This document shows, piece after piece, positions 1 through 64,000 of a stretch of 64,000 nt of DNA (position 1 is the stretch's first letter; each line of letters begins with the position of its first letter). The stretch comes from Oscillospiraceae bacterium (GTDB lineage Bacteria; Bacillota; Clostridia; Oscillospirales; Oscillospiraceae), in the NCBI GenBank assembly GCA_009777775.1, contig WRLE01000003.1:62001-126000 (forward strand). The letters are read 5' to 3'. Below the pieces are notes generated by a model that did no database searches, was not told the DNA's origin, and saw nothing but the letters and a program-made list of their open reading frames with translations. The translations under genes and the position numbers were made by a program.

Positions 1-2
1 AT

Positions 3-533
3 AGTTTGATTGGCACTATTGATTTATCATTATGCAGAAACCGTACAGATTTCGGCAAAGGCTTCTATTTGACCGATAAAATCGGCACAGCCCAGCTTTG
101 GGCGATTCGTAAGTCCGAATTATCCTCTGGCATTGCAACAATAATTCAATATGAAATAGATGAAAGCTTATTTAGTATATATGGTAAACGTTTTGCAATC
201 TACCCAGAAAGTGAGTGGCTGGATTTTATATGCAGTAATAGGCGTATAGTTACACAGACCTCATTGCAAAATGAGCCGCGGCACGATTACGCATGGGTAT
301 CGGGACCTATAGCAGATGATAGAATAGTTGATATAGTAGATGAATATTTAAACGAAGAAATTTCCGCCCAGGAAGCCTTGCTTCGTTCTAATGTGCTTCC
401 AGCGACATATCAACTAAGCTTGCATTCCCAAACAGCAATCAGTTTTGTTAATGAAGATAGTGCTATGTACCGACAACTTAAAAACGGTCGGTGGTCGCAA
501 AGATGGCTCAAACGAAAGCAACCTATGCAGTAA
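3..533 (+). CDS. DUF3990 family protein (ADP-ribosyltransferase-like), 5' end beyond window
   Basis: The frame is open to the left edge of the window, so the true start lies upstream and the N-terminal YHGS-type motif usual in this family is not visible. The visible part has the family hallmark DFGKGFYLT followed by a Q-x-W segment, then YE-x-D-E and a WLDFI block. DUF3990 proteins resemble the RES/diphtheria-toxin-like ADP-ribosyltransferase folds and are often found beside small DUF3791 partners, so a toxin role is plausible but inferred. A second, complete DUF3990 gene lies at 49159-49641. The gene begins a cluster of toxin-antitoxin-like genes reaching to 5.4 kb. Family assignment is fairly sure; activity is unproven. 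Confidence 0.75.
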   Translation, partial: SLIGTIDLSLCRNRTDFGKGFYLTDKIGTAQLWAIRKSELSSGIATIIQYEIDESLFSIYGKRFAIYPESEWLDFICSNRRIVTQTSLQNEPRHDYAWVSGPIADDRIVDIVDEYLNEEISAQEALLRSNVLPATYQLSLHSQTAISFVNEDSAMYRQLKNGRWSQRWLKRKQPMQ

Positions 534-653
534 CAGTAAATATCTCCCAAAGGGTATTCATATTGATAGAAAAGCAAGTTTCAACAAGCTTGCTTTTCTT
601 TTGTAATTTTACGATGTTTTGGATTTATGATGATTTTACATAATGATAGCAGA

Positions 654-682
654 TTGACATCGTGATAAAATTATGATAAAAT
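654..682 (+). promoter_or_regulatory. Sigma-A-type promoter of the phd-PIN module
   Basis: TTGACA (654-659) and TAAAAT (677-682) are separated by 17 bases, and a ribosome binding site and ATG follow at 701-713. The spacer and -10 region consist of repeats of the kind ATTATGATAAA, which could be the operator bound by the Phd-type antitoxin. The operator role is inferred. Confidence 0.7.
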
Positions 683-710
683 TATGATAATATCAAATTG
701 GAGGTGCTAT

Positions 711-1073
711 ATGCAGTTTATCAGACCTGTTTCCGACTTACGCAATAAATTTACAGAAATCGAAAAAGCTGTAAGCGGTGGAACACCTGTTCATTTAACA
801 AAAAATGGACGCGGAATAATGGTAGTAATGAGTATGGAAAAATATGCGCAGCTCTTAGGAGAAGAATATAACGATACAGTATACTCAAGCAAAGCTGTAA
901 ACGAAAACAGTCCCCTTTATAACAATAGCACATTACAGGCTGAAACGTCCAATAACATAGACAATAAAAACGACAGGCAGATTATAACACTTGGATTCGT
1001 GAAAGGCATTGAACTCCCAGACAGCTTTTACGACTCATTACCTGATGGGGAACTCGAATTATGGGGACTATAG
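711..1073 (+). CDS. Type II antitoxin, Phd/YefM family
   Basis: Small DNA-binding antitoxin of 120 residues. The N-terminal half has the Phd/YefM pattern: MQFIRPVSDLRNKF, then VHLTKNGRG and VVMSMEKYAQL. This forms the dimeric DNA-binding fold. The C-terminal half is polar and probably disordered, wrapping the toxin. The ATG at 711 is preferred over an upstream ATG at 684 because GGAGGTG sits seven bases before it. The stop overlaps the start of the downstream PIN gene by 13 bases, the usual arrangement for translationally coupled antitoxin-toxin pairs. It probably represses its own promoter at 654-682. Confidence 0.85.
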   Translation: MQFIRPVSDLRNKFTEIEKAVSGGTPVHLTKNGRGIMVVMSMEKYAQLLGEEYNDTVYSSKAVNENSPLYNNSTLQAETSNNIDNKNDRQIITLGFVKGIELPDSFYDSLPDGELELWGL

Positions 1074-1462
1074 GTTATTTGCTCGATACTCACGTCTTCC
1101 TTTGGGCTATAGAAGAACATTCATCGAAGCTTAATGATAAAGTGAAAAACCTGCTCCTCACTGCCGACGAGCCTATTTTTGTCTCATCGATAAGCGCATA
1201 TGAAATAACAATCAAGCATAGGTTGGGAAAGCTACCTGGATACGATAATGTTGTTTACCATTATATCCAGATTTTCGATAGTTTCGGTGCATATGAGCTG
1301 CCATTAACCTCGCACCACAATCACTTTGCTGGAAGTCTAGACTGGTCACACCGCGATCCATTCGACAGAATGCTGGCAGCACAAGCGCATCTCGAAAACC
1401 TGACATTAATTACAAATGACGCAGCATTTCGCACTGCGCCATGGGTTAGCGTCCTTTGGTAG
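1061..1462 (+). CDS. PIN-domain ribonuclease toxin (VapC-like)
   Basis: A 133-residue PIN domain. It starts with LLDTHVFLWA, giving the first catalytic Asp, has ISAYEI with the conserved Glu in the middle, and ends with HRDPFDRMLAAQA followed by LITND, giving the remaining acidic residues. All expected metal-binding positions appear intact, so it is probably an active Mg-dependent RNase. It overlaps the Phd-type antitoxin upstream, and the two form one module. The Phd plus PIN pairing (rather than VapB plus PIN) is common in Bacillota and Cyanobacteria. The target RNA cannot be read from sequence. Confidence 0.85.
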   Translation: MGTIGYLLDTHVFLWAIEEHSSKLNDKVKNLLLTADEPIFVSSISAYEITIKHRLGKLPGYDNVVYHYIQIFDSFGAYELPLTSHHNHFAGSLDWSHRDPFDRMLAAQAHLENLTLITNDAAFRTAPWVSVLW

Positions 1463-1487
1463 GGTGATGTCTTGTTGAAACCGATAC

Positions 1488-1988
1488 TTACATCCAATCA
1501 ATGCTCTCTATGTTATCGCAGAAACCTAACTTCACAAGGTTTTCCTTAGTGTATTCATATTCATCGGAACTAGTCACTATACCATACAAACCTTGGCTTG
1601 TTGAACAAAGGATTTCAGCAGTAGCTTCCCGCAGCAACCCGCACCCACCTTCTTCTTCGACAAAGGACAGTTGGATCCATGAGTTGGAAACACCACATTC
1701 ATCAGTATTTGCAAGCATCTCAGAGCAAAGCATATTGTATGCTTGTATAGTATTTGAATTATTCGAAGCAAGAGTCCACTCATTAATTTTATCGAGGTTA
1801 GTATCAAGACGCCATTGTCCGTTAGCTGTAAATGGGAGCTCCTGATTTAACGAAACGAAATTATGAGATTTGAAATAATAATACCATTTGTTCCATGTGT
1901 TTTTTACGTTATTGAAATTCGAAATCATCGAATGTGTCCACACACCTTCTAAAACCATTTTTCCAATAACTCCGCTGCCGTTTGCCAT
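1488..1988 (-). CDS. Hypothetical protein
   Basis: No family recognised. The 166-residue protein starts at an ATG with a strong GGAGG site just upstream (1990-1997 on the complement), so it is likely a real gene. It has no signal peptide or membrane segment. It is rich in Trp, Asn and Ser in the first half, and acidic near the C-terminus with an EEEGG segment and a TSSDEYEYTKENL stretch. It is convergent with the PIN toxin gene and lies downstream of hicA on the same strand. It could be an immunity or cargo protein of the toxin cluster, but nothing in the sequence shows this. Confidence 0.6.
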   Translation of the reverse strand: MANGSGVIGKMVLEGVWTHSMISNFNNVKNTWNKWYYYFKSHNFVSLNQELPFTANGQWRLDTNLDKINEWTLASNNSNTIQAYNMLCSEMLANTDECGVSNSWIQLSFVEEEGGCGLLREATAEILCSTSQGLYGIVTSSDEYEYTKENLVKLGFCDNIESIDWM

Positions 1989-2074
1989 ACTACCTCCATC
2001 TGAGTGATAGATAGATTGTCATGTTTTTAGATTTTCGTTTCCTGAAGAAAATTCATTTTGTAAACAGTACTGCA

Positions 2075-2299
2075 TCAAAACTTATGGTCAACCCCAGCTT
2101 CTTTCATAATTTTATTAGCTGTATGCCGAGACTTAATTTTTTTACTGACAGTCACTGATCTATCGGCAATAGAGCTATACCATATCTCATGGCTACCTTT
2201 GCCATGGCGTGTGAGGCGACATCCATTTTGCAATAATATATCTCGAACATTTTTGTCGTAATCAGCCACTTTGTGATAACCTTTCTTGGCGATAGGCAT
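2075..2299 (-). CDS. hicA: HicA family mRNA interferase toxin
   Basis: HicA toxins fold as a small double-stranded-RNA-binding domain and cleave mRNA using a histidine. Here the core is ILLQNGCRLTRHGKGSHEIW, with the catalytic His in the GKGSHEIW block, followed by VTV and a basic tail. With the start at 2299 the protein is 74 residues, normal for HicA. The coding region overlaps the 3' end of hicB by 38 bases. Order is hicB first, the reverse of the classic hicA-hicB arrangement. A diverged, broken copy of the same gene lies at 3565-3630. Confidence 0.8.
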   Translation of the reverse strand: MPIAKKGYHKVADYDKNVRDILLQNGCRLTRHGKGSHEIWYSSIADRSVTVSKKIKSRHTANKIMKEAGVDHKF

Positions 2300-2510
2300 A
2301 AAAGCTGAGAATAATATCACTATTTATTGTGCTGTTCAAGGCGAGCAAAGTAGGCACTGCTAGCTGGACCTCTCGTACAAGCTCGTCAAAAGATTCATCT
2401 TCCAAAACCAAACCTTTTACATCATCGCTAGTAGCAACCCAAACACTAGCTTCTTCATCCCATTCGAGTTTTATCTTTAGTATATTCAATGTTTTGCTAT
2501 CCTTTGTCAT
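2262..2510 (-). CDS. hicB: HicB-type antitoxin, DUF1902 family
   Basis: The segment KIKLEWDEEASVWVA followed by SDDVKGLVLEDESFDELV matches the partial RNase-H-like fold of HicB/DUF1902 antitoxins. A typical C-terminal ribbon-helix-helix is not obvious; the tail instead ends LSFYAYRQERLSQSG. The ATG at 2510 fits the family better, but a GTG at 2552 would add 14 residues. Neither start has a convincing ribosome binding site. The gene overlaps hicA downstream and should neutralise it. Confidence 0.78.
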   Translation of the reverse strand: MTKDSKTLNILKIKLEWDEEASVWVATSDDVKGLVLEDESFDELVREVQLAVPTLLALNSTINSDIILSFYAYRQERLSQSG

Positions 2511-2753
2511 ATATTCGTATAAATCATCAGCGTATATCAATGAGTATAGCACAATGTCGGTAATATTGCTAGCTCATATTATAGTAAATTTATTAGAATG
2601 AAAACTGTTGATTTATTTAAAATGTTCGAGAAATGCTAGTCACATACGAATTGGTGAAAATTCCACAAAATCCTATATTTTAGTTGAATCAGTCCGTTCT
2701 ATTGGACACTAAATTTGATATGATTGGTGTAACAAAAGAAATGGGGTGAAAAC

Positions 2754-3053
2754 ATGGTTATTACCAATCATGCAAGCGATAGGATTAGAGAAAGATGCGG
2801 ATTGCCAAAAAAAGCGGTAGAGCGTAATGTTAAATTAGCGATTGAAAAAGGACTAACGCATCATGAAAGTAATGGAAAATTACGGAAATACTTTGAATAT
2901 CTATCTATTTATAATGGAGTAGCGAGAGAAATCAGGTTATATAGTAACCATGTCTACATTTTTGGTAAAAATGAGTGGCTCATTACAGTTTTACCACTGC
3001 CAAATGAGCATAAAGCTGCAATGCAAAAAGCTATGAAGCGAAAGTATGCATAA
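2754..3053 (+). CDS. Small hypothetical protein, DUF4258-like
   Basis: A 99-residue basic protein with the pattern NHASDRIRERCGL, a basic middle and YIF...WLITVLPLP near the end. This resembles DUF4258-like proteins with a RelE-type small fold that are often annotated as possible toxins. GGGGTGA stands eight bases before the ATG. The next gene downstream (3092) is a larger unrecognised protein separated by 38 bases, so the two could be co-transcribed. Family assignment is from memory and uncertain; no RNase residues can be named. Confidence 0.55.
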   Translation: MVITNHASDRIRERCGLPKKAVERNVKLAIEKGLTHHESNGKLRKYFEYLSIYNGVAREIRLYSNHVYIFGKNEWLITVLPLPNEHKAAMQKAMKRKYA

Positions 3054-3091
3054 TGTCAATATCGGTGCAAAAATAAAATATTGGGAGCAAC

Positions 3092-3550
3092 ATGATGAAT
3101 ATCAAAGAAATACTGGAAAAAGCGCATTGCTTTGGATACGAAGATGGAATGTGGGGGTATCGTCTTTTTCAGCAAGCATATAGTGAACCCATCGAACTGC
3201 ATATTGCCGGTAGCGAGGAAGCTCCATTTGGTACTGCTTTGTTGACGGCTCAAAATGCGTTAGAAAACATTGATAGATACTTGGAAGGTGCTCTGCGTAT
3301 GCTAACGCATTGGCTGGTAGATTTCGATGAAAGCGCATATTCTTTTAAGTGCATTTCTATAACAGACTGCTTAAATTGTGGCTATAATGCTGATAAAGTA
3401 CGTGATGAGTACCAGACAGACGATTTTTATTTCACATGGTGGGGATCTAGCGATGACGAGGATGTTTGGGATATTCACGTACATTTCAAAAAGTTTTCCA
3501 CCTCAACGGAGACCTATCAACCTTGGTCGTTATCATGCCATCATGCGTAG
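3092..3550 (+). CDS. Hypothetical protein
   Basis: No family recognised. This is an acidic, Trp-rich, soluble protein of 152 residues with no signal peptide or membrane segment. The second of two adjacent ATG codons (3095) is equally possible as start: GGGAG lies four bases before the first and seven before the second. It follows the DUF4258-like gene closely and may be its partner. The end of the gene is followed almost at once by a hicA remnant on the other strand, which suggests that this spot has seen insertions or deletions. Confidence 0.55.
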   Translation: MMNIKEILEKAHCFGYEDGMWGYRLFQQAYSEPIELHIAGSEEAPFGTALLTAQNALENIDRYLEGALRMLTHWLVDFDESAYSFKCISITDCLNCGYNADKVRDEYQTDDFYFTWWGSSDDEDVWDIHVHFKKFSTSTETYQPWSLSCHHA

Positions 3551-3564
3551 AAACAATAAAAACA

Positions 3565-3630
3565 CTACCATATCTCATGGCTACCTTTACCATGATGTGT
3601 GAGGTGACATCTATTTTGGAGTATTGCAAG
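3565..3630 (-). pseudogene. Remnant of a hicA toxin gene
   Basis: On the minus strand this stretch reads LQNRCHLTHHGKGSHEIW followed by a stop codon. The intact HicA at 2075-2299 reads LQNGCRLTRHGKGSHEIW and continues. The DNA is clearly similar across about 60 bases, then similarity ends at a TAT-to-TAG change. No promoter, start codon or antitoxin gene accompanies it. It is best read as the middle of a decayed second hicA copy. Confidence 0.65.
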
Positions 3631-3638
3631 TCAACACA

Positions 3639-3667
3639 TTGACAATGCATGGCAGACTGTGTATAAT
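3639..3667 (+). promoter_or_regulatory. Consensus sigma-A promoter of the relB-relE pair
   Basis: TTGACA (3639-3644), a 17-base spacer and TATAAT (3662-3667) form a perfect consensus, 29 bases before the relB-like start codon. Confidence 0.85.
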
Positions 3668-3695
3668 AGCAACATAAAGTGAAAGGAATCGTTAT

Positions 3696-4001
3696 ATGGC
3701 TAGTAAAAACATCACTTTCCGATTGGACGAAACATTGAAAAAACAAGCGGAGATAATTTACGAAAGTATGGGGCTGAATATGTCTACAGCTCTCCAACTC
3801 TTTGTAACACAGACTGTAGCAAGAGGTTCTATACCATTTACCATTGAAGCTGATGAATCTGCTAGGTACAGAGCCTATGTTTTACGGGAGCTTTCTGAAT
3901 CAAAAAATGAAGCTATGGAGCAGTCCAATGTATTAGATAATCATGATCAGTTTCTGAAGTATTGGGAAGCCAAAAGAAGGACTCGGAACGATGGCATTTG
4001 A
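3696..4001 (+). CDS. RelB/DinJ family antitoxin
   Basis: The N-terminus, NITFRLDETLKKQAEIIYE then GLNMSTALQLFVTQ, is the ribbon-helix-helix DNA-binding region of RelB/DinJ antitoxins, with RGSIPF following as in DinJ. The C-terminal half is charged and probably binds the toxin. At 101 residues it is of usual length. AAAGGA precedes the ATG. The stop overlaps the start of the downstream RelE/ParE-like gene by 11 bases, and the pair is driven by the consensus promoter at 3639-3667, which the antitoxin probably represses. Confidence 0.88.
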   Translation: MASKNITFRLDETLKKQAEIIYESMGLNMSTALQLFVTQTVARGSIPFTIEADESARYRAYVLRELSESKNEAMEQSNVLDNHDQFLKYWEAKRRTRNDGI

Positions 4002-4293
4002 GATTAAGAGACTCGCCTCATTCGAAATCAATGCTTTGGATATTGATGAACAGTTATATGAATTGAGCGCAAATGCATCTGATAACTTTTACGAAGATTA
4101 TTGCAAAAAAATCAAAATAATTGAAGAAAACCCCTATCTTTACCAAGTTTTCGAAGATGACTCTTACTTCAGAAGTGCGCCTTTGGTTTACGGTTATCGA
4201 CTATTTTACCATGTCGATGAACAGCAAAATGCTGTTATATTACATCGCATAATCCATGGGTCAATGGACCTAGCGCATCAATTAGGTGAATAG
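3991..4293 (+). CDS. RelE/ParE family toxin
   Basis: A 100-residue RelE/ParE-fold protein: an N-terminal helix region (ELSANASDNFYEDYCKKI), then ENPYLYQVF, and a strand region with YGYRLFYHVDEQQNAVILHRIIHG. The YRLFY and HRIIHG segments correspond to the core strands of this superfamily. RelE members cleave ribosome-bound mRNA and ParE members poison gyrase; sequence alone does not decide which applies. It is translationally coupled to the RelB/DinJ antitoxin upstream. Confidence 0.85.
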   Translation: MAFEIKRLASFEINALDIDEQLYELSANASDNFYEDYCKKIKIIEENPYLYQVFEDDSYFRSAPLVYGYRLFYHVDEQQNAVILHRIIHGSMDLAHQLGE

Positions 4294-4385
4294 GTTTTAT
4301 ATGTTCCACAGTTAGTAGGTGATAAACAATTCGGTACTTTAAATGGGATGGACAAACAATCGGAATCATAAACGAGAATAATGAA

Positions 4386-5408
4386 GTGAGTTTCGCATTA
4401 CCTACATATAATGAGGTTGTTGCTTTGTATACCATGAGGAAATCTTCTTGGTCTGCAGAGGAGTTTATTGGGTTTTTATCTGAGAGGATTGTCAGTCGAG
4501 ACCGGAGAGACATAGAACGGCTATTGTTTCGGATGGGATTGTCCAGCTATGATATAATCGCTATTTCTGAAATCACCAGGGGGATACATCCAAAGGATTT
4601 GCTTTGGATAGCAAATGATGAGAACGAGCGGTTAGATACTGTTATGACTGATGTTTTCTCTTCTGTATTCCTACAAGGTATTGATATGATTGGCGAGAGC
4701 GTGGACACACCAGAAGGCTACAACGTCAAACGTTATGGCGTGTATGAAGGTAAATATGGTATATATAAGCAGAGAATCAGCCCCCTTACTACAGATGCGG
4801 AATCGGAGGTTGCTGTCAGCCTTTTGGGTAACGTTTTTGAAGTGCCAGTATGTCCGGCGTATAAAGTGGATGCTGATACCATATTTTCGGTTTTTATGTA
4901 TGACTTCACCAAGGAGTATATAGTCCATTTTCGACGTTTACTCCAGGGAAACCGCTCAGAAAACGAATTTAAAAATTTGATTGCAGTCCGTCCTCAGTAT
5001 GCTGATGATATTTCACGAATGATATTGCTGGATTTCATCACTAGGCAAGACGATAGACATTTATCGAACATAGCAATAAAAGTCAACAGTGATGGTGAAT
5101 CGTTTTATCCCTTGTATGACAACGGACGAAGCCTCTTTTATGAAGACACTGAGGAAACGGTTTCTGCTGCCGTGGAGAATCCTATTGTGTATGCAACAGG
5201 GTTTGGTTATTCAGGAACACATTGGGATTATGTGGAGGAAATCGAAAAGCAACGAGGCGGAATAGACGGGCTTATAAATTTGGATGTCACTGATAGTGAG
5301 GTTTCTGAAATATTACAAAAAGCCAGCTTTGAAGGATATCGCTACCAAGGAGCATTCAGATGGATATCAAAAGCGTTGTCCATGCTACGCCAGATTGCTT
5401 CTCATTAA
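4386..5408 (+). CDS. HipA-like protein kinase (HipA C-terminal fold)
   Basis: HipA-type kinases phosphorylate translation factors such as tRNA synthetases. Here LLDFITRQDDRHLSNIAIK (about residues 214-232) carries the catalytic Asp and Asn of the HipA loop, and PLYDNGRSLFYED supplies the metal-binding Asp. The N-terminal part is unlike the classical HipA N-domain. No HipB-type repressor is adjacent. The GTG at 4386 has no ribosome binding site. In the same frame, coding sequence continues upstream to 4329 (RYFKWDGQTIGIINENNE), where an ATT codon stands eight bases after AGGTGAT. The true start may therefore be this ATT, or a lost ATG. The HipA call is good; start and partner are open. Confidence 0.7.
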   Translation: MSFALPTYNEVVALYTMRKSSWSAEEFIGFLSERIVSRDRRDIERLLFRMGLSSYDIIAISEITRGIHPKDLLWIANDENERLDTVMTDVFSSVFLQGIDMIGESVDTPEGYNVKRYGVYEGKYGIYKQRISPLTTDAESEVAVSLLGNVFEVPVCPAYKVDADTIFSVFMYDFTKEYIVHFRRLLQGNRSENEFKNLIAVRPQYADDISRMILLDFITRQDDRHLSNIAIKVNSDGESFYPLYDNGRSLFYEDTEETVSAAVENPIVYATGFGYSGTHWDYVEEIEKQRGGIDGLINLDVTDSEVSEILQKASFEGYRYQGAFRWISKALSMLRQIASH

Positions 5409-5445
5409 ATGGCTTATTAACATTCAAATTGTAAAATGGCAAATT

Positions 5446-5481
5446 AAACGGTACTCATGTAATAAAACATGAGTACCGTTT
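5446..5481. terminator. Hairpin terminator after the HipA-like gene
   Basis: Perfect 15-bp inverted repeat (5446-5460 and 5467-5481) around a six-base loop, followed by a T-containing stretch. The U-tract is short, so termination strength is uncertain. Confidence 0.65.
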
Positions 5482-5666
5482 GTATTTCATGTTTACAAGC
5501 TATACTCATGTCATATTTTACGTCAATATTACATATTGCTTACATTAAGCTGGTAGTAAATAAAGTTATAAATGATTATGATAATTTTATGTAAAATGTA
5601 AATTATGCTCCGCTTGTTCATCAGTGAGGATGGCATTTATAAAGTTTGTAAAGGTAGTGTAGGAGT

Positions 5667-6605
5667 ATGGGAAATAGTCATGTGGAATCTGTATCTATAA
5701 ATACGGAGAGCAAAAATACTAAGCGCTTTAAAACAAACAAAATGACGGTATTTTTTATACTTGTGTCCTTTGCAATGGCAGCGATGGTATTGTTTTCTTC
5801 CCATAGCAAAAAAACCGAATTTTCTACGCGCAATAGCTTACTCTACGATGCAGTTGTGTATGTACCTGGTAGAGTGAAGGAAATTGTATCAGAAAGCACT
5901 TCCATCGGTGTCCATGGAATTCGCATTGGAAGTCAATACCTGCGCATCGAAATCCTAAAGGGAGAGCTGAAAGGAGCAGAGTATGAGATTCTCAACCACC
6001 TGCATGTAGAAAATTCAATTTGGGCAAAAGAAGGGCAAATCCTTAATATCTATCTCTCGTATAATTTGGAAGACCCGAGCATTTATTATGCCTACGTTGC
6101 TACTGTGGAGCGGTCATACATAAATTATATAATTATCAGCATATTTTTTATCTTGCTTTGCCTGGTTGGAGGTAAAACCGGAATCCGATCTGTTTTTGCA
6201 TTGGTATTTACATTTGTCACAATAATTTTCCTGCTGATTCCGCTAATTGTCAGGGAGTGGCAACCAGTTCTGGCAACCATGGATATTGCTGTTTCTGTAT
6301 CTTCCAGTGTAAATGAAATAAGCGAATCTAATCCCGATTCAAGCCGAAAGGATTTGTGGCGTTCGAGTCTGATTGTCGGTCGCGATAATGCAGCGTCAAT
6401 GGCTAACACCATGATATTAGCATTCACTGGTACATTTTTCATTACCCTAGTCACATACCGTATAACCGGTTCTAATTACTCTGCTATCATCAACAGCAGC
6501 GACATTGCCATAGAAATTATACGTGCTGTTTCTGCTACTGCAGCGTTGATTCTTGCTGTTCCTATTACTTCGTTGGTTGCAGTTCGTATATACAGAGGAA
6601 AATAA
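5667..6605 (+). CDS. YibE/F family membrane protein with probable internal deletion
   Basis: YibE/F proteins are multi-spanning membrane proteins of unknown function. The N-terminal half is normal: one membrane segment near residues 25-43, an external region, and segments around 152-170 and 175-195. After REWQPVLA the sequence jumps directly to MDIAVSVSSSVNEI at about residue 205. In usual family members about 100 residues with several membrane helices separate these two points. The C-terminal part (GRDNAASMANTMILAF and two helices) is typical. The frame is kept, so this looks like an in-frame deletion and the protein may be non-functional. AGGAG lies immediately before the ATG. Comparison lengths are from memory. 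Confidence 0.7.
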   Translation: MGNSHVESVSINTESKNTKRFKTNKMTVFFILVSFAMAAMVLFSSHSKKTEFSTRNSLLYDAVVYVPGRVKEIVSESTSIGVHGIRIGSQYLRIEILKGELKGAEYEILNHLHVENSIWAKEGQILNIYLSYNLEDPSIYYAYVATVERSYINYIIISIFFILLCLVGGKTGIRSVFALVFTFVTIIFLLIPLIVREWQPVLATMDIAVSVSSSVNEISESNPDSSRKDLWRSSLIVGRDNAASMANTMILAFTGTFFITLVTYRITGSNYSAIINSSDIAIEIIRAVSATAALILAVPITSLVAVRIYRGK

Positions 6606-6618
6606 TTATTTTTATTAT

Positions 6619-6669
6619 TGGGTCATATAGTAATACTGCCATTTTGCCAAACTATTACTATATGACCCA
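6619..6669. terminator. Hairpin after the YibE/F gene
   Basis: Two 16-base perfect arms (6619-6634 and 6654-6669) around a 19-base loop, just after the YibE/F stop. It lacks a long T-tract, so it may be a weak terminator or an RNA-stabilising hairpin. Confidence 0.5.
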
Positions 6670-6862
6670 TTTGTACATGGCTTATTAAGAAATGCACTTT
6701 TTGCAAATAGGCATATGACGTTACAACTCCTATGCTCATGGGTTTTACGCATATTTTACCAAACTTTGCAATGTAGTTTTACATAAGCTTATTATAAAAT
6801 TGCGACGGGTAGGCATATGCAAATGCTTATGTCGATCTATTATACAATTTTGGAGGTATAAA

Positions 6863-9154
6863 ATGTTAAAACGTCAAAAAACTAATCGGATTCTAGCTAC
6901 TATACTAACCATCGCACTCTGCCTTTCTATGTCATTATCGGTAAATGCAAGTATAGCTCCGCCAGTTGAGGGTAATCGGGACTATTCACCCAGTACAGTC
7001 GGGATGTTTGACCAAGGATACTGGAATCTGATCCTCGCTCCTGGAGCAGACGAAACAAAGATGAACTTTTCATGGCATTCCAGCAGATCGGTAACAACAG
7101 TGGGTATCGGTTTCCAAAAGAGAGATGATGCAAGTACTTACCAATTTATTGCTGGTACAACTCGAAACAATGTTAGTACTGATGCCGGTGATGCGGAACA
7201 CAGGAACACTAGAACATATCAGGTCAATAATGTTACAATAAGCGGATTAGAGCCTGGAACTACCTATGATTATGTATTGATACAAGATTCCGCTGTTTCG
7301 GATTTCTTCAGCTTTACAACAGTAAACCCGAATCGTTTTAGTTTTTATGCAATGTCAGATATACAAATCGGTGTGGACAGCTCGAATATACCATATGGAC
7401 AGGTGAGAACCAATGTAAACGGTTTAGGAGATCAATTCCGCAACCATGAGTTCCACACAGAAAACTGGAAAGCTGCACTGAGTATCGCCAGAAGGATTTC
7501 TCCCCATGCAGCTTTTATAATGAGTGCAGGCGACCAAGTTGAAGCTGTGGGAACGCAAAATGGAACATTCAGCGTTTATCAAGGTGAATATGACTTGTTT
7601 GCATCAGCAAATCAGCTTTCTTCGCTGCCGATTGTCTCATCCATAGGAAACCACGACTTCCACCCCATGTTCCTAGACCATTTTAATTTTCCTCAAAATA
7701 GCGAAAACTTTAATCAATTTGGCACTGGTAATGGTGTCGAATTCGATTATTGGTTCAGACATGGTAACACATTTTTCCTTGTTATGTCTGTGAACGCACA
7801 TAGTGATGCCGATTATACCATGAGCGCAACGCGCAGGGCGAAAATCGTGGAATGGGCTTCGCAAAACGATGATGCCACATGGAAAATCGCCATGTTCTAC
7901 TATCCGCCTTATTCGGTGTATCGAGCAGAATCTGATGCCGCTAAAGCTGCGGTCAGAAACGCTTTTAACCCGCTCCTAGAAGAAATCGGCATTGATTTAG
8001 TTATAAATGGACACTGCCATAGCTATAACCGTACACATCACATTAACGGCGGCACTGGCGAAGCTATCGGAGAGCCGCTGAAGACCCAATACTGGGTTGA
8101 CCCTACAGATGGTTCTGTGCATTATGGTGAATTTGGAGATGACAACGCAAACCAAGGTGCTGGCAACAGCGCAGGAACTGCTCCTGAAGCAGGAGGGTTT
8201 AATCCAAATTGGAATGTTACTGGTACCAAAGGATATACCACTGTCTTAAATCCGACAGGAATCGTATATTTTACCCTTAGCACTCCATCTGGTTCGAAGT
8301 TTTATGCAACGAATGCAGGACCAGAAGCCAGAGAGGGCGGTGGCAATCCTCGCATTCACAGTGCAAACTTCCAACACCAAACGGAACTTCCTCATATCAG
8401 CGTCATTGATATCACGGAAAACACCTTGACTTTTACCACATATCAGATCGAAGGCAGAGCGGGTAATTCGCTGATACAAGCATTTCCTGGTGATAGCCTT
8501 CCCGGAGGGACAAGTCAGCGTGTAAACAACGCCACAACCCCTGCCAATGGGTCTCGCATTAATAGCAGTAACGATGTCAGCCTTGTGGACAGCTACACCA
8601 TCATCAAGACAGATACACCCAGCGAAAATGTAACTGCAGCTGAAATTTTAGCATATCTAGCGCAAGAAGTGGACTTAACTAATGTTGCTGATGCAGTTGA
8701 TAGTGCAAATGATGTTGTTACCCGTGCTATGTTTATTGCAGAACTGTATAACCTTGAAGGAAGCCCATCTGCTAGAGGGGCTGAAAGATTCAGCGATGTG
8801 TCTGTGGGTGACTGGTATTATAGTGCTGTCCAGTGGGCAGCCAGTAATGGAATTGTTGCAGGTGTCGGCGACAACAGGTTTATCCCAACCAGACCTATTA
8901 CTCGCCAAGAAATAGCAATTGTTCTAAACAACTATGCAACATTTAAAAACCACAGCTTAGTAGAAAGCCGTCCAGCTCCAACCTTTGCAGATTCAAGCCA
9001 AATTAAAGCCTGGGCAATGGCACCTGTTCTAAAACTATACCAAGCAGGCTTGTTTACTGTTGAAAATAATAGATTCATGCCATATGGCACCTCCACGCGC
9101 AGCGAGGTATTGCAACTACTCGATGATTACCGTAGCTTAATAGCGGGGAGATAG
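6863..9154 (+). CDS. Exported purple acid phosphatase-like metallophosphoesterase with SLH domains
   Basis: The ATG at 6863 follows TGGAGGT and opens a signal peptide (residues about 1-31, ending VNASIA). A fibronectin-like N-domain typical of purple acid phosphatases precedes the calcineurin-like domain. Metal motifs are visible in order: MSDIQIG, SAGDQVE, GNHDF and GHCHSYNRT. The first motif has DxQ where DxG or DxH is usual. The C-terminal 170 residues contain SLH domains (FSDVSVGDWYYSAVQWAASN and FADSSQIKAWAMAPVL), which should anchor the enzyme to the cell wall. It probably releases phosphate from organic esters outside the cell. The gene appears monocistronic. An ATG at 6800 without an RBS is rejected as start. 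Confidence 0.85.
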   Translation: MLKRQKTNRILATILTIALCLSMSLSVNASIAPPVEGNRDYSPSTVGMFDQGYWNLILAPGADETKMNFSWHSSRSVTTVGIGFQKRDDASTYQFIAGTTRNNVSTDAGDAEHRNTRTYQVNNVTISGLEPGTTYDYVLIQDSAVSDFFSFTTVNPNRFSFYAMSDIQIGVDSSNIPYGQVRTNVNGLGDQFRNHEFHTENWKAALSIARRISPHAAFIMSAGDQVEAVGTQNGTFSVYQGEYDLFASANQLSSLPIVSSIGNHDFHPMFLDHFNFPQNSENFNQFGTGNGVEFDYWFRHGNTFFLVMSVNAHSDADYTMSATRRAKIVEWASQNDDATWKIAMFYYPPYSVYRAESDAAKAAVRNAFNPLLEEIGIDLVINGHCHSYNRTHHINGGTGEAIGEPLKTQYWVDPTDGSVHYGEFGDDNANQGAGNSAGTAPEAGGFNPNWNVTGTKGYTTVLNPTGIVYFTLSTPSGSKFYATNAGPEAREGGGNPRIHSANFQHQTELPHISVIDITENTLTFTTYQIEGRAGNSLIQAFPGDSLPGGTSQRVNNATTPANGSRINSSNDVSLVDSYTIIKTDTPSENVTAAEILAYLAQEVDLTNVADAVDSANDVVTRAMFIAELYNLEGSPSARGAERFSDVSVGDWYYSAVQWAASNGIVAGVGDNRFIPTRPITRQEIAIVLNNYATFKNHSLVESRPAPTFADSSQIKAWAMAPVLKLYQAGLFTVENNRFMPYGTSTRSEVLQLLDDYRSLIAGR

Positions 9155-9200
9155 CTAATATATTGACTCCGTATGGTAAAGGAAATATAATAGTCTTATT

Positions 9201-9234
9201 CAAAGCATTGGCTCACTAAAGAGTCAATGCTTTG
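9201..9234 (+). terminator. Terminator after the phosphatase gene
   Basis: CAAAGCATTG-G-CTC pairs with GAG-T-CAATGCTTTG (one mismatch) around ACTAAA, followed by ATATTTTC. Confidence 0.65.
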
Positions 9235-9263
9235 ATATTTTCAGAGTTAGTAGGTGAAGTTAA

Positions 9264-10253
9264 ATGGCTCGGTCGGCGAATCAAAAGTTAAAGATTCTTT
9301 ATATTGCGAAAATCCTCACCGAATATACGGACGAGGAAAACCATATGAAGACCCAGGAAATTCTCGATGCTTTAGCGAGATACGATATAAGCGCAGATCG
9401 GAAAAGCATTTACAGTGACATAGAAGCACTACGCCAGTATGGGCTTGATATAGAAAATAAACCCGGTCCAGGGGGAGGGTATTATATAGCAAGCCGTGAC
9501 TTTGAGCTGCCGGAATTGAAGCTATTGGTGGATGCTGTACAATCTTCCAGGCTCATTACCGGTAAAAAAAGCCGAGAGCTCATTGAGAAATTATCAAAAC
9601 TCACCAGCATATCCCAGGGGAAGCAGCTCAATAGACAGGTTGTGATTGGAGAACGTATAAAACCTCTCAATGAAACCGTATATTACAGTATAGATGCAAT
9701 TCATGCTGCCATTAACGAAGGCAAAAAAATCAGCTTCAAGTATTTTGAATACGACAGGAATAAAAGACGCATCTATCGCAGAAACAACGAAGCCTATGTA
9801 CGCACTCCGATTGCCATGTGCTGGAATGAAGATAAATACTATCTTGTTACATATAACCCGATGTACGAAAACCCAATTGCACCATTTCGCGTGGACAGGA
9901 TGACTAACGTAACAGTCCTTGATGAAATAGCTGATGTATATGATAAAAAGAAATACAATATATCTGATTTCATAAAAAGAACCTTTGGGATGTTTTCCGG
10001 TGAAACAGTATTAGCAAGGCTCGCTTTCGACGAGAGCTTAGTCAGTGTTATTCTTGATTATTTCGGAGCTCAAACAATCATGATACCCACAGAGGGTGAC
10101 AGGTTTATAATAGACGTAGAAGTTTCAAATAGCCCAGTCTTTCTAGCCTGGATGTTCCAATTTGGTGAAAAGTCTGAAATAATCTCTCCAGACAGTTTAC
10201 GTGAAGCCATGGGAAGCCTGATACAAACCGGAAGCGATATTTATAAAAAGTAA
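9264..10253 (+). CDS. HTH/WYL-domain transcriptional regulator
   Basis: A 329-residue regulator. The N-terminus is a helix-turn-helix of the HTH_11/DeoR kind (KILYIAKILTEYTDEENH, then TQEILDALARYDI and DRKSIYSDIEALRQYGLDIE). It is followed by the WYL ligand-binding region, with ISFKYFEY, TPIAMCWNEDKYYLVTYN in the WYL strand, and a C-terminal winged extension (VEVSNSPVFLAWMFQFG). WYL proteins sense nucleic-acid-like ligands or small molecules, and some control defence islands. This one is 26 kb from the BREX operon, so no link is claimed. AGGTGAA precedes the ATG. It could act on the neighbouring phosphatase or lipoprotein genes. Confidence 0.85.
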   Translation: MARSANQKLKILYIAKILTEYTDEENHMKTQEILDALARYDISADRKSIYSDIEALRQYGLDIENKPGPGGGYYIASRDFELPELKLLVDAVQSSRLITGKKSRELIEKLSKLTSISQGKQLNRQVVIGERIKPLNETVYYSIDAIHAAINEGKKISFKYFEYDRNKRRIYRRNNEAYVRTPIAMCWNEDKYYLVTYNPMYENPIAPFRVDRMTNVTVLDEIADVYDKKKYNISDFIKRTFGMFSGETVLARLAFDESLVSVILDYFGAQTIMIPTEGDRFIIDVEVSNSPVFLAWMFQFGEKSEIISPDSLREAMGSLIQTGSDIYKK

Positions 10254-10301
10254 TTACATTATGGTGATAATTCGTTTTTCGTAATCTTGACAAAATTCTG
10301 T

Positions 10302-10378
10302 GTAGGGCGCGGCATCCTTGACGCGCCGCCTGGGTTGCGGTGGATGCTTTGCGGCGCGTCAGGGATGCCGCGCCCTAC
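10302..10378. repeat. Long REP-like hairpin
   Basis: Two 28-base arms (10302-10329 and 10351-10378) are inverted copies with one mismatch. They carry the dispersed GTAGGGCGCGGC...GACGCGCCGC motif also found at 22595-22682, 30655-30865 and 37238-37264. GC content is far above the surroundings. Confidence 0.85.
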
Positions 10379-10545
10379 GATGAAATGTAGATGCCGCGCC
10401 CAATGATGAAATATAGATGCCGCGCCCAATGATGAAATATAGATGCCGCGCCCTACGATGAAATGTAGAAGCCGCGCCCAATGATGAAATGTAGATGCCG
10501 CGCCCAATGATGAAATGTAGATGCCGCGCCCAATGATGAAATATA
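10379..10545. repeat. 26-bp tandem repeat array
   Basis: The TGAAAT element starts at 10381, 10407, 10433, 10459, 10485, 10511 and 10537, an exact 26-base period. The unit reads roughly TGAAATGTAGATGCCGCGCC plus CAATGA. There are no unique spacers, so this is not a CRISPR. It appears to have grown from the right end of the adjacent hairpin, since the CCGCGCCCTACGA sequence recurs in some units. The stretch 10254-10637 holds only this array, the hairpin and a terminator. Confidence 0.9.
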
Positions 10546-10550
10546 ATTAT

Positions 10551-10592
10551 AAAAAAACAAAAGCAAGCGAAAATACTTGCTTTTGTTTTTTT
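10551..10592. terminator. Bidirectional terminator
   Basis: A-rich arm 10551-10567 pairs with T-rich arm 10576-10592 around an eight-base loop. The A-tract and T-tract let it act in both directions, chiefly for the lipoprotein gene ending at 10638. Confidence 0.75.
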
Positions 10593-10637
10593 AAGTTTTG
10601 AATTGCTATTGTGTTTTGCTATCAACTAGCTAAAGGA

Positions 10638-11531
10638 TTATCCAACAACCACTACGGAGGTGATGTGTGGGTTGGGACCCTCGTACCAATAGAGGAAGCC
10701 TTCTATATCGACTACATCGCCGATTTCCAGTGCTTTGACAGCGGCATATACTTCAGTTGTGCTGTCTGTAAGGAATCTTCTGATGGTGAAGGAGAACTCT
10801 TCATCGCCATTTGAAACATTGAAGTACAGGTCATCGCCATCACTGCCACCGCCGTCCCAATTATAGAGGAACGCAAGCTCTTCGCCGTCATCGTCTTCGC
10901 CAGCGGCAACAATGGTTAAGGCTGTGAAGGAAACGAATTGGTTCATATAATCAATAAGCTCATCGGTGCCAAGTAAATCTGTAACATCAAAGGCATCTGC
11001 AATATAGTTGCCATCGATGAATTCAAATTCGCCATCCATAATTTCGATGATGCCTGCCCATTCGGCTTTATATCCGGTAACTCTGATTGCTGTTCCGATT
11101 TCAAGGGAATCAAAATCATCTTCGGAGCAAGCCAAGTTGTAAAGGAAGTATCCTCCGTCCTCGTCTTCGGAATACACGGTTACAGTGTCGTTCCACCAGG
11201 ATGTTTTTCCTTGAACATAGGTTTCGATTTTTACTGGGGAATCGATATCAGCTGCCATGTATTCGGCAAAGCTCATAACGGCAAGGTCAGCAAAGTCAAA
11301 AGGTTCTTCTTCATCTTCGTCAATGTCTTCGTCTTCGTCAATGTCCACGTCTTCATCTGTGTCTCCGTCAATGTCTACATCGACATCTGTGTCTTCGTCC
11401 ACGTCCACATCGGTATCGGTATCTACGTCTTCTGTGTCAGGTGAACTCGAGTTGCTTGGTGTGTTTGTGTCGCAGGCGGTAAAGGCAAACATCATTGCCA
11501 GTACGAGTAGCAGCGCTAGTAACTTTTTCAT
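10638..11531 (-). CDS. Lipoprotein with Asp/Glu-rich linker, unknown function
   Basis: The signal peptide ends in a lipobox (MMFAFTAC, Cys at about residue 20), so the protein is membrane-anchored outside the cell. Residues about 30-76 are a low-complexity run of Asp, Glu, Val and Thr. The remaining 220 residues contain segments such as PVKIETYVQG, GYFLYNLACSEDDF and IRVTGYKAEW that look like a beta-rich, OB-fold-like domain, with a similar second half (LEIGDVVDIEGFLYWYEG). No enzyme motif is visible. The acidic linker could bind calcium or act as a spacer through the cell wall. AGGAGG precedes the ATG. It lies downstream of the ABC importer on the same strand, 100 bases away. Confidence 0.7.
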   Translation of the reverse strand: MKKLLALLLVLAMMFAFTACDTNTPSNSSSPDTEDVDTDTDVDVDEDTDVDVDIDGDTDEDVDIDEDEDIDEDEEEPFDFADLAVMSFAEYMAADIDSPVKIETYVQGKTSWWNDTVTVYSEDEDGGYFLYNLACSEDDFDSLEIGTAIRVTGYKAEWAGIIEIMDGEFEFIDGNYIADAFDVTDLLGTDELIDYMNQFVSFTALTIVAAGEDDDGEELAFLYNWDGGGSDGDDLYFNVSNGDEEFSFTIRRFLTDSTTEVYAAVKALEIGDVVDIEGFLYWYEGPNPHITSVVVVG

Positions 11532-11637
11532 TTTATTCCTCCTTGTGTAATTATGATTACTATTTTCGTGTTTTTTTGCGTGGTTTATACATTGACAACT
11601 AACATTATACCTATTTTGCCAGACAAATCAACATAAA

Positions 11638-13242
11638 TCACACCAATTTTGCTGATTTCTTTTTAATAAAAGTTGTCATAATATACAAAAATATGCAAAT
11701 CCAAGCGATTGTCAATGAAGAAAGCAGTGCTTTCGCTGTTTGGGGCAGGGGTCCGAATACAGTTTTGCCATCTTCATCGCTGTCCATTTGACTGTCGCTT
11801 TGATCTAATCGGTATAAAGCACTTACCTCTATGAAAAGCTTATCCATATATGCTTTATTTACAGTTTCCCTGCGCCTGATTGATTTTGTCACGTTCTCGA
11901 TGAGTTGACCAGCTGCGTTGCGAAGAGATGCAGAACCATTCCAAACAGGGGTGATGAATGTATTGTTTATATTATCCAAAAGTAGCTGGGAAGCTTGAAT
12001 TTTCACATCATAGTACATATTGTTGTCTTCCCCAGCCCTTGATAAATAATCAAGGTATATATCTGATTCCTGTGCTTTTGTTGTGACAGGTATATAGCCT
12101 TCCGTTTGGGAATAAGCTATTTGTACTTCATTGGTGAGCAAATATTGGGTGAAAAGCCAAGAGGCAAGTACTTCCTGGGGGTCGTCTTTATTAAAGATAC
12201 AGACCGATGGTCCCTGAGATATCATCTGTGGATTATCAATGTCAAATTGGGGGATAGCCATGACAACGATTTCAAAATCCACAACTTTGTCTTCGCTGAT
12301 GTCGAGTAGGGGAGCATTTGAACCCATCCAGGTGGCACCAGCAGTGGAATCTATGGCAAATATACTCTGACCAGCGTTGAGGAAATTTCCTGGATAGCTG
12401 GATATCTTAAATGTGGAAAAGGCACCTAGTTTTGTATGCTCCGCTATTGTGTAAAGTAACTCGATGGTGGTATCGTTGAATATTTCTATATGCCCATCAT
12501 TTGTAGAATATCCTGCGTTTCTTTGCCTAAGCTGCTGAATCATCATATTGTCTGTGGATTTATATATGAAAGGTATCATCACGTTTTGTCCATTAATTAA
12601 AAAAGTTCCATCCTCTGCTTTTTCCATTGCAGCATCAGAGACTTCCCATACAAAGTCCCAAGTTAGGGCTTCCGGAATGGTGTAGCCAAGTGCCTCCACC
12701 AGGTCTTTGTTGATGTAGCAAGCTTCTGTAGAACGCATATATGGTATGGCGTAATAATTCCCATCAAGTATGCATTCTGAAAGGAATTGGGGGATGATTT
12801 CATTTTGCTTTGGAGCATCAAATAAGAGTTCGCTTCCGCCGAGACCATATTTTTTGTTAGCGAACAATGCATCAAGGGAGACCACTGCATTTGTGCCAGT
12901 CATATATGTGGCAATATGGTCAGGGTAGGTAATGCATACATTGGGAGTTGTGTTTGTAGATAAGTTTGTTATGACATCGTTATATATCCTGCTATAATCG
13001 GTGTAAAGTCGCATGGTGACTGTTATGTTCGGATATAATTCCTGAAAATCATCGATAGCTTTCCGATAAATATCTGTCTGTGTCTTGTTTGTATCGTTTT
13101 TCGCCCAAAAGGTAATCTCATACTCCCGAGACATATCAAAGTCATCAGGAACATCAAAAGCATCATGCTCCCGAGCCCCATGACAAGCGGCTAAGGTGAG
13201 AAGTAGGACAAGCATTGTCAGTATAAAAAAGAGTTTTCGCAT
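11638..13242 (-). CDS. Sugar ABC transporter substrate-binding lipoprotein with C-terminal membrane segment
   Basis: Family 1 extracellular solute-binding protein of the MalE/UgpB kind. Start at 13242 is chosen because GGGGTG precedes it. The signal peptide ends in the lipobox LTLAAC. The ligand-binding fold follows (YEITFWAKNDTNKTQ, FQELYPNITVTM, VCITYPDHIATYM, YYAIPYMRSTEACYIN). The C-terminus is unusual: after about residue 500 there is a predicted membrane helix (LTIAWICIFLYIMTTF) and a KKKSAKLV tail. The protein is thus anchored at both ends, which is not normal for this family. It is the last gene of the importer operon. The sugar transported cannot be deduced. Confidence 0.85.
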   Translation of the reverse strand: MRKLFFILTMLVLLLTLAACHGAREHDAFDVPDDFDMSREYEITFWAKNDTNKTQTDIYRKAIDDFQELYPNITVTMRLYTDYSRIYNDVITNLSTNTTPNVCITYPDHIATYMTGTNAVVSLDALFANKKYGLGGSELLFDAPKQNEIIPQFLSECILDGNYYAIPYMRSTEACYINKDLVEALGYTIPEALTWDFVWEVSDAAMEKAEDGTFLINGQNVMIPFIYKSTDNMMIQQLRQRNAGYSTNDGHIEIFNDTTIELLYTIAEHTKLGAFSTFKISSYPGNFLNAGQSIFAIDSTAGATWMGSNAPLLDISEDKVVDFEIVVMAIPQFDIDNPQMISQGPSVCIFNKDDPQEVLASWLFTQYLLTNEVQIAYSQTEGYIPVTTKAQESDIYLDYLSRAGEDNNMYYDVKIQASQLLLDNINNTFITPVWNGSASLRNAAGQLIENVTKSIRRRETVNKAYMDKLFIEVSALYRLDQSDSQMDSDEDGKTVFGPLPQTAKALLSSLTIAWICIFLYIMTTFIKKKSAKLV

Positions 13243-13261
13243 AAAAAAGCACCCCATGTGT

Positions 13262-13340
13262 GATTAATAATTAATAATGAATGATGAATAATTATTACTA
13301 TCGTTCATTATTAATTATTCATTATTAATCATTAATTAAT
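13262..13340. repeat. AT-rich imperfect inverted repeats between importer genes
   Basis: The gap between the substrate-binding protein and permease genes consists of repeated ATTAATAATGAAT-type words and their complement (ATTCATTATTAAT), able to form imperfect hairpins. It could tune expression of the distal gene, but this is inference. Confidence 0.55.
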
Positions 13341-13342
13341 TT

Positions 13343-14209
13343 CTATCCTTTCGTGCCGCCGTGGAGGACTCCGGCCATTACTTTTTTTCGGAAAATTAGG
13401 AAAAGTATAATTAATGGTATTGATATTACCACTACAGCTGCCATCATGGCGGGGATGTTTTCGCGACCGAAGCCGCTTTCCCTAATTTCTTGTATACCAT
13501 TTGAAACTAAAAAATAGTTGACATCATCTGTGATGAGACGAGGCCATACGTACAGGTTCCAGCATTCTATGACTTTTAGTATAATAATGGTGATGATTGT
13601 GGGTTTGCAAATGGGAATCATAACTTTTAATAAATATTTCAAATCAGAAGTGCCATCGACTTTAGCTGCATAATATAACTCATCGGGAATTTGAGCGAAG
13701 TTTTCTTTGAGTAAATAAATGTAGAAAACAGATGTGATTGATGGCAAAATCAATCCTAAAAATGTATTACGTAAATCCATGTTTGTTATGGTCACGAAAT
13801 TTGTTACTATAACTAGCTCATAGGGGATCATCATCAAAGCGAGAAAAAGCATGAAAGCTATGCTCCGGCCCCTGAAGTTGAATCTAGCAAAGGCTGCTGC
13901 AGCAAGCACAGTTACCACCAGCATAAAGGCTGTTGTAGACAGGGTGAATATCAAGGTGTTAGCGAGGTATTTTCCCAATGGTACTGCGGAAAATGCAGAG
14001 ATATAGTTTTCCATCGTGGGAGATAGGGTAAAGAGTTTAGGTACATATTCCGAGTTATATGCACTATAGCTTTTAACAGAGGTGAGTAGCATCCAATAAA
14101 ATGGAAACAACACCATGATAGCCCAAATGCCCAGAAATATGTAAATGATTGCTTTACCTATTTTCCCACGATTTGGCGAAGAAATCTTAACTTGGTTGAG
14201 ATTAGTCAT
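13343..14209 (-). CDS. Carbohydrate ABC transporter permease, MalG-like
   Basis: Six predicted membrane helices in 288 residues, with the EAA loop that contacts the ATPase (YYAAKVDGTSDLKYLLKVMIPICKP). The N-terminus has one helix and the LFPFYWMLLTSVK segment typical of MalG-type permeases. It pairs with the MalF-like permease at 14725-15615 and the ATPase at 15632-16726. A gap of about 515 bases separates the two permease genes, where a few bases are usual. AAAGG precedes the ATG. Confidence 0.88.
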   Translation of the reverse strand: MTNLNQVKISSPNRGKIGKAIIYIFLGIWAIMVLFPFYWMLLTSVKSYSAYNSEYVPKLFTLSPTMENYISAFSAVPLGKYLANTLIFTLSTTAFMLVVTVLAAAAFARFNFRGRSIAFMLFLALMMIPYELVIVTNFVTITNMDLRNTFLGLILPSITSVFYIYLLKENFAQIPDELYYAAKVDGTSDLKYLLKVMIPICKPTIITIIILKVIECWNLYVWPRLITDDVNYFLVSNGIQEIRESGFGRENIPAMMAAVVVISIPLIILFLIFRKKVMAGVLHGGTKG

Positions 14210-14376
14210 AATGTGATACCTTTTTACATAAGTATAAATTTATGAAATTCGAGGTGTATGGTTGCCAATAAATTTTGTGTTTTATTAATATGTTTAGGGT
14301 GTGTAATGTGATTATAAAATTACTTAAAATGCAAGAGTACTAATTGTTTTGTGACTTTATGAAATGGGGTGTTTAA

Positions 14377-14604
14377 ATTAAAAAACTCGATAAAGTATTA
14401 GCATCAGTTTATTTAGTAGTTGCAATGATTATAAGCATTGTTGGTATAGTAATAGAAAAGTATAATGCTGCTATGTTACCTATGTTCTTGATCACATATA
14501 AAGTATATGGTGCAGTACCATTAATATATATCCCAGCTATACTAATAAAACGCAGAATCATCAATTGTAGATCCAATAATAAAGCAGGTAAAAAATCACC
14601 CTAA
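14377..14604 (+). CDS. Possible small membrane protein in the gap of the importer operon
   Basis: Reading frame of 75 codons running against the operon. It directly follows an in-frame stop, and its first codon is ATT, with GGGGTG six bases before it. The product would begin IKKLDKVLASVYLVVAMIIS and contains two hydrophobic stretches (about residues 9-26 and 34-56) and a basic, polar C-terminus, as in a small two-helix membrane protein. No family is recognised. The first in-frame ATG is inside the first helix. ATT starts are rare in bacteria, so the gene may be real with an unusual start, or a decayed fragment whose start has mutated. The rest of 14210-14724 shows no other gene. Confidence 0.35.
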   Translation: MKKLDKVLASVYLVVAMIISIVGIVIEKYNAAMLPMFLITYKVYGAVPLIYIPAILIKRRIINCRSNNKAGKKSP

Positions 14605-14724
14605 AAGGAAACTTGCTACTCTAGATTAACTAAATAAATAGCGTAATGGTTCAGCTTTCTTGTGCAGTGATTTGTGTGTAATGTTTTTAAAACATTCGCA
14701 ATTACCAATGCAAGAGAGCTGTTC

Positions 14725-15615
14725 TTAATAATGCACATATCGTTTACTGATTAGTGAATTGATGCAGGTAATGGTTAAAACTATGGCGAATAGGATGATT
14801 GCTGCTGCGGAGGCGAAGGAGGGGTAGCCGCCGCTGTCGCCGTAGAGCATATCGTAGATATAGCCTACGATGGTGTTCATTTCTGCTGCGTTTAGGTTTG
14901 TGCCAAAGAGAGCAACGGCATCGCTGTATGCTTTGAAAGCTCCGATGAAACCTGTGATAATCAGGTAGAAAAGCATGGGTGAAATCATGGGTAGGGTGAT
15001 TTTAGTAAATGTCCGAAACTTGGATGTGCCATCTACTTTTGCAGCATCGTAGTATTGGGGGTTCACAGAAGCAAGGGCACTGGTGAGGGTTAAAACTTTA
15101 AATGGCATGACCACCCATATGGTATAAAAGCATAATACAAACATTTTCGCCCAATAAGGACCATCGATGAAATCAATGGAATTACCACCAAACATCCTTA
15201 TAATAAGATTGACTAGTCCGTCAGTGTACTCCGTTTTATTAAACAAAATCATAAATACGAGTCCAACGGCAAGTGTATTAGTTACATAAGGGAGGAAATA
15301 TATGGTTTGAAAAAGGTTTTTCAAAGCTTTTATTGAGTTTAATCCAGTAGATATTAGCAAGGCGATACCTGTGGAAAGGGGAACTGTGAATATCACTAAA
15401 ATAAAAGTATTTTTCACAGCTTGTAAAAAATACGGGTCATGGAGTACGAAGGAATAGTTATAGCTACCCACACCAAAAAAAGTCTGGGATGCAGAATTGT
15501 ATCCTTCCTCCAGAGAGTAAATAAACACATCAATGAGGGGATATACCATGAAGAACCCCAAAAATAGCATCGCTGGCAATAAATAGAACCAGGCTTTGTT
15601 GTTTCTTTTTTCCAT
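14725..15615 (-). CDS. Carbohydrate ABC transporter permease, MalF-like
   Basis: A 296-residue inner-membrane subunit with six predicted helices and an EAA loop (YYDAAKVDGTSKFRTFTKITLP). The N-terminal KAWFYLLPAMLFLGFFMVYP is typical of the MalF/UgpA class. It follows the ATPase gene by 16 bases and should form the translocation pore with the MalG-like partner. The ABC-type importer brings a sugar, oligosaccharide or glycerol-phosphate-like substrate into the cell. Confidence 0.88.
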   Translation of the reverse strand: MEKRNNKAWFYLLPAMLFLGFFMVYPLIDVFIYSLEEGYNSASQTFFGVGSYNYSFVLHDPYFLQAVKNTFILVIFTVPLSTGIALLISTGLNSIKALKNLFQTIYFLPYVTNTLAVGLVFMILFNKTEYTDGLVNLIIRMFGGNSIDFIDGPYWAKMFVLCFYTIWVVMPFKVLTLTSALASVNPQYYDAAKVDGTSKFRTFTKITLPMISPMLFYLIITGFIGAFKAYSDAVALFGTNLNAAEMNTIVGYIYDMLYGDSGGYPSFASAAAIILFAIVLTITCINSLISKRYVHY

Positions 15616-15631
15616 TTGTATTACTCGTTTC

Positions 15632-16726
15632 TCAGACGATTATACGTTTTTCGGTATCCTGGGCAAAGACAAAGAGCTTCTCGGGTCTAATGGAAAAGTT
15701 AATCACATCGGACTGGAGCGAGGCTGCGCTATCCGTACTGACAATGGAGCGTATTGTTGGATTTATTGATGCTTCGTGACTGGTGATAACGCTGAAATCC
15801 CTACCCATTACTTCAATATTATGCAATTTGCAATGAAGGGGACCATTTTCATCGATTATAAAGCCTTCGGGACGTATTCCCACATAGACAGGTTGGTCGA
15901 GGATGTCATTTGTTTTAAATATTTCATCATCGCCCACAAATAGCGAACCTTGTGATATTCTTCCTGTAAATTGGTTGATTGGAGGGGTACCCAGGAAAGT
16001 GGCAACGAAACGATTTTCAGGGCTGTCGTATACATCCTGGGGTTTCCCGATTTGTTCAACAATACCACTTCTCATGACAACAATCATATCGGAAATGCTC
16101 ATGGCTTCTTCCTGGTCATGGGTCACGAAAATCGTTGTTATTCCAGTTTCCCGCTGTATTCGCCTTAGTTCTTCCCTTGTTTGGAGCCGCAGCCGCGCGT
16201 CTAAGTTTGATAAAGGCTCATCCAGTAGAAGCACACTGGGCATCTTCACCAAAGCTCGCGCTATGGCTACCCTCTGTTGCTGACCACCTGATAATTCGTT
16301 GGGTTTGCGCTCCATTAATTCGCCAATTTGCACCAAAGCAGCGACTTCATTTGCTTTGTCTTGCATTTCTGTTTTAGATAGCTTTTGGTTACCTTTGAGA
16401 TTTTGCAAGGGGAAGATGATGTTTTGCATAACGGTCAGATGGGGATAAAGGGCATAATTTTGAAAAACAAGGCCAACCCCTCTGTTTTCAGGTGGGAGAT
16501 CAGTGACATCCACATCATCGAAGTATATTTTACCGCTTGTGGGTGTTTGCAAGCCACAAATAAGGTTAAGGGCTGTGCTTTTCCCGCAGCCAGATGGTCC
16601 AAGGAGACCGATGAGCTGCCCATCGGGTATTTCAAAGGTAAAATCATTGACAGCTATGACATCATCTTGGGTCTTTTTATTACGACTGGGAAAGACTTTT
16701 GTTAAATTTTGCAAAACTACTTTCAT
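15632..16726 (-). CDS. Sugar ABC transporter ATP-binding protein (MsmK/UgpC type)
   Basis: ATPase subunit of the importer. Walker A GPSGCGKST is near residue 43, the signature LSGGQQQRVAIARA near 145, and Walker B LLLDEPLSN with the H-loop FVTHDQEEAM follows. A C-terminal TOBE-like domain (about residues 240-364) is the MsmK/UgpC regulatory region. At 364 residues it has the normal length. It is first in the operon and is followed by two permeases and the substrate-binding lipoprotein. Having its own ATPase indicates the system does not depend on a shared MsmK. Confidence 0.9.
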   Translation of the reverse strand: MKVVLQNLTKVFPSRNKKTQDDVIAVNDFTFEIPDGQLIGLLGPSGCGKSTALNLICGLQTPTSGKIYFDDVDVTDLPPENRGVGLVFQNYALYPHLTVMQNIIFPLQNLKGNQKLSKTEMQDKANEVAALVQIGELMERKPNELSGGQQQRVAIARALVKMPSVLLLDEPLSNLDARLRLQTREELRRIQRETGITTIFVTHDQEEAMSISDMIVVMRSGIVEQIGKPQDVYDSPENRFVATFLGTPPINQFTGRISQGSLFVGDDEIFKTNDILDQPVYVGIRPEGFIIDENGPLHCKLHNIEVMGRDFSVITSHEASINPTIRSIVSTDSAASLQSDVINFSIRPEKLFVFAQDTEKRIIV

Positions 16727-16827
16727 GGAAAATCACCTATTCCCAATGCTAACAATTTACGAAATCAACTACCATATACTCTAGCATTTTATGGCCAAAA
16801 AGTAAATAGTTAGTTGGTAAACCATCA

Positions 16828-16856
16828 TTGACGCATTGCTACACTTTTGATATGAT
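16828..16856 (+). promoter_or_regulatory. Promoter of the PPK2 gene
   Basis: TTGACG (16828-16833), 17-base spacer, TATGAT (16851-16856), about 49 bases before the start codon. Confidence 0.7.
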
Positions 16857-16904
16857 GTAATTTATGAAAACCAATATATATAATAATGAAGGTAGGTGTG
16901 AATT

Positions 16905-18467
16905 ATGCTACGTGATATCGATTTGTCTGTGAGGATGAAAAACAAGGAATATAAATCGGAGATGAAAGTGCTCTCGGAGCGCATGACAGGGCTTCAGCAA
17001 GTTATAAAGGAAAAAGGCATCCCTGTGATGATAGTCTTTGAAGGTTGGAGTTCAGCGGGGAAAGGTACGTATATATCTAAGGTTCTCCATCCCCTTGATC
17101 CTAGGGGATACAATGTATATACATATGGGAAAGTAAATGAAGACATTGTTATGCGGCCCTTTTTGTGGAATTTTTGGATAAAAACTCCAGCAAAGGGGAG
17201 AATCGCCATATTAGATAGGAGTTGGCATAGAACGCTCCTACCAGAGAGTATAGAACAAAGACCCCTGCGCGAAATGGAGATAACTGGATTTTATAATGAT
17301 GTCAATGCCTTTGAGCGTCAACTAACAGAAGATGGAACACTAATTATAAAGTTCTTTCTCCATATAAGCCAAAGCGAGCAAAAGGAGCGTTTCGACAATT
17401 TGTTAGATAATCCTGAAACGGAATGGCGAGTTGATTCAACGGATATATCACAAAACTATAATTATGAAAAATACTTGGATTATTATAGCGATATGATAAA
17501 GCAAAGCAATCCTGAATATAGCAAGTGGAGCATAATAGAAGCCAATGATATGAATTATGCCACCCATAAAATATGCAAAATAATCGTTGAAAAAATCGAA
17601 GCAGCCATAGATGCTAAAAATGCTGAGTCAAAAGAAGCGGCGATCAGCACAGATAATGACGAAGCAGATTCTGATACAAGCGATGATACGGTATCAAATG
17701 GAGCGAAGTCAAAGGATAATGATGCTGAACTAAACAAAATAGAAAGCACAAATAATTCTATTCTCAGTTCAATCGACCTAAACAAAGCCCTAAAAAACAA
17801 GGATTATCGTCAACAGTTGACATATTATCAAGAAAAGCTCTCGCGACTCGGGTATTTGTTGTATTCAAAACGAAGGCCCGTTGTAATAGCATATGAAGGC
17901 TGGGATGCGGCAGGTAAAGGTGGAAATATTCGTAGGCTCACTGAATACCTAGATCCTAGGGGTTACGAAGTCGTCCCCATCAGCGCACCGACACAAAGCG
18001 AACTGAGCCAACATTATCTGTGGCGATTCTGGAAAGCAATGCCTAAAGATGGGCATTTTACCATATTTGATCGTTCTTGGTATGGTCGAGTCATGGTGGA
18101 GCGCATAGAGGGTTTTTGTAGCGAAGAGGAGTGGAAACGTGCTTTCGATGAAATAAATGAAATGGAACTCCATTTAAATAACCATGGAACAATAATGTTT
18201 AAATTCTGGCTCCATATTGATAATGATGAGCAATTGCGCCGTTTCAACGATAGACAATCAAATCCTCTAAAGCAGTTTAAAATAACTGATGAAGACTGGA
18301 GAAACAGGGAAAAATGGGATGAGTACGAAACTGCTGTGGATGAAATGCTCCATCGTACAAGCACTCCTTGGGCTCCCTGGACTGTGGTTGAGTCAAATGA
18401 TAAACAATTCGCACGCATAAGGACTCTTAAACTGGTCGCTGATACTTTAGAGCAGCAATTATTGTAA
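16905..18467 (+). CDS. pap: Two-domain polyphosphate kinase 2 (polyphosphate:AMP phosphotransferase type)
   Basis: PPK2 enzymes transfer phosphate between polyphosphate and nucleotides. This protein has two PPK2 domains, as in PAP (class II). N-domain: Walker A EGWSSAGKGTY near residue 48, then LDRSWHRTLLPE. C-domain: EGWDAAGKGGNI near 328, FDRSWYGRVMVER (lid residues) and an RQSNPLKQFKITDEDW segment. In the N-domain the SWYxR motif is changed to SWHRT, so the C-domain is probably the catalytic one. The two are joined by an acidic, Ser/Asp-rich linker (about residues 240-285) longer than usual. AGGTAGGTG precedes the ATG. Whether AMP or ADP is preferred is unproven. A NUDIX hydrolase gene follows after 40 bases. 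Confidence 0.85.
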   Translation: MLRDIDLSVRMKNKEYKSEMKVLSERMTGLQQVIKEKGIPVMIVFEGWSSAGKGTYISKVLHPLDPRGYNVYTYGKVNEDIVMRPFLWNFWIKTPAKGRIAILDRSWHRTLLPESIEQRPLREMEITGFYNDVNAFERQLTEDGTLIIKFFLHISQSEQKERFDNLLDNPETEWRVDSTDISQNYNYEKYLDYYSDMIKQSNPEYSKWSIIEANDMNYATHKICKIIVEKIEAAIDAKNAESKEAAISTDNDEADSDTSDDTVSNGAKSKDNDAELNKIESTNNSILSSIDLNKALKNKDYRQQLTYYQEKLSRLGYLLYSKRRPVVIAYEGWDAAGKGGNIRRLTEYLDPRGYEVVPISAPTQSELSQHYLWRFWKAMPKDGHFTIFDRSWYGRVMVERIEGFCSEEEWKRAFDEINEMELHLNNHGTIMFKFWLHIDNDEQLRRFNDRQSNPLKQFKITDEDWRNREKWDEYETAVDEMLHRTSTPWAPWTVVESNDKQFARIRTLKLVADTLEQQLL

Positions 18468-18507
18468 TACTATAGTGCGAAAGATATAGCGCAAAGGAGC
18501 ATATAAA

Positions 18508-19065
18508 ATGACACATTTTGAAAAGCAAATTGATACTAGCACCGTATATGAAGGCTTGATTGTCAATGTCCGAATGGATAATGTGGAACTTATAAACGGG
18601 AAACAAGTCAAAAGGGAAGTGATTGTCCATCCTGGTGGTGTTGCAATAGTACCGGTCACGAATGACAACAAAATTCTCATGGTGCGTCAATACAGGTATT
18701 GCGTTGGCGAAGAAATCATTGAAATACCAGCAGGGGTGTTGGAAGCTGGTGAAGAACCTCTAAATTGCGCCATTCGGGAACTATCTGAAGAGACAGGATG
18801 CACAGCTGGCAGGTTAATTGATTTGGGTGCGATTTATCCTTCACCTGGTATCAACAGAGAAACTTTGTATATCTATCTAGCCCTTGACCTGCAGGCTGGG
18901 GAGATGCACCTGGATGATGACGAGTTTCTCAGCGTTGAGGCAATTGCCATCGATGAAATATTTGATATGATAATGGAAAATAAAATACGTGATGCGAAAA
19001 CCATAGTCGGTATAATGAAAGCAAAAAACATCCTTGATGGTTTAAATGGAGGAAACAATGGGTAA
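18508..19065 (+). CDS. NUDIX hydrolase, ADP-ribose pyrophosphatase type
   Basis: A 185-residue enzyme that should cleave ADP-ribose or a related nucleoside-diphosphate sugar. The NUDIX box is complete: G-V-L-E-A-G-E-E ending REL-SEETG near residues 75-97, and a Pro about 15 residues further on (YPSPGINRE) is typical of ADP-ribose pyrophosphatases. The N-terminus KQIDTSTVYEGLIVNVRMD with VHPGGVAIVPV fits this subfamily. AAAGGAG precedes the ATG. Its stop overlaps the walR-like start by 8 bases, so it is co-translated with the signalling operon. Confidence 0.88.
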   Translation: MTHFEKQIDTSTVYEGLIVNVRMDNVELINGKQVKREVIVHPGGVAIVPVTNDNKILMVRQYRYCVGEEIIEIPAGVLEAGEEPLNCAIRELSEETGCTAGRLIDLGAIYPSPGINRETLYIYLALDLQAGEMHLDDDEFLSVEAIAIDEIFDMIMENKIRDAKTIVGIMKAKNILDGLNGGNNG

Positions 19066-19744
19066 ACTGGTTTTGATTGTGGACGATGAAAAAAACATTG
19101 TTGACATTTTAAGCTTTAATCTGGTCAACGAAGGTTTTGATATTATTGTTGCCTATGATGGACAAACGGCGATAGATCAATATATGCGCAACCGTCCCGA
19201 TTTGATTTTACTTGATGTAATGTTGCCGGTTTTTGACGGATTCGAAGTCTGTAGGCGCATTCGGGAGCAAGATAACATTACTCCGATTATTATGCTCACA
19301 GCAAAGGAAGAAGAAACCGACAAGGTTCTTGGGCTTGACATCGGAGCCGATGACTATATAACGAAACCCTTTTCGATTAAGGAGCTTCAAGCAAGGATAA
19401 AAGCCAATATTAGAAGGACAGATGCCAATAGTGCTAAGGATGATCAAGAAGATACAGCTGGAGGTTTAATCATCGATATAGAACGATTTGACGTTTTTAT
19501 TAACGGCAAGGCAGCGGAATTGACCCAAAGGGAGTTCGAGTTGATTTCATATATGGCAGCAAGTCCCGATAAGGTATTTACCCGGGAGGAGCTTCTCCAC
19601 GAAGTCTGGCAATATGATTACTTTGGTGATCTAAGAGCGGTGGATGTTGCCATTAGAAGACTGAGGGAAAAAATCGAAGAAGACCCCAGTACTCCCCGAT
19701 ATATCATGACAAAAAGAGGCGTGGGCTACTATTACGAACCCTGA
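19058..19744 (+). CDS. walR: Response regulator of the WalR/PhoB family
   Basis: The receiver domain (residues 1-120) has the acidic pocket (VDDEKN), the phosphorylated Asp in LILLDVMLP, and Thr and Lys in MLTAKEE and ITKPFS. An OmpR/PhoB winged-helix DNA-binding domain follows (LTQREFELISYMA, VFTREELLHEVWQYDYFGDLRAVDVAIRR). The start at 19058 is chosen because GGAGGAAAC lies just before it. WalR controls cell-wall hydrolase genes in Bacillota. The symbol rests on the following walK, yycH-like and yycI-like genes; receiver sequence alone would only give a PhoB-type regulator. Confidence 0.85.
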   Translation: MGKLVLIVDDEKNIVDILSFNLVNEGFDIIVAYDGQTAIDQYMRNRPDLILLDVMLPVFDGFEVCRRIREQDNITPIIMLTAKEEETDKVLGLDIGADDYITKPFSIKELQARIKANIRRTDANSAKDDQEDTAGGLIIDIERFDVFINGKAAELTQREFELISYMAASPDKVFTREELLHEVWQYDYFGDLRAVDVAIRRLREKIEEDPSTPRYIMTKRGVGYYYEP

Positions 19745-19838
19745 CATAATTGAGTCTCGAGATGCAGCAATATAGTATACAAAACAAGAATAGCAATCAT
19801 CTGATAGTTACGGTATTAATGTGATTTAGGAGCAAAGA

Positions 19839-21287
19839 GTGGGAAAGAGTTTACGCGCTAAGCTAGTATTCATAATGCTGTTGGTAATCGTGCTACTAAT
19901 GGTTGCTGTTCTTGTGTTTTTCATCAGGGGAGTGCAGGAATTTTTCACTTCCCAGTTTTATGCTCAAATGGAAATTGTAATCTCACAAACAGAATTGGTG
20001 AGCGAGCTGCGACGAGTGGCGATGCTTGAAGATGCTGTATATGGAATGGGCGAGGTACTGAAGGTTTTTGCGGGTGAACTTGGAATAGATAGAAGCACGA
20101 GGCATTATTATGTACTCGATGGAGCAACCGGTGAAACTTTGATGACTTCCAGCACCGATGAAAGTGCAGCATTGGAAATCACTCCCAGTATCACATCGGC
20201 TATCATCGGTACAGAGCCGGTGAAGGGTAGCACAAGGGCTGGATATATGGATGTGGCTGTACCAATTTTTTCAGAGAATAGTCAATGGAAATATCTTTTG
20301 TATATAATAGACAACAAACAGACCACAGAGAACCTAATTAATGAAATGTATGGCATCATTCTGCGGACAGTTGGAATCGGCTTCGTAATTTCCATTGTCA
20401 TTAGCTTGTTTATATCCCAAACGCTTTTGTCACCCATTAAAGGGATGACCTCCGCTGCTAAATCCATGGCTGATGGAGATTTTTCCACAAAAATCAATGT
20501 GGAATCCGATGATGAAATAGGCATATTAGCAACAACATTCAACGATATGGCTCAACAGATTGAGACCATGTTGGAAGAGTTGAGAAAAGCTGAAAAACTG
20601 CGACAGGAATTTGTTGCCAATGTGTCCCATGAACTGCGCACGCCACTTACCAGCATTCGGACCTATGCAGAAACAATATCGGAGACTGAGCAATTGGCTC
20701 GTGAAAAGCAAACTGAGTTTTTAAATGTCATTCTCAATGAAAGCGATAGAATGGCTGAAATTGTGAGAGACCTTTTGGAACTATCGCGTTTCGATTCTGG
20801 TACCACTGTTATGTCTGTTAGCGAGTTTTCAGTTGAGCAGTCTTTAAGGAACATATATATTGCAGTAGCTTTGGAGGCGCAAAGGCATGAGCAAGAAATC
20901 AATATGAATGTGGAAAACGAGTTGCCAATGATTAAAGGTGACCGTTCTCGCATCGAGCAGGTGTTCATGAACATCGTTTCAAATGCGCTTAAATATACTC
21001 CAGATGGTGGCAGAATCGATATCATCTGCGGCTGCGCCACTAGCAATATTTGGATAAAAATATCTGATACCGGCATTGGGATTCCCGAAGCGGATCTTGG
21101 GCGCGTTTTCGACCGTTTCTATCGTGTTGATAAGGCAAGGGCGCGAGAATCGGGCGGAACTGGTTTAGGACTGTCCATTGCAAAGGAAATAATCTCAAGA
21201 CATAATGGAGATATTTCCATTGAAAGCAAACAGGGGGAGGGTACGACTGTTACAATAACATTGCCTATTGAAGGAGTTGTGACATGA
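19839..21287 (+). CDS. walK: Sensor histidine kinase of the WalK family
   Basis: Membrane sensor partner of WalR. First helix at residues about 7-29, an external region to about 165, second helix about 170-192, HAMP (LLSPIKGMTSAAKSMADGDFS), dimerisation domain with the phosphorylated His in NVSHELRTPLTSIRTY, and the ATPase domain with N-box, GTGLGLSIAKEI and further G-boxes. At 482 residues it is shorter than Bacillus WalK because there is no PAS domain between HAMP and the histidine domain. Start is GTG, preceded by TTAGGAG. The stop overlaps the next gene in ATGA. Confidence 0.87.
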   Translation: MGKSLRAKLVFIMLLVIVLLMVAVLVFFIRGVQEFFTSQFYAQMEIVISQTELVSELRRVAMLEDAVYGMGEVLKVFAGELGIDRSTRHYYVLDGATGETLMTSSTDESAALEITPSITSAIIGTEPVKGSTRAGYMDVAVPIFSENSQWKYLLYIIDNKQTTENLINEMYGIILRTVGIGFVISIVISLFISQTLLSPIKGMTSAAKSMADGDFSTKINVESDDEIGILATTFNDMAQQIETMLEELRKAEKLRQEFVANVSHELRTPLTSIRTYAETISETEQLAREKQTEFLNVILNESDRMAEIVRDLLELSRFDSGTTVMSVSEFSVEQSLRNIYIAVALEAQRHEQEINMNVENELPMIKGDRSRIEQVFMNIVSNALKYTPDGGRIDIICGCATSNIWIKISDTGIGIPEADLGRVFDRFYRVDKARARESGGTGLGLSIAKEIISRHNGDISIESKQGEGTTVTITLPIEGVVT

Positions 21288-22582
21288 GTGTAACTAAACC
21301 AAGAAGGTTTTTAGAATGGATTAAAACGGTGGTCATCGTTGGATTATTAGCATCTGCGCTATTCCTTGGTAATGCTACTGGTTTGTTCAACGATTTCTTT
21401 GCAACAATACCTTTAGTTGCAAGCATTACAGCAAACAGAAGAAACTCGGGAGCAGCAACAACCGATTCAGATGGTACTCATTTCATCGAAGCTAGTAGAC
21501 CCTCCGCCATTGTTATAACCTTGGCAAATGGGGAGCGGTATGGTCTAAAATATGATATAGCAATGCGAAATCTTATTTATGATAGGACGAGCAGTATTTT
21601 AGGTGAGGCTCTAGGCTCGGCGGCATTACCCAGGGAAGTCGAAGAGAGTACATGGCGAGAAGCTCTTCTTTTGCCTGGTGTCTATTATGAGTATAATTAT
21701 CCAATTAAACTGTCGATTTTAGGAAGTTGGCTTGGTGCTGTAGTGTCCGATGAAATTGGCGATGTTTCCTTGCGTAGGGTGTTTGTGGCTTTTGGCAACG
21801 ATAGGAGCAGCGTTTATTTTCAAGATGCTGAAAATGGACTTTTCTATAGCTCTGAAACAGCATCGTCTGCCACTAAAGCGCAAGATATAGAAAATTACAA
21901 TGAAAATGGCACATACTTCGCATATGAAACGAATATTTATGCGGCTTCAGTGGCACCTTATATGCTCATTTTTCAAGGAAATAACCATCCTGATATACGC
22001 GCTTCCACAATTGGGAGCGCCGATGAGCAACTTGACTATGTATTAGATATATTGGGATACAGCGGTGATACCTATCTACCCTATACAATTGCTGATGTTC
22101 TTGTCAGAGCGGGAGCTCAATACAATATTCGAGCCGATGGACAAGGATGCTTATTCTTTAGACGCACTGACTTTGCACCCCTTAACGATGAGGAACGACT
22201 CAATGGCGAATTAGCTATTATCGAAAAAGCACGAAGTCTTATCGCTGAAACAATAGGCAATATGGGGAGCGGTGCAGAAGTCTTTTTAGAGTATATGGAA
22301 TATGGCAACCAGGATATGTTGACTTTGTATTTTGCATATTATATCGCAGGTGGGCGAATTCATGTTTATGAAGATGGATATGCAGGAAAACTCACATTTA
22401 CAGATGGTATTCTGACTGAAATGGAGCTTCGTTTTCGCAGTTATTCATTGAGCGGAGCATACACGAGTCTAGCCCCAGAAAGACAAATATTCGCCGCAGC
22501 CAAAAGCGAGTTCACCCTATGCTACATAGACACAGGAGCCGACCGAATCCAACCAATGTGGACAGCATTTAATGAACAATGA
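21284..22582 (+). CDS. yycH: YycH-like regulator of the WalRK system
   Basis: YycH is a membrane-tethered extracytoplasmic protein that modulates WalK. The protein has a single N-terminal membrane helix (about residues 13-30, VVIVGLLASALFLGNATG) and a large external part. Sequence similarity in this family is weak; identification leans on position between walK and a yycI-like gene, size (432 residues) and topology. The start overlaps the walK stop. The 3' end is followed directly by two REP-like repeats before the yycI-like gene. Confidence 0.7.
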   Translation: MSVTKPRRFLEWIKTVVIVGLLASALFLGNATGLFNDFFATIPLVASITANRRNSGAATTDSDGTHFIEASRPSAIVITLANGERYGLKYDIAMRNLIYDRTSSILGEALGSAALPREVEESTWREALLLPGVYYEYNYPIKLSILGSWLGAVVSDEIGDVSLRRVFVAFGNDRSSVYFQDAENGLFYSSETASSATKAQDIENYNENGTYFAYETNIYAASVAPYMLIFQGNNHPDIRASTIGSADEQLDYVLDILGYSGDTYLPYTIADVLVRAGAQYNIRADGQGCLFFRRTDFAPLNDEERLNGELAIIEKARSLIAETIGNMGSGAEVFLEYMEYGNQDMLTLYFAYYIAGGRIHVYEDGYAGKLTFTDGILTEMELRFRSYSLSGAYTSLAPERQIFAAAKSEFTLCYIDTGADRIQPMWTAFNEQ

Positions 22583-22594
22583 ACAATTAACAAT

Positions 22595-22682
22595 ATTCGT
22601 AGGGCGCGGCTTCCCAGATGCGCCGCTGCGGAAACAATATTCGTAGGGCGCGGCTTCCCAGACGCGCCGCTGCGGAAACAAT
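22595..22682. repeat. Tandem pair of REP-like elements inside the wal operon
   Basis: Two 44-base units (22595-22638 and 22639-22682) differ at one base. Each contains CGTAGGGCGCGGCTTCCCAG and GCGCCGC, the same family as at 10302, 30655 and 37238. The second unit ends in the ATG that could start the yycI-like gene. Confidence 0.9.
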
Positions 22683-22701
22683 GAATAATGGAGTTTTTCC
22701 C

Positions 22702-23523
22702 TTGAGTATTTCAAAAGTCAAAAACTTAACGATTTGTGCTCTTTTGCTTATTAATGTGTTTTTTTTGTCTATTATTTTAATGGACAATTTTGCTGATGCT
22801 CGGGAGAGGCGTGCGGCTATTGAGAGTCTTTGTGAGATTCTACAATTAAATGGAATATCATTAAGTCCTGAAAACATCAAAACCAATGATTCCTTGGTGA
22901 CCATGCGAACGAATCGAGACACAAACATGGAAAGGGAAATAGCGAGGTTGTTTTTAGGTCAAGTCGATATTACTGAGCAAGGTGTTATTTATCATTACGA
23001 TAGCGCGAATATTGGAGCGGCAGAGTTTTACAGCGGTGGCGATTTTGAAATTTGGGTTTATGAAAAAGTTATATTGTCCGAAAATAACCCCCTTGACACA
23101 ATTGAAAACTTTTTAAAATCAATGGAACAAGAAAATATCTCATATGAACTGACTTATGAAGACAGCATTGAAACAGTGAAGGCAATAATAAAGTATGAGG
23201 ATGTGCTTATATTTAATTGCAATCTTGAATTTATTTTTCGAAATAACAGTCTTATTAACATCAAAGGGCGCTTGGCAACGGGTATCGAACCATTGGAACA
23301 GGGGGAGCCAATTGACAGCCTTGCCAATGTTCTTATGGTTTTCTTGTCTGCGGTGAGAAAGGGAAATATCATATGCACGGAAATAACAAGGGTGGAGGCT
23401 GGGTATCAGCATAATGTGGTTGGTTCATTCGGTGATGGCGTTTTGGCTCCAGTTTGGCTTATTACAACAGACAATGGACAATACATCATCGAAAGCGCAA
23501 CAGGTGAACTCCGTTTTGCATAA
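22702..23523 (+). CDS. yycI: YycI-like regulator of the WalRK system
   Basis: Membrane-tethered partner of YycH. It has one N-terminal helix (LTICALLLINVFFLSIILM) and an external part of about 240 residues rich in beta-type segments, ending TTDNGQYIIESATGELRFA as YycI-like proteins do. The TTG at 22702 is preferred because TGGAG lies eight bases before it and the product then starts directly with SISKVKN, as in the family. ATG codons at 22681 and 22618 fall in or before the inserted REP units. The REP insertion has separated this gene from yycH by about 100 bases. Tsf is convergent beyond a shared terminator. Confidence 0.7.
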   Translation: MSISKVKNLTICALLLINVFFLSIILMDNFADARERRAAIESLCEILQLNGISLSPENIKTNDSLVTMRTNRDTNMEREIARLFLGQVDITEQGVIYHYDSANIGAAEFYSGGDFEIWVYEKVILSENNPLDTIENFLKSMEQENISYELTYEDSIETVKAIIKYEDVLIFNCNLEFIFRNNSLINIKGRLATGIEPLEQGEPIDSLANVLMVFLSAVRKGNIICTEITRVEAGYQHNVVGSFGDGVLAPVWLITTDNGQYIIESATGELRFA

Positions 23524-23544
23524 TTTTTTAATCTAGATAAATAA

Positions 23545-23580
23545 ATGGGCAAATCGCACCGATTGGTTCGATTTGCCCAT
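23545..23580. terminator. Bidirectional terminator between yycI-like and tsf genes
   Basis: Twelve-base perfect arms (23545-23556 and 23569-23580) around a twelve-base loop, with T- and A-rich flanks, between convergent genes. Confidence 0.75.
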
Positions 23581-23611
23581 AATGTATTATTTTTTGTTGG
23601 AAAGATTAAAT

Positions 23612-24547
23612 TTAACGAGAAACCATGTTTGCCACTTCAGCAGCGAAATCATCTTGACGCTTTTCAATGCCTTCGCCCTTTTCAAAACGTGTGAAAGCTT
23701 TGATGACAATACTGCCACCCAAGCCTTTAGCAACTTCGTTGACGTGCTTTTCCACAGTTATTTTATCGCCTTTGACAAAGGGTTGATTTAATAGGCACAC
23801 TTCCTCATAAAACTTGTTAATCCGACCTATTACTTTTCTTTCTGCGATTTCCGCTGATTTATCTTCGGGAATGTTGTTTTCTTTGTTTTCTTCCATTGCG
23901 ATGGATAATTGAATTTCCCGTTCCTTCTCGAGATCAGCAGGGTCTATTGCTGTGATGTCCAAATAAGTTGGACGCATTGCAGCAATCTGCATGGCAATAT
24001 CTTTGCCAAGCTCTGCAACGGCATCTATATTAGAGATGCCAGAAACATCCAAGTTTACGATTACGCCGATTTTTCCTCCAGCGTGAATATAGGGTATATT
24101 GAGCCCATCAGCATATCTTGCAAAACGGCGAATGGAGATATTTTCGCCAATGACGAGTATCATCTCCTGTTGTTGTTCTTCAACTGTCTTGTCGATTCCA
24201 GGAAACTTTCCAGAGAGCAAAGCGTTTAAGTCGCTGGGTGAATCATTGGCAACAGCCTCGGCAGTACCTTTGACGAAATCCATGAACATTTCGTTTTTTG
24301 CAACGAAATCGGTTTCTGAATTTACTTCCACTACAACGCCAATGTCGCCGAACACTGCTGCATACGCAACGCCTTCAGCGGCGATTCTTCCCGCTTTTTT
24401 TTGTGCAGATGCCAGACCTTGTTCACGTAATATTTCGATTGCCTTTTCCATGTCGCCATCGGCTTCAGTTAAGGCTCTTTTGCAATCCATCATGCCGACA
24501 CCTGTAGCTTCACGGAGTTCTTTCACATCCTGTGCGGTAAATGACAT
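23612..24547 (-). CDS. tsf: Translation elongation factor Ts
   Basis: EF-Ts recycles EF-Tu by exchanging GDP for GTP. The N-terminal UBA-like domain with VKELREATGVGMMDCKRAL is diagnostic. The two dimerisation-type subdomains follow (EVNSETDFVAKNEMFMDFV and IAMQIAAMRPTYLD). The length of 311 residues is normal. The start at 24547 has AAAGGATT before it; an in-frame ATG at 24565 is less likely. It lies 50 bases downstream of rpsB, the usual rpsB-tsf operon. Confidence 0.96.
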   Translation of the reverse strand: MSFTAQDVKELREATGVGMMDCKRALTEADGDMEKAIEILREQGLASAQKKAGRIAAEGVAYAAVFGDIGVVVEVNSETDFVAKNEMFMDFVKGTAEAVANDSPSDLNALLSGKFPGIDKTVEEQQQEMILVIGENISIRRFARYADGLNIPYIHAGGKIGVIVNLDVSGISNIDAVAELGKDIAMQIAAMRPTYLDITAIDPADLEKEREIQLSIAMEENKENNIPEDKSAEIAERKVIGRINKFYEEVCLLNQPFVKGDKITVEKHVNEVAKGLGGSIVIKAFTRFEKGEGIEKRQDDFAAEVANMVSR

Positions 24548-24598
24548 ATATTTCAATCCTTTCATATGAGGGTCGTTAGTTTTATTTTATATTCAAGA

Positions 24599-25396
24599 CT
24601 AAACTACGGCTGCTGTTGCGGGTACTTCTTCAGTTTGCACATCGGAATCCGTAGCTTCGCTTACATCGAATACTTCTCCAGCCATTTCAGCGGCTTCGGC
24701 TTCTCTGGCATCGGCTCCCTGACGACCTTCTAAAACTGCATTTGCCATTGCCTGTGATATGAGACGTATGGCACGAATTGCATCATCGTTTCCAGGGATA
24801 ATATAATCTATTTCATCGGGGTCGCAATTGGTGTCAACGATAGCAACAATTGGTATGCCCAATTTACGAGCTTCAGCAATTGCATTTCGTTCTTTGCGAG
24901 GGTCTATGATGAAAAGAGCAGCTGGTAGGCGATTCATATCCTTGACACCGCCTAAGTATTTTTCAAGCTTGTTTATCTCATTGGTGAGCTTTATGACTTC
25001 TTTCTTCGGTAAAATGTCGAATGTTCCGTCATCTTGCATTTTCCTAAGTTGAGCAAGCCTATCTATCCTTGTTCGCATTGTTTTAAAGTTTGTGAGCATT
25101 CCGCCGAGCCAGCGAGCGTTGACGAAAAACATTCCGACACGTTCTGCTTCTTCACGAATGGAATCTTGTGCTTGCTTTTTTGTACCGACGAAAAGTACGC
25201 TACCGCCGCTTTCCGTCACATCGCGGATGAAATTGTATGCTTCTTCCAGTTTTCTAACGGTCTTTTGCAAATCGATTATATAGATTCCGTTGCGTTCCGT
25301 ATATATATACGAAGCCATTTTCGGATTCCATCTTCTCGTTTGATGACCAAAGTGAACACCTGCTTCAAGAAGCTGCTTCATAGAAACTACTGCCAT
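24599..25396 (-). CDS. rpsB: 30S ribosomal protein S2
   Basis: Universal small-subunit protein. Diagnostic segments are [22 protein letters not shown] at the N-terminus (here residues 6-27), [12 protein letters not shown], the [13 protein letters not shown] block, and [23 protein letters not shown]. The C-terminal extension is acidic (residues 230-265). ATGGAGGAA stands before the ATG. First gene of the rpsB-tsf operon. The gap 25397-25708 holds its leader and the divergent trmL promoter. The leader has GC-rich complementary words (GTCCTCCGG region) that could form structure, but no known riboswitch or S2 regulatory leader was identified. Confidence 0.96.
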
Positions 25397-25619
25397 TGAT
25401 ATTCCTCCATAAAATTTGTTGTTACGAACTCCAAGTTAGATATATATGTATCCAGGAGTCGTCCTCCGGTTTCATCACTTCTTTTGCCAATCCAACTATG
25501 AATATACAGATTTTTCATAGTAAGACACAAAGCAAAAAATCAAAAACCGTGCGTCAATTGCCGTGGTATTCTACCAAAAAAAGGTACAAAAAGCAAGCAC
25601 TTTTGAGAAATTTGGCTTT

Positions 25620-25648
25620 TTGACAAAGCTGTACGCTAATGATAAAAT
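25620..25648 (+). promoter_or_regulatory. Sigma-A promoter of trmL-recQ
   Basis: TTGACA (25620-25625), exactly 17 bases, TAAAAT (25643-25648), about 60 bases before the trmL start codon. Confidence 0.85.
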
Positions 25649-25708
25649 ATTGATGCTAACAAATCAGCATAGTAGATTTGTGTGTCTTTAGGAAAAAAGG
25701 TGCATTAA

Positions 25709-26272
25709 ATGAGACTCAATATTGTATTAGTGGAGCCGCAGATACCTCAAAATACAGGAAATATCGCAAGAACCTGCGCTGCTACAGGAGCAAGGCTGCA
25801 TCTTGTTGGACCCATGGGTTTTGTGGTTGATGATAGCAAACTGAAAAGGGCAGGATTAGATTATTGGCATCTTTTAGACATTTCCTATTATGGGAGTATT
25901 TCTGAGTTTTTTGAAACTGTATCTAAGGGTGTCCTTGGCGAAAATGAGACAGCTCCTGATACTGCTGCTTTTGAATTTCATTATTTTTCCACAAAGAGCA
26001 GCCGGCTCTATACAGAGCCAAGCTATAAAGATAATGCATTTCTATTTTTTGGCAGTGAAACAAAAGGATTGGACGAGAGCCTTTTGCGCAAAAATCTAGA
26101 GCAATGTGTCAGGTTGCCCATGGTTAATGATGCTCGAAGCCTAAACCTCTCCAATGCTGTGGCAATTGGGGTTTTTGAAGTGCTTCGCCAATGGGGTTTT
26201 CCAAATTTACTCCAAACAACAGACAAACTTCAATCTCCAATTAACCTTACAGAAACGAATGAGGCAGATTAA
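25709..26272 (+). CDS. trmL: tRNA (cytidine/uridine-34 2'-O)-methyltransferase
   Basis: SpoU-class methyltransferase of the TrmL/CspR family, which methylates the wobble ribose of tRNA-Leu. The three SpoU motifs are visible: VEPQIPQNTGNIARTCAATG, FFGSETKGLDESLL, and LPMVNDARSLNLSNAVAIG, the last forming the trefoil knot that binds S-adenosylmethionine. Length (187 residues) is slightly above E. coli TrmL because of an insertion around residues 68-85. The recQ-like gene starts 11 bases after the stop, so the two are probably co-transcribed. Confidence 0.92.
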   Translation: MRLNIVLVEPQIPQNTGNIARTCAATGARLHLVGPMGFVVDDSKLKRAGLDYWHLLDISYYGSISEFFETVSKGVLGENETAPDTAAFEFHYFSTKSSRLYTEPSYKDNAFLFFGSETKGLDESLLRKNLEQCVRLPMVNDARSLNLSNAVAIGVFEVLRQWGFPNLLQTTDKLQSPINLTETNEAD

Positions 26273-26282
26273 ATATAGACCA

Positions 26283-27521
26283 ATGACAAAATACGAAACA
26301 CTAAAAACATTCTTCGGACATAATTCCTTTCGCCTTGGGCAAGAAGAGCTGATAGACGCACTGTTATCTGGCAGGGATGTCATGGGGGTCATGCCCACTG
26401 GTGCTGGAAAGTCGATTTGCTACCAATTACCAGCAATGATGCTCGATGGCGTGACTTTGGTTGTTTCACCACTTATATCTCTCATGAAAGACCAGGTGAC
26501 ACAACTTTTAAAAAGCGGTATAGCTGGAGCCTATATTAACTCATCATTATCTTCTACACAATATCGTTTAGCATTGAAACGGGCTGCCAGTGGGCAATAT
26601 AAGATAATATATGTCGCGCCGGAAAGATTGCAAAATGATGAGTTTATGCATTTTGTTCGTACTGCGAAAATTGCACTTTTAGCTGTGGATGAAGCCCATT
26701 GCGTATCCCAATGGGGACAGGATTTTCGTCCCAGCTATCTCAACATTCCAAAGTTCCTTAATAGTATTAATTCACGTCCTGTTGTTGGTGCCTTTACTGC
26801 AACTGCAACCAATGAAGTAAAAAAGGACGTGATAGAATTATTGGGACTTAAAAACCCAATGAATATTACTACTGGATTTGACAGACCCAATCTTTATTTA
26901 CAAGTGGCTAGTCCAGCAAGCAAGTTTAATTATTTTAGAAAAATTATTGAAGAAAAGCACAAAGGAAGCTCTCGCAATTGTGGCATTGTATATTGTACGA
27001 CACGAAAGACTGTAGATGAAATATATGCACAATTGAAACGACAAGGCATAGCTGTGGCTCGTTACCACGCTGGGATGACCGATGAAGACAGGCGGCTCAA
27101 TCAGGACGAATTTATCAGCGACAAAGCAGATGTAATGGTGGCTACCAACGCCTTTGGTATGGGGATAGATAAACCCAATGTGAGATATGTGATTCACTAT
27201 AATATGCCTAAAAACCTTGAAAGCTATTATCAAGAAGCTGGACGAGCGGGGCGTGACGGTAAGCCATCTGATTGCATTTTGCTGTTTTCCAATGATGATA
27301 TTGGCATAGCAGAGCATTTTATCGCTAATTCAGATAATAATAGGGATTTATCCGAAAAAGAGCGTCGTACTATTTTTGCTCGCGATATGGCAAGGCTGGA
27401 TAAAATGATAGCCTACTGCGAAACAGGAAGGTGCCTACGGGCTTATTTGCTTCGGTATTTCGGCGAAAAACCCAAAGAAAATTGCAACCATTGCAGCAAT
27501 TGTAAATCTGGTACTAGATAA
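26283..27521 (+). CDS. recQ: Short RecQ-family ATP-dependent DNA helicase
   Basis: SF2 helicase with all motifs of RecQ: motif 0 (FRLGQEELIDALLSGRD), Walker A MPTGAGKSICYQLP, DEAHC in motif II, TATATN in motif III, and FGMGIDKPNVR plus QEAGRAGRDG in motifs V and VI. A zinc-binding cluster (CETGRCLRAYLLRYFG then CNHCSNC) ends the protein. The winged-helix (RQC) and HRDC domains of full-length RecQ (about 600 residues in E. coli) are absent: the stop follows directly after the zinc motif. Short RecQ forms exist in Bacillota, so this is probably a natural variant. The ATG at 26283 is chosen; an ATG at 26259 overlapping trmL is possible. Confidence 0.88.
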   Translation: MTKYETLKTFFGHNSFRLGQEELIDALLSGRDVMGVMPTGAGKSICYQLPAMMLDGVTLVVSPLISLMKDQVTQLLKSGIAGAYINSSLSSTQYRLALKRAASGQYKIIYVAPERLQNDEFMHFVRTAKIALLAVDEAHCVSQWGQDFRPSYLNIPKFLNSINSRPVVGAFTATATNEVKKDVIELLGLKNPMNITTGFDRPNLYLQVASPASKFNYFRKIIEEKHKGSSRNCGIVYCTTRKTVDEIYAQLKRQGIAVARYHAGMTDEDRRLNQDEFISDKADVMVATNAFGMGIDKPNVRYVIHYNMPKNLESYYQEAGRAGRDGKPSDCILLFSNDDIGIAEHFIANSDNNRDLSEKERRTIFARDMARLDKMIAYCETGRCLRAYLLRYFGEKPKENCNHCSNCKSGTR

Positions 27522-27650
27522 TGTAAGCTATTACGTCACGGCATGAATGTATGCTTATTTACTTGTTGTGTGATATGTGACAATGAGGTATAATGCAACT
27601 GCCTAGACTCGCAAGCCCTTTCCATGTTTTGCCCCCTTTCCTCGTTAAAA

Positions 27651-27681
27651 CACCACACCGGCCCATACAGCCGGTGTGGTG
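27651..27681. terminator. Bidirectional terminator between recQ and the lipoprotein gene
   Basis: Twelve-base perfect GC-rich arms (27651-27662 and 27670-27681), loop of seven, with T-runs on either side in each direction. Confidence 0.85.
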
Positions 27682-27704
27682 TCTTTTGAAGATTGATTAT
27701 AGAC

Positions 27705-28997
27705 TTATTGATAATCTGCGTTTTCCTCGATATAATCAAATACCATTTGGCTCAGGACGAATTGTTTGAGATATGGTAAGCCATATTGTTCTTCATATAT
27801 AGAGTAGTCGCCCATTCCGTCATAGCCTAAAAAGAAATCCGTCAGGTCTTGTTCGCTGACTACAATACCAGCATCTTCAGCAATTGCTTGAACAACCAAA
27901 CAGAACACAGCATTATCGTATATATCGAACTCCATTTGTTCAAGTAGCTCATCTATGCTTTCCATACCATAAAAGCCGATTACAAACTCTTCCAGCTCCA
28001 TCCCGAAATAATAGAATGCATATTCGGAATATGAGTTTAGCATAGAGTTCCTTTGATATTCTAAAATAGTTTCGGGAACAGAAATCACCGTGACTTGTGT
28101 TGAAAAATAATCCTGAAGGTATTGCTGCATATTTGACCTTCTCAGGGTTGTACGAATGTCGTCTCGCATTTCATCAACTGTTGTCCAACTATAATATATA
28201 TTCAAATTGTTATATACAAATTCATCAGTAAGCTCGGGCTCCGAAGACTCGTAAATATAGTTGATTTCCGTCACGAAGAGAGCATCTTTCCCCTGTAGCG
28301 AAGGCTCGTGATAATCATCTGGGAAAGTAACTTCCACGAAAACTGTCTCACCTGGCAAATGGCCAATCAATTGTTCGAGAAAATCGTCGATATAATTTGT
28401 CACACCAATTACAACATTCACGCCCATTCCCATAGTTGAACCATTATCAAATTCCACACCATCTATGCTGCCGACATAATCGATATTCACAGTATCTCCC
28501 AAGACAACTTCACGAGTTGTTACGATCGTTTCCATGGGAAACTCAGCCATTATATAATAAATTTCGTTATCAACTAGCTCATCTGATATATAATGAACAT
28601 GGTTCGGTATGGCTATTTTATCATATTCAAAAAGCTCGACATGGTCAAGGGCTCTAACTCCTACCCAGAAGCCATCATTGTCGATGTTGTTGCTGTAGTC
28701 GAAGCTTAAATAGCCTGATGGATCGAATTGCGTTACTTCAGAGCCTTCTCCATTGTTTTCAGTATCGTTTGTTGAATCAATGTTTTCGTTATTGGATGAA
28801 TCAGGCTGTGAAGAAGGTGAAGCGTCGGTGTTTGTGTTGCTGCCGCAGCCTGAAAGCATGGTGAGTAACATACTAACCAATATTAACAGAGCAAGTGTTG
28901 ATTTTCTAAGCAGGGGAAGAAGAGATTTACGTTTCTTTGCAGTGCTTTTTCCCAGGGAAGCGCCTTTGGTACTAAAGGGTTCTTGCTGGTTGTTCAT
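27705..28997 (-). CDS. Trigger-factor-like FKBP-type peptidyl-prolyl isomerase lipoprotein
   Basis: Predicted extracytoplasmic folding factor. The start at 28997 has AGGAG before it. A 30-residue basic N-terminal tail precedes the signal helix and the lipobox MLTMLSGCGSN. Next comes an FKBP domain (VVLGDTVNIDYVGSIDGVEF, then IDDFLEQLIGHLPGETVFVEV and TFPDDYHEPSLQGKDALF) with trigger-factor character, and a helical C-terminal region like the trigger-factor C-domain (residues about 270-420). Similar lipoproteins occur in Clostridia as PrsA-like foldases. The tRNA-Gly gene lies just upstream on the same strand. Confidence 0.82.
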   Translation of the reverse strand: MNNQQEPFSTKGASLGKSTAKKRKSLLPLLRKSTLALLILVSMLLTMLSGCGSNTNTDASPSSQPDSSNNENIDSTNDTENNGEGSEVTQFDPSGYLSFDYSNNIDNDGFWVGVRALDHVELFEYDKIAIPNHVHYISDELVDNEIYYIMAEFPMETIVTTREVVLGDTVNIDYVGSIDGVEFDNGSTMGMGVNVVIGVTNYIDDFLEQLIGHLPGETVFVEVTFPDDYHEPSLQGKDALFVTEINYIYESSEPELTDEFVYNNLNIYYSWTTVDEMRDDIRTTLRRSNMQQYLQDYFSTQVTVISVPETILEYQRNSMLNSYSEYAFYYFGMELEEFVIGFYGMESIDELLEQMEFDIYDNAVFCLVVQAIAEDAGIVVSEQDLTDFFLGYDGMGDYSIYEEQYGLPYLKQFVLSQMVFDYIEENADYQ

Positions 28998-29035
28998 TTT
29001 TATTCTCCTAATCATGTTTATTATGCAAGGTTTCT

Positions 29036-29109
29036 TGGAGCGGGCGAGGGGAATCGAACCCCCCTCTAAAGCTTGGGAAGCTTTCATTCTACCAATGAAC
29101 TACGCCCGC
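29036..29109 (-). tRNA. tRNA-Gly (CCC)
   Basis: On the minus strand the 74-base gene starts GCGGGCGTAGTTCATTGG and ends GCCCGCTCCA, with the CCA encoded. The acceptor stem pairs GCGGGCG with CGCCCGC. The T-arm is GGGGGTTCGATTCCCC. The anticodon stem-loop is AAGC-TTCCCAA-GCTT, giving anticodon CCC, which reads GGG codons. A CCC isoacceptor suggests the genome also has TCC and GCC glycine tRNAs elsewhere. Confidence 0.95.
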
Positions 29110-29308
29110 ATACTGTGGTGATTCTAGCAGATATAGCGGTAAAATGCAATAGCAGCCCGTGACTAGTAATCGCGAGGTTTCTGTGCAGTAACATTGTAAC
29201 TATTGCCTATTAATGCTATCATAGTGGAAAACCGATAATAATTATGGAAACAAATGTGAAATTTTTCAATCATTGATGGATATAATTAATACAAGGGAGC
29301 AAATAAAT

Positions 29309-30556
29309 ATGGTAAAAGTCGATATCAGCGGAGTTTCAGATTTTATTGATGAAAACGAGCTATCAAGTATAGATACACAAAGTGCCTTTTCGGAAATAAC
29401 AACATTGTACGAATCGGGTTGGGTCACTCTACCAAAGGACTATGATACTGAGCTTTCGGGTAAAATTAAAGAAATTGCTAAAAAAATACGAGAGCAGTCG
29501 AAAGTGCTGGTGGTGCTAGGAATTGGAGGCTCTTATCTTGGCGCGCGAGCAGCAATTGATTATATTGTGTCGCCAAATTACAATTTTTTGAGCAAAGATA
29601 CCCCAGACATATATTTTGCGGGTAATAACGCATCAGGAGCATACCTAAATGATGTGATGGAAATGATAGGGGAGAGAGACTTCTCGGTTAATGTAATATC
29701 AAAATCCGGTTCAACCATAGAAACAGCAATAGCACTTCGCTTTTTCAAAGCAATGCTGGAGGAAAAATATGGTGCGATGGGTCTAAAAGAGCGTCTCTAT
29801 GTAACCACTGATGCCGGCTCACCTCTAAATGAAATGGCAAACCGAGAAGGTTATGATTGTCTTGAAATGCCAGAACGAGTGGGTGGGAGATACAGTGTTC
29901 TTACAGTAGTTGGCTTGCTCCCCTGTGCAGTTGCTGGGATAGATATTGATGCGATGATGGCTGGTGCCTTGGAGGAATTGGAAAATGGTGTAGATAACGC
30001 TTGTCTATATGCTGCCACTCGACAGCTTCTATACAGAAAGGGTAAGAAAATTGAAATGCTTGCCTGTTTTGAACCGGCTTTTCGTTATATGGGAGAGTGG
30101 TGGAAGCAGCTCTTTGGCGAAAGCGAAGGAAAAGATGGGATTGGCATTTTCCCAGCCTCTGCAGATTACACCGCTGATTTACATTCATTAGGGCAATATA
30201 TTCAAGAAGGGGAGCGGACACTGATGGAAACATTCGTCTCCTTTGATGCTCCTCGAGTAAATCCTATGATTCCAGGCGGACCGCTCCATGACGACAAAAT
30301 TACGATTTTAGCAGGTATGGAGCTTGATGAGATTAATCGGTCGGCTTCTCAAGCTGTGAAAAAAGCACATATAGAAGGTGGTGTTCCAGTAATGGAACTT
30401 AGCGTTTCTAATATGTCTGCAGCTTCATATGGTGCACTCGCATATTTCTTTGAACGCTCCTGCGCAATCTCTGCAATCGTATCCGGTGTTATCCCCTTCG
30501 GCCAGCCAGGCGTCGAAGCGTATAAAAACAATCTATATGAGATATTGGGACTCTGA
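29309..30556 (+). CDS. pgi: Glucose-6-phosphate isomerase
   Basis: Interconverts glucose-6-phosphate and fructose-6-phosphate in glycolysis. Diagnostic segments: VLGIGGSYLGARAAID, SKSGSTIETAIALRFF (sugar-phosphate binding), GGRYSVLTVVGLLP, and ESEGKDGIGIFPAS, with the C-terminal Lys-containing FGQPGVEAYKNN. The ATG at 29309 is chosen because AGGGAG lies nine bases before it; the ATG at 29273 has no ribosome binding site. The length of 415 residues is slightly short but typical for Bacillota. A possible promoter TTGTAA-17-TATCAT lies at 29194-29222. Confidence 0.94.
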   Translation: MVKVDISGVSDFIDENELSSIDTQSAFSEITTLYESGWVTLPKDYDTELSGKIKEIAKKIREQSKVLVVLGIGGSYLGARAAIDYIVSPNYNFLSKDTPDIYFAGNNASGAYLNDVMEMIGERDFSVNVISKSGSTIETAIALRFFKAMLEEKYGAMGLKERLYVTTDAGSPLNEMANREGYDCLEMPERVGGRYSVLTVVGLLPCAVAGIDIDAMMAGALEELENGVDNACLYAATRQLLYRKGKKIEMLACFEPAFRYMGEWWKQLFGESEGKDGIGIFPASADYTADLHSLGQYIQEGERTLMETFVSFDAPRVNPMIPGGPLHDDKITILAGMELDEINRSASQAVKKAHIEGGVPVMELSVSNMSAASYGALAYFFERSCAISAIVSGVIPFGQPGVEAYKNNLYEILGL

Positions 30557-30654
30557 TATTGAATTAGGAATGAGGAGTTAGGAATTAGGAATGCGGGGTT
30601 AGGAATTAGGAGTTAGTAACTAGGAATTCTGGTTTCGTACTTGGTAATATAAAA

Positions 30655-30865
30655 CGTGGCATCCGTAGAGCGCGGCATCCGTAGAGCGCGGCATCCGTAG
30701 AGCGCGGCTTCTGTAGGGCGCGGCTTCCCAGACGCGCCGCAAGGCTTCCACGGCAACCAGTGCAGCGCACCTACTATAGCGTACAGCTTCTGTAGGGCGC
30801 GGCTTCTGTAGGGCGCGGCTTCCCAGACGCGCCGCAAGGTTTCCACGGCAACCAGTGCAGCGCAT
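30655..30865. repeat. Cluster of REP-like elements
   Basis: The gap 30557-30874 starts with TTAGGA-rich words (30560-30630), then carries three copies of GAGCGCGGCATCCGTA-like units. Two longer duplicated segments follow, each with GTAGGGCGCGGCTTCCCAG, GACGCGCCGCAAGG and CCACGGCAACCAGTGCAGCG. No gene is supported here; the open frames in this stretch are translations of repeats. Confidence 0.9.
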
Positions 30866-30874
30866 CAAGACATG

Positions 30875-31561
30875 CTAATACTTTTCCACAACCTCGCCTT
30901 GACGTTTATAAATGCTTTTCGCAGGTACAAAGCCTCGCACCGAGGACAATGGGTAAATATTTGTGTCAGAACCAATGACCGAACCTGGGTTTAATACGGA
31001 GTTGCAACCAATTTCCACTCTGTCTCCAAGTATAGCACCGAATTTTTTCATACCTGTTTCAATACGCTCATCTCCAAATGACACAGTGACCAAGGAGGAA
31101 TCGCTTTTCACATTTGATGTAATGGAACCTGCACCCATATGTGATTTATAGCCAAGAATGGAGTCACCAACATAATTAAAATGCGGCACTTGAACACCAT
31201 TGAACAAAATCACATTTTTCAGCTCAGTGGAATTACCGATAACTGCGTTGCTCCCAACTAAGGCGCTGTTGCGTATAAATGCGCAATGGCGCACTTCTGT
31301 TTCTGCACCAATTATCACCGCACTTCCGATGAATGCAGTGGGAGCTACAGTGGCTGTTTTATGGATCCAAACGTCACTACTGGGATGCTCATACTCGGAT
31401 TCGTCCAATGTGGCACCCAATTCAAGGATAAACTCGTTAATCTGTGGAAGAGCTTCCCATGGGTAAGCAAAACTCATCAAAAAGTCCCAAGCAGCTGTAT
31501 TTCCAGGCTCGAATATGTTTTTCGTTTGAACAATATCAAGGGTCATAGTTGTTTTTTCCAT
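30875..31561 (-). CDS. Left-handed beta-helix acyltransferase-like protein (GlmU C-terminal type)
   Basis: A 228-residue protein dominated by hexapeptide repeats (about residues 60-200, such as VAPTAFIGSAVIIGAETEV and VIGNSTELKNVILFNGVQVP), the left-handed beta-helix of acyl- and acetyl-transferases. The segment HFNYVGDSILGYKSHMGAGS with SNVKSD matches the GlmU acetyltransferase half and related UDP-N-acetylglucosamine pyrophosphorylase-like proteins. There is no uridylyltransferase domain. It may acetylate a glucosamine-phosphate or another sugar-phosphate for cell-wall synthesis. The N-terminal 55 residues are specific to this subfamily. Family is sure, substrate is not. Confidence 0.78.
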   Translation of the reverse strand: MEKTTMTLDIVQTKNIFEPGNTAAWDFLMSFAYPWEALPQINEFILELGATLDESEYEHPSSDVWIHKTATVAPTAFIGSAVIIGAETEVRHCAFIRNSALVGSNAVIGNSTELKNVILFNGVQVPHFNYVGDSILGYKSHMGAGSITSNVKSDSSLVTVSFGDERIETGMKKFGAILGDRVEIGCNSVLNPGSVIGSDTNIYPLSSVRGFVPAKSIYKRQGEVVEKY

Positions 31562-31600
31562 TTTATTACTCCTATCGCTTATGAATTAACATTCAAAATT

Positions 31601-31691
31601 ATCATTTCGCTTGATTAAAGCTACGCTGAAATCTGCGCTCATTCGGTCATGCCCGAGCAAGCTCGGTCGCGACTCTCATTTCGCTTGATTA
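31601..31691. repeat. Inverted single copy of the 74-bp repeat
   Basis: Reverse complement of the tandem unit found at 34645-34952: it carries CGCTCATTCGGTCATGCCCG, AGCAAGCTCGGTCGCGACTC and TCATTTCGCTTGATTA. It lies downstream of the amidase gene while the four-copy array lies upstream, in opposite orientation. Confidence 0.85.
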
Positions 31692-31728
31692 TAATCTGAA
31701 TTAAAATAAAACACAAGAAAAATACGTG

Positions 31729-31841
31729 TGAACGGAGGGACGGTGTGAACGGAGGGACGGTTCTTTTGTTCAGAGGGATCGTTCTTTCCCTTTAATTCAA
31801 ACGGCTCGTTCCCTCTGAACAAAAGAACCGTCCCTCCGTTC
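31729..31841. repeat. Large perfect inverted repeat with tandem word
   Basis: Arms 31747-31778 and 31810-31841 are perfectly complementary over 32 bases, with a 31-base loop. The 17-base word GTGTGAACGGAGGGACG is duplicated in tandem at the left edge. It sits six bases beyond the stop of the amidase gene and could act as a terminator or as a small non-coding mobile element. The gap 31562-31847 holds only this and the 74-bp-type repeat. Confidence 0.9.
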
Positions 31842-31847
31842 ATAGGC

Positions 31848-34574
31848 TCATTGAAAATATTCGAGGATTGCATCGACTGTGGCTTCTGCCATTTTGTCTT
31901 GTTGTATTGGGTCTATTAGCCAGATGAAATCGTCCAGGTTCGATATGAAACTGGATTCCAAGATTACCGAGGGTACCCAGGAAGGGCGACAAACGAAGAA
32001 ATTGGCTTGGTTGATGAGCCTGTTGCGGTTCGTCCTGGGGTTTGTGAAATACATCATGTCTAAAGCACTTTGAGCAAACTGCTCACTGATGGAGTTGCGA
32101 TACCAGACGGTGAAACCGCGTACCAACGAAGCATTTGTAGTTTCAACAATGCTGTTCACATGGAGAGATATAAACAAATCAGGCTTTACATTATAGCATA
32201 AATCAATCCTGCTTTGGACAGATGGGTTTTCGTCGGAATCACGAGTCATATATACTGTTGCACCCAATGCTTCCAAGCGTTGGGCTAATTTTTTTCCATT
32301 AATGAGTGTGATGTCCTTTTCGGGGAAATCAAGCCCCATGGGACCAATGGCTCCATCGTCATCGCCACCATGTCCTGGGTCTATAACGAAAACAAACTCT
32401 GATAATGGCATATCGTTTTGCGACAATGCTTTCCTCTTTTTGAGATAAAGTCGAAACTCGCCATCTGAATATTCTGTATAATAACCTTCGAGTTTTACGT
32501 CATCTCTAATGTAAAAAGAATAGTAACATGCATCGGCGTTGAACCCACTGTCTACGTTTTCAAAAATCGTTTCTGATAAGTCCTCTGGTAACTGGAGCTC
32601 TGGAATTTGGCTATGCATTCCGAAGCTCAATGTTAGCATCTTACCATCATAACTAGCATATGTGGCTATATTCACATCAGATTGCCAGGCTATTATGTCA
32701 TAGTTTTCCCCAATGCGGTAATATCCATTACCCAGTGGATTCTCGCTATAATGATTTTCTATGCTCAGTGTTATGGAATCTTCGCTAATCCATGAACCGC
32801 TAGCTAGTTTGTATAAACCATTACTGGACTGGGCAACCACCCTGTCTACCTGCCCTTCCTTGAGCGGCCAATCGGAGCCGTTGTAGCTGCTGTTCGAGGG
32901 ATAGACCCAAGCGTAATTCGCTGTGACAACCGCATAAGTCTCCTGTTCCAATTCGTTTATAGTTACTGGTGATGGTGTAGTTGTACCGGCAGGTGGCGGA
33001 GGAACTCTTGTGATAGTTCTGCTTTCTCCTTTTTGACCATTTTGGATGAAAGTAAAGACATTATCACCAGGCTCAAGTGTGACATGGACGAAGAAGAAGC
33101 CCTCCGCTGTTCGGTTTGCTATTTCCTCACCATTCATATACAAAGGCTTGCTTGGGTCTGACATACCAGTGATGTTGTAGCCAACAGTTTCATCTTCCTG
33201 GGCTGTTACAGATGCATCTTCCAAAGGAAAGCCGATTGCCAATGTATCCATGAGCATTAGAGCATCCCTATATGTTTTGCCATCTGTTTCGGCATAAAAA
33301 TCTCGAATAGACCTTCCTAAAGTACCTCGCATGAAATTGAATCGATAAAAAACATTACCCCTAACTACATCAAAGCTTGATGTCATTTCAAGCTGCCGAA
33401 GCATTTCACCGTTCCAATGGGGAGGCTGGTCGTTTTGCACCTCTCTATAAGCAGCGTGGCCGATATATAGATCAACATTATTCTCCCCGCAAAGCTCTAC
33501 CCACCAATTCAATATTGACTGGAAATCAGCAATTTCAAAGCCAATGTACCAATAAATCTGTGGGCAGATGTAATCAACCCATTCTTCGGTGACCCAACGG
33601 CGAGTATCTGCATACAAAGCGTGGTAGGATTCTTGCCCTGATGTAGTGGGAACTCCCAAGGGGTCGCTACTTTGATTCATCCAAATACCCGAGGGAGAAA
33701 CACCCCAGCGCACATTGCGTCCCTGAGCTATATTAAATTCTCTTATAACTGTACCTATACCCGATATAAGCTGATTTACATTATCCCTGCGCCAATCAGC
33801 GAGAGCCATACCATCACCATACAGAGCAAATGATGAAGTATCATCGAAATCGTTACCTGGATAAAAATAATCATCGAAATGGATACCATCGATATCATAA
33901 CTTTCGAGCAACTCCCTTATACCACTGATTATCAGCTCCCTGGCTGCAGGTAAACCAGGGTCATAAAACAATCCTATATTACCGCTAGAATCAGTCCATG
34001 AAACTGTGAGCTCTGGATGTAGGCGAGCAGGGTTGCTGACCGCTAGGGTATCAGGGTCTGCGCTATTGTCGTTGGTGTGAATTATGCGATAAGGATTCAA
34101 CCAAGCGTGGAGCTGAATTCCATTTTCATGGCAGGTTTCGATGAAGTATTCCAAGGGGTCAAAGCTATCGATGCCGATACCTTGGGTGCCTGTTAGCCAC
34201 TGGCTCCAAGGGAATATGTCAGATTTGTAAAAAGCATCTCCCGAGGGGCGAACTTGAAAAACTATTGCATTGAGTCCAAGTTGTGCAGTTTGAGAAACAA
34301 TTGCGTCAATTTCCCATCGCAAAGCCGCTGCAGAGAGGTTTTGCTGAGAGGGAAAGTCCAGGTTAAAAACCGTTGCCACCCATACTGCACGAAATTGCTC
34401 TTTTTGAATATTTTCGGAATTAACACCATTCCCAAAAGAACCATCACTACTTTCCATTCCATTAGGTGACCTAGCACTGTCTGGCGTTCTATTGGAATTA
34501 CGAAAAAAGTTACTGCTGCTGACAATCAAGACAATAAGCAGCACTAGTACAATCAATAAATTGGTCTTTTTCAT
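31848..34574 (-). CDS. Exported GHL10 (DUF187) glycosidase-like protein fused to N-acetylmuramoyl-L-alanine amidase
   Basis: Large wall-active protein. The signal anchor is at residues 4-22. A GHL10/DUF187 TIM-barrel domain follows (about residues 60-400): FRAVWVATVFNLDFPSQ, NAIVFQVRPSGDAFY, LHAWLNPYRI, DGIHFDDYFYP and the PQIYWY segment. A linker region of about 290 residues follows. The C-terminal Zn amidase (Amidase_3, about residues 725-905) has VIDPGHGGDDDGAIG, EKDITL, FISLHVNS and ILESSFISN, containing the His-Glu-His ligands and the catalytic Glu. It probably cuts peptidoglycan. Start at 34574 has GGTGG before it. The C-terminal stop at 31848 lies next to the large inverted repeat. Confidence 0.88.
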   Translation of the reverse strand: MKKTNLLIVLVLLIVLIVSSSNFFRNSNRTPDSARSPNGMESSDGSFGNGVNSENIQKEQFRAVWVATVFNLDFPSQQNLSAAALRWEIDAIVSQTAQLGLNAIVFQVRPSGDAFYKSDIFPWSQWLTGTQGIGIDSFDPLEYFIETCHENGIQLHAWLNPYRIIHTNDNSADPDTLAVSNPARLHPELTVSWTDSSGNIGLFYDPGLPAARELIISGIRELLESYDIDGIHFDDYFYPGNDFDDTSSFALYGDGMALADWRRDNVNQLISGIGTVIREFNIAQGRNVRWGVSPSGIWMNQSSDPLGVPTTSGQESYHALYADTRRWVTEEWVDYICPQIYWYIGFEIADFQSILNWWVELCGENNVDLYIGHAAYREVQNDQPPHWNGEMLRQLEMTSSFDVVRGNVFYRFNFMRGTLGRSIRDFYAETDGKTYRDALMLMDTLAIGFPLEDASVTAQEDETVGYNITGMSDPSKPLYMNGEEIANRTAEGFFFVHVTLEPGDNVFTFIQNGQKGESRTITRVPPPPAGTTTPSPVTINELEQETYAVVTANYAWVYPSNSSYNGSDWPLKEGQVDRVVAQSSNGLYKLASGSWISEDSITLSIENHYSENPLGNGYYRIGENYDIIAWQSDVNIATYASYDGKMLTLSFGMHSQIPELQLPEDLSETIFENVDSGFNADACYYSFYIRDDVKLEGYYTEYSDGEFRLYLKKRKALSQNDMPLSEFVFVIDPGHGGDDDGAIGPMGLDFPEKDITLINGKKLAQRLEALGATVYMTRDSDENPSVQSRIDLCYNVKPDLFISLHVNSIVETTNASLVRGFTVWYRNSISEQFAQSALDMMYFTNPRTNRNRLINQANFFVCRPSWVPSVILESSFISNLDDFIWLIDPIQQDKMAEATVDAILEYFQ

Positions 34575-34644
34575 ATTAACCACCATTTAACAAATTATTG
34601 CCAATAACAAAACGAAAGTGCAATCAATGCGAAATTGTGCTATA

Positions 34645-34952
34645 ATCAAGCGAAATGAGGGTCGCGACCGAGCTAGCTCGGGCATGACCGAATGAGCGTA
34701 GATTGATACGAAGTATTAATCAAGCGAAATGAGAGTCGTGACCGAGCTAGCTCGGACATGACCGAATGAGCGCAGATTGATACGAAGTATTAATCAAGCG
34801 AAATGAGAGTCGCGACCGAGCTAGCTCGGGCATGACCGAATGAGCGCAGATTGATACGAAGTATTAATCAAGGGAAATGAGGGTCGCGACCGAGCTAGCT
34901 CGGGCATGACCGAATGAGCGTAGATTGATACGAAGTATTAATCAAGCGAAAT
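34645..34952. repeat. Four tandem 74-bp repeats
   Basis: Units begin at 34645, 34719, 34793 and 34867, exactly 74 bases apart, with a partial fifth from 34941. Each has ATCAAGCGAAATGAG, a near-palindrome CCGAGCTAGCTCGG in the centre, and GATTGATACGAAGTATTA at the end. Copies differ by a few bases. They fill most of 34575-35028 upstream of the amidase gene; no gene is seen in this gap. Confidence 0.93.
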
Positions 34953-35028
34953 TACACATCGGCATTCTATATACTCCATGTATCGTTGATGTATATATTG
35001 TGTTAAATATAAAGGCAGGTCGATTTTT

Positions 35029-36492
35029 TTGATAGATGATCTAAATAAGCTAATAAAGCAAGAAGCACGCAATTCGATAAAGTCTTATTTACTGCTGCTT
35101 ATTGTCTCTCTCATAGTCATTGCTGTTACATTTTGGCAAGCTGCCATGGGGCAACCAATTCTTGTCACACACCCAGTTATTGCCATTTTACCCCTGAGCT
35201 TGTTTTATCTACCCTATATGTTTATAGGAAACATTATACATATTTTGAGACCCAATGCAAAAAAAGACATCGACAAATACTGTAGAAAAACGAAAAACCC
35301 TGTAGAAACCTTTGCAGAGCTGGAAAAGACATGGAAAGATGGCACAAAAGTCGAGTTGAAAATTCCGGTGATTCAAACTCCCCTTACCAAAGGGGGCGAA
35401 GTAACCCAGCTTCTGCCAATATGCATCGACAATGAATACCTGATTATGCTGGCAGGTATAAAGGTCAGGATTATACCGCTCAAAAACGCTGTGTGGGTCT
35501 ATTCGGACAAGCAAAACAAGCTGGAGATTTTTTACGCCCAGGGAGATAAATACGAACAGAAAAAATTCACTCTGAAAACCAGCTATAACACAAGTATTGT
35601 GGTTGACATCATAAACCACTATTGTCCAGATATATTTGCCGGACAAAATAATACAGCAAAGAATCTTTGGAACAACAAGGACATTGCAGGCTTGCGCGAA
35701 CTGGCTAGAAAAAAAGGCGCAGACCTACCTAGAAAGCCTTTCCAGCTTAGACAAACGGTGCCGGTGGGCGCAAAGACAATACCGAAATCGAACAAGGGTC
35801 TAAAATATGGCTTTATTCAATTTGCGCTTCTGATACCAGCCATAACAATAATCGGTATTCCAATATTTTCGCCAATGCGTTTTTTCAAAAGTACTGCCAC
35901 TGCTCTGGAGGTGCTGGAAAGCTATAGCTCCTGGATGAATTTTGTTGTAATCGCTAGCCTAGCAGCAGGGCTTTTTATACTTGCGGCGAATATCTATATT
36001 TTTGTCCTGCTCCTCAGGTCTGGAGATTTTATGCGGTTCAACATTGTAATAGGAATTATTTCCATTGGAGCGGTCATACTCGTTTCGATTGCTATGACCT
36101 CGCCATTAGATAGATTTGCTGTTAGGGAGGATATTTCAGCAATAGAAAACAGCGAGCTAGTTTCGGAACTTGTTTTTATCCGCCTAGGCTCGCTGAGGGA
36201 TGACATTGGAGGCATCATACCATATAATAGTTACGGTGAGAAAGTGGTATATAGATTCGACATGAGGAAAGCAGACAACGGCTTGCAATTATGGGTCAAT
36301 CTACCATTTGACCTCAGCCCCTCTAATTTGCGCTCACTAACAGAATCGGAGACATATCGAATCGAAGCAGACATGATACCATCGGACTACCACAAACTTT
36401 TCAGCGATGATGACAGGCGGTATTTGAGTATTACGTATACCCCAAATTTTAAGCTTGTTGTGGAAGCAAGACCGACAAATGTAATTGGGTGA
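35029..36492 (+). CDS. Membrane protein of unknown function
   Basis: No family recognised. The 487-residue protein starts at TTG, with AGGCAGG about nine bases before it. It has two N-terminal helices (about residues 19-39 and 46-66), a soluble middle region of about 190 residues, and three helices (about 261-283, 303-325, 335-360), followed by a 125-residue C-terminal external or cytoplasmic part. The middle part looks like a PH-like or beta-rich domain (GKYRIIPLKNAVWVYSDKQ-like segment near residue 150), but this is weak. It directly precedes the BREX promoter in the same direction, with about 60 bases between; whether it is linked to BREX is unknown. Confidence 0.65.
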   Translation: MIDDLNKLIKQEARNSIKSYLLLLIVSLIVIAVTFWQAAMGQPILVTHPVIAILPLSLFYLPYMFIGNIIHILRPNAKKDIDKYCRKTKNPVETFAELEKTWKDGTKVELKIPVIQTPLTKGGEVTQLLPICIDNEYLIMLAGIKVRIIPLKNAVWVYSDKQNKLEIFYAQGDKYEQKKFTLKTSYNTSIVVDIINHYCPDIFAGQNNTAKNLWNNKDIAGLRELARKKGADLPRKPFQLRQTVPVGAKTIPKSNKGLKYGFIQFALLIPAITIIGIPIFSPMRFFKSTATALEVLESYSSWMNFVVIASLAAGLFILAANIYIFVLLLRSGDFMRFNIVIGIISIGAVILVSIAMTSPLDRFAVREDISAIENSELVSELVFIRLGSLRDDIGGIIPYNSYGEKVVYRFDMRKADNGLQLWVNLPFDLSPSNLRSLTESETYRIEADMIPSDYHKLFSDDDRRYLSITYTPNFKLVVEARPTNVIG

Positions 36493-36501
36493 CAGACAGT
36501 A

Positions 36502-36530
36502 TTTACATAAAGTAGCATTTTCGATATACT
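36502..36530 (+). promoter_or_regulatory. Promoter of the BREX operon
   Basis: TTTACA (36502-36507), 17 bases, TATACT (36525-36530), then the brxA ribosome binding site GGGAG at 36541. No inverted repeat resembling a repressor site overlaps it. Confidence 0.7.
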
Positions 36531-36555
36531 AATACACATTGGGAGTGTGATACCT

Positions 36556-37164
36556 GTGGATACCACAACACAATATTACGGTGGATTGACAGCGGAGCAG
36601 TTTTTGTTCAATGAAATTCGGATTGTCGCAAAGATGCACCAGGCAAATAAGCCGCTAAATGAAATCATTGATGAAATAAGGAAAGATAACCTTTTCCAAT
36701 ATCCAACTGAGCGGCAGGTGTCGCGCCTTGCTCGTGCGTGTTACAAGCGGCTTATTGCCCTCGACAATGCATACCTAATCAACGAAATAGTGAATGCTCC
36801 AAGTAGAGTAGCAAAACAGATTAATCTTTATGCAATGATGCGACATTATCGTTTGATACGAGAGTTTATGATAAGCCTTGTGGGTGAAAAATACCGTTTG
36901 TTAGACTTCGCCCTTTCTCGGAAAGACCTTAATGTGTTTTTTACCCGTTTGCAAGAACAAAACGATGATATTGCAGCATGGAGTGACAGCACAATAACAA
37001 AGTTAAAGCAAGTGCTAACCAAGTGTTTGGTCGAAACGGAAATCCTTGATACTGTACGTAGTACAGTGCTTAATCCAATATTAATTAGCGAAGAACTCGA
37101 ACGTGGTATACGAGAAAACAACGATTTAAAAGCTCTTGTTGCTTTTAATTGTTTTAGGATTTAG
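36556..37164 (+). CDS. brxA: BREX protein BrxA (DUF1819)
   Basis: BrxA is a small DNA-binding protein of BREX phage defence. The N-terminal YYGGLTAEQFLFNEIRIVA and the helical body (PTERQVSRLARACYKRL, MMRHYRLIREFMI) match the DUF1819 family, as does the 202-residue length. The GTG at 36556 is chosen because GGGAG lies ten bases before it; the GTG at 36547 is too close to that site. It is the first core gene, driven by the promoter at 36502-36530. A REP-like element separates it from brxB by 170 bases, wider than usual in BREX operons. Confidence 0.92.
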   Translation: MDTTTQYYGGLTAEQFLFNEIRIVAKMHQANKPLNEIIDEIRKDNLFQYPTERQVSRLARACYKRLIALDNAYLINEIVNAPSRVAKQINLYAMMRHYRLIREFMISLVGEKYRLLDFALSRKDLNVFFTRLQEQNDDIAAWSDSTITKLKQVLTKCLVETEILDTVRSTVLNPILISEELERGIRENNDLKALVAFNCFRI

Positions 37165-37237
37165 GCATTAGGGTGTAGAGGTTATGCAGGGGTTATGTAG
37201 GGGTTATGTAGGGGTTAGGCAGTAAGACGTGGCTTTT

Positions 37238-37264
37238 GTAGGGCGCGGCTTCCTAGACGCGCCG
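37238..37264. repeat. Single REP-like element between brxA and brxB
   Basis: Carries GTAGGGCGCGGCTTCCTAGA then CGCGCCG, the same family as at 10302, 22595 and 30655. It is preceded by GGGGTTATGTA-type repeated words (37170-37220). Confidence 0.85.
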
Positions 37265-37334
37265 AAGGTAAGCACATGAATATTTATTACAACTAGAGCA
37301 GATAGTATTGATTTAGATAAAGGAAACATGATAA

Positions 37335-37895
37335 ATGAGTGATATTAAGGTAGAGCTTGACAGGATACGAGAACGTCTTTCAGACGAAAACTTTCTTACC
37401 AACAAAGGGCTGTCCAACGAAGTCGGTATTCATGTGTTTTGTTATGACCCAAAACATGAACTCATTGTTCGAGATTTCATTACACGATTAACTTCAGAAT
37501 CTTCAGATATATTCCGAATTATTGAAAGAGATATGTATAATATTTTTCTATCGATCATAGAAGACGAGGATGTGCTTGACGATATTCCGGTTCTTGAAAG
37601 CGAGGAAGGAAAAGAATCATTGCTTGAAACTCTGCAGAATATAGCATCTCCCGATGTCTTCCTAGAAAAAATGAGATACGAACCCCATGAACCTGGTAAG
37701 GATGTACTGTTTCTGACCGGTATCGGTAAGGTTCACCCTTTCATGCGTTCGCATATAATGCTAAATACAATGCAAAAAGCTTTTTCAGACATCCCAATCG
37801 TGATGTTTTACCCCGGAACATTTAACGGGAAAGATCTGAGCTTGTTCGATTCATTTTTTGATGGGAATTATTATCGTGCATTTAATCTATTATAG
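37335..37895 (+). CDS. brxB: BREX protein BrxB (DUF1788)
   Basis: Small BREX core protein, 186 residues as usual for DUF1788. Diagnostic segments are HVFCYDPKHELIVRDFI near the N-terminus, DVLFLTGIGKVHPFMRSH around residue 125, and PIVMFYPGTFNGKDLSLF near the end. Its biochemical role is not settled; it is required for some BREX systems and associates with BrxC and PglX/PglZ complexes. It lies 24 bases upstream of brxC and is probably in the same transcript as brxA. Confidence 0.92.
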   Translation: MSDIKVELDRIRERLSDENFLTNKGLSNEVGIHVFCYDPKHELIVRDFITRLTSESSDIFRIIERDMYNIFLSIIEDEDVLDDIPVLESEEGKESLLETLQNIASPDVFLEKMRYEPHEPGKDVLFLTGIGKVHPFMRSHIMLNTMQKAFSDIPIVMFYPGTFNGKDLSLFDSFFDGNYYRAFNLL

Positions 37896-37919
37896 AGTAT
37901 AGGGGGGTTATAGACTGAA

Positions 37920-40900
37920 ATGAAAATCCAATCTATGTTCCAAAAAGACATAGACCGCCAAATTAATGGTGTTGTTCAAGTTGGGCAAGATGACGAGAAT
38001 AGCTTATCCCAGGAGCTTGGCGAGTATATCATCACTAGGGAGCTTCGCGGACATTTCGATACATTTTTGAGCAACTACTCAACGGCAATTGATGAGCCTA
38101 CGAGTGACATCGGTGTTTGGATTTCCGGCTTTTTTGGGAGCGGCAAATCCCACTTTCTGAAAATCCTTTCATATCTGCTCTCGAATCAATCCATAGGTGA
38201 AGATACTGCTGTGGATAAGTTCAAGGATAAATTTGAGGACCCGATGATGTATGCCACCCTTGTGCGATGCGCCCAAATCCCAACAGAATCTATCCTTTTT
38301 AACATTGACATAGAAGGACCCATAAACAAAGACAAAACCGCTGTACTGCGTGTTTTCGCAAAAGTCTTCTATAACCACTTGGGGTTTTATGGTAATGACA
38401 TCAAAGTAGCGAAGCTTGAACGACATATTGACAGTCTAGGTAAAACACAGGAATTTCGACAAGCATTCGAAAAAGCAGATGGCAGACCTTGGGTTGATAG
38501 GCGTAAGAGCTACAAATTGCTCGCAGACCGCCTTATTCCTGTACTACAAAATATCCTTGACATAAGCGAAACAACTGCGAGAGATTGGCTTCGGGACAAA
38601 GATACCGAAGAACTGAGCATCCAGCAGTTAGTTGATGAAATAAAAGAGTATGTGGAAAGCAAAGGGAAGAATTTCCGTTTGCTATTTTGTGTTGATGAGG
38701 TGGGACAATATATCGGAGACGACAGTGACCTGATGCTTAATCTCCAATCCATAGTAGAGCAAGTTGGCAGCCAGTGCCTCGGCAAAGTATGGGTAATGGT
38801 AACGAGCCAGGAAGCTATTGATTCCGTTGTGCAAATCAGCGGCGATGATTTTTCAAAAATCCAAGGTCGTTTCAAAACTAGACTCTCCCTCTCCTCTCAA
38901 TCGGTTGATGAAGTCATAAAAAAACGCATCTTGGAAAAAAACATAGATGCTGACAATCTACTTCGACTTGTGTTTGACAAAGAACAAGCAGTTTTAAAGA
39001 ACCTTTTCACCTTCAGCAATGCGGTTCTTGATATAAAGGGCTTCGTGGACGGAGCAGATTTTACTACGACATATCCATTCGTTCCATATCAGTTCATCGT
39101 CATGCAGCAGGTACTCGCCGAAATAAGAAAGCATGGTAATGCAGGAAAGCACCTCTCAGGCGGCGAACGTTCCATGCTCTCCGGCTTCCAGGAGGCTGCA
39201 CAATGGATTAAGGAAAAAGATGAAAACGCTCTTGTACCTTTCTATCAATTTTATGATACTGTTCACACTTTCTTGGATAGTACAATACGCCGTGTAATAG
39301 ACCGCTGCCAAACCGCAGCAGATAACAGTAACGGATTAGAACAAAGAGATGTCAATGTGCTGAAATTGCTCTATCTTGTGCGCTATATAGACGATATAAA
39401 AACCAATATAGACAATATCGCAATTCTAATGATTGACGATATTCGCACGGACAAGATAAACTTGCGTAGAGAAATCGGCGAATCATTGGGTCGTTTAGAA
39501 GCGCAGAATTACGTTTCCCGCCATGGCGATAGCTATTTTTTCCTCACCGACGAGGAACAGGATGTAGCTGTTGATATAAGAAATACTCTCGTCGATAGTA
39601 CACATATTGTCAAAAGCGTCGCACAAACCGTGTTCGGTGAGATTTATCCCTCAAAAAAGTTTAAACATGGGAAGTATGATTTTTCATATGATCAATACAT
39701 TGATGAAACTCTAGTGGGTAATTCTACCGGAGGAGTCCGATTAAGGTTTGTAACGGTGGCAAGCGATTATTATGGAGCACCAAAAGAAAAGCTTATTATG
39801 GATTCCCAGGTCAACAACGAAATTATAATTCTACTCTCAGACGAAACGCCATACTTCTCAGAAATCGAGCAAGCGGCAAAAATACGCAAATATGTCAATA
39901 CCAAGACAGTCCAGCAATTACCCGAGAGCATACAAGACATTATCCGTAAGCAGCAGACACAGGCAAAAATACTTGAAGATAGTGCCAAAGAACAGATTGG
40001 AAAAGCGATTGTAAATGGCATATTTTATGTTTTCGGCGAAAATGTTGATATCAAAAGCGGAGATGCGAAAAGCAAACTAGATTATGCCCTCGCGCAATTA
40101 ATTGACAGTGTGTATTCCAAACTGAGCTTCGTCAATGTCTTTTTTGATAATGATGCTGATGTACTTCAAATTCTAAATAGTGATCCGGAGCAAACTGCTA
40201 TGCCTGGTTCGGGTGCTAACAATGAATTTGCTATAAATGAAATCAGCCAATGGCTCGAAATGCAGACAAGCAATCATGTTCCAGTTTCAATGGGTGACAT
40301 TCAACGGCGGTATCAAGCTATTCCTTATGGATGGCGTGAAGTGGACATTGCAGCCATTGTAGCTCGCTTGATAGCAGAGCAAAAAATCACAATAAAATAT
40401 GGCGGTGCAAATATCTCAAAGGACGACCGCAAGCTTGTGGATTATCTTCGCAAAAGATCCGAGGTTGATAAAGCAAGCGTTACCCGCCGTATCGCGGCAT
40501 CGGAAGAACAAATTCGCAAATCCGTGGTTTTCCTGCGAAATTGGCTTGGACAAATGGGCATTCCAGACGATGAGGATGGGCTTATCCGTTTCGTCATAGA
40601 CACCATTGAGACCAAACAACAGCGTTACAGCAATCTGCTGGAACACGAGTACACATACGACAGCTACCCGCAAAAGGAAACCGTGGTTGATGCAAATACC
40701 CTTATGAATGACATCCTCTCACAGAGTAGAGATAATGTAGCACTATTGAACCGCTTAATCTCAAAACAAGATGATTTGCGAGACTGTTCTGAAGATATGG
40801 AGGCTGTGGAGACCTTCTTTCATACAAATTCGCAGCAACGGATAATATTCGATTCAGCACGAACTATGCAAAAGGATATGCAAAATGAGAGGGATTATTT

Positions 40901-41456
40901 CATCGTTGATACCGATACAAGCAACAAAATAAGCGAAATAACCCAGATTCTCTCCATGCCAAGACCATACGAAAGAATCAAAGACCTACCAGAGCTAATG
41001 CAATCAATAAAAACTGCCTATGAGCAGCTTCTGGAACACAAAAAAGAGGAAATATATGGTATAATCATTCAATGCATGGACGACATCCACACCCTCGCTG
41101 GAGTGGGAGGCAAAGCTAAAGAAGAAGTTGAGATAGCGGATGCGCGATTTAGCGAATACAAGATAAAAACAACCGAAGCTCTGAGCCTTACAGTGCTTGA
41201 TGCTATGGCAACCCAGTTACAAAAATATAAAGACACAGTATGCAATCGAGTGGAAGCGTTGCTATTTGAAACAGTTCCACTGCCTGGTAAAAAAGTCAAC
41301 GATCTACAACCGCCGAGAGTAGTGCAGATGCGCCGTTATGACGTGTTCCCGGTAAAACGCTTGCAAAGCCGAGAGGACGTGGATGCCTATCTTGATGGTA
41401 TTAAAAATAAACTATACGAAACACTTGAAAACAACGACGGAATCCAGATTAATTAG
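37920..41456 (+). CDS. brxC: BREX ATPase BrxC
   Basis: Large P-loop ATPase of type 1 BREX, 1178 residues, normal length. Walker A is ISGFFGSGKSHFLK at residues 70-77. Walker B LLFCVDEVGQYIG is near residue 255, and an R-finger-type region follows (SVDEVIKKRILEKN). The N-terminus MFQKDIDRQINGVVQVGQDD is typical of BrxC. The C-terminal third is helical and probably mediates assembly. BrxC is required for both methylation and phage restriction in characterised systems. The next core gene, pglX, is about 1.5 kb away because an antisense ATPase gene intervenes. Confidence 0.94.
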   Translation: MKIQSMFQKDIDRQINGVVQVGQDDENSLSQELGEYIITRELRGHFDTFLSNYSTAIDEPTSDIGVWISGFFGSGKSHFLKILSYLLSNQSIGEDTAVDKFKDKFEDPMMYATLVRCAQIPTESILFNIDIEGPINKDKTAVLRVFAKVFYNHLGFYGNDIKVAKLERHIDSLGKTQEFRQAFEKADGRPWVDRRKSYKLLADRLIPVLQNILDISETTARDWLRDKDTEELSIQQLVDEIKEYVESKGKNFRLLFCVDEVGQYIGDDSDLMLNLQSIVEQVGSQCLGKVWVMVTSQEAIDSVVQISGDDFSKIQGRFKTRLSLSSQSVDEVIKKRILEKNIDADNLLRLVFDKEQAVLKNLFTFSNAVLDIKGFVDGADFTTTYPFVPYQFIVMQQVLAEIRKHGNAGKHLSGGERSMLSGFQEAAQWIKEKDENALVPFYQFYDTVHTFLDSTIRRVIDRCQTAADNSNGLEQRDVNVLKLLYLVRYIDDIKTNIDNIAILMIDDIRTDKINLRREIGESLGRLEAQNYVSRHGDSYFFLTDEEQDVAVDIRNTLVDSTHIVKSVAQTVFGEIYPSKKFKHGKYDFSYDQYIDETLVGNSTGGVRLRFVTVASDYYGAPKEKLIMDSQVNNEIIILLSDETPYFSEIEQAAKIRKYVNTKTVQQLPESIQDIIRKQQTQAKILEDSAKEQIGKAIVNGIFYVFGENVDIKSGDAKSKLDYALAQLIDSVYSKLSFVNVFFDNDADVLQILNSDPEQTAMPGSGANNEFAINEISQWLEMQTSNHVPVSMGDIQRRYQAIPYGWREVDIAAIVARLIAEQKITIKYGGANISKDDRKLVDYLRKRSEVDKASVTRRIAASEEQIRKSVVFLRNWLGQMGIPDDEDGLIRFVIDTIETKQQRYSNLLEHEYTYDSYPQKETVVDANTLMNDILSQSRDNVALLNRLISKQDDLRDCSEDMEAVETFFHTNSQQRIIFDSARTMQKDMQNERDYFIVDTDTSNKISEITQILSMPRPYERIKDLPELMQSIKTAYEQLLEHKKEEIYGIIIQCMDDIHTLAGVGGKAKEEVEIADARFSEYKIKTTEALSLTVLDAMATQLQKYKDTVCNRVEALLFETVPLPGKKVNDLQPPRVVQMRRYDVFPVKRLQSREDVDAYLDGIKNKLYETLENNDGIQIN

Positions 41457-41459
41457 AGG

Positions 41460-42680
41460 TTAGGATTTGTGAGCTAAGAGAAAGTCTTTTATATTCATAT
41501 GAATGATACCATTACGGCTCATGTCATATTCATCAAGGGACAAGACAAACTTCGGAAAATTGTCGCCGATTGAGTCAAATAGGCTAAATTCACGCACTGT
41601 AGTATCTTCGGAAGCTAGGAGATAAGCCACCTGGATGTATAGTTTCCCTGCGCTGTTTTCACAAATGAAGTCTATTTCCCGTTCTCCCAATTTCCCCACA
41701 GTTACTTTATAACCTCTGCGGAGCAGCTCCATAAAAACTATGTTTTCGAGTATGAGATTAATGTCTCTTGCGTTTCCACCGATAACAGCCTCACGGATGC
41801 CGTGGTCGGAAACATAATATTTTTCATTGATAGCCAGTAGTTTCTTGCCCTGTATGTCCTGCCTGCGGACGCGATAGAACAAGAAAGCGTTTAGGCAGTA
41901 GCTAATGTAGTTCATGATTGTTTCCGGTGCAACAATGCGGTTTTCACTTTTAAAGTATTTCGATATGGATGATGCGGAAAATGTAGTACCCACATTGCTA
42001 AAAACGTAGGTGATGATGCGTTCAAGCAAATCGACATCACGTATGTTATTGCGCATGACAATGTCTTTGAGTACAACCGAATTAAACATATCACGCAGAT
42101 ACATTTGCGAAGGAGCTATTTCGTAGCTAAGCTCCCCAAGATAGGGCATTCCTCCGAGTTCTAAGTATTTCGTAAATAATTCTTGAATTGTTGTATTTGC
42201 GTAGGTTTTTAAATACAATTCAACGAATTCTTCAAAGGAAAAAGGATAAATTATGAACTCAACATATCTGCCTGCTAGGTATGTGGCAAGCTCGCCTGAT
42301 AATAACTTGGCGTTGGAACCCGTTATATATATGTCGCAGTCAAATTCAACACGTAGAGAGTTGATGCATGTTTCCCATTCCGAGACTTCTTGAATTTCGT
42401 CAAAGAAAAGATAGGTTTTTTTCCCTATTTCTAGTATTTTTTCCGATATCACTCTATGCAACACTTTAGCATCGCACAAATGAGAGTTACTGAGGTTTTC
42501 GAAGTTAAGAGCGATAATTTGTTCTTCCGATATACCTTGTTCAATAATTTCCTCCTGTATCAGCTCCAGCATAACAGATTTGCCACAACGACGAATGCCT
42601 GTCAAAACTTTTATCAGCTCGTTACCGATGAAGGGACGGATTTTACTCATATAAGATTCTCTTTTAATAATGATAATCAC
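41460..42680 (-). CDS. DUF4143 AAA ATPase inserted antisense in the BREX locus
   Basis: ATPase of the archaeal-ATPase-like class: Walker A GIRRCGKSV (residues 28-35), Walker B TYLFFDEIQEV, sensor ITGSNAKLLS, followed by a winged-helix-like part (SASSISKYFKSENRIVAPETI) and the C-terminal DUF4143 domain with RRGYKVTVGKLGEREIDFI, a nuclease-fold-like segment. The GTG at 42680 is used because family members start with IKRESY; an ATG at 42650 is possible. The gene runs against brxC and pglX and its stop is four bases from the brxC stop, which points to insertion by recombination. Its promoter region carries the palindromes at 42723-42813. Function in defence is unknown. Confidence 0.85.
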   Translation of the reverse strand: MIIIIKRESYMSKIRPFIGNELIKVLTGIRRCGKSVMLELIQEEIIEQGISEEQIIALNFENLSNSHLCDAKVLHRVISEKILEIGKKTYLFFDEIQEVSEWETCINSLRVEFDCDIYITGSNAKLLSGELATYLAGRYVEFIIYPFSFEEFVELYLKTYANTTIQELFTKYLELGGMPYLGELSYEIAPSQMYLRDMFNSVVLKDIVMRNNIRDVDLLERIITYVFSNVGTTFSASSISKYFKSENRIVAPETIMNYISYCLNAFLFYRVRRQDIQGKKLLAINEKYYVSDHGIREAVIGGNARDINLILENIVFMELLRRGYKVTVGKLGEREIDFICENSAGKLYIQVAYLLASEDTTVREFSLFDSIGDNFPKFVLSLDEYDMSRNGIIHMNIKDFLLAHKS

Positions 42681-42722
42681 AACCTTTGTATCTTATGACA
42701 AATGGACATTTTAAGAATACCA

Positions 42723-42813
42723 CAGTTATAACTGAATTGCAATCAAAATGAAAGAATCATACAGTTATAACTGAAACATTGCAGTAACCCAAGGGATTGT
42801 TCAGTTATAACTG
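42723..42813. promoter_or_regulatory. Three identical 12-bp palindromes, probable operator array
   Basis: CAGTTATAACTG occurs at 42723-42734, 42762-42773 and 42802-42813, 39 and 40 bases apart, about four helical turns, so all face the same side of the DNA. The first lies within the spacer of a possible minus-strand promoter (TTGCAA 42737-42742, 17 bases, TATTCT complement at 42714-42719) for the DUF4143 ATPase. The third lies about 110 bases upstream of pglX. The pattern suggests cooperative binding by a dimeric repressor; which protein is unknown. Confidence 0.8.
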
Positions 42814-42924
42814 TATGAAAAATGATTTAGGAGACAAAGTTTGGTAATAGTATAGAGCAGTAGCTATGAGTCTGTGTAAAAGCTGCTTCCAACTCTTCTT
42901 TGTAACAAATGGAGTAAGTAAGCT

Positions 42925-45900
42925 ATGAATAAAAACGCTATTCAAAAATATGCAATATGGGCTCGAAATGAACTAATCGAGCAGATTAAGCAGCGCGCTT
43001 ATCAATATGGTATTGATGAAAAGGGATATGGTGACGAAAATGCAGATTCTATCCCTGGTCATGTGTTTACACCTGATGAAAAACGTCAACGAAAAACTTT
43101 TATACAACGAATTGAAACTCTAACAAAATCAAACACCCAAAATCCTAACCCCTATGCTACTGCCTACACAGCAGCAATAGAGGAAGTCGCCTACACCTGG
43201 TTCAACCGCTTTGTCGCTCTGCGCTTCATGGAAGTCAACGATTATCTACCAACCCATATCCGAGTATTCACTGACGCAAATGGCGCATTCAAACCCGAAA
43301 TCCTCCGCGATGTATTACACATTGATTTGCCGGGAATAGACAAAGAAAAGATAACCGAATACATAAACGCCAACGTCACCGATGACCTATATCGTTATCT
43401 TTTGCTCGTTCAATGTAATGCTCTAAATGAAGCTCTGCCCGAAATGTTTGAAGAAATGGGTAGCTACACCGAAATGCTGTTGCCAAATAATATATTACGT
43501 CAAGACAGCGTTCTTGAGCGACTAGTGACAGACATACCGGAAGAAGACTGGCTAGATGCAGTGCAGATTATCGGATGGATGTACCAATACTATAACACCG
43601 AGCCAAAACAAGCAGTTTTCGATGGATTAAAGAAAAATGTGAAAATCACAAAAGATAAAATCCCAGCTGCAACACAGTTATTCACTCCGGACTGGATAGT
43701 ACGTTATATGGTAGAAAACTCACTTGGGCGGATTTATGTTGGGTCTAGGATATGGGACGTAGGGACTAACTTTTCCGAAGCCGAACGAATCGAGAAAGAA
43801 AAAGAGATCGCCAATGAAATGGGCTGGAAGTACTATCTCCCAGAAGCCGAACAAACCCCAGAAGTCCGAGCGAAGCTTGATAAACTAAATTCTGAATCCT
43901 ACCCACTAAATCCAAATGAACTTAAAATCATCGACCCCTGCATGGGTAGCGGTCATATCTTGGTATATGCTTTCGATGTTTTGATGCAGATATATCGCAC
44001 TGCTGGTTATTCTGACAGAGATGCGGTTACTCTTATATTGGAAAACAATTTGTTCGGACTAGATATTGACAAAAGAGCATATCAGCTTGCATACTTCGCT
44101 ATGATGATGAAAGCAAGACAATACAACCGTCGCATTTTTACCGAAAATGTAAAACCGCAAGTGTATCATCCTATGGGTTGGAGCGACGGCGAGGAATACG
44201 GTAGCTTGTTGAAATTTAGTGGTGAGGATTTAGCAATCGGCGATAAACCAGATAAATTTCTTCCTGATGGTGAAACTTATAATCAAGCATATGATGATGA
44301 ACTTAGGATTTGGAATTTTAAGCGCTTACTTTCGCAGAAATACGATGTGGTTGTTACGAATCCACCTTATATGGGCGGTAAAGGTCAAAGTGCCAGTATT
44401 GCGAAATTTTTAGCAGAAAAATTCTCTGATGTAAAATCCGACACATTCTCAGCTTTTATTGTTCGGTGCAGTGAAATGGCAAAATCGAATGGATACATCG
44501 GTATGTTCACACCATATGTTTGGATGTTTATAAAGCGTTATGAAAAACTACGCAATCTGATTTATACCACACAGTCTATAAACTCGTTAATCCAATTCGA
44601 GTATTCAGCATTTGAAGAAGCGACTGTTCCTGTATGTACGTTTGTATTGCGAAATAATCGCAACTCAAAAATGGGGCAATATGTACGGCTTGTGGACTAT
44701 CGGGGGGGAATGGAAGTACAGCGGAAAAAATATCTAGAAGCGGTTGATAACCCATCTTGTGGTTTTCGATATGCTGCTAACAGTGATAACTTCGCAAAAA
44801 TCCCTGGCATACCAGTGGCTTATTGGGTGAGCAAAGCGATGTTGCGAGCATTTGAAAGTCCACGCCTTGCTGATGTATGCGAGACTCGCAAAGGCCTTGC
44901 AACATCAGATAACAATCGTTTTCTAAGGCTTTGGTTTGAAGTATCAACATCCAACATCTCATTCGATTGTCTTTCAAATGACGAGAGTAAGGTGTGTGAA
45001 AGAAAGTGGTTTCCCATTAATAAGGGTGGTGAGTTCAGACGTTTCTATGGTAACAATGAATACATAATAAACTGGGAAAACGATGGCAATGAAATAAGGA
45101 ACTTCCGTGATAATGATGGAAAACTTCTCTCTAGACCGCAAAATCTCGCATACAACTTTAAACAAGCAATCACTTGGACTAAAATAACATCTGCATTATT
45201 TTCTTCACGTATCTGTTTTGGTGCTTCATTGTTTGATGACGCTGCTGCAATATGCTATCACGACGATATAGATATTCTTCTTTATGTGATGGGGTTTCAA
45301 AACACAAAACTATGCAATAGCTTTTTGAAGATATACAATCCTACTATGAATATTCAGATTGGTGATATTGGCAACCTCCCCATAACTACAGTTCATAGCG
45401 AGAAAGCGTTCGTAATTTCTATCGTCACCAAGAACATCGCCCTCTCTCGCACCGACTGGGATTCGTTTGAAACCTCATGGGATTTCAAGCGGCATCCGAT
45501 TGTTGTATTAGGAAACTCCACTCCCCCGTTAGTTGACTATAAGGATTTGTGGAAAACCGAACCTCTTTCAACATATATCGAACATACGCAATATGGAGAA
45601 GTCCAACGGTCATATGACGAACCCCATCGTAAGATAGAGTTTGCTTTTTTGGATTGGGAGAGATTTACTGACACACAATTCCAAACCCTCAAAGCCAACG
45701 AGGAAGAACTCAACCGCATATTCATCGACATCTACGGCTTGCAAGACGAACTCACGCCGGAAGTTGATGAAAAGGACGTGACCGTGCGCCGCGCTGACTT
45801 GGGACGCGAGATTCGATCGCTCATTAGCTATGCCGTGGGTTGTATGTTCGGGCGATACTCTCTTGATGTTGAGGGACTCGCATTTGCAGGTGGCGATTGG

Positions 45901-46506
45901 GATGCGGCGAAGTACACAACTGTCATTCCCGACAATGACAATATAATCGCAATCAGTGACGATGAATATATCGAAGACGATATATTTGAACGTTTCATAG
46001 ATTTCCTTCGCAAGGTTTATGGAGCGGAAACTCTGGAAGAAAACCTGAGCTACATCGCTGATGCCCTAGGGGGCAAAGGCACTCCCCGCGAGGTCATCCG
46101 AAACTACTTCTTGAATGGTTTTTATAAAGACCATTGCAAAATATATCAGAGACGCCCTATTTATTGGCTCTTTGACAGCGGAAAGAAAAACGGCTTTAAA
46201 GCCCTGATGTACCTACACCGATACTCTCGCGACCAACTTGCTAAGCTGAGGACTGAGTATGTTCATGAACAACAGGAACGCTACCGCACCCAGCTTGTTC
46301 ATATCGGAGAATCGTTTGCTAGCGCAAGCGGAGCGGAGCGCGCGAGACTAACAAAGCAGCAAAATAAACTAACTGAGCAACTGTACGAAATAAGCGTTTT
46401 TGAAGAAAAGGTCCACCACCTCGCAGATATGCAAATAGAAATTGATTTGGATGATGGCGTAAAGCGAAATTACGAGCTTTTCGCTGATGTGTTGGCTAAG
46501 ATATAG
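42925..46506 (+). CDS. pglX: BREX adenine-N6 DNA methyltransferase PglX
   Basis: PglX marks host DNA at non-palindromic sites so that BREX spares it. The 1193-residue protein has the S-adenosylmethionine motif DPCMGSGHIL (from residue 337) and catalytic NPPY (479-482). A variable region of about residues 600-900 should hold the target-recognition domain. The C-terminal 280 residues (KANEEELNRIF to FADVLAKI) are the conserved tail, and are present again, diverged, at 52521-53486. GGAG is ten bases before the ATG. The upstream palindromes at 42723-42813 may control expression, separately from the brxABC promoter. Confidence 0.95.
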   Translation: MNKNAIQKYAIWARNELIEQIKQRAYQYGIDEKGYGDENADSIPGHVFTPDEKRQRKTFIQRIETLTKSNTQNPNPYATAYTAAIEEVAYTWFNRFVALRFMEVNDYLPTHIRVFTDANGAFKPEILRDVLHIDLPGIDKEKITEYINANVTDDLYRYLLLVQCNALNEALPEMFEEMGSYTEMLLPNNILRQDSVLERLVTDIPEEDWLDAVQIIGWMYQYYNTEPKQAVFDGLKKNVKITKDKIPAATQLFTPDWIVRYMVENSLGRIYVGSRIWDVGTNFSEAERIEKEKEIANEMGWKYYLPEAEQTPEVRAKLDKLNSESYPLNPNELKIIDPCMGSGHILVYAFDVLMQIYRTAGYSDRDAVTLILENNLFGLDIDKRAYQLAYFAMMMKARQYNRRIFTENVKPQVYHPMGWSDGEEYGSLLKFSGEDLAIGDKPDKFLPDGETYNQAYDDELRIWNFKRLLSQKYDVVVTNPPYMGGKGQSASIAKFLAEKFSDVKSDTFSAFIVRCSEMAKSNGYIGMFTPYVWMFIKRYEKLRNLIYTTQSINSLIQFEYSAFEEATVPVCTFVLRNNRNSKMGQYVRLVDYRGGMEVQRKKYLEAVDNPSCGFRYAANSDNFAKIPGIPVAYWVSKAMLRAFESPRLADVCETRKGLATSDNNRFLRLWFEVSTSNISFDCLSNDESKVCERKWFPINKGGEFRRFYGNNEYIINWENDGNEIRNFRDNDGKLLSRPQNLAYNFKQAITWTKITSALFSSRICFGASLFDDAAAICYHDDIDILLYVMGFQNTKLCNSFLKIYNPTMNIQIGDIGNLPITTVHSEKAFVISIVTKNIALSRTDWDSFETSWDFKRHPIVVLGNSTPPLVDYKDLWKTEPLSTYIEHTQYGEVQRSYDEPHRKIEFAFLDWERFTDTQFQTLKANEEELNRIFIDIYGLQDELTPEVDEKDVTVRRADLGREIRSLISYAVGCMFGRYSLDVEGLAFAGGDWDAAKYTTVIPDNDNIIAISDDEYIEDDIFERFIDFLRKVYGAETLEENLSYIADALGGKGTPREVIRNYFLNGFYKDHCKIYQRRPIYWLFDSGKKNGFKALMYLHRYSRDQLAKLRTEYVHEQQERYRTQLVHIGESFASASGAERARLTKQQNKLTEQLYEISVFEEKVHHLADMQIEIDLDDGVKRNYELFADVLAKI

Positions 46507-46608
46507 AATTGTGAATATAAATACCAACTTTGAAAACACGTAAAAATACATTGCCTAAGCTATGTTCAAAACGTTCAGTAAATACAACATAAGAAACGAG
46601 GAAACAAA

Positions 46609-48849
46609 ATGCTAAGTGGTAAGTTTCATAATTGTTATGGAATGAGAGAGTTTGATATGCAGGAGATAGACTTTGCATCATGCAACATGGCTATTTTATA
46701 TGCGCCAAATGGAGTAATGAAGTCATCTTTTGCAAAAGTTTTTGAAGATATTGCAAAGAAACAGGAGTCGTCTGATCGCATATATCGAGAAGCAATTACG
46801 AGTTATGAGATAACACATTATGCAAGTAAGTATAATTATTCGTCAGCAAATCCAACTGAATTACCAGAATCAAATGATAAAATATATGTTGTAAACTCTT
46901 TTAATGATAAATTCGAATTCACTAAAGAAACAGTTAGCACTCTGTTAGCTGATGAAGAAACAAGGAATGAGTATAACACTCTGATTGCAGAATTTAGTAA
47001 CGAAGTCCGCAACATCGAAGAATCTCTTAAGGAATTAACTGGATTGACAAAACCAAAAATTAAAAATCAATTAATTTCAGATTTGAATCTACATTCAATG
47101 TCTGATTGGCCAGATATTTTTGAAAAACTAGATGAGTTAATGCCAAGTTACATAAACCAAGACTTTTTAAATAATGTACTTTATGATGATTTATTCAATG
47201 AAACTGCATTAGGAGTTTATGATAAACGAGAATTTGTTGAATCTATTGAAGAATACATTACAAATTTAAGTCATTTGCTAACAAACAGCTCTATTTTGTC
47301 AGAACGATTTACTGATCGAAGCGCAGAAACACTAGGCAAAGCATTTAGTAGTAATAATTTATTTGAGGCGCAACATAAAGTCCAACTAAGAGACGGTGAA
47401 ATAATAAATAGTCTTTCCGAGTGGAATGCAATTGTCGCTCAACAATTTGATATAATCAACCAAGATCCAACATTAAGTACTATTTTTAATCAATTGAAAA
47501 CACTGCTAACAGCGAACAATTCTACTAGTCGTATTAGAGATATTATCATTGAAAATAGAGAGATAATTCCGTACTTTAAAGATATCCCAAGTCTAAAAAT
47601 TCAAGTATGGTTAAACTGTCTGACACGATTAGTTCAACCGTTTGAGGAATATCATACAAAAATTACTGAGTATACTTTTCGGATTCGTGATCTGTATGAA
47701 AGAGCTTCGGTGCAGTCTGAGCGATGGCAGAACGTCGTATCAGAGTTTAACAGACGTTTTAAAGTTCCCTTTGAGGTTAAAATAGATAACAAAGCAAATT
47801 TCTTACTAAAAGATGAAGCTCCAAATCTCTCTTTTGAATACTCAAGAGGGAATGAGGCAACACAACAGACGGTAAATCTCCGAAAAGACGATCTTATGAT
47901 ATCACTAAGTATGGGCGAAAAACGAGCTTTGTACTTGCTATACATTCTGTTTGATTTAGACCGAATAAGGCAGCAAGCTGTAACAGAAGCTGACAAGTTC
48001 CTAATTATCACCGATGATATTTCCGACTCGTTCGATTATAAAAATAAATATGCTATTATTGAGTATTTGAACGATCTTTCCCAAAACATTGGTATTGATT
48101 TATTAATGCTTACCCACAACTTCGATTTTTACCGAACTGTATTATCGCGACTTAATATCGCACGTCCAAACTGCTATATTGCTCAGAAAGACTTGGATGG
48201 TAACATCAGTATGACTGAGTTTAAATATCAAAAAGATTTCTTTAAAAATGTAGTAATCGGCGGTATAAAAAATGGACGAATCGATGATGACTCTAAGAAA
48301 AAGCTACTTCTTGCAAGTATCCCTTTTTATCGAAATCTTTGTGACTATACTGGAAAAGACAATGATTATAAAAAACTTACATCATTTTTACATTGGAAGA
48401 CTATGCCTATTAATACCTCATCAGCCAAATTGACAGACTTGTGGGAAATAATATGTCCCTTTTTAAACGATGCTTCTTATACTGGTAATGACGAAAACTA
48501 CATTTGTACATTGCAAAGAATCGCAAATGATATTGTTTCCGTACATACTGATGAAGTATCATTAGAAAACAAATTAACAGTATCTATTGCCATTAGAATT
48601 TCAGCAGAAATTTTTTTACAAAGAAAACTAGTAGATAATGGACAATCTTGTGTCGAGAGTGAATATCAAACACGAAAATGGTTTGAGCTAGCAAGGAGCT
48701 ATTTGACACCACTAGAAATTAGTACTATCGAAGAAGTACTGCTTATAACACCAGAAAATATTCATGTCAATTCATTTATGTTTGAGCCTCTTATAGATAT
48801 ATCTGACTGGGCTTTAAAGGAGCTTTATCAAAAAGTCAGAACATTATAA
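46609..48849 (+). CDS. ABC/SMC-type ATPase, possible phage-defence protein
   Basis: A 746-residue P-loop ATPase related in layout to RloC/PrrC-like defence ATPases. Walker A is APNGVMKSS (residues 32-40), with Met in place of the usual last Gly, a feature I recall from a subfamily often labelled phage infection proteins. A coiled middle follows, then the ABC signature SMGEKRAL (about 432), Walker B with IITDDISDSFD (about 465) and the switch His (LMLTHNFDF, about 501). The remaining 240 residues are helical, with no recognised nuclease motif. It is the first gene of the island between the two pglX sequences and has its own AGGAAAC ribosome binding site. Role inferred from location. Confidence 0.75.
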   Translation: MLSGKFHNCYGMREFDMQEIDFASCNMAILYAPNGVMKSSFAKVFEDIAKKQESSDRIYREAITSYEITHYASKYNYSSANPTELPESNDKIYVVNSFNDKFEFTKETVSTLLADEETRNEYNTLIAEFSNEVRNIEESLKELTGLTKPKIKNQLISDLNLHSMSDWPDIFEKLDELMPSYINQDFLNNVLYDDLFNETALGVYDKREFVESIEEYITNLSHLLTNSSILSERFTDRSAETLGKAFSSNNLFEAQHKVQLRDGEIINSLSEWNAIVAQQFDIINQDPTLSTIFNQLKTLLTANNSTSRIRDIIIENREIIPYFKDIPSLKIQVWLNCLTRLVQPFEEYHTKITEYTFRIRDLYERASVQSERWQNVVSEFNRRFKVPFEVKIDNKANFLLKDEAPNLSFEYSRGNEATQQTVNLRKDDLMISLSMGEKRALYLLYILFDLDRIRQQAVTEADKFLIITDDISDSFDYKNKYAIIEYLNDLSQNIGIDLLMLTHNFDFYRTVLSRLNIARPNCYIAQKDLDGNISMTEFKYQKDFFKNVVIGGIKNGRIDDDSKKKLLLASIPFYRNLCDYTGKDNDYKKLTSFLHWKTMPINTSSAKLTDLWEIICPFLNDASYTGNDENYICTLQRIANDIVSVHTDEVSLENKLTVSIAIRISAEIFLQRKLVDNGQSCVESEYQTRKWFELARSYLTPLEISTIEEVLLITPENIHVNSFMFEPLIDISDWALKELYQKVRTL

Positions 48850-49158
48850 TTTGAAGTTTTTATTAACCGCTTATGCTGACATTTTTAGTGTAATAGCTAG
48901 TATGTATAAAGCGATTGATGAAGGATATGAGTTAACAATAGAATAATTATTTATTTTTCATGATGATTCGAATATCAGTATCAAGAATGTAGACATCCTT
49001 TATTGATTATTGACAACCCTCAATTTGATAGGTTCATTATTGATTAATAGACTATAAAAATAATGCAAGGATTATTCAAGCAGTAACTAAGTGTTACGAT
49101 CAAACAATATATGAATGTTAAGCCACAGCATTAGACTTTAGTATTGGAGGCACACATT

Positions 49159-49641
49159 ATGCTATTGTTCCACGGTAGTAATATGGTAATTGAACATCCT
49201 CGGTTACTGGGTCAGACGCGGGGGCTTGATTTCGGTGCAGGGTTTTATCTTACCACACATGAAGAACAAGCAAAAGGTTTTGCAGTAACTGTTGTGAACC
49301 GCCGAAGAATGGGTGTACCAACCATTAGTGTTTTTGAGTATGATGAAATCGTAGCAAATGAGACGTTGGATTTCCTGATATTTTCGGAACCTGATGCCGA
49401 TTGGCTCGCGTTTGTAAAAGATAATCGACTAAATGCGTACTTGGGGAAAAACTATGATGTAATTATCGGACCAGTTGCAAACGATAGGGTATACCCGACG
49501 ATTCAAGGATTCGCTATTGGTCAGTTATCAATAGAAGCAGCACTGGTAGCGTTGCGTCCGTATAAACTGTTCGACCAATATTGCTTTACTACAGAAAAGG
49601 CATTAGCAACTTTACGATTTTCAGAGTATCTGGAGCTGTAG
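49159..49641 (+). CDS. DUF3990 family protein (ADP-ribosyltransferase-like toxin candidate)
   Basis: Complete 160-residue member: LLFHGSNMVIEHP at the N-terminus and LDFGAGFYLTTHEEQAKGFA give the H-G-S and G-F-Y-L-T motifs of the ADP-ribosyltransferase-like fold. The WLAFVKDNRL and DVIIGPVANDRVYPTI segments are shared with the gene at 3-533. GGAGG precedes the ATG at 49159. Two small genes follow, the second a DUF3791 protein, an association common in Clostridia and suggestive of a toxin with small partner or antitoxin proteins. The 309-base gap before it (48850-49158) shows no supported gene, only a short relict frame reading FSVIASMYKAIDEGYELT at about 48880-48945. Confidence 0.78.
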   Translation: MLLFHGSNMVIEHPRLLGQTRGLDFGAGFYLTTHEEQAKGFAVTVVNRRRMGVPTISVFEYDEIVANETLDFLIFSEPDADWLAFVKDNRLNAYLGKNYDVIIGPVANDRVYPTIQGFAIGQLSIEAALVALRPYKLFDQYCFTTEKALATLRFSEYLEL

Positions 49642-49690
49642 TAGTCAGCATTTAATGCGCTAATAATAAATAACTAAGGAGTGGAGATAA

Positions 49691-49933
49691 ATGGTAAATC
49701 AAGAGAACGTCAACGTAGTTTTAACACTTATCACACCAGGAATAATTCAAATGCTGATGAATAATCGAAAAATCACTGCTGAAGCGGCATCGATGCTATT
49801 GTACAATTCACGGCTTTATAAGCTCCTAGAAGATGAAACCACGAAATTATGGCATTTGAGTTATGTACTGCTATACGATATGCTAGAAGATGAACTAACC
49901 ACAGGTGACATCACTTTTCCGGAGGAACAATAA
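49691..49933 (+). CDS. Small protein of the DUF3990/DUF3791 module
   Basis: An 80-residue helical protein with the segment LLYNSRLYKLLEDETTKLWHLSYVLLYDML, seen in small proteins next to DUF3791 and DUF3990 genes (quoted pattern from memory; positions about 36-65). AAGGAGTGGAG precedes the ATG. The next gene starts two bases after its stop, so the three genes at 49159-50150 are probably one transcript. It may be the antitoxin for the DUF3990 protein, but this is inference from arrangement. Confidence 0.65.
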   Translation: MVNQENVNVVLTLITPGIIQMLMNNRKITAEAASMLLYNSRLYKLLEDETTKLWHLSYVLLYDMLEDELTTGDITFPEEQ

Positions 49934-49934
49934 T

Positions 49935-50150
49935 ATGATAACAATTGAAAACGAAGTATTTTTCCTTAGCTTTTGTGTTGAAATCTATAAAGCCGAAAAA
50001 GGAATGAGCGGACAAGATGCTTTTAATTATCTGTACCGCACTGGCGCAACCGATTTTATTAGAAATTGTTATGAAGGACTACACATGACAGGGCATCTTT
50101 ACATTATTGATAGTATTGATGAATATATAAAGAACAATGCACAGGTATAG
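49935..50150 (+). CDS. DUF3791 family protein
   Basis: A 71-residue protein matching DUF3791: EVFFLSFCVEIYKAEKGMSG, then DAFNYLYRTGATDFI and a C-terminal CYEGLHMTGHLYIIDSIDEYI. The ATG at 49935 follows GGAGG; an upstream frame extension is ignored. It is one of the usual small partners of DUF3990 proteins, possibly an antitoxin or adaptor. A 35-codon frame follows (50153-50260, starting MNGKGRTRIEHLKVG), which may be a remnant and is not called as a gene. Confidence 0.75.
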   Translation: MITIENEVFFLSFCVEIYKAEKGMSGQDAFNYLYRTGATDFIRNCYEGLHMTGHLYIIDSIDEYIKNNAQV

Positions 50151-50272
50151 TTATGAATGGAAAAGGTAGAACACGGATAGAACATCTGAAAGTAGGAACT
50201 GAAATTTTTTTAAATCACAGCGAAATTCTTGAGAAATCAATGATGAAATCTTGTATATAGGAAACTGTGCGA

Positions 50273-50626
50273 ATGGATAATAATATTATAACAGACCCAT
50301 GCGTTTACGATATCTCAAAGAGAGTTGTGCAAGCTGCGAAAGATACGTTTATGGATAAATTAGATAAGGTTTATCTTTATGGTTCGTATGCTCGAGGCGA
50401 TTATGATTACGAATCTGATATAAATTTCATGATAATCGTTGACACATCGCAAGAGGAAGCCTGTGCAAAACATACAGAAGTGAGAAGTCATATGCCTGGC
50501 ATTGATTTGGAATTTGACATACTTGTGTCTTGCTGCGTTACCAGTAGCGAAGTCTTTAACCAATATGTAAACGATCTCCCGTTTTATTCAAATGTGGTTA
50601 GGGAGGGAATCGTAGTAAATGACTGA
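50273..50626 (+). CDS. MNT-type nucleotidyltransferase with degenerate active site
   Basis: Minimal nucleotidyltransferase fold of the MNT/HEPN systems: VYLYGSYARGDYDYESDI gives the GS motif and first acidic residue, but the second position of the DxD pair is Asn (DIN), so one metal-binding Asp is missing. A third acidic residue may be in LEFDILV. MNT enzymes add AMP groups to HEPN RNase partners. This one has no adjacent HEPN of its own; the next gene is another MNT. It may be inactive or a regulatory paralogue. The ATG at 50273 is preferred to GTG at 50267 because of AGGAAAC spacing. Confidence 0.75.
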   Translation: MDNNIITDPCVYDISKRVVQAAKDTFMDKLDKVYLYGSYARGDYDYESDINFMIIVDTSQEEACAKHTEVRSHMPGIDLEFDILVSCCVTSSEVFNQYVNDLPFYSNVVREGIVVND

Positions 50627-50648
50627 TGAAAATAGAAAGGATAAATCA

Positions 50649-50966
50649 ATGCTAACCAACGACAACATTAGAGACGCTGTTTATGAGATTGTTCCAGCTT
50701 CTATAATTGAACAAATCATAGTTTTTGGCTCCCAAGCTCGTGGAGATAATACCGAAGACAGTGACACAGACATCTGTGTCATTGTTACGAATCAACTAAC
50801 AAGAAATGAAATTAAGATATATAGATATGAGCTTAATAAACTATTTGCTTCTAAGTATCGTGTCCCAACTGATATTCTCATCAAGTCTAGTTATGATTAT
50901 GGAAGATTTAAAAATCAGATTGGTGCGATAGAATACGCCATAGCTTCTGAAGGAGTAGTTATATGA
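50649..50966 (+). CDS. MNT-type nucleotidyltransferase, antitoxin of an MNT/HEPN pair
   Basis: The active-site segment IIVFGSQARGDNTEDSDTDI has intact GS and DxD motifs, and a later acidic strand (VPTDILIK) completes the site. The enzyme should AMPylate or otherwise modify its HEPN partner and keep it inactive. The ATG at 50649 with AAAGGA before it gives a 105-residue protein of standard size; an earlier ATG at 50619 overlaps the previous gene. Its stop overlaps the HEPN gene in ATGA, so the two are co-translated. Confidence 0.82.
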   Translation: MLTNDNIRDAVYEIVPASIIEQIIVFGSQARGDNTEDSDTDICVIVTNQLTRNEIKIYRYELNKLFASKYRVPTDILIKSSYDYGRFKNQIGAIEYAIASEGVVI

Positions 50967-51382
50967 GTGAAAAGCAGGATCTAATACTAAACCTGACTGA
51001 CAAAGCAAACCGAGATCTAAAAGCAGCTGAAGTCTTACTAAAAGACGAAGATGCTGATTTTCATAGTGGTAATATATGCTTCCATTGTCAACAAAGTATA
51101 GAAAAGTATCTAAAAGTGTTTTTAATAAGCAAAGATGCTCTAGCTCCAAAAACTCATGATTTGCTATTTTTGACAGAACTGTGTTCAGATTTTGATGAAC
51201 ATTTCAAATCATTTGATTTTACCGACTTTGCAAGCTTTGGTGTAGAAATACGATATGACAATGACATACCTACATTAGATGAAGCGAAGAAAGCAGTTGA
51301 AGTTGCAAAGCTAGTTGCAGAATACATTATGACTCTAACTCTATATGAAGAAGTCCCAAATGACGAGAATACAAACAGCTGA
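50963..51382 (+). CDS. HEPN-domain protein, partner of the MNT
   Basis: Helical HEPN protein of 139 residues. NICFHCQQSIEKYLKVFLI followed by KTHDLLFL is the hallmark of the PF05168-type HEPN class. A canonical RX4-6H RNase motif is not evident, though RYDNDIPT near residue 98 is in the position of the last motif of this class. Toxin activity is therefore uncertain. It overlaps the upstream MNT by four bases. The 3' end runs into a small pglX remnant, whose reading frame begins before the HEPN stop. Confidence 0.82.
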   Translation: MSEKQDLILNLTDKANRDLKAAEVLLKDEDADFHSGNICFHCQQSIEKYLKVFLISKDALAPKTHDLLFLTELCSDFDEHFKSFDFTDFASFGVEIRYDNDIPTLDEAKKAVEVAKLVAEYIMTLTLYEEVPNDENTNS

Positions 51383-51446
51383 TAAATTCGTTGCATGGGA
51401 GAAAGCGACCACCGAGTGGTTCAATACCTTGAAAGCCAACGAGTAA
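51378..51446 (+). pseudogene. Vestige of a pglX C-terminal segment
   Basis: Reads ADKFVAWEKATTEWFNTLKA then NE and a stop, matching the start of the pglX fragment at 52521 (ADKFAAWEREADDRFNTLKA). It is a third pglX trace in the locus. The following stretch (51447-51613) contains a relict frame SERLEYKREIDDGYQRTVVD with a stop at about 51613, unlike pglX. Confidence 0.75.
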
Positions 51447-51613
51447 GAGCTGTGTATTAAAAAGAAGACAACTAATATATCAGTTATTAAATCAGAGCGT
51501 CTAGAATACAAACGCGAGATTGATGATGGCTACCAGAGAACGGTTGTTGATTATCGTAGCAATAGTATTCAGCAAAAGCTAATACGTTTGTACAATTTTT
51601 TGCTGAAAATGGG

Positions 51614-51853
51614 ATGAATGATATGAAATGCTTTATGTGTAAGGGAAGGCTTGAAGATAAAATTACTACGTTTATGGTAGAAGTTGGGAAAAATGTTATC
51701 ATTATCAAAAATGTACCTACGCAAGTTTGTAAACAGTGCGGAGAACACTCGTATTCTGACGATGTTGCACGAAAAATCGAGACAATTGTAAAAATGTTGA
51801 AAAATTCCATCAGCGAAATTTCTGTCGTAAGTTATACAGATAAAATAGCATGA
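51614..51853 (+). CDS. YgiT-type zinc-finger protein (MqsA N-terminal-like)
   Basis: A 79-residue protein with CFMCKG near residue 6 and CKQCGEHSYSD near residue 38, a CxxC...CxxC zinc site as in the N-domain of MqsA antitoxins. A helical tail follows (ARKIETIVKMLKNS) but no helix-turn-helix DNA-binding domain. Free-standing YgiT-type proteins are usually antitoxin-like partners of a DUF4258 or MqsR toxin. No such partner is next to it; the upstream 150 bases look like decayed coding DNA, so the toxin may have been lost. ATG at 51623 is an alternative start. Confidence 0.75.
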   Translation: MNDMKCFMCKGRLEDKITTFMVEVGKNVIIIKNVPTQVCKQCGEHSYSDDVARKIETIVKMLKNSISEISVVSYTDKIA

Positions 51854-51905
51854 CTATATGTATATGATGGTGGTCTGTGCAAGCGAAGATATCGGAGATA
51901 AATAA

Positions 51906-52250
51906 GTGAGCAATATCATAGAAAAGGATAATATAGTAAAAGCAGAACTTGACCGTCATGTGTCATTCATTTCAGAAATGGATGGTGTGATACAAATCTA
52001 TTTATTCGGCTCATATGCATATGGCACACCGACAACAGACAGCGACCTCGATTTACTGGTTATTGTAGAAGATGGCATTGACCCAATAAAGACAATACGT
52101 GAGATCAAGCGGGGTTTAAATAAGGGAACTGTTTCTGTTGATATACTAACAATTAATAAAACCGACTTTGATGAACGTTCAAAACCCGACCGAGTGACAT
52201 TGCAAAGAGAAATCAAAAACAAGGGAATCTTGTTATATGGCGAGCAATGA
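51906..52250 (+). CDS. MNT-type nucleotidyltransferase
   Basis: Third MNT of the island. IYLFGSYAYGTPTTDSDLDL has complete GS and DxD motifs, and VSVDILT supplies the third acidic residue. Start is GTG at 51906, with GGAG about ten bases before it. No HEPN gene follows; downstream DNA to 52496 holds only repeats. It may be an orphan antitoxin, or may act on the HEPN at 50963. The length, 114 residues, is typical. Confidence 0.8.
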   Translation: MSNIIEKDNIVKAELDRHVSFISEMDGVIQIYLFGSYAYGTPTTDSDLDLLVIVEDGIDPIKTIREIKRGLNKGTVSVDILTINKTDFDERSKPDRVTLQREIKNKGILLYGEQ

Positions 52251-52284
52251 CTGTCAAGAATGGCTAAGATATACAAGCATAGAG

Positions 52285-52435
52285 ATTGACTAAAGACAGC
52301 AAACACAAAAAATATTAGTCACTTTCTAGTCAATATGCTATGATGCAAATAGAGCAAAACTCTGTGTTTACAAGGCTTTGTGTATTGACTAAAAACAACA
52401 TATGAACCAGTAGCTAAGTCAGTTTCTAGTCAATA
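52285..52435. repeat. Two related elements bounded by inverted 8-bp ends
   Basis: Element A (52285-52334) and element B (52383-52435) both start with ATTGACTA and end with TAGTCAAT, and share inner words (CTTTCTAGTCAAT vs GTTTCTAGTCAAT, ACTAAAgACAgCA vs ACTAAAaACAaCA). They lie 99 bases apart, just before the pglX fragment. They may be regulator sites or remnants of a small element. The gap 52251-52520 contains nothing else recognised. Confidence 0.7.
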
Positions 52436-52520
52436 CCAGATGCGAGAAACAGATTGGTACGACTGATTACGAAATAGCTGCTGTAGGAGCAGTTATTTGA
52501 ATGTGAAAAAGGATAAAATC

Positions 52521-53486
52521 ATGGGTACATTGATAGCTGATAAATTCGCCGCTTGGGAGCGAGAAGCTGATGATCGGTTCAACACCCTTAAAGCTAACGA
52601 GGAAGAACTCAACCGTATATTTATCGAAATCTACGGTTTACAGGATGAACTCACACCAGAGGTCGAAGACAAGGATGTGACTGTGCGCCGTGCCGATTTA
52701 GGGCGAGAGATACGTTCGCTTATCAGCTATGCCGTTGGCTGTATGTTCGGACGCTATTCATTAGAAGCAGAGGGGTTAATATACGCAGGTGGCGATTTTG
52801 ACGAAAAATTCATCCAAATAAACGGTCAATATTATTTGAGAGAAACAGCCGAAAAACACCCCGATACCAACCTCTATTCCCAAACCTCTAACCCTTACTA
52901 CAGCGTAGATTCCGATAACATTATCCCCATTTGTGACGATGAATATTTCGAGGACGACATACTTGAACGTTTCATAAATTTCCTTCGTAAGGTTTATGGA
53001 GTGGAAACTCTAGAAGAAAACCTGACTTTTATTGCCGATGCACTCGGTGGCAAAGGCACTCCCCGGGAGGCTATCCGAAACTATTTCCTGAATGGTTTTT
53101 ATAAAGACCATTGCAAAATATATCAGAAACGCCCGATATACTGGCTCTTTGACAGCGGAAAGAAAAACGCCTTTAAAGCCCTGATGTACCTACACCGGTA
53201 TTCGCGTGACCAACTTGCCAAGCTTAGGACGGATTATGTTCACGAGCAACAGGAACGATATCGTGCACAGCTTACACATATCGCTGAATCGCTAAACATT
53301 GCAAGTGGAGCGGAGCGTGTGAGGCTCACAAAACAGCAAAATAAACTAACGGAGCAACTGAACGAAATAAGCGTGTTTGAAGAAAAGGTTCACCACCTCG
53401 CTGATATGCAGATAGAAATTGACCTAGATGACGGCGTTAAGCGAAATTATGAGCTTTTCGCTGATGTGTTAGCAAAGATATCCTAA
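52521..53486 (+). pseudogene. C-terminal fragment of a second pglX allele
   Basis: The frame equals only the last part of PglX: KANEEELNRIF onward aligns with residues about 920-1193 of the intact protein, ending in the same FADVLAKI. The methyltransferase motifs and target-recognition region are absent. Nucleotide similarity to the intact gene is roughly 80 percent by eye with many synonymous changes, higher near the end, so it is not a recent copy. It contains a region (FDEKFIQINGQYYLRE, about residues 92-107) not present in the intact gene. An ATG with AAAGGAT before it could still make a 321-residue protein. pglZ follows after 35 bases. Confidence 0.85.
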
Positions 53487-53521
53487 ATCCTAAATCCTAC
53501 AGCGAACGGAGTGAGCAACGC

Positions 53522-56500
53522 GTGACGACAAATTTTACATTCCTTACGGAAATGTTTCCAGAGCTTGAAAAAACAGGCAGCCTAGCAGAAGGCTACCTTT
53601 ACTCCGACCCGAACACCTGCCTTTATAAGCTTGGTACTTTTGCGGAGATAATGGTCAACTATATGTTTGACCTAGACAATTTGGATTTGCCTGTGACTGA
53701 CAATACACACTCCAACCGTCTGAGGATTTTGTGGCAGGAGGGGTATCTGCCACAGAATATCAATAATATCTTTTATGTGCTGAGAAAAAAGCGTAACGAT
53801 GCAGTACACGAGGGATACGATTCTTTGGAAGAATGCAAAACCTTGTTGCAGCTTGCACATACTCTTTCGGTTTGGTTTATGCAGGTATATGGAGATTATT
53901 CTTATGAATCATCAGGGTATGTCTTTCCTGATGACAACCATAATCAATCCGGCCACCAAGCCTTGCTAGACGAAAACGAAAAACTAGCATTGGAACTCGA
54001 ACAGACAAGGTCTGCGATGTTACAAGCTCTTGCGGCAAAGGCAGTACAGGGAGACCAGCGCAAAAAGCAAGCTGACCGAGCAACACGGAAAATCAAGCTG
54101 ACAGAAAGAGAATCGCGCTACCTGATTGATGAGCAGTTGCAAATAAGGCTAACGGACATGTTTACTGCGCCATTACCGGAATTCCATAAACGCCGCATCG
54201 TCTTTTGGAAGGACGAGGACGGCGAATTTATAGAACAAGTTGATAAGATTGCTTTGTCCGAAGTGTCTTTGATAAAACTCACAGGGTCTAACAATTTTGC
54301 TGTGAAAAAATTGCTATCTGCTGACGATTTGACAGGAAACTATCTTGTATACAGTCCGATTGCTTACGAGAGTATACAAGACAACTGGCTTCTTGATATA
54401 GAGCTTTACAGCGAAGAATTTCGTGCAGATATGGTGTCAATGCAGATGGATGAGCTGCATATCGAGCCCACTGCTGTTATGCGCAAAACCGTAAAACTCT
54501 ATTCCAAATTTTTTGAAAATAAAGAACGTAGAACAAAACTGCAAAAAATCGGCAATACATATAGCACACCCCTTGCTCTCCACACTGACATCATGGCTGT
54601 GCTTTGTGGAGCTAGCGGCGGTACGATGCAGGACATAATATTTGCTGTTTTACTGGAGGGCTTTGCTAAAGAGGATAATAAGGCACTTGATAGTATTAGG
54701 CGTTTTGGAAATATCGAAGCTTTTTGGCAGCTAATCCAAAGATATACCGGATACATTGATGCGGATGATCGTGGGATTGACGAGCTTGCGGCGCATATTT
54801 TGCTCACTGCATTATCGCAGACTATTAGTGACTCATATTTACAAGGATTGGAACGTTTTATTTCAGATTCCAATAAGGCTTATTGCTACCAGTTGGTCGA
54901 TGAATGGCAACGGGACGAAAACATCGACGAAGTAATAGAATTATTCCGTGTAGTGGAATATAATTTGCATCTGTTAGACCGTTTTAGCAAAATGGATACT
55001 GATGTTTTGCTGAAATGCGACACTTTTCCAGCTATAAACGAATGTATGTTGGTAGCAATATTCAGTGAGATAGCAGAAAATGTGATAAAAGTGGATCAGA
55101 TTTATAATGCTGTAGAAAACAGGCGCACATCTGCTTGGTATGAATTATCTGCGGATTATTTCGACTGCTTATACTATATTGCTAAAATGCAGGAATTTTT
55201 CCTCGCGAATATACAAGGTTTCCACTTCGCTGAGGCGAAAACCTTGTGGCAATCATATACCAATTATTTCTACGTAATGGACAGCCATTATCGGCATTTT
55301 CATATTTCCTTTAACAATACTATCAAAGCGCCGAATCCTGCCCTTGATGATTTAATCAGAAAATGCGCAGATGTGATCGAAGGATTGTATCATAATTGGT
55401 TCTTAAAGGGTTTGACAGAAAACTGGACAGGCTTAATTGCCGAGGGCTTCGAGAATCTTGGTTATGTGTCCGAACTACCTCGTCAACGTGGTTTTTATAC
55501 CAAATATGTTGCAGCAACAGTAAAAAGCGGGAAACGTGCTTTTGTCATAGTTTCAGATGCGTTGCGATATGAAGTGGCTGCACAGCTTGCTGAGAGTCTG
55601 AGCCATCACACAAAAGGTAAAGTGGATGTAGCTGCGATGCAGGCGATTTTTCCCTCAACGACAAAATTCGGAATGGCTGCATTGCTTCCAAATAAAATCA
55701 TTTCTATCAATGAAAAATATGAGGTCGATGTAGACGAAAAAAGTACAAAAGATACCCCACAAAGAGAAGCTGTGCTTATTGCCACCAATCAAAATAGTGT
55801 TGCAGTTGCATATAATAAGCTGCTTGAAATGAAGCAACAGGAACGTCGTGAATTGGTGCAAGGCAAGGAAGTTATCTATATTTATCACAGCGCCATTGAC
55901 GCAATCGGTGAAATGCGCTCCACAGAGAAAAAGGTGTTCGAAGCCTGTGACACTGCAATTGAGGAGATATCGAGCATTGTTCGCATGATAGTAAATGATT
56001 TCAGTGGAACAGATATATTCGTAACTGCGGATCATGGTTTCCTCTATACTTACAAACCTTTGGAGGAAAGCCAGAAAATAAGCCGTCAGACATTTGATGG
56101 CGATGTTTATGAACTGGGGCGACGTTATGCCCTCGTAGCACCCTTTACCACATCTGAGCACCTGCTCCCTGTTAATATCGGAGAGGAAATGGCTGGTATT
56201 CCTATAAGAGGATATGCGCCGCAATACACAGTCCGAATTAAAGTTGCTGGGGGCGGAGATAATTATGTCCACGGCGGTATCAGTTTACAGGAAATAGCAG
56301 TGCCGGTAATCGTCTACAAAGCTATGCGATCTCGCAGCAAAAAGTATATTGAAGTAACAAATCCAGGTTTGACCCTCATAAGCGAAAGTAGAAAAATCGC
56401 AAATCTAATGTTCTCATTGGAATTTATGCAAAGGACGCCTGTGGGTGATAAAGTACAGCCTTGCAACTACTCGCTGTACTTCATTGGTGATGATGGAGCA

Positions 56501-56713
56501 AAAATCAGCGATGAGCAGACCGTCATTGCGGACAGGTCAAGTGCAAACGCATCAGAGCGTGTGTTCCGCGTCAGGTTTACTCTTAAATCAATGTCATTCG
56601 ACAGAAACATAGCCTACCGCCTTATAATAGCCAATGATACGGATGCGCCGGAAGAGGTGGAGTTTCGCATTGACATCGCTTTTGCTGATGATTTTGGGTT
56701 TGATCTTGAGTAG
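53522..56713 (+). CDS. pglZ: BREX protein PglZ with extra N-terminal DUF4145/HEPN-like domain
   Basis: Core BREX alkaline-phosphatase-superfamily protein. Metal-binding residues are in VSDALRYE (D679) and TADHGFLYTY (D837, H838). At 1063 residues it is about 200 longer than the usual type 1 PglZ as I remember it. The surplus is at the N-terminus: residues 20-125 read YLYSDPNTCLYKLGTFAEIM and LRKKRNDAVHEGYDSLEECK, matching the DUF4145 domain at the start of type I restriction HsdR proteins, including an RX4H motif (R91, H96) typical of HEPN RNases. A charged coiled linker (about 140-200) follows. Start is GTG at 53522 with GGAG ten bases before it. Confidence 0.93.
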   Translation: MTTNFTFLTEMFPELEKTGSLAEGYLYSDPNTCLYKLGTFAEIMVNYMFDLDNLDLPVTDNTHSNRLRILWQEGYLPQNINNIFYVLRKKRNDAVHEGYDSLEECKTLLQLAHTLSVWFMQVYGDYSYESSGYVFPDDNHNQSGHQALLDENEKLALELEQTRSAMLQALAAKAVQGDQRKKQADRATRKIKLTERESRYLIDEQLQIRLTDMFTAPLPEFHKRRIVFWKDEDGEFIEQVDKIALSEVSLIKLTGSNNFAVKKLLSADDLTGNYLVYSPIAYESIQDNWLLDIELYSEEFRADMVSMQMDELHIEPTAVMRKTVKLYSKFFENKERRTKLQKIGNTYSTPLALHTDIMAVLCGASGGTMQDIIFAVLLEGFAKEDNKALDSIRRFGNIEAFWQLIQRYTGYIDADDRGIDELAAHILLTALSQTISDSYLQGLERFISDSNKAYCYQLVDEWQRDENIDEVIELFRVVEYNLHLLDRFSKMDTDVLLKCDTFPAINECMLVAIFSEIAENVIKVDQIYNAVENRRTSAWYELSADYFDCLYYIAKMQEFFLANIQGFHFAEAKTLWQSYTNYFYVMDSHYRHFHISFNNTIKAPNPALDDLIRKCADVIEGLYHNWFLKGLTENWTGLIAEGFENLGYVSELPRQRGFYTKYVAATVKSGKRAFVIVSDALRYEVAAQLAESLSHHTKGKVDVAAMQAIFPSTTKFGMAALLPNKIISINEKYEVDVDEKSTKDTPQREAVLIATNQNSVAVAYNKLLEMKQQERRELVQGKEVIYIYHSAIDAIGEMRSTEKKVFEACDTAIEEISSIVRMIVNDFSGTDIFVTADHGFLYTYKPLEESQKISRQTFDGDVYELGRRYALVAPFTTSEHLLPVNIGEEMAGIPIRGYAPQYTVRIKVAGGGDNYVHGGISLQEIAVPVIVYKAMRSRSKKYIEVTNPGLTLISESRKIANLMFSLEFMQRTPVGDKVQPCNYSLYFIGDDGAKISDEQTVIADRSSANASERVFRVRFTLKSMSFDRNIAYRLIIANDTDAPEEVEFRIDIAFADDFGFDLE

Positions 56714-56773
56714 GGGTTAGGATTTAGGATTTGGAGGTTAGAGTGTCGAGTTTGGGATTTTTGGAGGTATGAT

Positions 56774-58867
56774 ATGCAGGAAGAAGAGCGAGGGAGCGGT
56801 GTTTTTATTGGTGAAATTGATACTGGTGATGGGAACGCAGTTTTGAATAGAAAGCTACGGGAGTTTTTTGATGGGAAGATTGTTCGCAAGGATTTGACTA
56901 AGCGGCTTCGGGAAGGGGCTAATGTGCCTGTATATGTCCTTGAATACTTGCTCGGTCAATATTGCAGTTCGGACGATGATGATATAATTGAGCAAGGCAT
57001 GGAGAACGTGAAACGCATACTTTCAGATAACTTCGTGCGTCCAGATGAGGCTCAGAAGATTCTCTCTGCGCTTCGAGAACGCGGTTCATATACAGTAATC
57101 GACAAACTGACTGTTGTGTTGAATATCAGCAGAGATAGATATGAAGCCGAGTTTTCTAACCTTGGATTGAAAGGCATTCCTGTTTCATCCGACTATGTTT
57201 CACAATATGACCGCCTGCTTTGTGGTGGAATCTGGTGCATCGTACAACTAGAATATGAGTTCATCGAAGAAGATAGAAAAAACACTCCCATCAGTGTGAG
57301 GAAGCTGACTCCGATTCAGATGCCCCATGTTGACATGGACGATATAAAGAGCGGGCGCAAAGCTTTCACAAAAGACGAGTGGATTACGATACTGCTCCGC
57401 TCCACGGGAATGGAATCTGATAAATTCACATATCGCGAAAAATGGCTGCTGCTTGCCCGAATGATTCCGTTGATTGAAAACAATTATAACCTATGCGAAC
57501 TAGGTCCCCGCAGTACGGGTAAATCGCATATTTATGAGCAAATATCGCCAAATAGCATTCTTGTTTCAGGTGGACAGACCACAACTGCGAACCTGTTCTA
57601 TAATATGGCAAGCAAAACAATCGGGCTTGTGGGTCTTTGGGATTGCGTTGCTTTTGACGAAGTTGCAGGACTGAAGAATCTAAAAGACAAAGATGTAGTT
57701 GAGCTAATGAAGGGTTATATGGCATCTGGGTCATTTTCTAGGGGTAAAGAAGAAAAATCGGCTACTGCCTCAATGGTGTTTGTCGGAAATATCAACCAAA
57801 GCGTTGACGTATTGCTGAAAACATCCCACTTATTTGAGCCTTTCCCAGATGCGATGGCATACGACACAGCATTTCTTGACCGTATACATAGTTACATCCC
57901 AGGATGGGAGATACCGAAATATCGTCCTGAGTTCTTTACAGATGACTATGGTTATATTACTGACTTTTTAGCTGAATTTCTCCGTGAAATGCGTAAAGAA
58001 CCCTTTGGCGATGCGTTAGATAAGCATTTCCGTCTCGGATCGAATCTCAATCAACGAGACACTATCGCCGTGAGGAAAACGGTGTCGGGATTTACGAAAC
58101 TGCTTTACCCTGATGGTGTTTTTACAAAAGATGAATTAAGCGAAATAATTGAAATTGCCTTAGAAATGCGCCGCAGAGTCAAAGAGCAACAAAAGAAAAT
58201 AGGAGGTATGGAGTTTTTTGATGTGAACTTCTCATACATCGATAATGACTCTTTTGAGGAGCATTTTGTTACCTCTCCAGAGCAAACAGGCGGGAAACTT
58301 ATACCAGAAGGACTCAGCAGCCCAGGGCAGCTTTACACCATTTCCCAAGGTAAATCAAGCATGATAGGTGTTTTTCGTTTAGAAGCGCAAATGCTACCGG
58401 GAAACGGAAAGTTTGAAAGAACGGGAATCGGAACAGACCGTGATGTACGCGAAGCTACTAACACTGCCTTCAATTTTCTGAAGGCAAACGGTAATACAAT
58501 CAGCGGAAGCATAAGTACTACCACTAAAGACTACATCATCAATTATCAAGATATGCAAGGCATTGGTATGACAAGATTCCTCGGGTTGCCAACTCTCATT
58601 GCCATTTGCTCCATTGCTTTGGGAAAACCATTGTTGTCGAGCACAGCAGTATTGGGCGATATCAGCATAAGTGGTATATTAGTCAAGGTCGAGGAGCTTG
58701 CCAATGTGTTACAAGTGTGCCTTGATAGTGGTGCAAAAAAAGTGTTGCTGCCGATTACATCAGCAGCAGAATTGGGTCAAGTGCCTTCGGACTTAATCGG
58801 AGCATTCAGTCTGATATTCTATACAACAGCACAAGAAGCGGTGTTCAAGGCTTTAGGCGTGGAGTAG
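56774..58867 (+). CDS. brxL: BREX protein BrxL (Lon-like AAA+ protein)
   Basis: BrxL binds DNA as a ring-forming AAA+ motor in type 1 BREX. The N-terminal domain (LNRKLREFFDGKIVRKDLTK, then VPVYVLEYLLGQYCSSDDDD) is typical. Walker A is GPRSTGKSH (residues 244-252), with a Walker B-type segment CVAFDEVAGL near 295. The C-terminal Lon-like domain (QDMQGIGMTRFLGLPTLIAI, GDISISGILVKVEELANVLQ) lacks an obvious catalytic Ser, in keeping with BrxL not being an ordinary protease. The length of 697 residues is normal. TTGGAGG precedes the ATG. It is the last core gene of the operon. Confidence 0.94.
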   Translation: MQEEERGSGVFIGEIDTGDGNAVLNRKLREFFDGKIVRKDLTKRLREGANVPVYVLEYLLGQYCSSDDDDIIEQGMENVKRILSDNFVRPDEAQKILSALRERGSYTVIDKLTVVLNISRDRYEAEFSNLGLKGIPVSSDYVSQYDRLLCGGIWCIVQLEYEFIEEDRKNTPISVRKLTPIQMPHVDMDDIKSGRKAFTKDEWITILLRSTGMESDKFTYREKWLLLARMIPLIENNYNLCELGPRSTGKSHIYEQISPNSILVSGGQTTTANLFYNMASKTIGLVGLWDCVAFDEVAGLKNLKDKDVVELMKGYMASGSFSRGKEEKSATASMVFVGNINQSVDVLLKTSHLFEPFPDAMAYDTAFLDRIHSYIPGWEIPKYRPEFFTDDYGYITDFLAEFLREMRKEPFGDALDKHFRLGSNLNQRDTIAVRKTVSGFTKLLYPDGVFTKDELSEIIEIALEMRRRVKEQQKKIGGMEFFDVNFSYIDNDSFEEHFVTSPEQTGGKLIPEGLSSPGQLYTISQGKSSMIGVFRLEAQMLPGNGKFERTGIGTDRDVREATNTAFNFLKANGNTISGSISTTTKDYIINYQDMQGIGMTRFLGLPTLIAICSIALGKPLLSSTAVLGDISISGILVKVEELANVLQVCLDSGAKKVLLPITSAAELGQVPSDLIGAFSLIFYTTAQEAVFKALGVE

Positions 58868-58921
58868 TGTTATTGTATCAACCATTCGTAGTCTTGCCGA
58901 CAATCAACGATGCAATCAACA

Positions 58922-58951
58922 TTGACATTCGTGTCATCGATTTCATATAAT
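58922..58951 (+). promoter_or_regulatory. Sigma-A promoter downstream of brxL
   Basis: TTGACA (58922-58927), 18 bases, TATAAT (58946-58951), 54 bases before the next start codon at 59005. Confidence 0.75.
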
Positions 58952-59004
58952 ATGAGATAACGCTTTGCTGTCAGCATTTTTCTGTAACGGTTGGGTGGTA
59001 CAAA

Positions 59005-59256
59005 ATGACAGACAATATGCAAATAACAAGTCCGGTTGGGGAGTCGTTTCAGATTAAAAAGGGTGAACCTTTGAAAAATATGCTTAACTTTGAAACACTC
59101 CGAAATAGTGCGCTCATTGTTAAGTCGGTTTATGACTCGTTTCCAGTCGAGGAATTTGTCGATTCGGTAATAGATGAGACCTGGGAAGGTCTTGAGCTTA
59201 AAGCTCGAGGTTTATGCGGACTTGAAGAGGACCATGTTGGTATGGTTGAGAAATGA
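59005..59256 (+). pseudogene. N-terminal remnant of an AlkD-like DNA alkylation repair gene
   Basis: The 83-residue frame resembles only the first part of DNA alkylation repair proteins (HEAT-like AlkD family): PLKNMLNFETLRNSALIVKS followed by VYDSFPVEEFVDSV and ETWEGLELKARGLCGL. Family members as I recall them are over 200 residues and continue with many helical repeats, which are missing here; the frame ends in VGMVEK and a stop, and the next gene starts within 85 bases. It still has a promoter (58922-58951) and an RBS (GGGTGG), so a short product may be made. It could also be an unrelated small gene. Confidence 0.5.
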
Positions 59257-59284
59257 TACTCTTTCAAGCAAAAAGCATATGAAT

Positions 59285-59322
59285 AACACAAGGGTAGCGC
59301 TAAGAGACGGTGCTCTTGTGTT
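59285..59322 (+). terminator. Possible hairpin terminator
   Basis: AACACAAGG at 59285 pairs with CTCTTGTGTT ending at 59322, with a GT-rich loop; followed by CTTTAGG. Weak prediction. Confidence 0.4.
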
Positions 59323-59338
59323 CTTTAGGAGATAACTT

Positions 59339-60151
59339 ATGTTTTATAATGCCAAAAACGGGAAGATTGATATTGGCGAGACTGATATGGATTATGTTAC
59401 ATTTGGTAATGGCAATAGAAATTTGATAATGATTCCTGGTTTGGGCGATGGACTGAAAACTGTTAAGGGAACTGCTATACCAATGGCTTTGAGTTATAGG
59501 AGTTTTGCAAGTACATATAAAGTGTATGTTTTAAGCCGAAAAAACCAATTGGATGATGAATATACCACAAGAGAAATGGCAGCTGATTACAAAATAGCAA
59601 TGGATACATTAGGTATAACAAAGGCCGATGTTCTGGGTATTTCTCAAGGAGGAATGATTGCCCAATACTTCGCCATCGATTATCCAGAAATAGTGGAGAA
59701 GCTGGTATTAGCGGTGACAATTTCAAGGCAAAACGAAACTGTTCAAAGCGTAATCGGAACTTGGCTCAATATGGCGAAGTCCAATGATTACAAAAGCATC
59801 TTCGTGGATATTACAGAAAAAGCGTACACTGAAAAGCATTTGAGAAAGTATAGGCGCTTATATTCTTTGGTGGGAACAATTGGAAAGCAGAAGGATTTTA
59901 CAAGGTTTAATATACAAGCGAAGGCTTCTTTGAAGCATGATGCATATAATGAGCTTGATAAAATAAAATGCCCTACTTTAGTCATTGGTGTCGAAAATGA
60001 TATTACAATCGGAGCTAACACTTCGGAAGAAATTGCTGAGAGAATAGAAAACAATAAGCTTATTATATATAAAGATTACGGTCATGCTGTCTATGAAGAA
60101 GCTAAGGATTTTAACCAAATAGTTTTAGACTTTCTACAATCAACAACCTAA
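59339..60151 (+). CDS. Alpha/beta hydrolase
   Basis: Alpha/beta-hydrolase fold enzyme of 270 residues. IMIPGLGDGLKT carries the oxyanion region, GISQGGMIAQYFAIDYPEIV the nucleophilic Ser elbow, CPTLVIGVENDITIG the Asp and YKDYGHAVYEE the catalytic His, so the triad is complete. No signal peptide is seen, so it acts in the cytoplasm. Substrate is unknown; relatives include small-molecule esterases and haloperoxidase-like enzymes. TTTAGGAGAT precedes the ATG. It stands alone between the AlkD-like remnant and the uroporphyrinogen-decarboxylase-like gene. Confidence 0.85.
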   Translation: MFYNAKNGKIDIGETDMDYVTFGNGNRNLIMIPGLGDGLKTVKGTAIPMALSYRSFASTYKVYVLSRKNQLDDEYTTREMAADYKIAMDTLGITKADVLGISQGGMIAQYFAIDYPEIVEKLVLAVTISRQNETVQSVIGTWLNMAKSNDYKSIFVDITEKAYTEKHLRKYRRLYSLVGTIGKQKDFTRFNIQAKASLKHDAYNELDKIKCPTLVIGVENDITIGANTSEEIAERIENNKLIIYKDYGHAVYEEAKDFNQIVLDFLQSTT

Positions 60152-60205
60152 GATGCGATGATAGCATTTTTCTTTCAATGTTACTGGTCACGGGAAACAA
60201 TCCAG

Positions 60206-60293
60206 TGTCATTGCGAGGCGCGAAGCGACGTGGCAATCTTCTTAGTCAGTTATTTCGGTGCAATAAGATTCTTCGCTGTCGCTCAGAATGACA
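60206..60293. repeat. Dispersed repeat of the TGTCATTGCGAGG type
   Basis: Begins TGTCATTGCGAGGCGCGAAG CG and ends CGCTCAGAATGACA, so the outer bases are inverted (TGTCATT and AATGACA). This resembles a short repeat family I recall from many bacterial genomes. Only one copy is seen in this window. Confidence 0.7.
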
Positions 60294-60401
60294 CTATTAG
60301 TGCGTACTATGTATGCGATAAATAGCAATATCAAGGATTCTAGCACTGCTGTGACTTGTAGCTTCTGTATAGCGTCTTTTCGTTGTAATTTGGAAAATAT
60401 C

Positions 60402-60429
60402 TTGACATTTTGGTAATATTTTATATACT
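60402..60429 (+). promoter_or_regulatory. Promoter of the UroD-like gene
   Basis: TTGACA (60402-60407), 16 bases, TATACT (60424-60429), 44 bases before the start codon. Confidence 0.7.
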
Positions 60430-60472
60430 TGTGCTATAAAACCATGCAAAAAAATAAATTGGAGGAAAGCAT

Positions 60473-61522
60473 ATGTTAACTGCAGGAGAAAATTTCCTAA
60501 GAGCGGCGAGAGGGCAGCAACCAGAATACCTCCCAACATATAGCCTCTTTTGGGGAAATAATGGCGCACCTTTTTTCAGACCACAACCAGATGAAAATGG
60601 GGTAATGCGCAACATCTTTGGTGTCGAATCAGTCAGAGATCAAGGTGGGATTACAGAAGCAGCGATGCCAAAAACCTGGGACTTCGTATTAGATGACATC
60701 AGAAAATGGGGCGATGTCATCAAACTACCAAATCCCGATGACATAAGCCAACGGGAATGGGAAGATGCTGCGAAACAAGCCAGAGACAACCATGATTGGG
60801 AGCTTCCCTTTGGTGGTGGAGCTGGTAACCCTGGAGTCTTCCAAGTGTTAATGGGTGTGATGGGTTTCACTGAAGGTCTTGTTGCTTGTTTGGAAGAACC
60901 AGAGGTTGTGAAAGAATTCTTCGCATATATCATGGACTACACCATCAAAATGGCGAAAAGTTATGCATTCTATTTTAAGCCTCAATATACGAACCTTGCC
61001 GATGACATAGCCCACGAACATGCTCCATTTGTATCATTGGAAGTTTTTCAAGACCTTTTTGCTCCTTGCTGGAGAGCGTATTATGATGTCTTTAGAGCCG
61101 ATGATGTGGTGTTAGGCCATCATAATTGTGGCTGGTTTGAACCCTTGCTAGAAGACCTTGTAAGTATGGGTGTTACTTTCTGGAATCCGGTACAGTCTTC
61201 CAACGATGCATTCGCAATCAAAGAAAAGTATGGCAACAATCTTGTATTGTGCCAAGGTTTTGAAAGTCGTTTCACTAAAGCTGGTACGGTTACCGAGGAA
61301 GAAATTAGAACGCAATTTAGGGAATACGTCACGAAAATTGCAGCTGGCGGAGGCTGGGCATACAGCGGCAGAAGCGGTCGTCGTCCTGATTTACCACCCC
61401 TTGATACACCACCGGAAGAGCCGGTATATTCAGCATTTACCGACAACTTCTACCTTGACAGACGTATTGGTGTATGGGTAAACGATGAGTTTATCAAAAT
61501 GCAATACAATTTTTACGATTAA
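60473..61522 (+). CDS. Uroporphyrinogen decarboxylase-family protein (methyltransferase type)
   Basis: URO-D superfamily TIM-barrel protein of 349 residues. In anaerobic Clostridia this branch is usually a corrinoid methyltransferase (MtaA/CmuA-like) rather than a haem enzyme. Visible family segments are the N-terminal GENFLRAARGQQPEYLPTYS, a central PFVSLEVFQDLFAPCW, VVLGHHNCGWFEPLLEDLVS with the His-x-Cys pair that can bind zinc, and a GVTFWNPVQSS strand. The UroD N-terminal RPVWFMRQAGR-type motif is missing, supporting a methyltransferase. AAATTGGAGG precedes the ATG. No corrinoid protein gene is adjacent, so its partner lies elsewhere. Confidence 0.82.
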   Translation: MLTAGENFLRAARGQQPEYLPTYSLFWGNNGAPFFRPQPDENGVMRNIFGVESVRDQGGITEAAMPKTWDFVLDDIRKWGDVIKLPNPDDISQREWEDAAKQARDNHDWELPFGGGAGNPGVFQVLMGVMGFTEGLVACLEEPEVVKEFFAYIMDYTIKMAKSYAFYFKPQYTNLADDIAHEHAPFVSLEVFQDLFAPCWRAYYDVFRADDVVLGHHNCGWFEPLLEDLVSMGVTFWNPVQSSNDAFAIKEKYGNNLVLCQGFESRFTKAGTVTEEEIRTQFREYVTKIAAGGGWAYSGRSGRRPDLPPLDTPPEEPVYSAFTDNFYLDRRIGVWVNDEFIKMQYNFYD

Positions 61523-61549
61523 AACAGGTTTTGTGGATAAAGAAATAAT

Positions 61550-61585
61550 AGCAACAGGAGCGAAATGACATCCGCTCCTGTTGCT
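61550..61585. terminator. Bidirectional terminator
   Basis: Thirteen-base perfect arms (61550-61562 and 61573-61585) around ten bases, followed by CGTTATTTTCG, between convergent genes. Confidence 0.8.
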
Positions 61586-61644
61586 CGTTATTTTCGTATA
61601 TTGTACATTACCAAACTGTTATTTATTTCTTGATAATATAAAAC

Positions 61645-64000
61645 TCATTGCGAAAGATATTCATGAAACCTTGTGAGCATTGTAGCAAATTCTGCTCGAG
61701 TGGCTTCGCTTCTTGGGTCGAATATGTTGTTTAGTTTTCCATTGATAATTTCTGCACAGTATAAATTTTGTACAGCATTTTTTGCATAATCAGCTATATC
61801 AGCTTCGTCTGCGAAATTTTGGTAGGGAGTTACAGTTGGCAGTTCTAGTCCGATATAATCAGCGTAGCGATTGAATATGACTGCAAGATCCTGGCGAGTG
61901 ATGTTGTCAGTTGGTCCGAATCTGCCATTGCCGTAACCTTCAACTATTCCGCATTCTGCTGCCCACATCACAGCTCCATAATACCATGCGATTTCAGTAA
62001 CGTCGGTGAAGAACATTGGATTGGACAAATCGGTAGTATAACTATTGCTAGTATTATTATGACCATCATCGTTTTCGGAGTTGATACTGTTGCTCATTTC
62101 TGTTTTTATTTCATCTTCCATTTTCGCTATTCGAGCAGAATCGATTCTATACAGAACGGTTACAATCATGGCTCTAGTTGTTGAAATGTTTGGTGAAAAT
62201 AGCATGGGCTCTGTACTGGTTCCGATCATTAAACCCTGGCTATATGAATACATCACATAATTATAGAACCAGTCGCTTTCTTTTATATCGGCGAAGGGGT
62301 TTTTCGAAGTGAAATCAGAACCAGGAACCGTTCCATCGTCTATTTCTGTTGCTCCGGTACTGTCTTCTGTATCGCTTGCATCATCGCTACTCGAGGGTGT
62401 TGGTGTTGGAATGCTTACACCGCCGCCACCGCCACCGCCACTAATTCCAGTGCCACCACCATTGTTATTGTTTCCATTATTTGGAGAATCCGTTGGATCA
62501 GGTTCCTGTTGCGAATGAGAAGGGTCTGGTGATGCAGGTTCAGAGGGAGTTGTCGTAGGATCTGATGGCGTCGGCTCGGAGGGCGTTGTCGAAGGTTCCG
62601 ATGGAGTAGGTTCAGGGGGAGCCGTTGTGGGTTCAGGTTGTGTCGGTTCATTACCAGGTTTGGGTATATAATCCGCAAAGGCATATGCCGAACCTTCGGG
62701 TAATCGAGCCATCAAATTCCGAGAAGGGTCGTTTAACATACTCATAAAGTAGTCATATGCCTTATCAATATCGGGATATCCTGCTCTTTTTCCTGCAATC
62801 AAAGCAATGCGTAAATCCAGACCATAACCCCAGTTGGGTATCTCAATTGGCGTACCATCGGGATTTTGCCAATTGCTTTCGTACAGCTCTTTCCATGTCT
62901 CAAAAAACTCTGGTATAACACCAGATGACCCGACTCGTTTGCCAACTATAATCCAATATCCCGGGAGGTACTCAGGAGGGAAGTCGGTTTCTTCAATGGC
63001 AGGATGGAATAAATAGTGTATCATCGAATCTCTAACAACTGCACCAAGTTCAGGGTTGTTTGAATCAATCCTTTGCTCTATGGCATGCTGTAGTGACCAG
63101 ACCATGTATGCACCCATCCAAGGAGCTGTCCGTATATCGCCATTTGATTCAAAACTGTTACCCATGCGGACGAAACCAAGAGGGGAGTGGGTATTTCTCA
63201 CAAGCTCATCCATGCCACTTAGGTTGTTTCCGACGATTTTCATAAAATATTCTTTATATGGAGCTCCATCTGGCAAGTAATAGGCAGCATCAACCACATC
63301 ACGAAGCCCCCATGCAATACCGCGCAACTGGTTGTTCCAGAGCATACCTTTGTCACCGTTTCTCAGTATAGCACCAGGTTCAACATAACCGGGATAGGTG
63401 GATAGTATTACATGGTTTGCCCGAAACATCATTTCGTCGCTGTAATATCTGTCACCTGTTACGAGATAGGGGATATATACATATGAAGGAGCGTGACTGT
63501 TATAAAAAAGGTTTATTGCGCCTTTTAGATTGTTTAAAGGTTTGTCATGTGATCCAGCGCGGGAGTCCAACCAGTAGTTTGGTATTTCGTCTAAAGTAAC
63601 AAGCTGTGATGGGTCGTTTTTCGCAAAATGCATCGCCCATGAGCCCGCTAGGTCACCTAAAGACATGGTTTGCTCCCTGAGCTCAGGGGTTTGGTGAACC
63701 ATAAAACGCGCTGCCCATCTAGGATAGGGACCTAGCTCGGGTCTGCCTCCCGTCGAAGTCATGGCTACATATACTGAAGAAAAACCTAGAGGATCGGCAC
63801 CTTCCCAGTCACCGTAGCCAACCAAGCTAGCGGTACTATATACATTAGACATATATTCAGGAATTGCATTTGCTTCAATAAAAGGAGCGAAATCTGTTAT
63901 GACTCTTGAACTGGTAAAGCCGCCAAGCTCAATTGTTTTCCTCCATCTGGCACCATATTGGTGGTAAAAGACGGTTTCCCAGCTTTCGTTTTCAAAGTTT
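61645..64000 (-). CDS. Large SLH-domain surface protein, 5' part beyond window
   Basis: The frame stays open through the right edge, so the N-terminus and signal peptide lie outside. The visible 785 residues start with a soluble domain (WETVFYHQYGARWRKTIELG, then ELGPYPRWAARFMVHQTPEL), rich in Trp and Tyr, whose family I do not recognise; it resembles helical-barrel carbohydrate-active enzymes only in general character. A Pro/Thr/Ser/Glu-rich linker with repeated TPSEPT-type words (about 62390-62660) and a Gly-rich stretch follow. Three SLH-type units end the protein (NPFADIKESDWFYNYVMY, FFTDVTEIAWYYGAVMWAAE, NFADEADIADYAKNAVQNLY), anchoring it to the cell wall. Confidence 0.8.
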   Translation of the reverse strand, partial: NFENESWETVFYHQYGARWRKTIELGGFTSSRVITDFAPFIEANAIPEYMSNVYSTASLVGYGDWEGADPLGFSSVYVAMTSTGGRPELGPYPRWAARFMVHQTPELREQTMSLGDLAGSWAMHFAKNDPSQLVTLDEIPNYWLDSRAGSHDKPLNNLKGAINLFYNSHAPSYVYIPYLVTGDRYYSDEMMFRANHVILSTYPGYVEPGAILRNGDKGMLWNNQLRGIAWGLRDVVDAAYYLPDGAPYKEYFMKIVGNNLSGMDELVRNTHSPLGFVRMGNSFESNGDIRTAPWMGAYMVWSLQHAIEQRIDSNNPELGAVVRDSMIHYLFHPAIEETDFPPEYLPGYWIIVGKRVGSSGVIPEFFETWKELYESNWQNPDGTPIEIPNWGYGLDLRIALIAGKRAGYPDIDKAYDYFMSMLNDPSRNLMARLPEGSAYAFADYIPKPGNEPTQPEPTTAPPEPTPSEPSTTPSEPTPSDPTTTPSEPASPDPSHSQQEPDPTDSPNNGNNNNGGGTGISGGGGGGGVSIPTPTPSSSDDASDTEDSTGATEIDDGTVPGSDFTSKNPFADIKESDWFYNYVMYSYSQGLMIGTSTEPMLFSPNISTTRAMIVTVLYRIDSARIAKMEDEIKTEMSNSINSENDDGHNNTSNSYTTDLSNPMFFTDVTEIAWYYGAVMWAAECGIVEGYGNGRFGPTDNITRQDLAVIFNRYADYIGLELPTVTPYQNFADEADIADYAKNAVQNLYCAEIINGKLNNIFDPRSEATRAEFATMLTRFHEYLSQ

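Follow-up and report, generated by a model that had tools for sequence, protein, structure and literature searches.

Known systems related to the fusion protein

The closest described counterpart of the larger part of the protein studied here is type A PglZ of BREX-1 systems (TIGR02687), such as those of E. fergusonii and Salmonella (PMC12205998, accessible part). Both share the complete PglZ core, but the BREX-1 proteins lack the 207 HsdR-like N-terminal residues found here. T538 and H741 of E. fergusonii PglZ have been mutated, and BrxB is predicted to bind residues 1-96 of Salmonella PglZ (PMC12205998, same part). The smaller part resembles HsdR subunits of the NF008521/PRK11448 type with a DUF4145 N-terminus (up to 57% identity over residues 1-207; the best relative, L060, is a gene of a Treponema MAG found in the genome_contigs search). 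In these HsdR proteins the N-terminus is accompanied by the nuclease core, motor and C-terminal domains, whereas the fusion protein has PglZ in their place.

Some other systems combine similar modules. BxaP (ORF376; PMC10799925, accessible part) links a DUF4145 module to both BREX and type I restriction-modification (R-M), as here; it is found in BREX loci of type 3 and in type I R-M loci of phages, and it defends E. coli, likely by an abortive mechanism. However, BxaP is encoded by a separate gene, has a weak HEAT-like C-terminus and belongs to type 3 BREX, and a fusion to PglZ is not described in that part of the report. PglZ of most type 4 BREX systems (PMC12839542) carries an N-terminal inactive STAND domain, i.e., an extra N-terminal module as in our case, but the domain is unrelated and the BREX type is another one. 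Furthermore, the HEPN-DUF499 ATPases of BREX-related systems have an N-terminal HEPN domain on a core component as well, although both the core protein and the HEPN family are different (PMC12839542, accessible part). Literature searches on BREX, PglZ, HsdR, DUF4145 and HEPN yielded no HsdR-PglZ or DUF4145-PglZ fusion, and neither 'DUF4145' nor 'HsdR' is mentioned in the main text of PMC12839542.

A probable fusion gene in a complete BREX type 1 locus

The window (the whole analysed stretch of 64,000 nucleotides from contig WRLE01000003.1 of an Oscillospiraceae bacterium) contains a BREX type 1 locus that is complete, the six genes brxA, brxB, brxC, pglX, pglZ and brxL all being present together (Table 1). 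Its pglZ gene is most likely a genuine fusion, which encodes an HsdR(HEPN-like)-PglZ protein; we are nearly certain that this gene fusion is real. The open reading frame has no internal stop, and its position, frame and length are as the earlier note on this DNA had read them. The HsdR piece begins 35 bases after the free-standing pglX C-terminal gene. Promoter and terminator scanning of positions 52200-54300 gave 5 and 2 sites, respectively (4.4 and 2.0 in shuffled sequences).

Besides the BREX genes, the locus carries DUF3990 and DUF3791 genes (49144-50150). The stretch 50267-52250 encodes an HEPN domain protein (50963-51382), three small nucleotidyltransferases (genes at 50267, 50619 and 51906) and a protein with a weak MqsA-like match, and looks like toxin-antitoxin-like cargo.

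Table 1. Features of the fusion gene, its BREX locus and the neighbouring type I R-M operon (window coordinates unless a locus is named).
Feature	Position	Strand	Basis or remark
brxA	36547..37164	+	Pfam
brxB	37335..37895	+	Pfam
brxC	37920..41456	+	profile matches
ATPase gene	41460-42680	opposite strand	PADLOC PDC-S01
pglX, full length	42925..46506	+	profile match
PDC-S46 gene	starts 46609		PADLOC; within BREX locus
small genes	49144-52250		several toxin-antitoxin-like by look; within BREX locus
free-standing pglX C-terminal-domain gene	52497..53486	+	329 aa; directly upstream of fusion gene
possible ribosome-binding site GGAG	53508..53511	+	10 bases 5' of GTG; seen in sequence
hsdR'::pglZ fusion gene	53522..56713	+	1063 aa, GTG start
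HsdR-like N-terminal extension, residues 1-207	53522..54142	+	NF008521; ends of HsdR-type matches
DUF4145 (HEPN clan) match, residues 22-100	53585..53821	+	below Pfam cut-off
RNDAVH (R91-X4-H96), HEPN-type RX4-6H motif	53792..53809	+	alignment, residues 91-96
fusion junction, about codons 206-208	54137..54145	+	hsdR-like ...GAT GAG CAG TTG / pglZ-like CAA ATA AGG CTA...
PglZ part, residues 208-1063	54143..56710	+	profile matches and alignment to PglZ relatives
PglZ domain PF08665, residues 671-846	55532..56059	+	Pfam
T714, probable equivalent of T538 of E. fergusonii PglZ	55661..55663	+	9nv3_C alignment
H917, probable equivalent of H741 of E. fergusonii PglZ	56270..56272	+	9nv3_C alignment
brxL	56774..58867	+	profile matches
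type I R-M operon	L098:10377-19632		contig C3, about 18-27 kb after pglZ

The two parts of the protein

The PglZ part is matched strongly and along its whole length: TIGR02687 (BREX-1 PglZ type A) covers residues 218-1039 with 592.6 bits, far above its curated cut-off of 270.35, and PADLOC PDLC02564 covers residues 204-1060 with 961.8 bits, in line with the suggestion of the earlier note that the usual PglZ domain follows the extension. Along the PglZ core, the protein can be aligned with the solved chains 9nv3_C (E 1.5e-101) and 9zn5_B. T714 and H917 pair with T519 and H722 of 9nv3_C in an alignment that does not contain the E. fergusonii sequence itself; since the spacing of 203 residues is the same, they probably correspond to T538 and H741 of that protein. 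The counterpart of the BrxB-binding region predicted for Salmonella PglZ is retained here as well, from about residue 208.

The type I restriction endonuclease model NF008521 (PRK11448) covers residues 3-165 (E 9.4e-38, 129.9 bits). This stretch corresponds to positions 4-164 of the 1123 model positions, and the score stays below the cut-off of 729 bits for a whole HsdR. PADLOC PDC-M16A matches residues 3-214 (E 3.3e-23). HsdR nuclease (PD-(D/E)XK core) or helicase/motor families are absent from the Pfam matches of the fusion protein. Downstream of the Treponema gene, its contig has ORFs resembling the rest of hsdR and then hsdM (by eye); this closest hsdR relative (L060:4971-8270) is itself present as two ORFs of 341 and 751 aa.

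Within the extension, the Pfam family DUF4145 (PF13643) is matched with E 5.6e-4 and 20.4 bits for the full protein (20.8 bits for residues 1-207 alone), which is under the gathering score of 23.1 bits. The kinship is nevertheless clear, because DUF4145 is matched at E <=0.01 by all 32 sequences of an alignment of the window protein with 31 others (best 1.9e-9; L074 and L087, for which no start was found, and L066, with 169 residues, were left out). Weak HepT-like matches were seen in two of these sequences. DUF4145 belongs to the HEPN superfamily, with a motif described as 'mostly conserved (80%)' (PMC3710099, accessible part). Judged from the sequence, R91-X4-H96 (RNDAVH) conforms to the RX4-6H motif by which HEPN RNases are recognized. 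Note that an RX4-6H motif was found in 52% of composition shuffles (RNxxxH in 1.5%); because the motif alone means little, the HEPN case rests on homology. H96 and R88 are present in all 32 sequences, N92 in 31 and R91 in 27; as the other five have G in place of R91, the canonical motif is not kept by every member. Apart from R88 and H96, the invariant positions are N4, F7, L8, A22, E23, D29, K36, E42, L70, W118, F119, Y123 and G124. Residues 1-197 have no match among solved structures at E 10 (a profile gives E 0.25 or worse); in a profile match to the HEPN toxin 6m6u, which is weak and not significant (E 0.26), RNDAVH and the motif of the toxin are in register.

The earlier note had thus correctly recognized an HsdR- and DUF4145-like N-terminus with an intact RX4H motif. 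It placed this similarity at residues 20-125, however, and the borrowed piece extends from residue 1 to about 207; likewise, the DUF4145 match in Pfam that it had proposed to look for is present, but with a score under the curated cut-off. The RNA cleavage or complex docking that it suggested would be possible roles (see below).

The junction

Matches confined to the N-terminal part end at residues 205-209 in 11 of 19 rows in the 398-genome sample, 11 of 14 in the 391-genome sample and 8 of 9 in the 394-genome sample, and at 27 of 29 loci in genome_contigs. The remaining ones end earlier or, rarely, extend further (G737 to 218, L070 to 272); four of the plasmid matches listed (best 40 of 355) extend to residues 249-268 at 26-28% identity. 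From the other side, the ATG codons of three PglZ relatives align without gaps with residue 201 (for L103 the ATG was chosen as start, another possible start being a TTG 36 bases upstream). At the DNA level, resemblance to the nearest pglZ starts around codon 207-208 (CAA ATA AGG CTA in the window, AAA CTA AGG CTT in L103), just after the HsdR-like ...LIDEQL. Taken together, the match ends, the ATG alignment and the DNA similarity indicate that the PglZ start register was kept and that the HsdR front reaches up to ...LIDEQL. Judged by this alignment, the loss of PglZ sequence amounts to about 6-7 residues, which are replaced, and the parts apparently shared with HsdR are the HEPN-like domain, a charged linker and the first helix. 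There are possible in-frame internal starts at codons 206 (TTG) and 213 (ATG, with AAGG upstream), from which a near-normal PglZ without the extension could be made.

The nature of the junction bears on the trivial explanation that the join was made by the assembler, which we regard as very improbable. The assembly consists of 35 contigs (97.25% complete, 1.86% contamination), and the extension has the highest GC3 of nine gene segments (0.469), which would speak for a chimera. Against a chimera, the join is in frame and lies at the pglZ start, and overall GC (0.438 in the extension, 0.417 in the PglZ part) and codon use of the two parts are close. Moreover, two misjoins would be needed, because the HsdR piece has the pglX C-terminal gene 35 bases upstream, a neighbour that pglZ itself directly follows in L104 and L106, and has pglZ and then brxL downstream.

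Occurrence of the fusion

Genomes were sampled at the family, class, order and phylum levels. Four of the samples (398, 391, 394 and 63 genomes in overlapping sets, all from the phylum of the window) gave 26, 23, 8 and 5 new full-length PglZ, respectively, full-length being defined as one match row from residue <=230 to >=1000, with partial and split matches left out. Two more samples (101 and 12 genomes) gave no new complete PglZ. In all 62 other full-length PglZ counted in these samples the extension is absent (match start at residue 166 or later); this comparison of lengths and N-termini, which the earlier note had proposed, rules out that it is a universal PglZ feature. The frame length is 841-900 aa in 61 of them, compared with 1063 aa here; the note's estimate of about 200 extra residues therefore holds. 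The exception, G229, appears with 2065 aa owing to read-through of stops, its own frame being 859 aa (in tblastn, the match at this locus, L017, starts at residue 152).

Other collections gave no second case. Among the plasmid matches listed (best 40 of 355 records) there was no fusion, and one record covered at least 80% of residues 1-330, being annotated as hsdR. No fusion was present in 10 phage records, none of which covered 80%, or in viral_contigs. In genome_contigs (one per species), searched with six peptide patterns, 29 of 30 loci had the extension part and one had PglZ, and none was confirmed to have both. As all counted genomes come from the phylum of the window and the other collections are limited, it is less certain how rare the fusion is beyond this phylum. 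The fusion looks rare, this being the only example of an HsdR front end on a BREX PglZ found here, so that there is no conservation of the fusion as such.

Several candidates for a second fusion were rejected. In H108/L101, pglX and pglZ are separate ORFs, as is an ATP-binding-like gene; L070 is an HsdR-type gene; L117 is cut by the contig end and has no BREX match upstream; in L123 and L124 pglX and pglZ are in separate frames.

The accessory-gene slot and the likely origin of the fusion

In four related loci, pglX is split at one and the same place into two genes, with other genes inside the split (L105:6981-11332, L119:2953-9625, L120:9786-14570, L121:6861-11303). The N part ends with ...ETSWDFKRHPLV, and the C-terminal domain is encoded by its own gene, restarting with MGQLIS.. 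or MGRLIS... Compared with these relatives, the window has a full pglX plus a free-standing C-terminal gene. What is encoded between this C-terminal gene and pglZ differs among the four loci: an unassigned protein of 301 aa, a protein of the AlbA/Schlafen kind, an AAA_21 ATPase accompanied by a small ORF, and a DUF2971 protein. In L103, where pglX is unsplit, the gene of an AlbA_2 protein separates it from pglZ, and L104 and L106 leave no room for a gene there. Thus, in the window, the HsdR piece occupies a slot where several relatives have unrelated accessory genes. A relative of the DUF3990 gene of the window (39.6% identical, residues 6-159) is found between pglX and pglZ in L107.

Recombination in the region is suggested by repeats of the 3' part of pglX within 45654-46236 and 52553-53213 (87% and 76% identical stretches), together with a decayed copy of the beginning of the pglX C-terminal gene near 51339-51452 (38 residues at 52.6% identity, interrupted by a stop). 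The decayed copy lies at the end of the HEPN gene and appears to be a trace of an earlier recombination. A likely history is that an hsdR gene was present in the slot and a deletion then joined hsdR to pglZ.

A donor in the same genome was not identified: used as a query, the window protein matches only itself at E 0.001, with neither a second PglZ nor a second extension. In the resident type I R-M operon (L098), Pfam identifies an HsdS and an HsdR whose DUF4145 N-terminus is of another kind (RRVGNDAAH), while an HsdM and an ATPase/HNH-like pair were recognized by eye only; its hsdR, about 18 kb downstream of the fusion gene, was therefore discarded as a donor. The hsdR on contig C7 was dismissed too, its N-terminus being different by eye.

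Constraint on the extension

The fusion may be a young hsdR-pglZ accident, the extension being a passive passenger on a normally working PglZ. Besides the abundance of rearrangements in the neighbourhood and the alternative internal starts, the frequency (one fused protein among 63 full-length PglZ, this one included) speaks for such a tolerated scar. The extension is, however, open over 207 codons without frameshift or stop, and most of the conserved HsdR positions are kept. With conservation levels set by 25 other non-redundant sequences, it keeps 28 of 31 positions at the 90% level (2 of the 25 sequences are lower), 47 of 52 at 80% (13 lower) and 52 of 61 at 70% (10 lower). At the strictest level it is thus near the low end, with fewer positions kept than in most HsdR-type copies, which again would suit a scar.

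Amino-acid change is not clearly faster than in HsdR, which speaks against a scar. In the tree, the extension forms a group with L060 and L061, the inner order of which is open; its tip branch is 0.45, compared with 0.36 and 0.64 in these two, respectively (0.43 and fifth longest of 31 with a simpler model). The ratio of unique changes at codon positions 1+2 to those at position 3 is 3.6, and 3.4, 3.8, 3.4 and 1.58 in four HsdR-type copies. In its own frame the codon use falls within the range spanned by 54 BREX gene segments, and in the two other frames it falls outside. To judge from these data there is no sign of clear decay, which argues against long neglect and fits a recent accident or a selected fusion alike. 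The same intact picture is expected from a recent event, and we consider the scar explanation unlikely, if one to be reckoned with.

Possible role of the fusion protein

Of four readings, our first choice, which we hold tentatively and at a probability short of even, is that the extension is an accessory HEPN effector placed in cis with PglZ. On this analysis, hsdR codons 1 to about 207 would have been joined in frame to pglZ, almost without loss, the site being the accessory-gene slot that follows the pglX C-terminal gene in this complete BREX type 1 locus. It would be translated as one chain with an HEPN-type domain (intact RX4H), a charged linker and a complete PglZ; the BREX complex would carry the HEPN module along and restrain it as a second, RNA-directed effector, which might be set free on triggering or inhibition of BREX, in line with proposals for restriction nucleases that carry fused HEPN domains. 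In favour of an accessory effector, an HsdR N-terminus and a complete PglZ are matched strongly within one open frame, and relatives fill the same slot with other accessory genes; BxaP, a DUF4145 protein with a likely abortive action, offers an analogy. The single example, the low retention of conserved positions at the 90% level, the replacement of R91 by G in five of 32 sequences and the internal starts at 206 and 213 speak against it. We know of no RNase activity of an HsdR N-terminus.

Alternatively, the HEPN-like domain and the linker may make protein contacts without RNA cleavage, by which PglZ would be dimerised or else tethered to either PglX or the type I system encoded about 20 kb away; in HsdR itself, the contacts would perhaps be with HsdM or a second HsdR. 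The variation at R91, together with the invariance of R88, H96, W118, F119, Y123 and G124, suits such a structural role too. Furthermore, the R subunit meets the methyltransferase core through M (PMC3874165, accessible part), and HsdS, HsdM (by eye) and a DUF4145-bearing HsdR are encoded on the same contig. The N-terminus of this resident HsdR is, however, too different to be found with the window protein at E 0.001. We consider a docking role improbable, though a serious competitor of the accessory effector. A role of the HsdR piece as a ClpXP degron was considered and set aside, as a study of EcoKI HsdR detected no simple terminal degron (PMC4231737, accessible part).

A more far-reaching version of the effector proposal would be a two-effector BREX protein, in which a single chain combines PglZ as a DNA nuclease with an HEPN RNase derived from HsdR; a phage blocking or triggering BREX would then free an RNA-cleaving suicide module. 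We regard this version as possible but unlikely. If true, it would make HsdR N-termini portable HEPN effectors and would mean that type I restriction and BREX swap effector parts in cis. In any case, an HsdR front domain that was naturally moved onto PglZ allows this domain to be examined apart from the HsdR motor: an effect of residues 1-207 on RNA or on PglZ assembly would suggest a role of the domain in HsdR too. The final step of BREX against phages is debated. Furthermore, the slot before pglZ may be a route by which accessory modules reach a BREX core protein.

A possible further host of the module is encoded by L118:1-6240 (minus strand), a protein of at least 2080 aa that begins with a divergent relative of the extension domain (29% identity). 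RX4H was not seen by eye in this protein, and the domain is followed by what appears, by eye, to be a large helicase.
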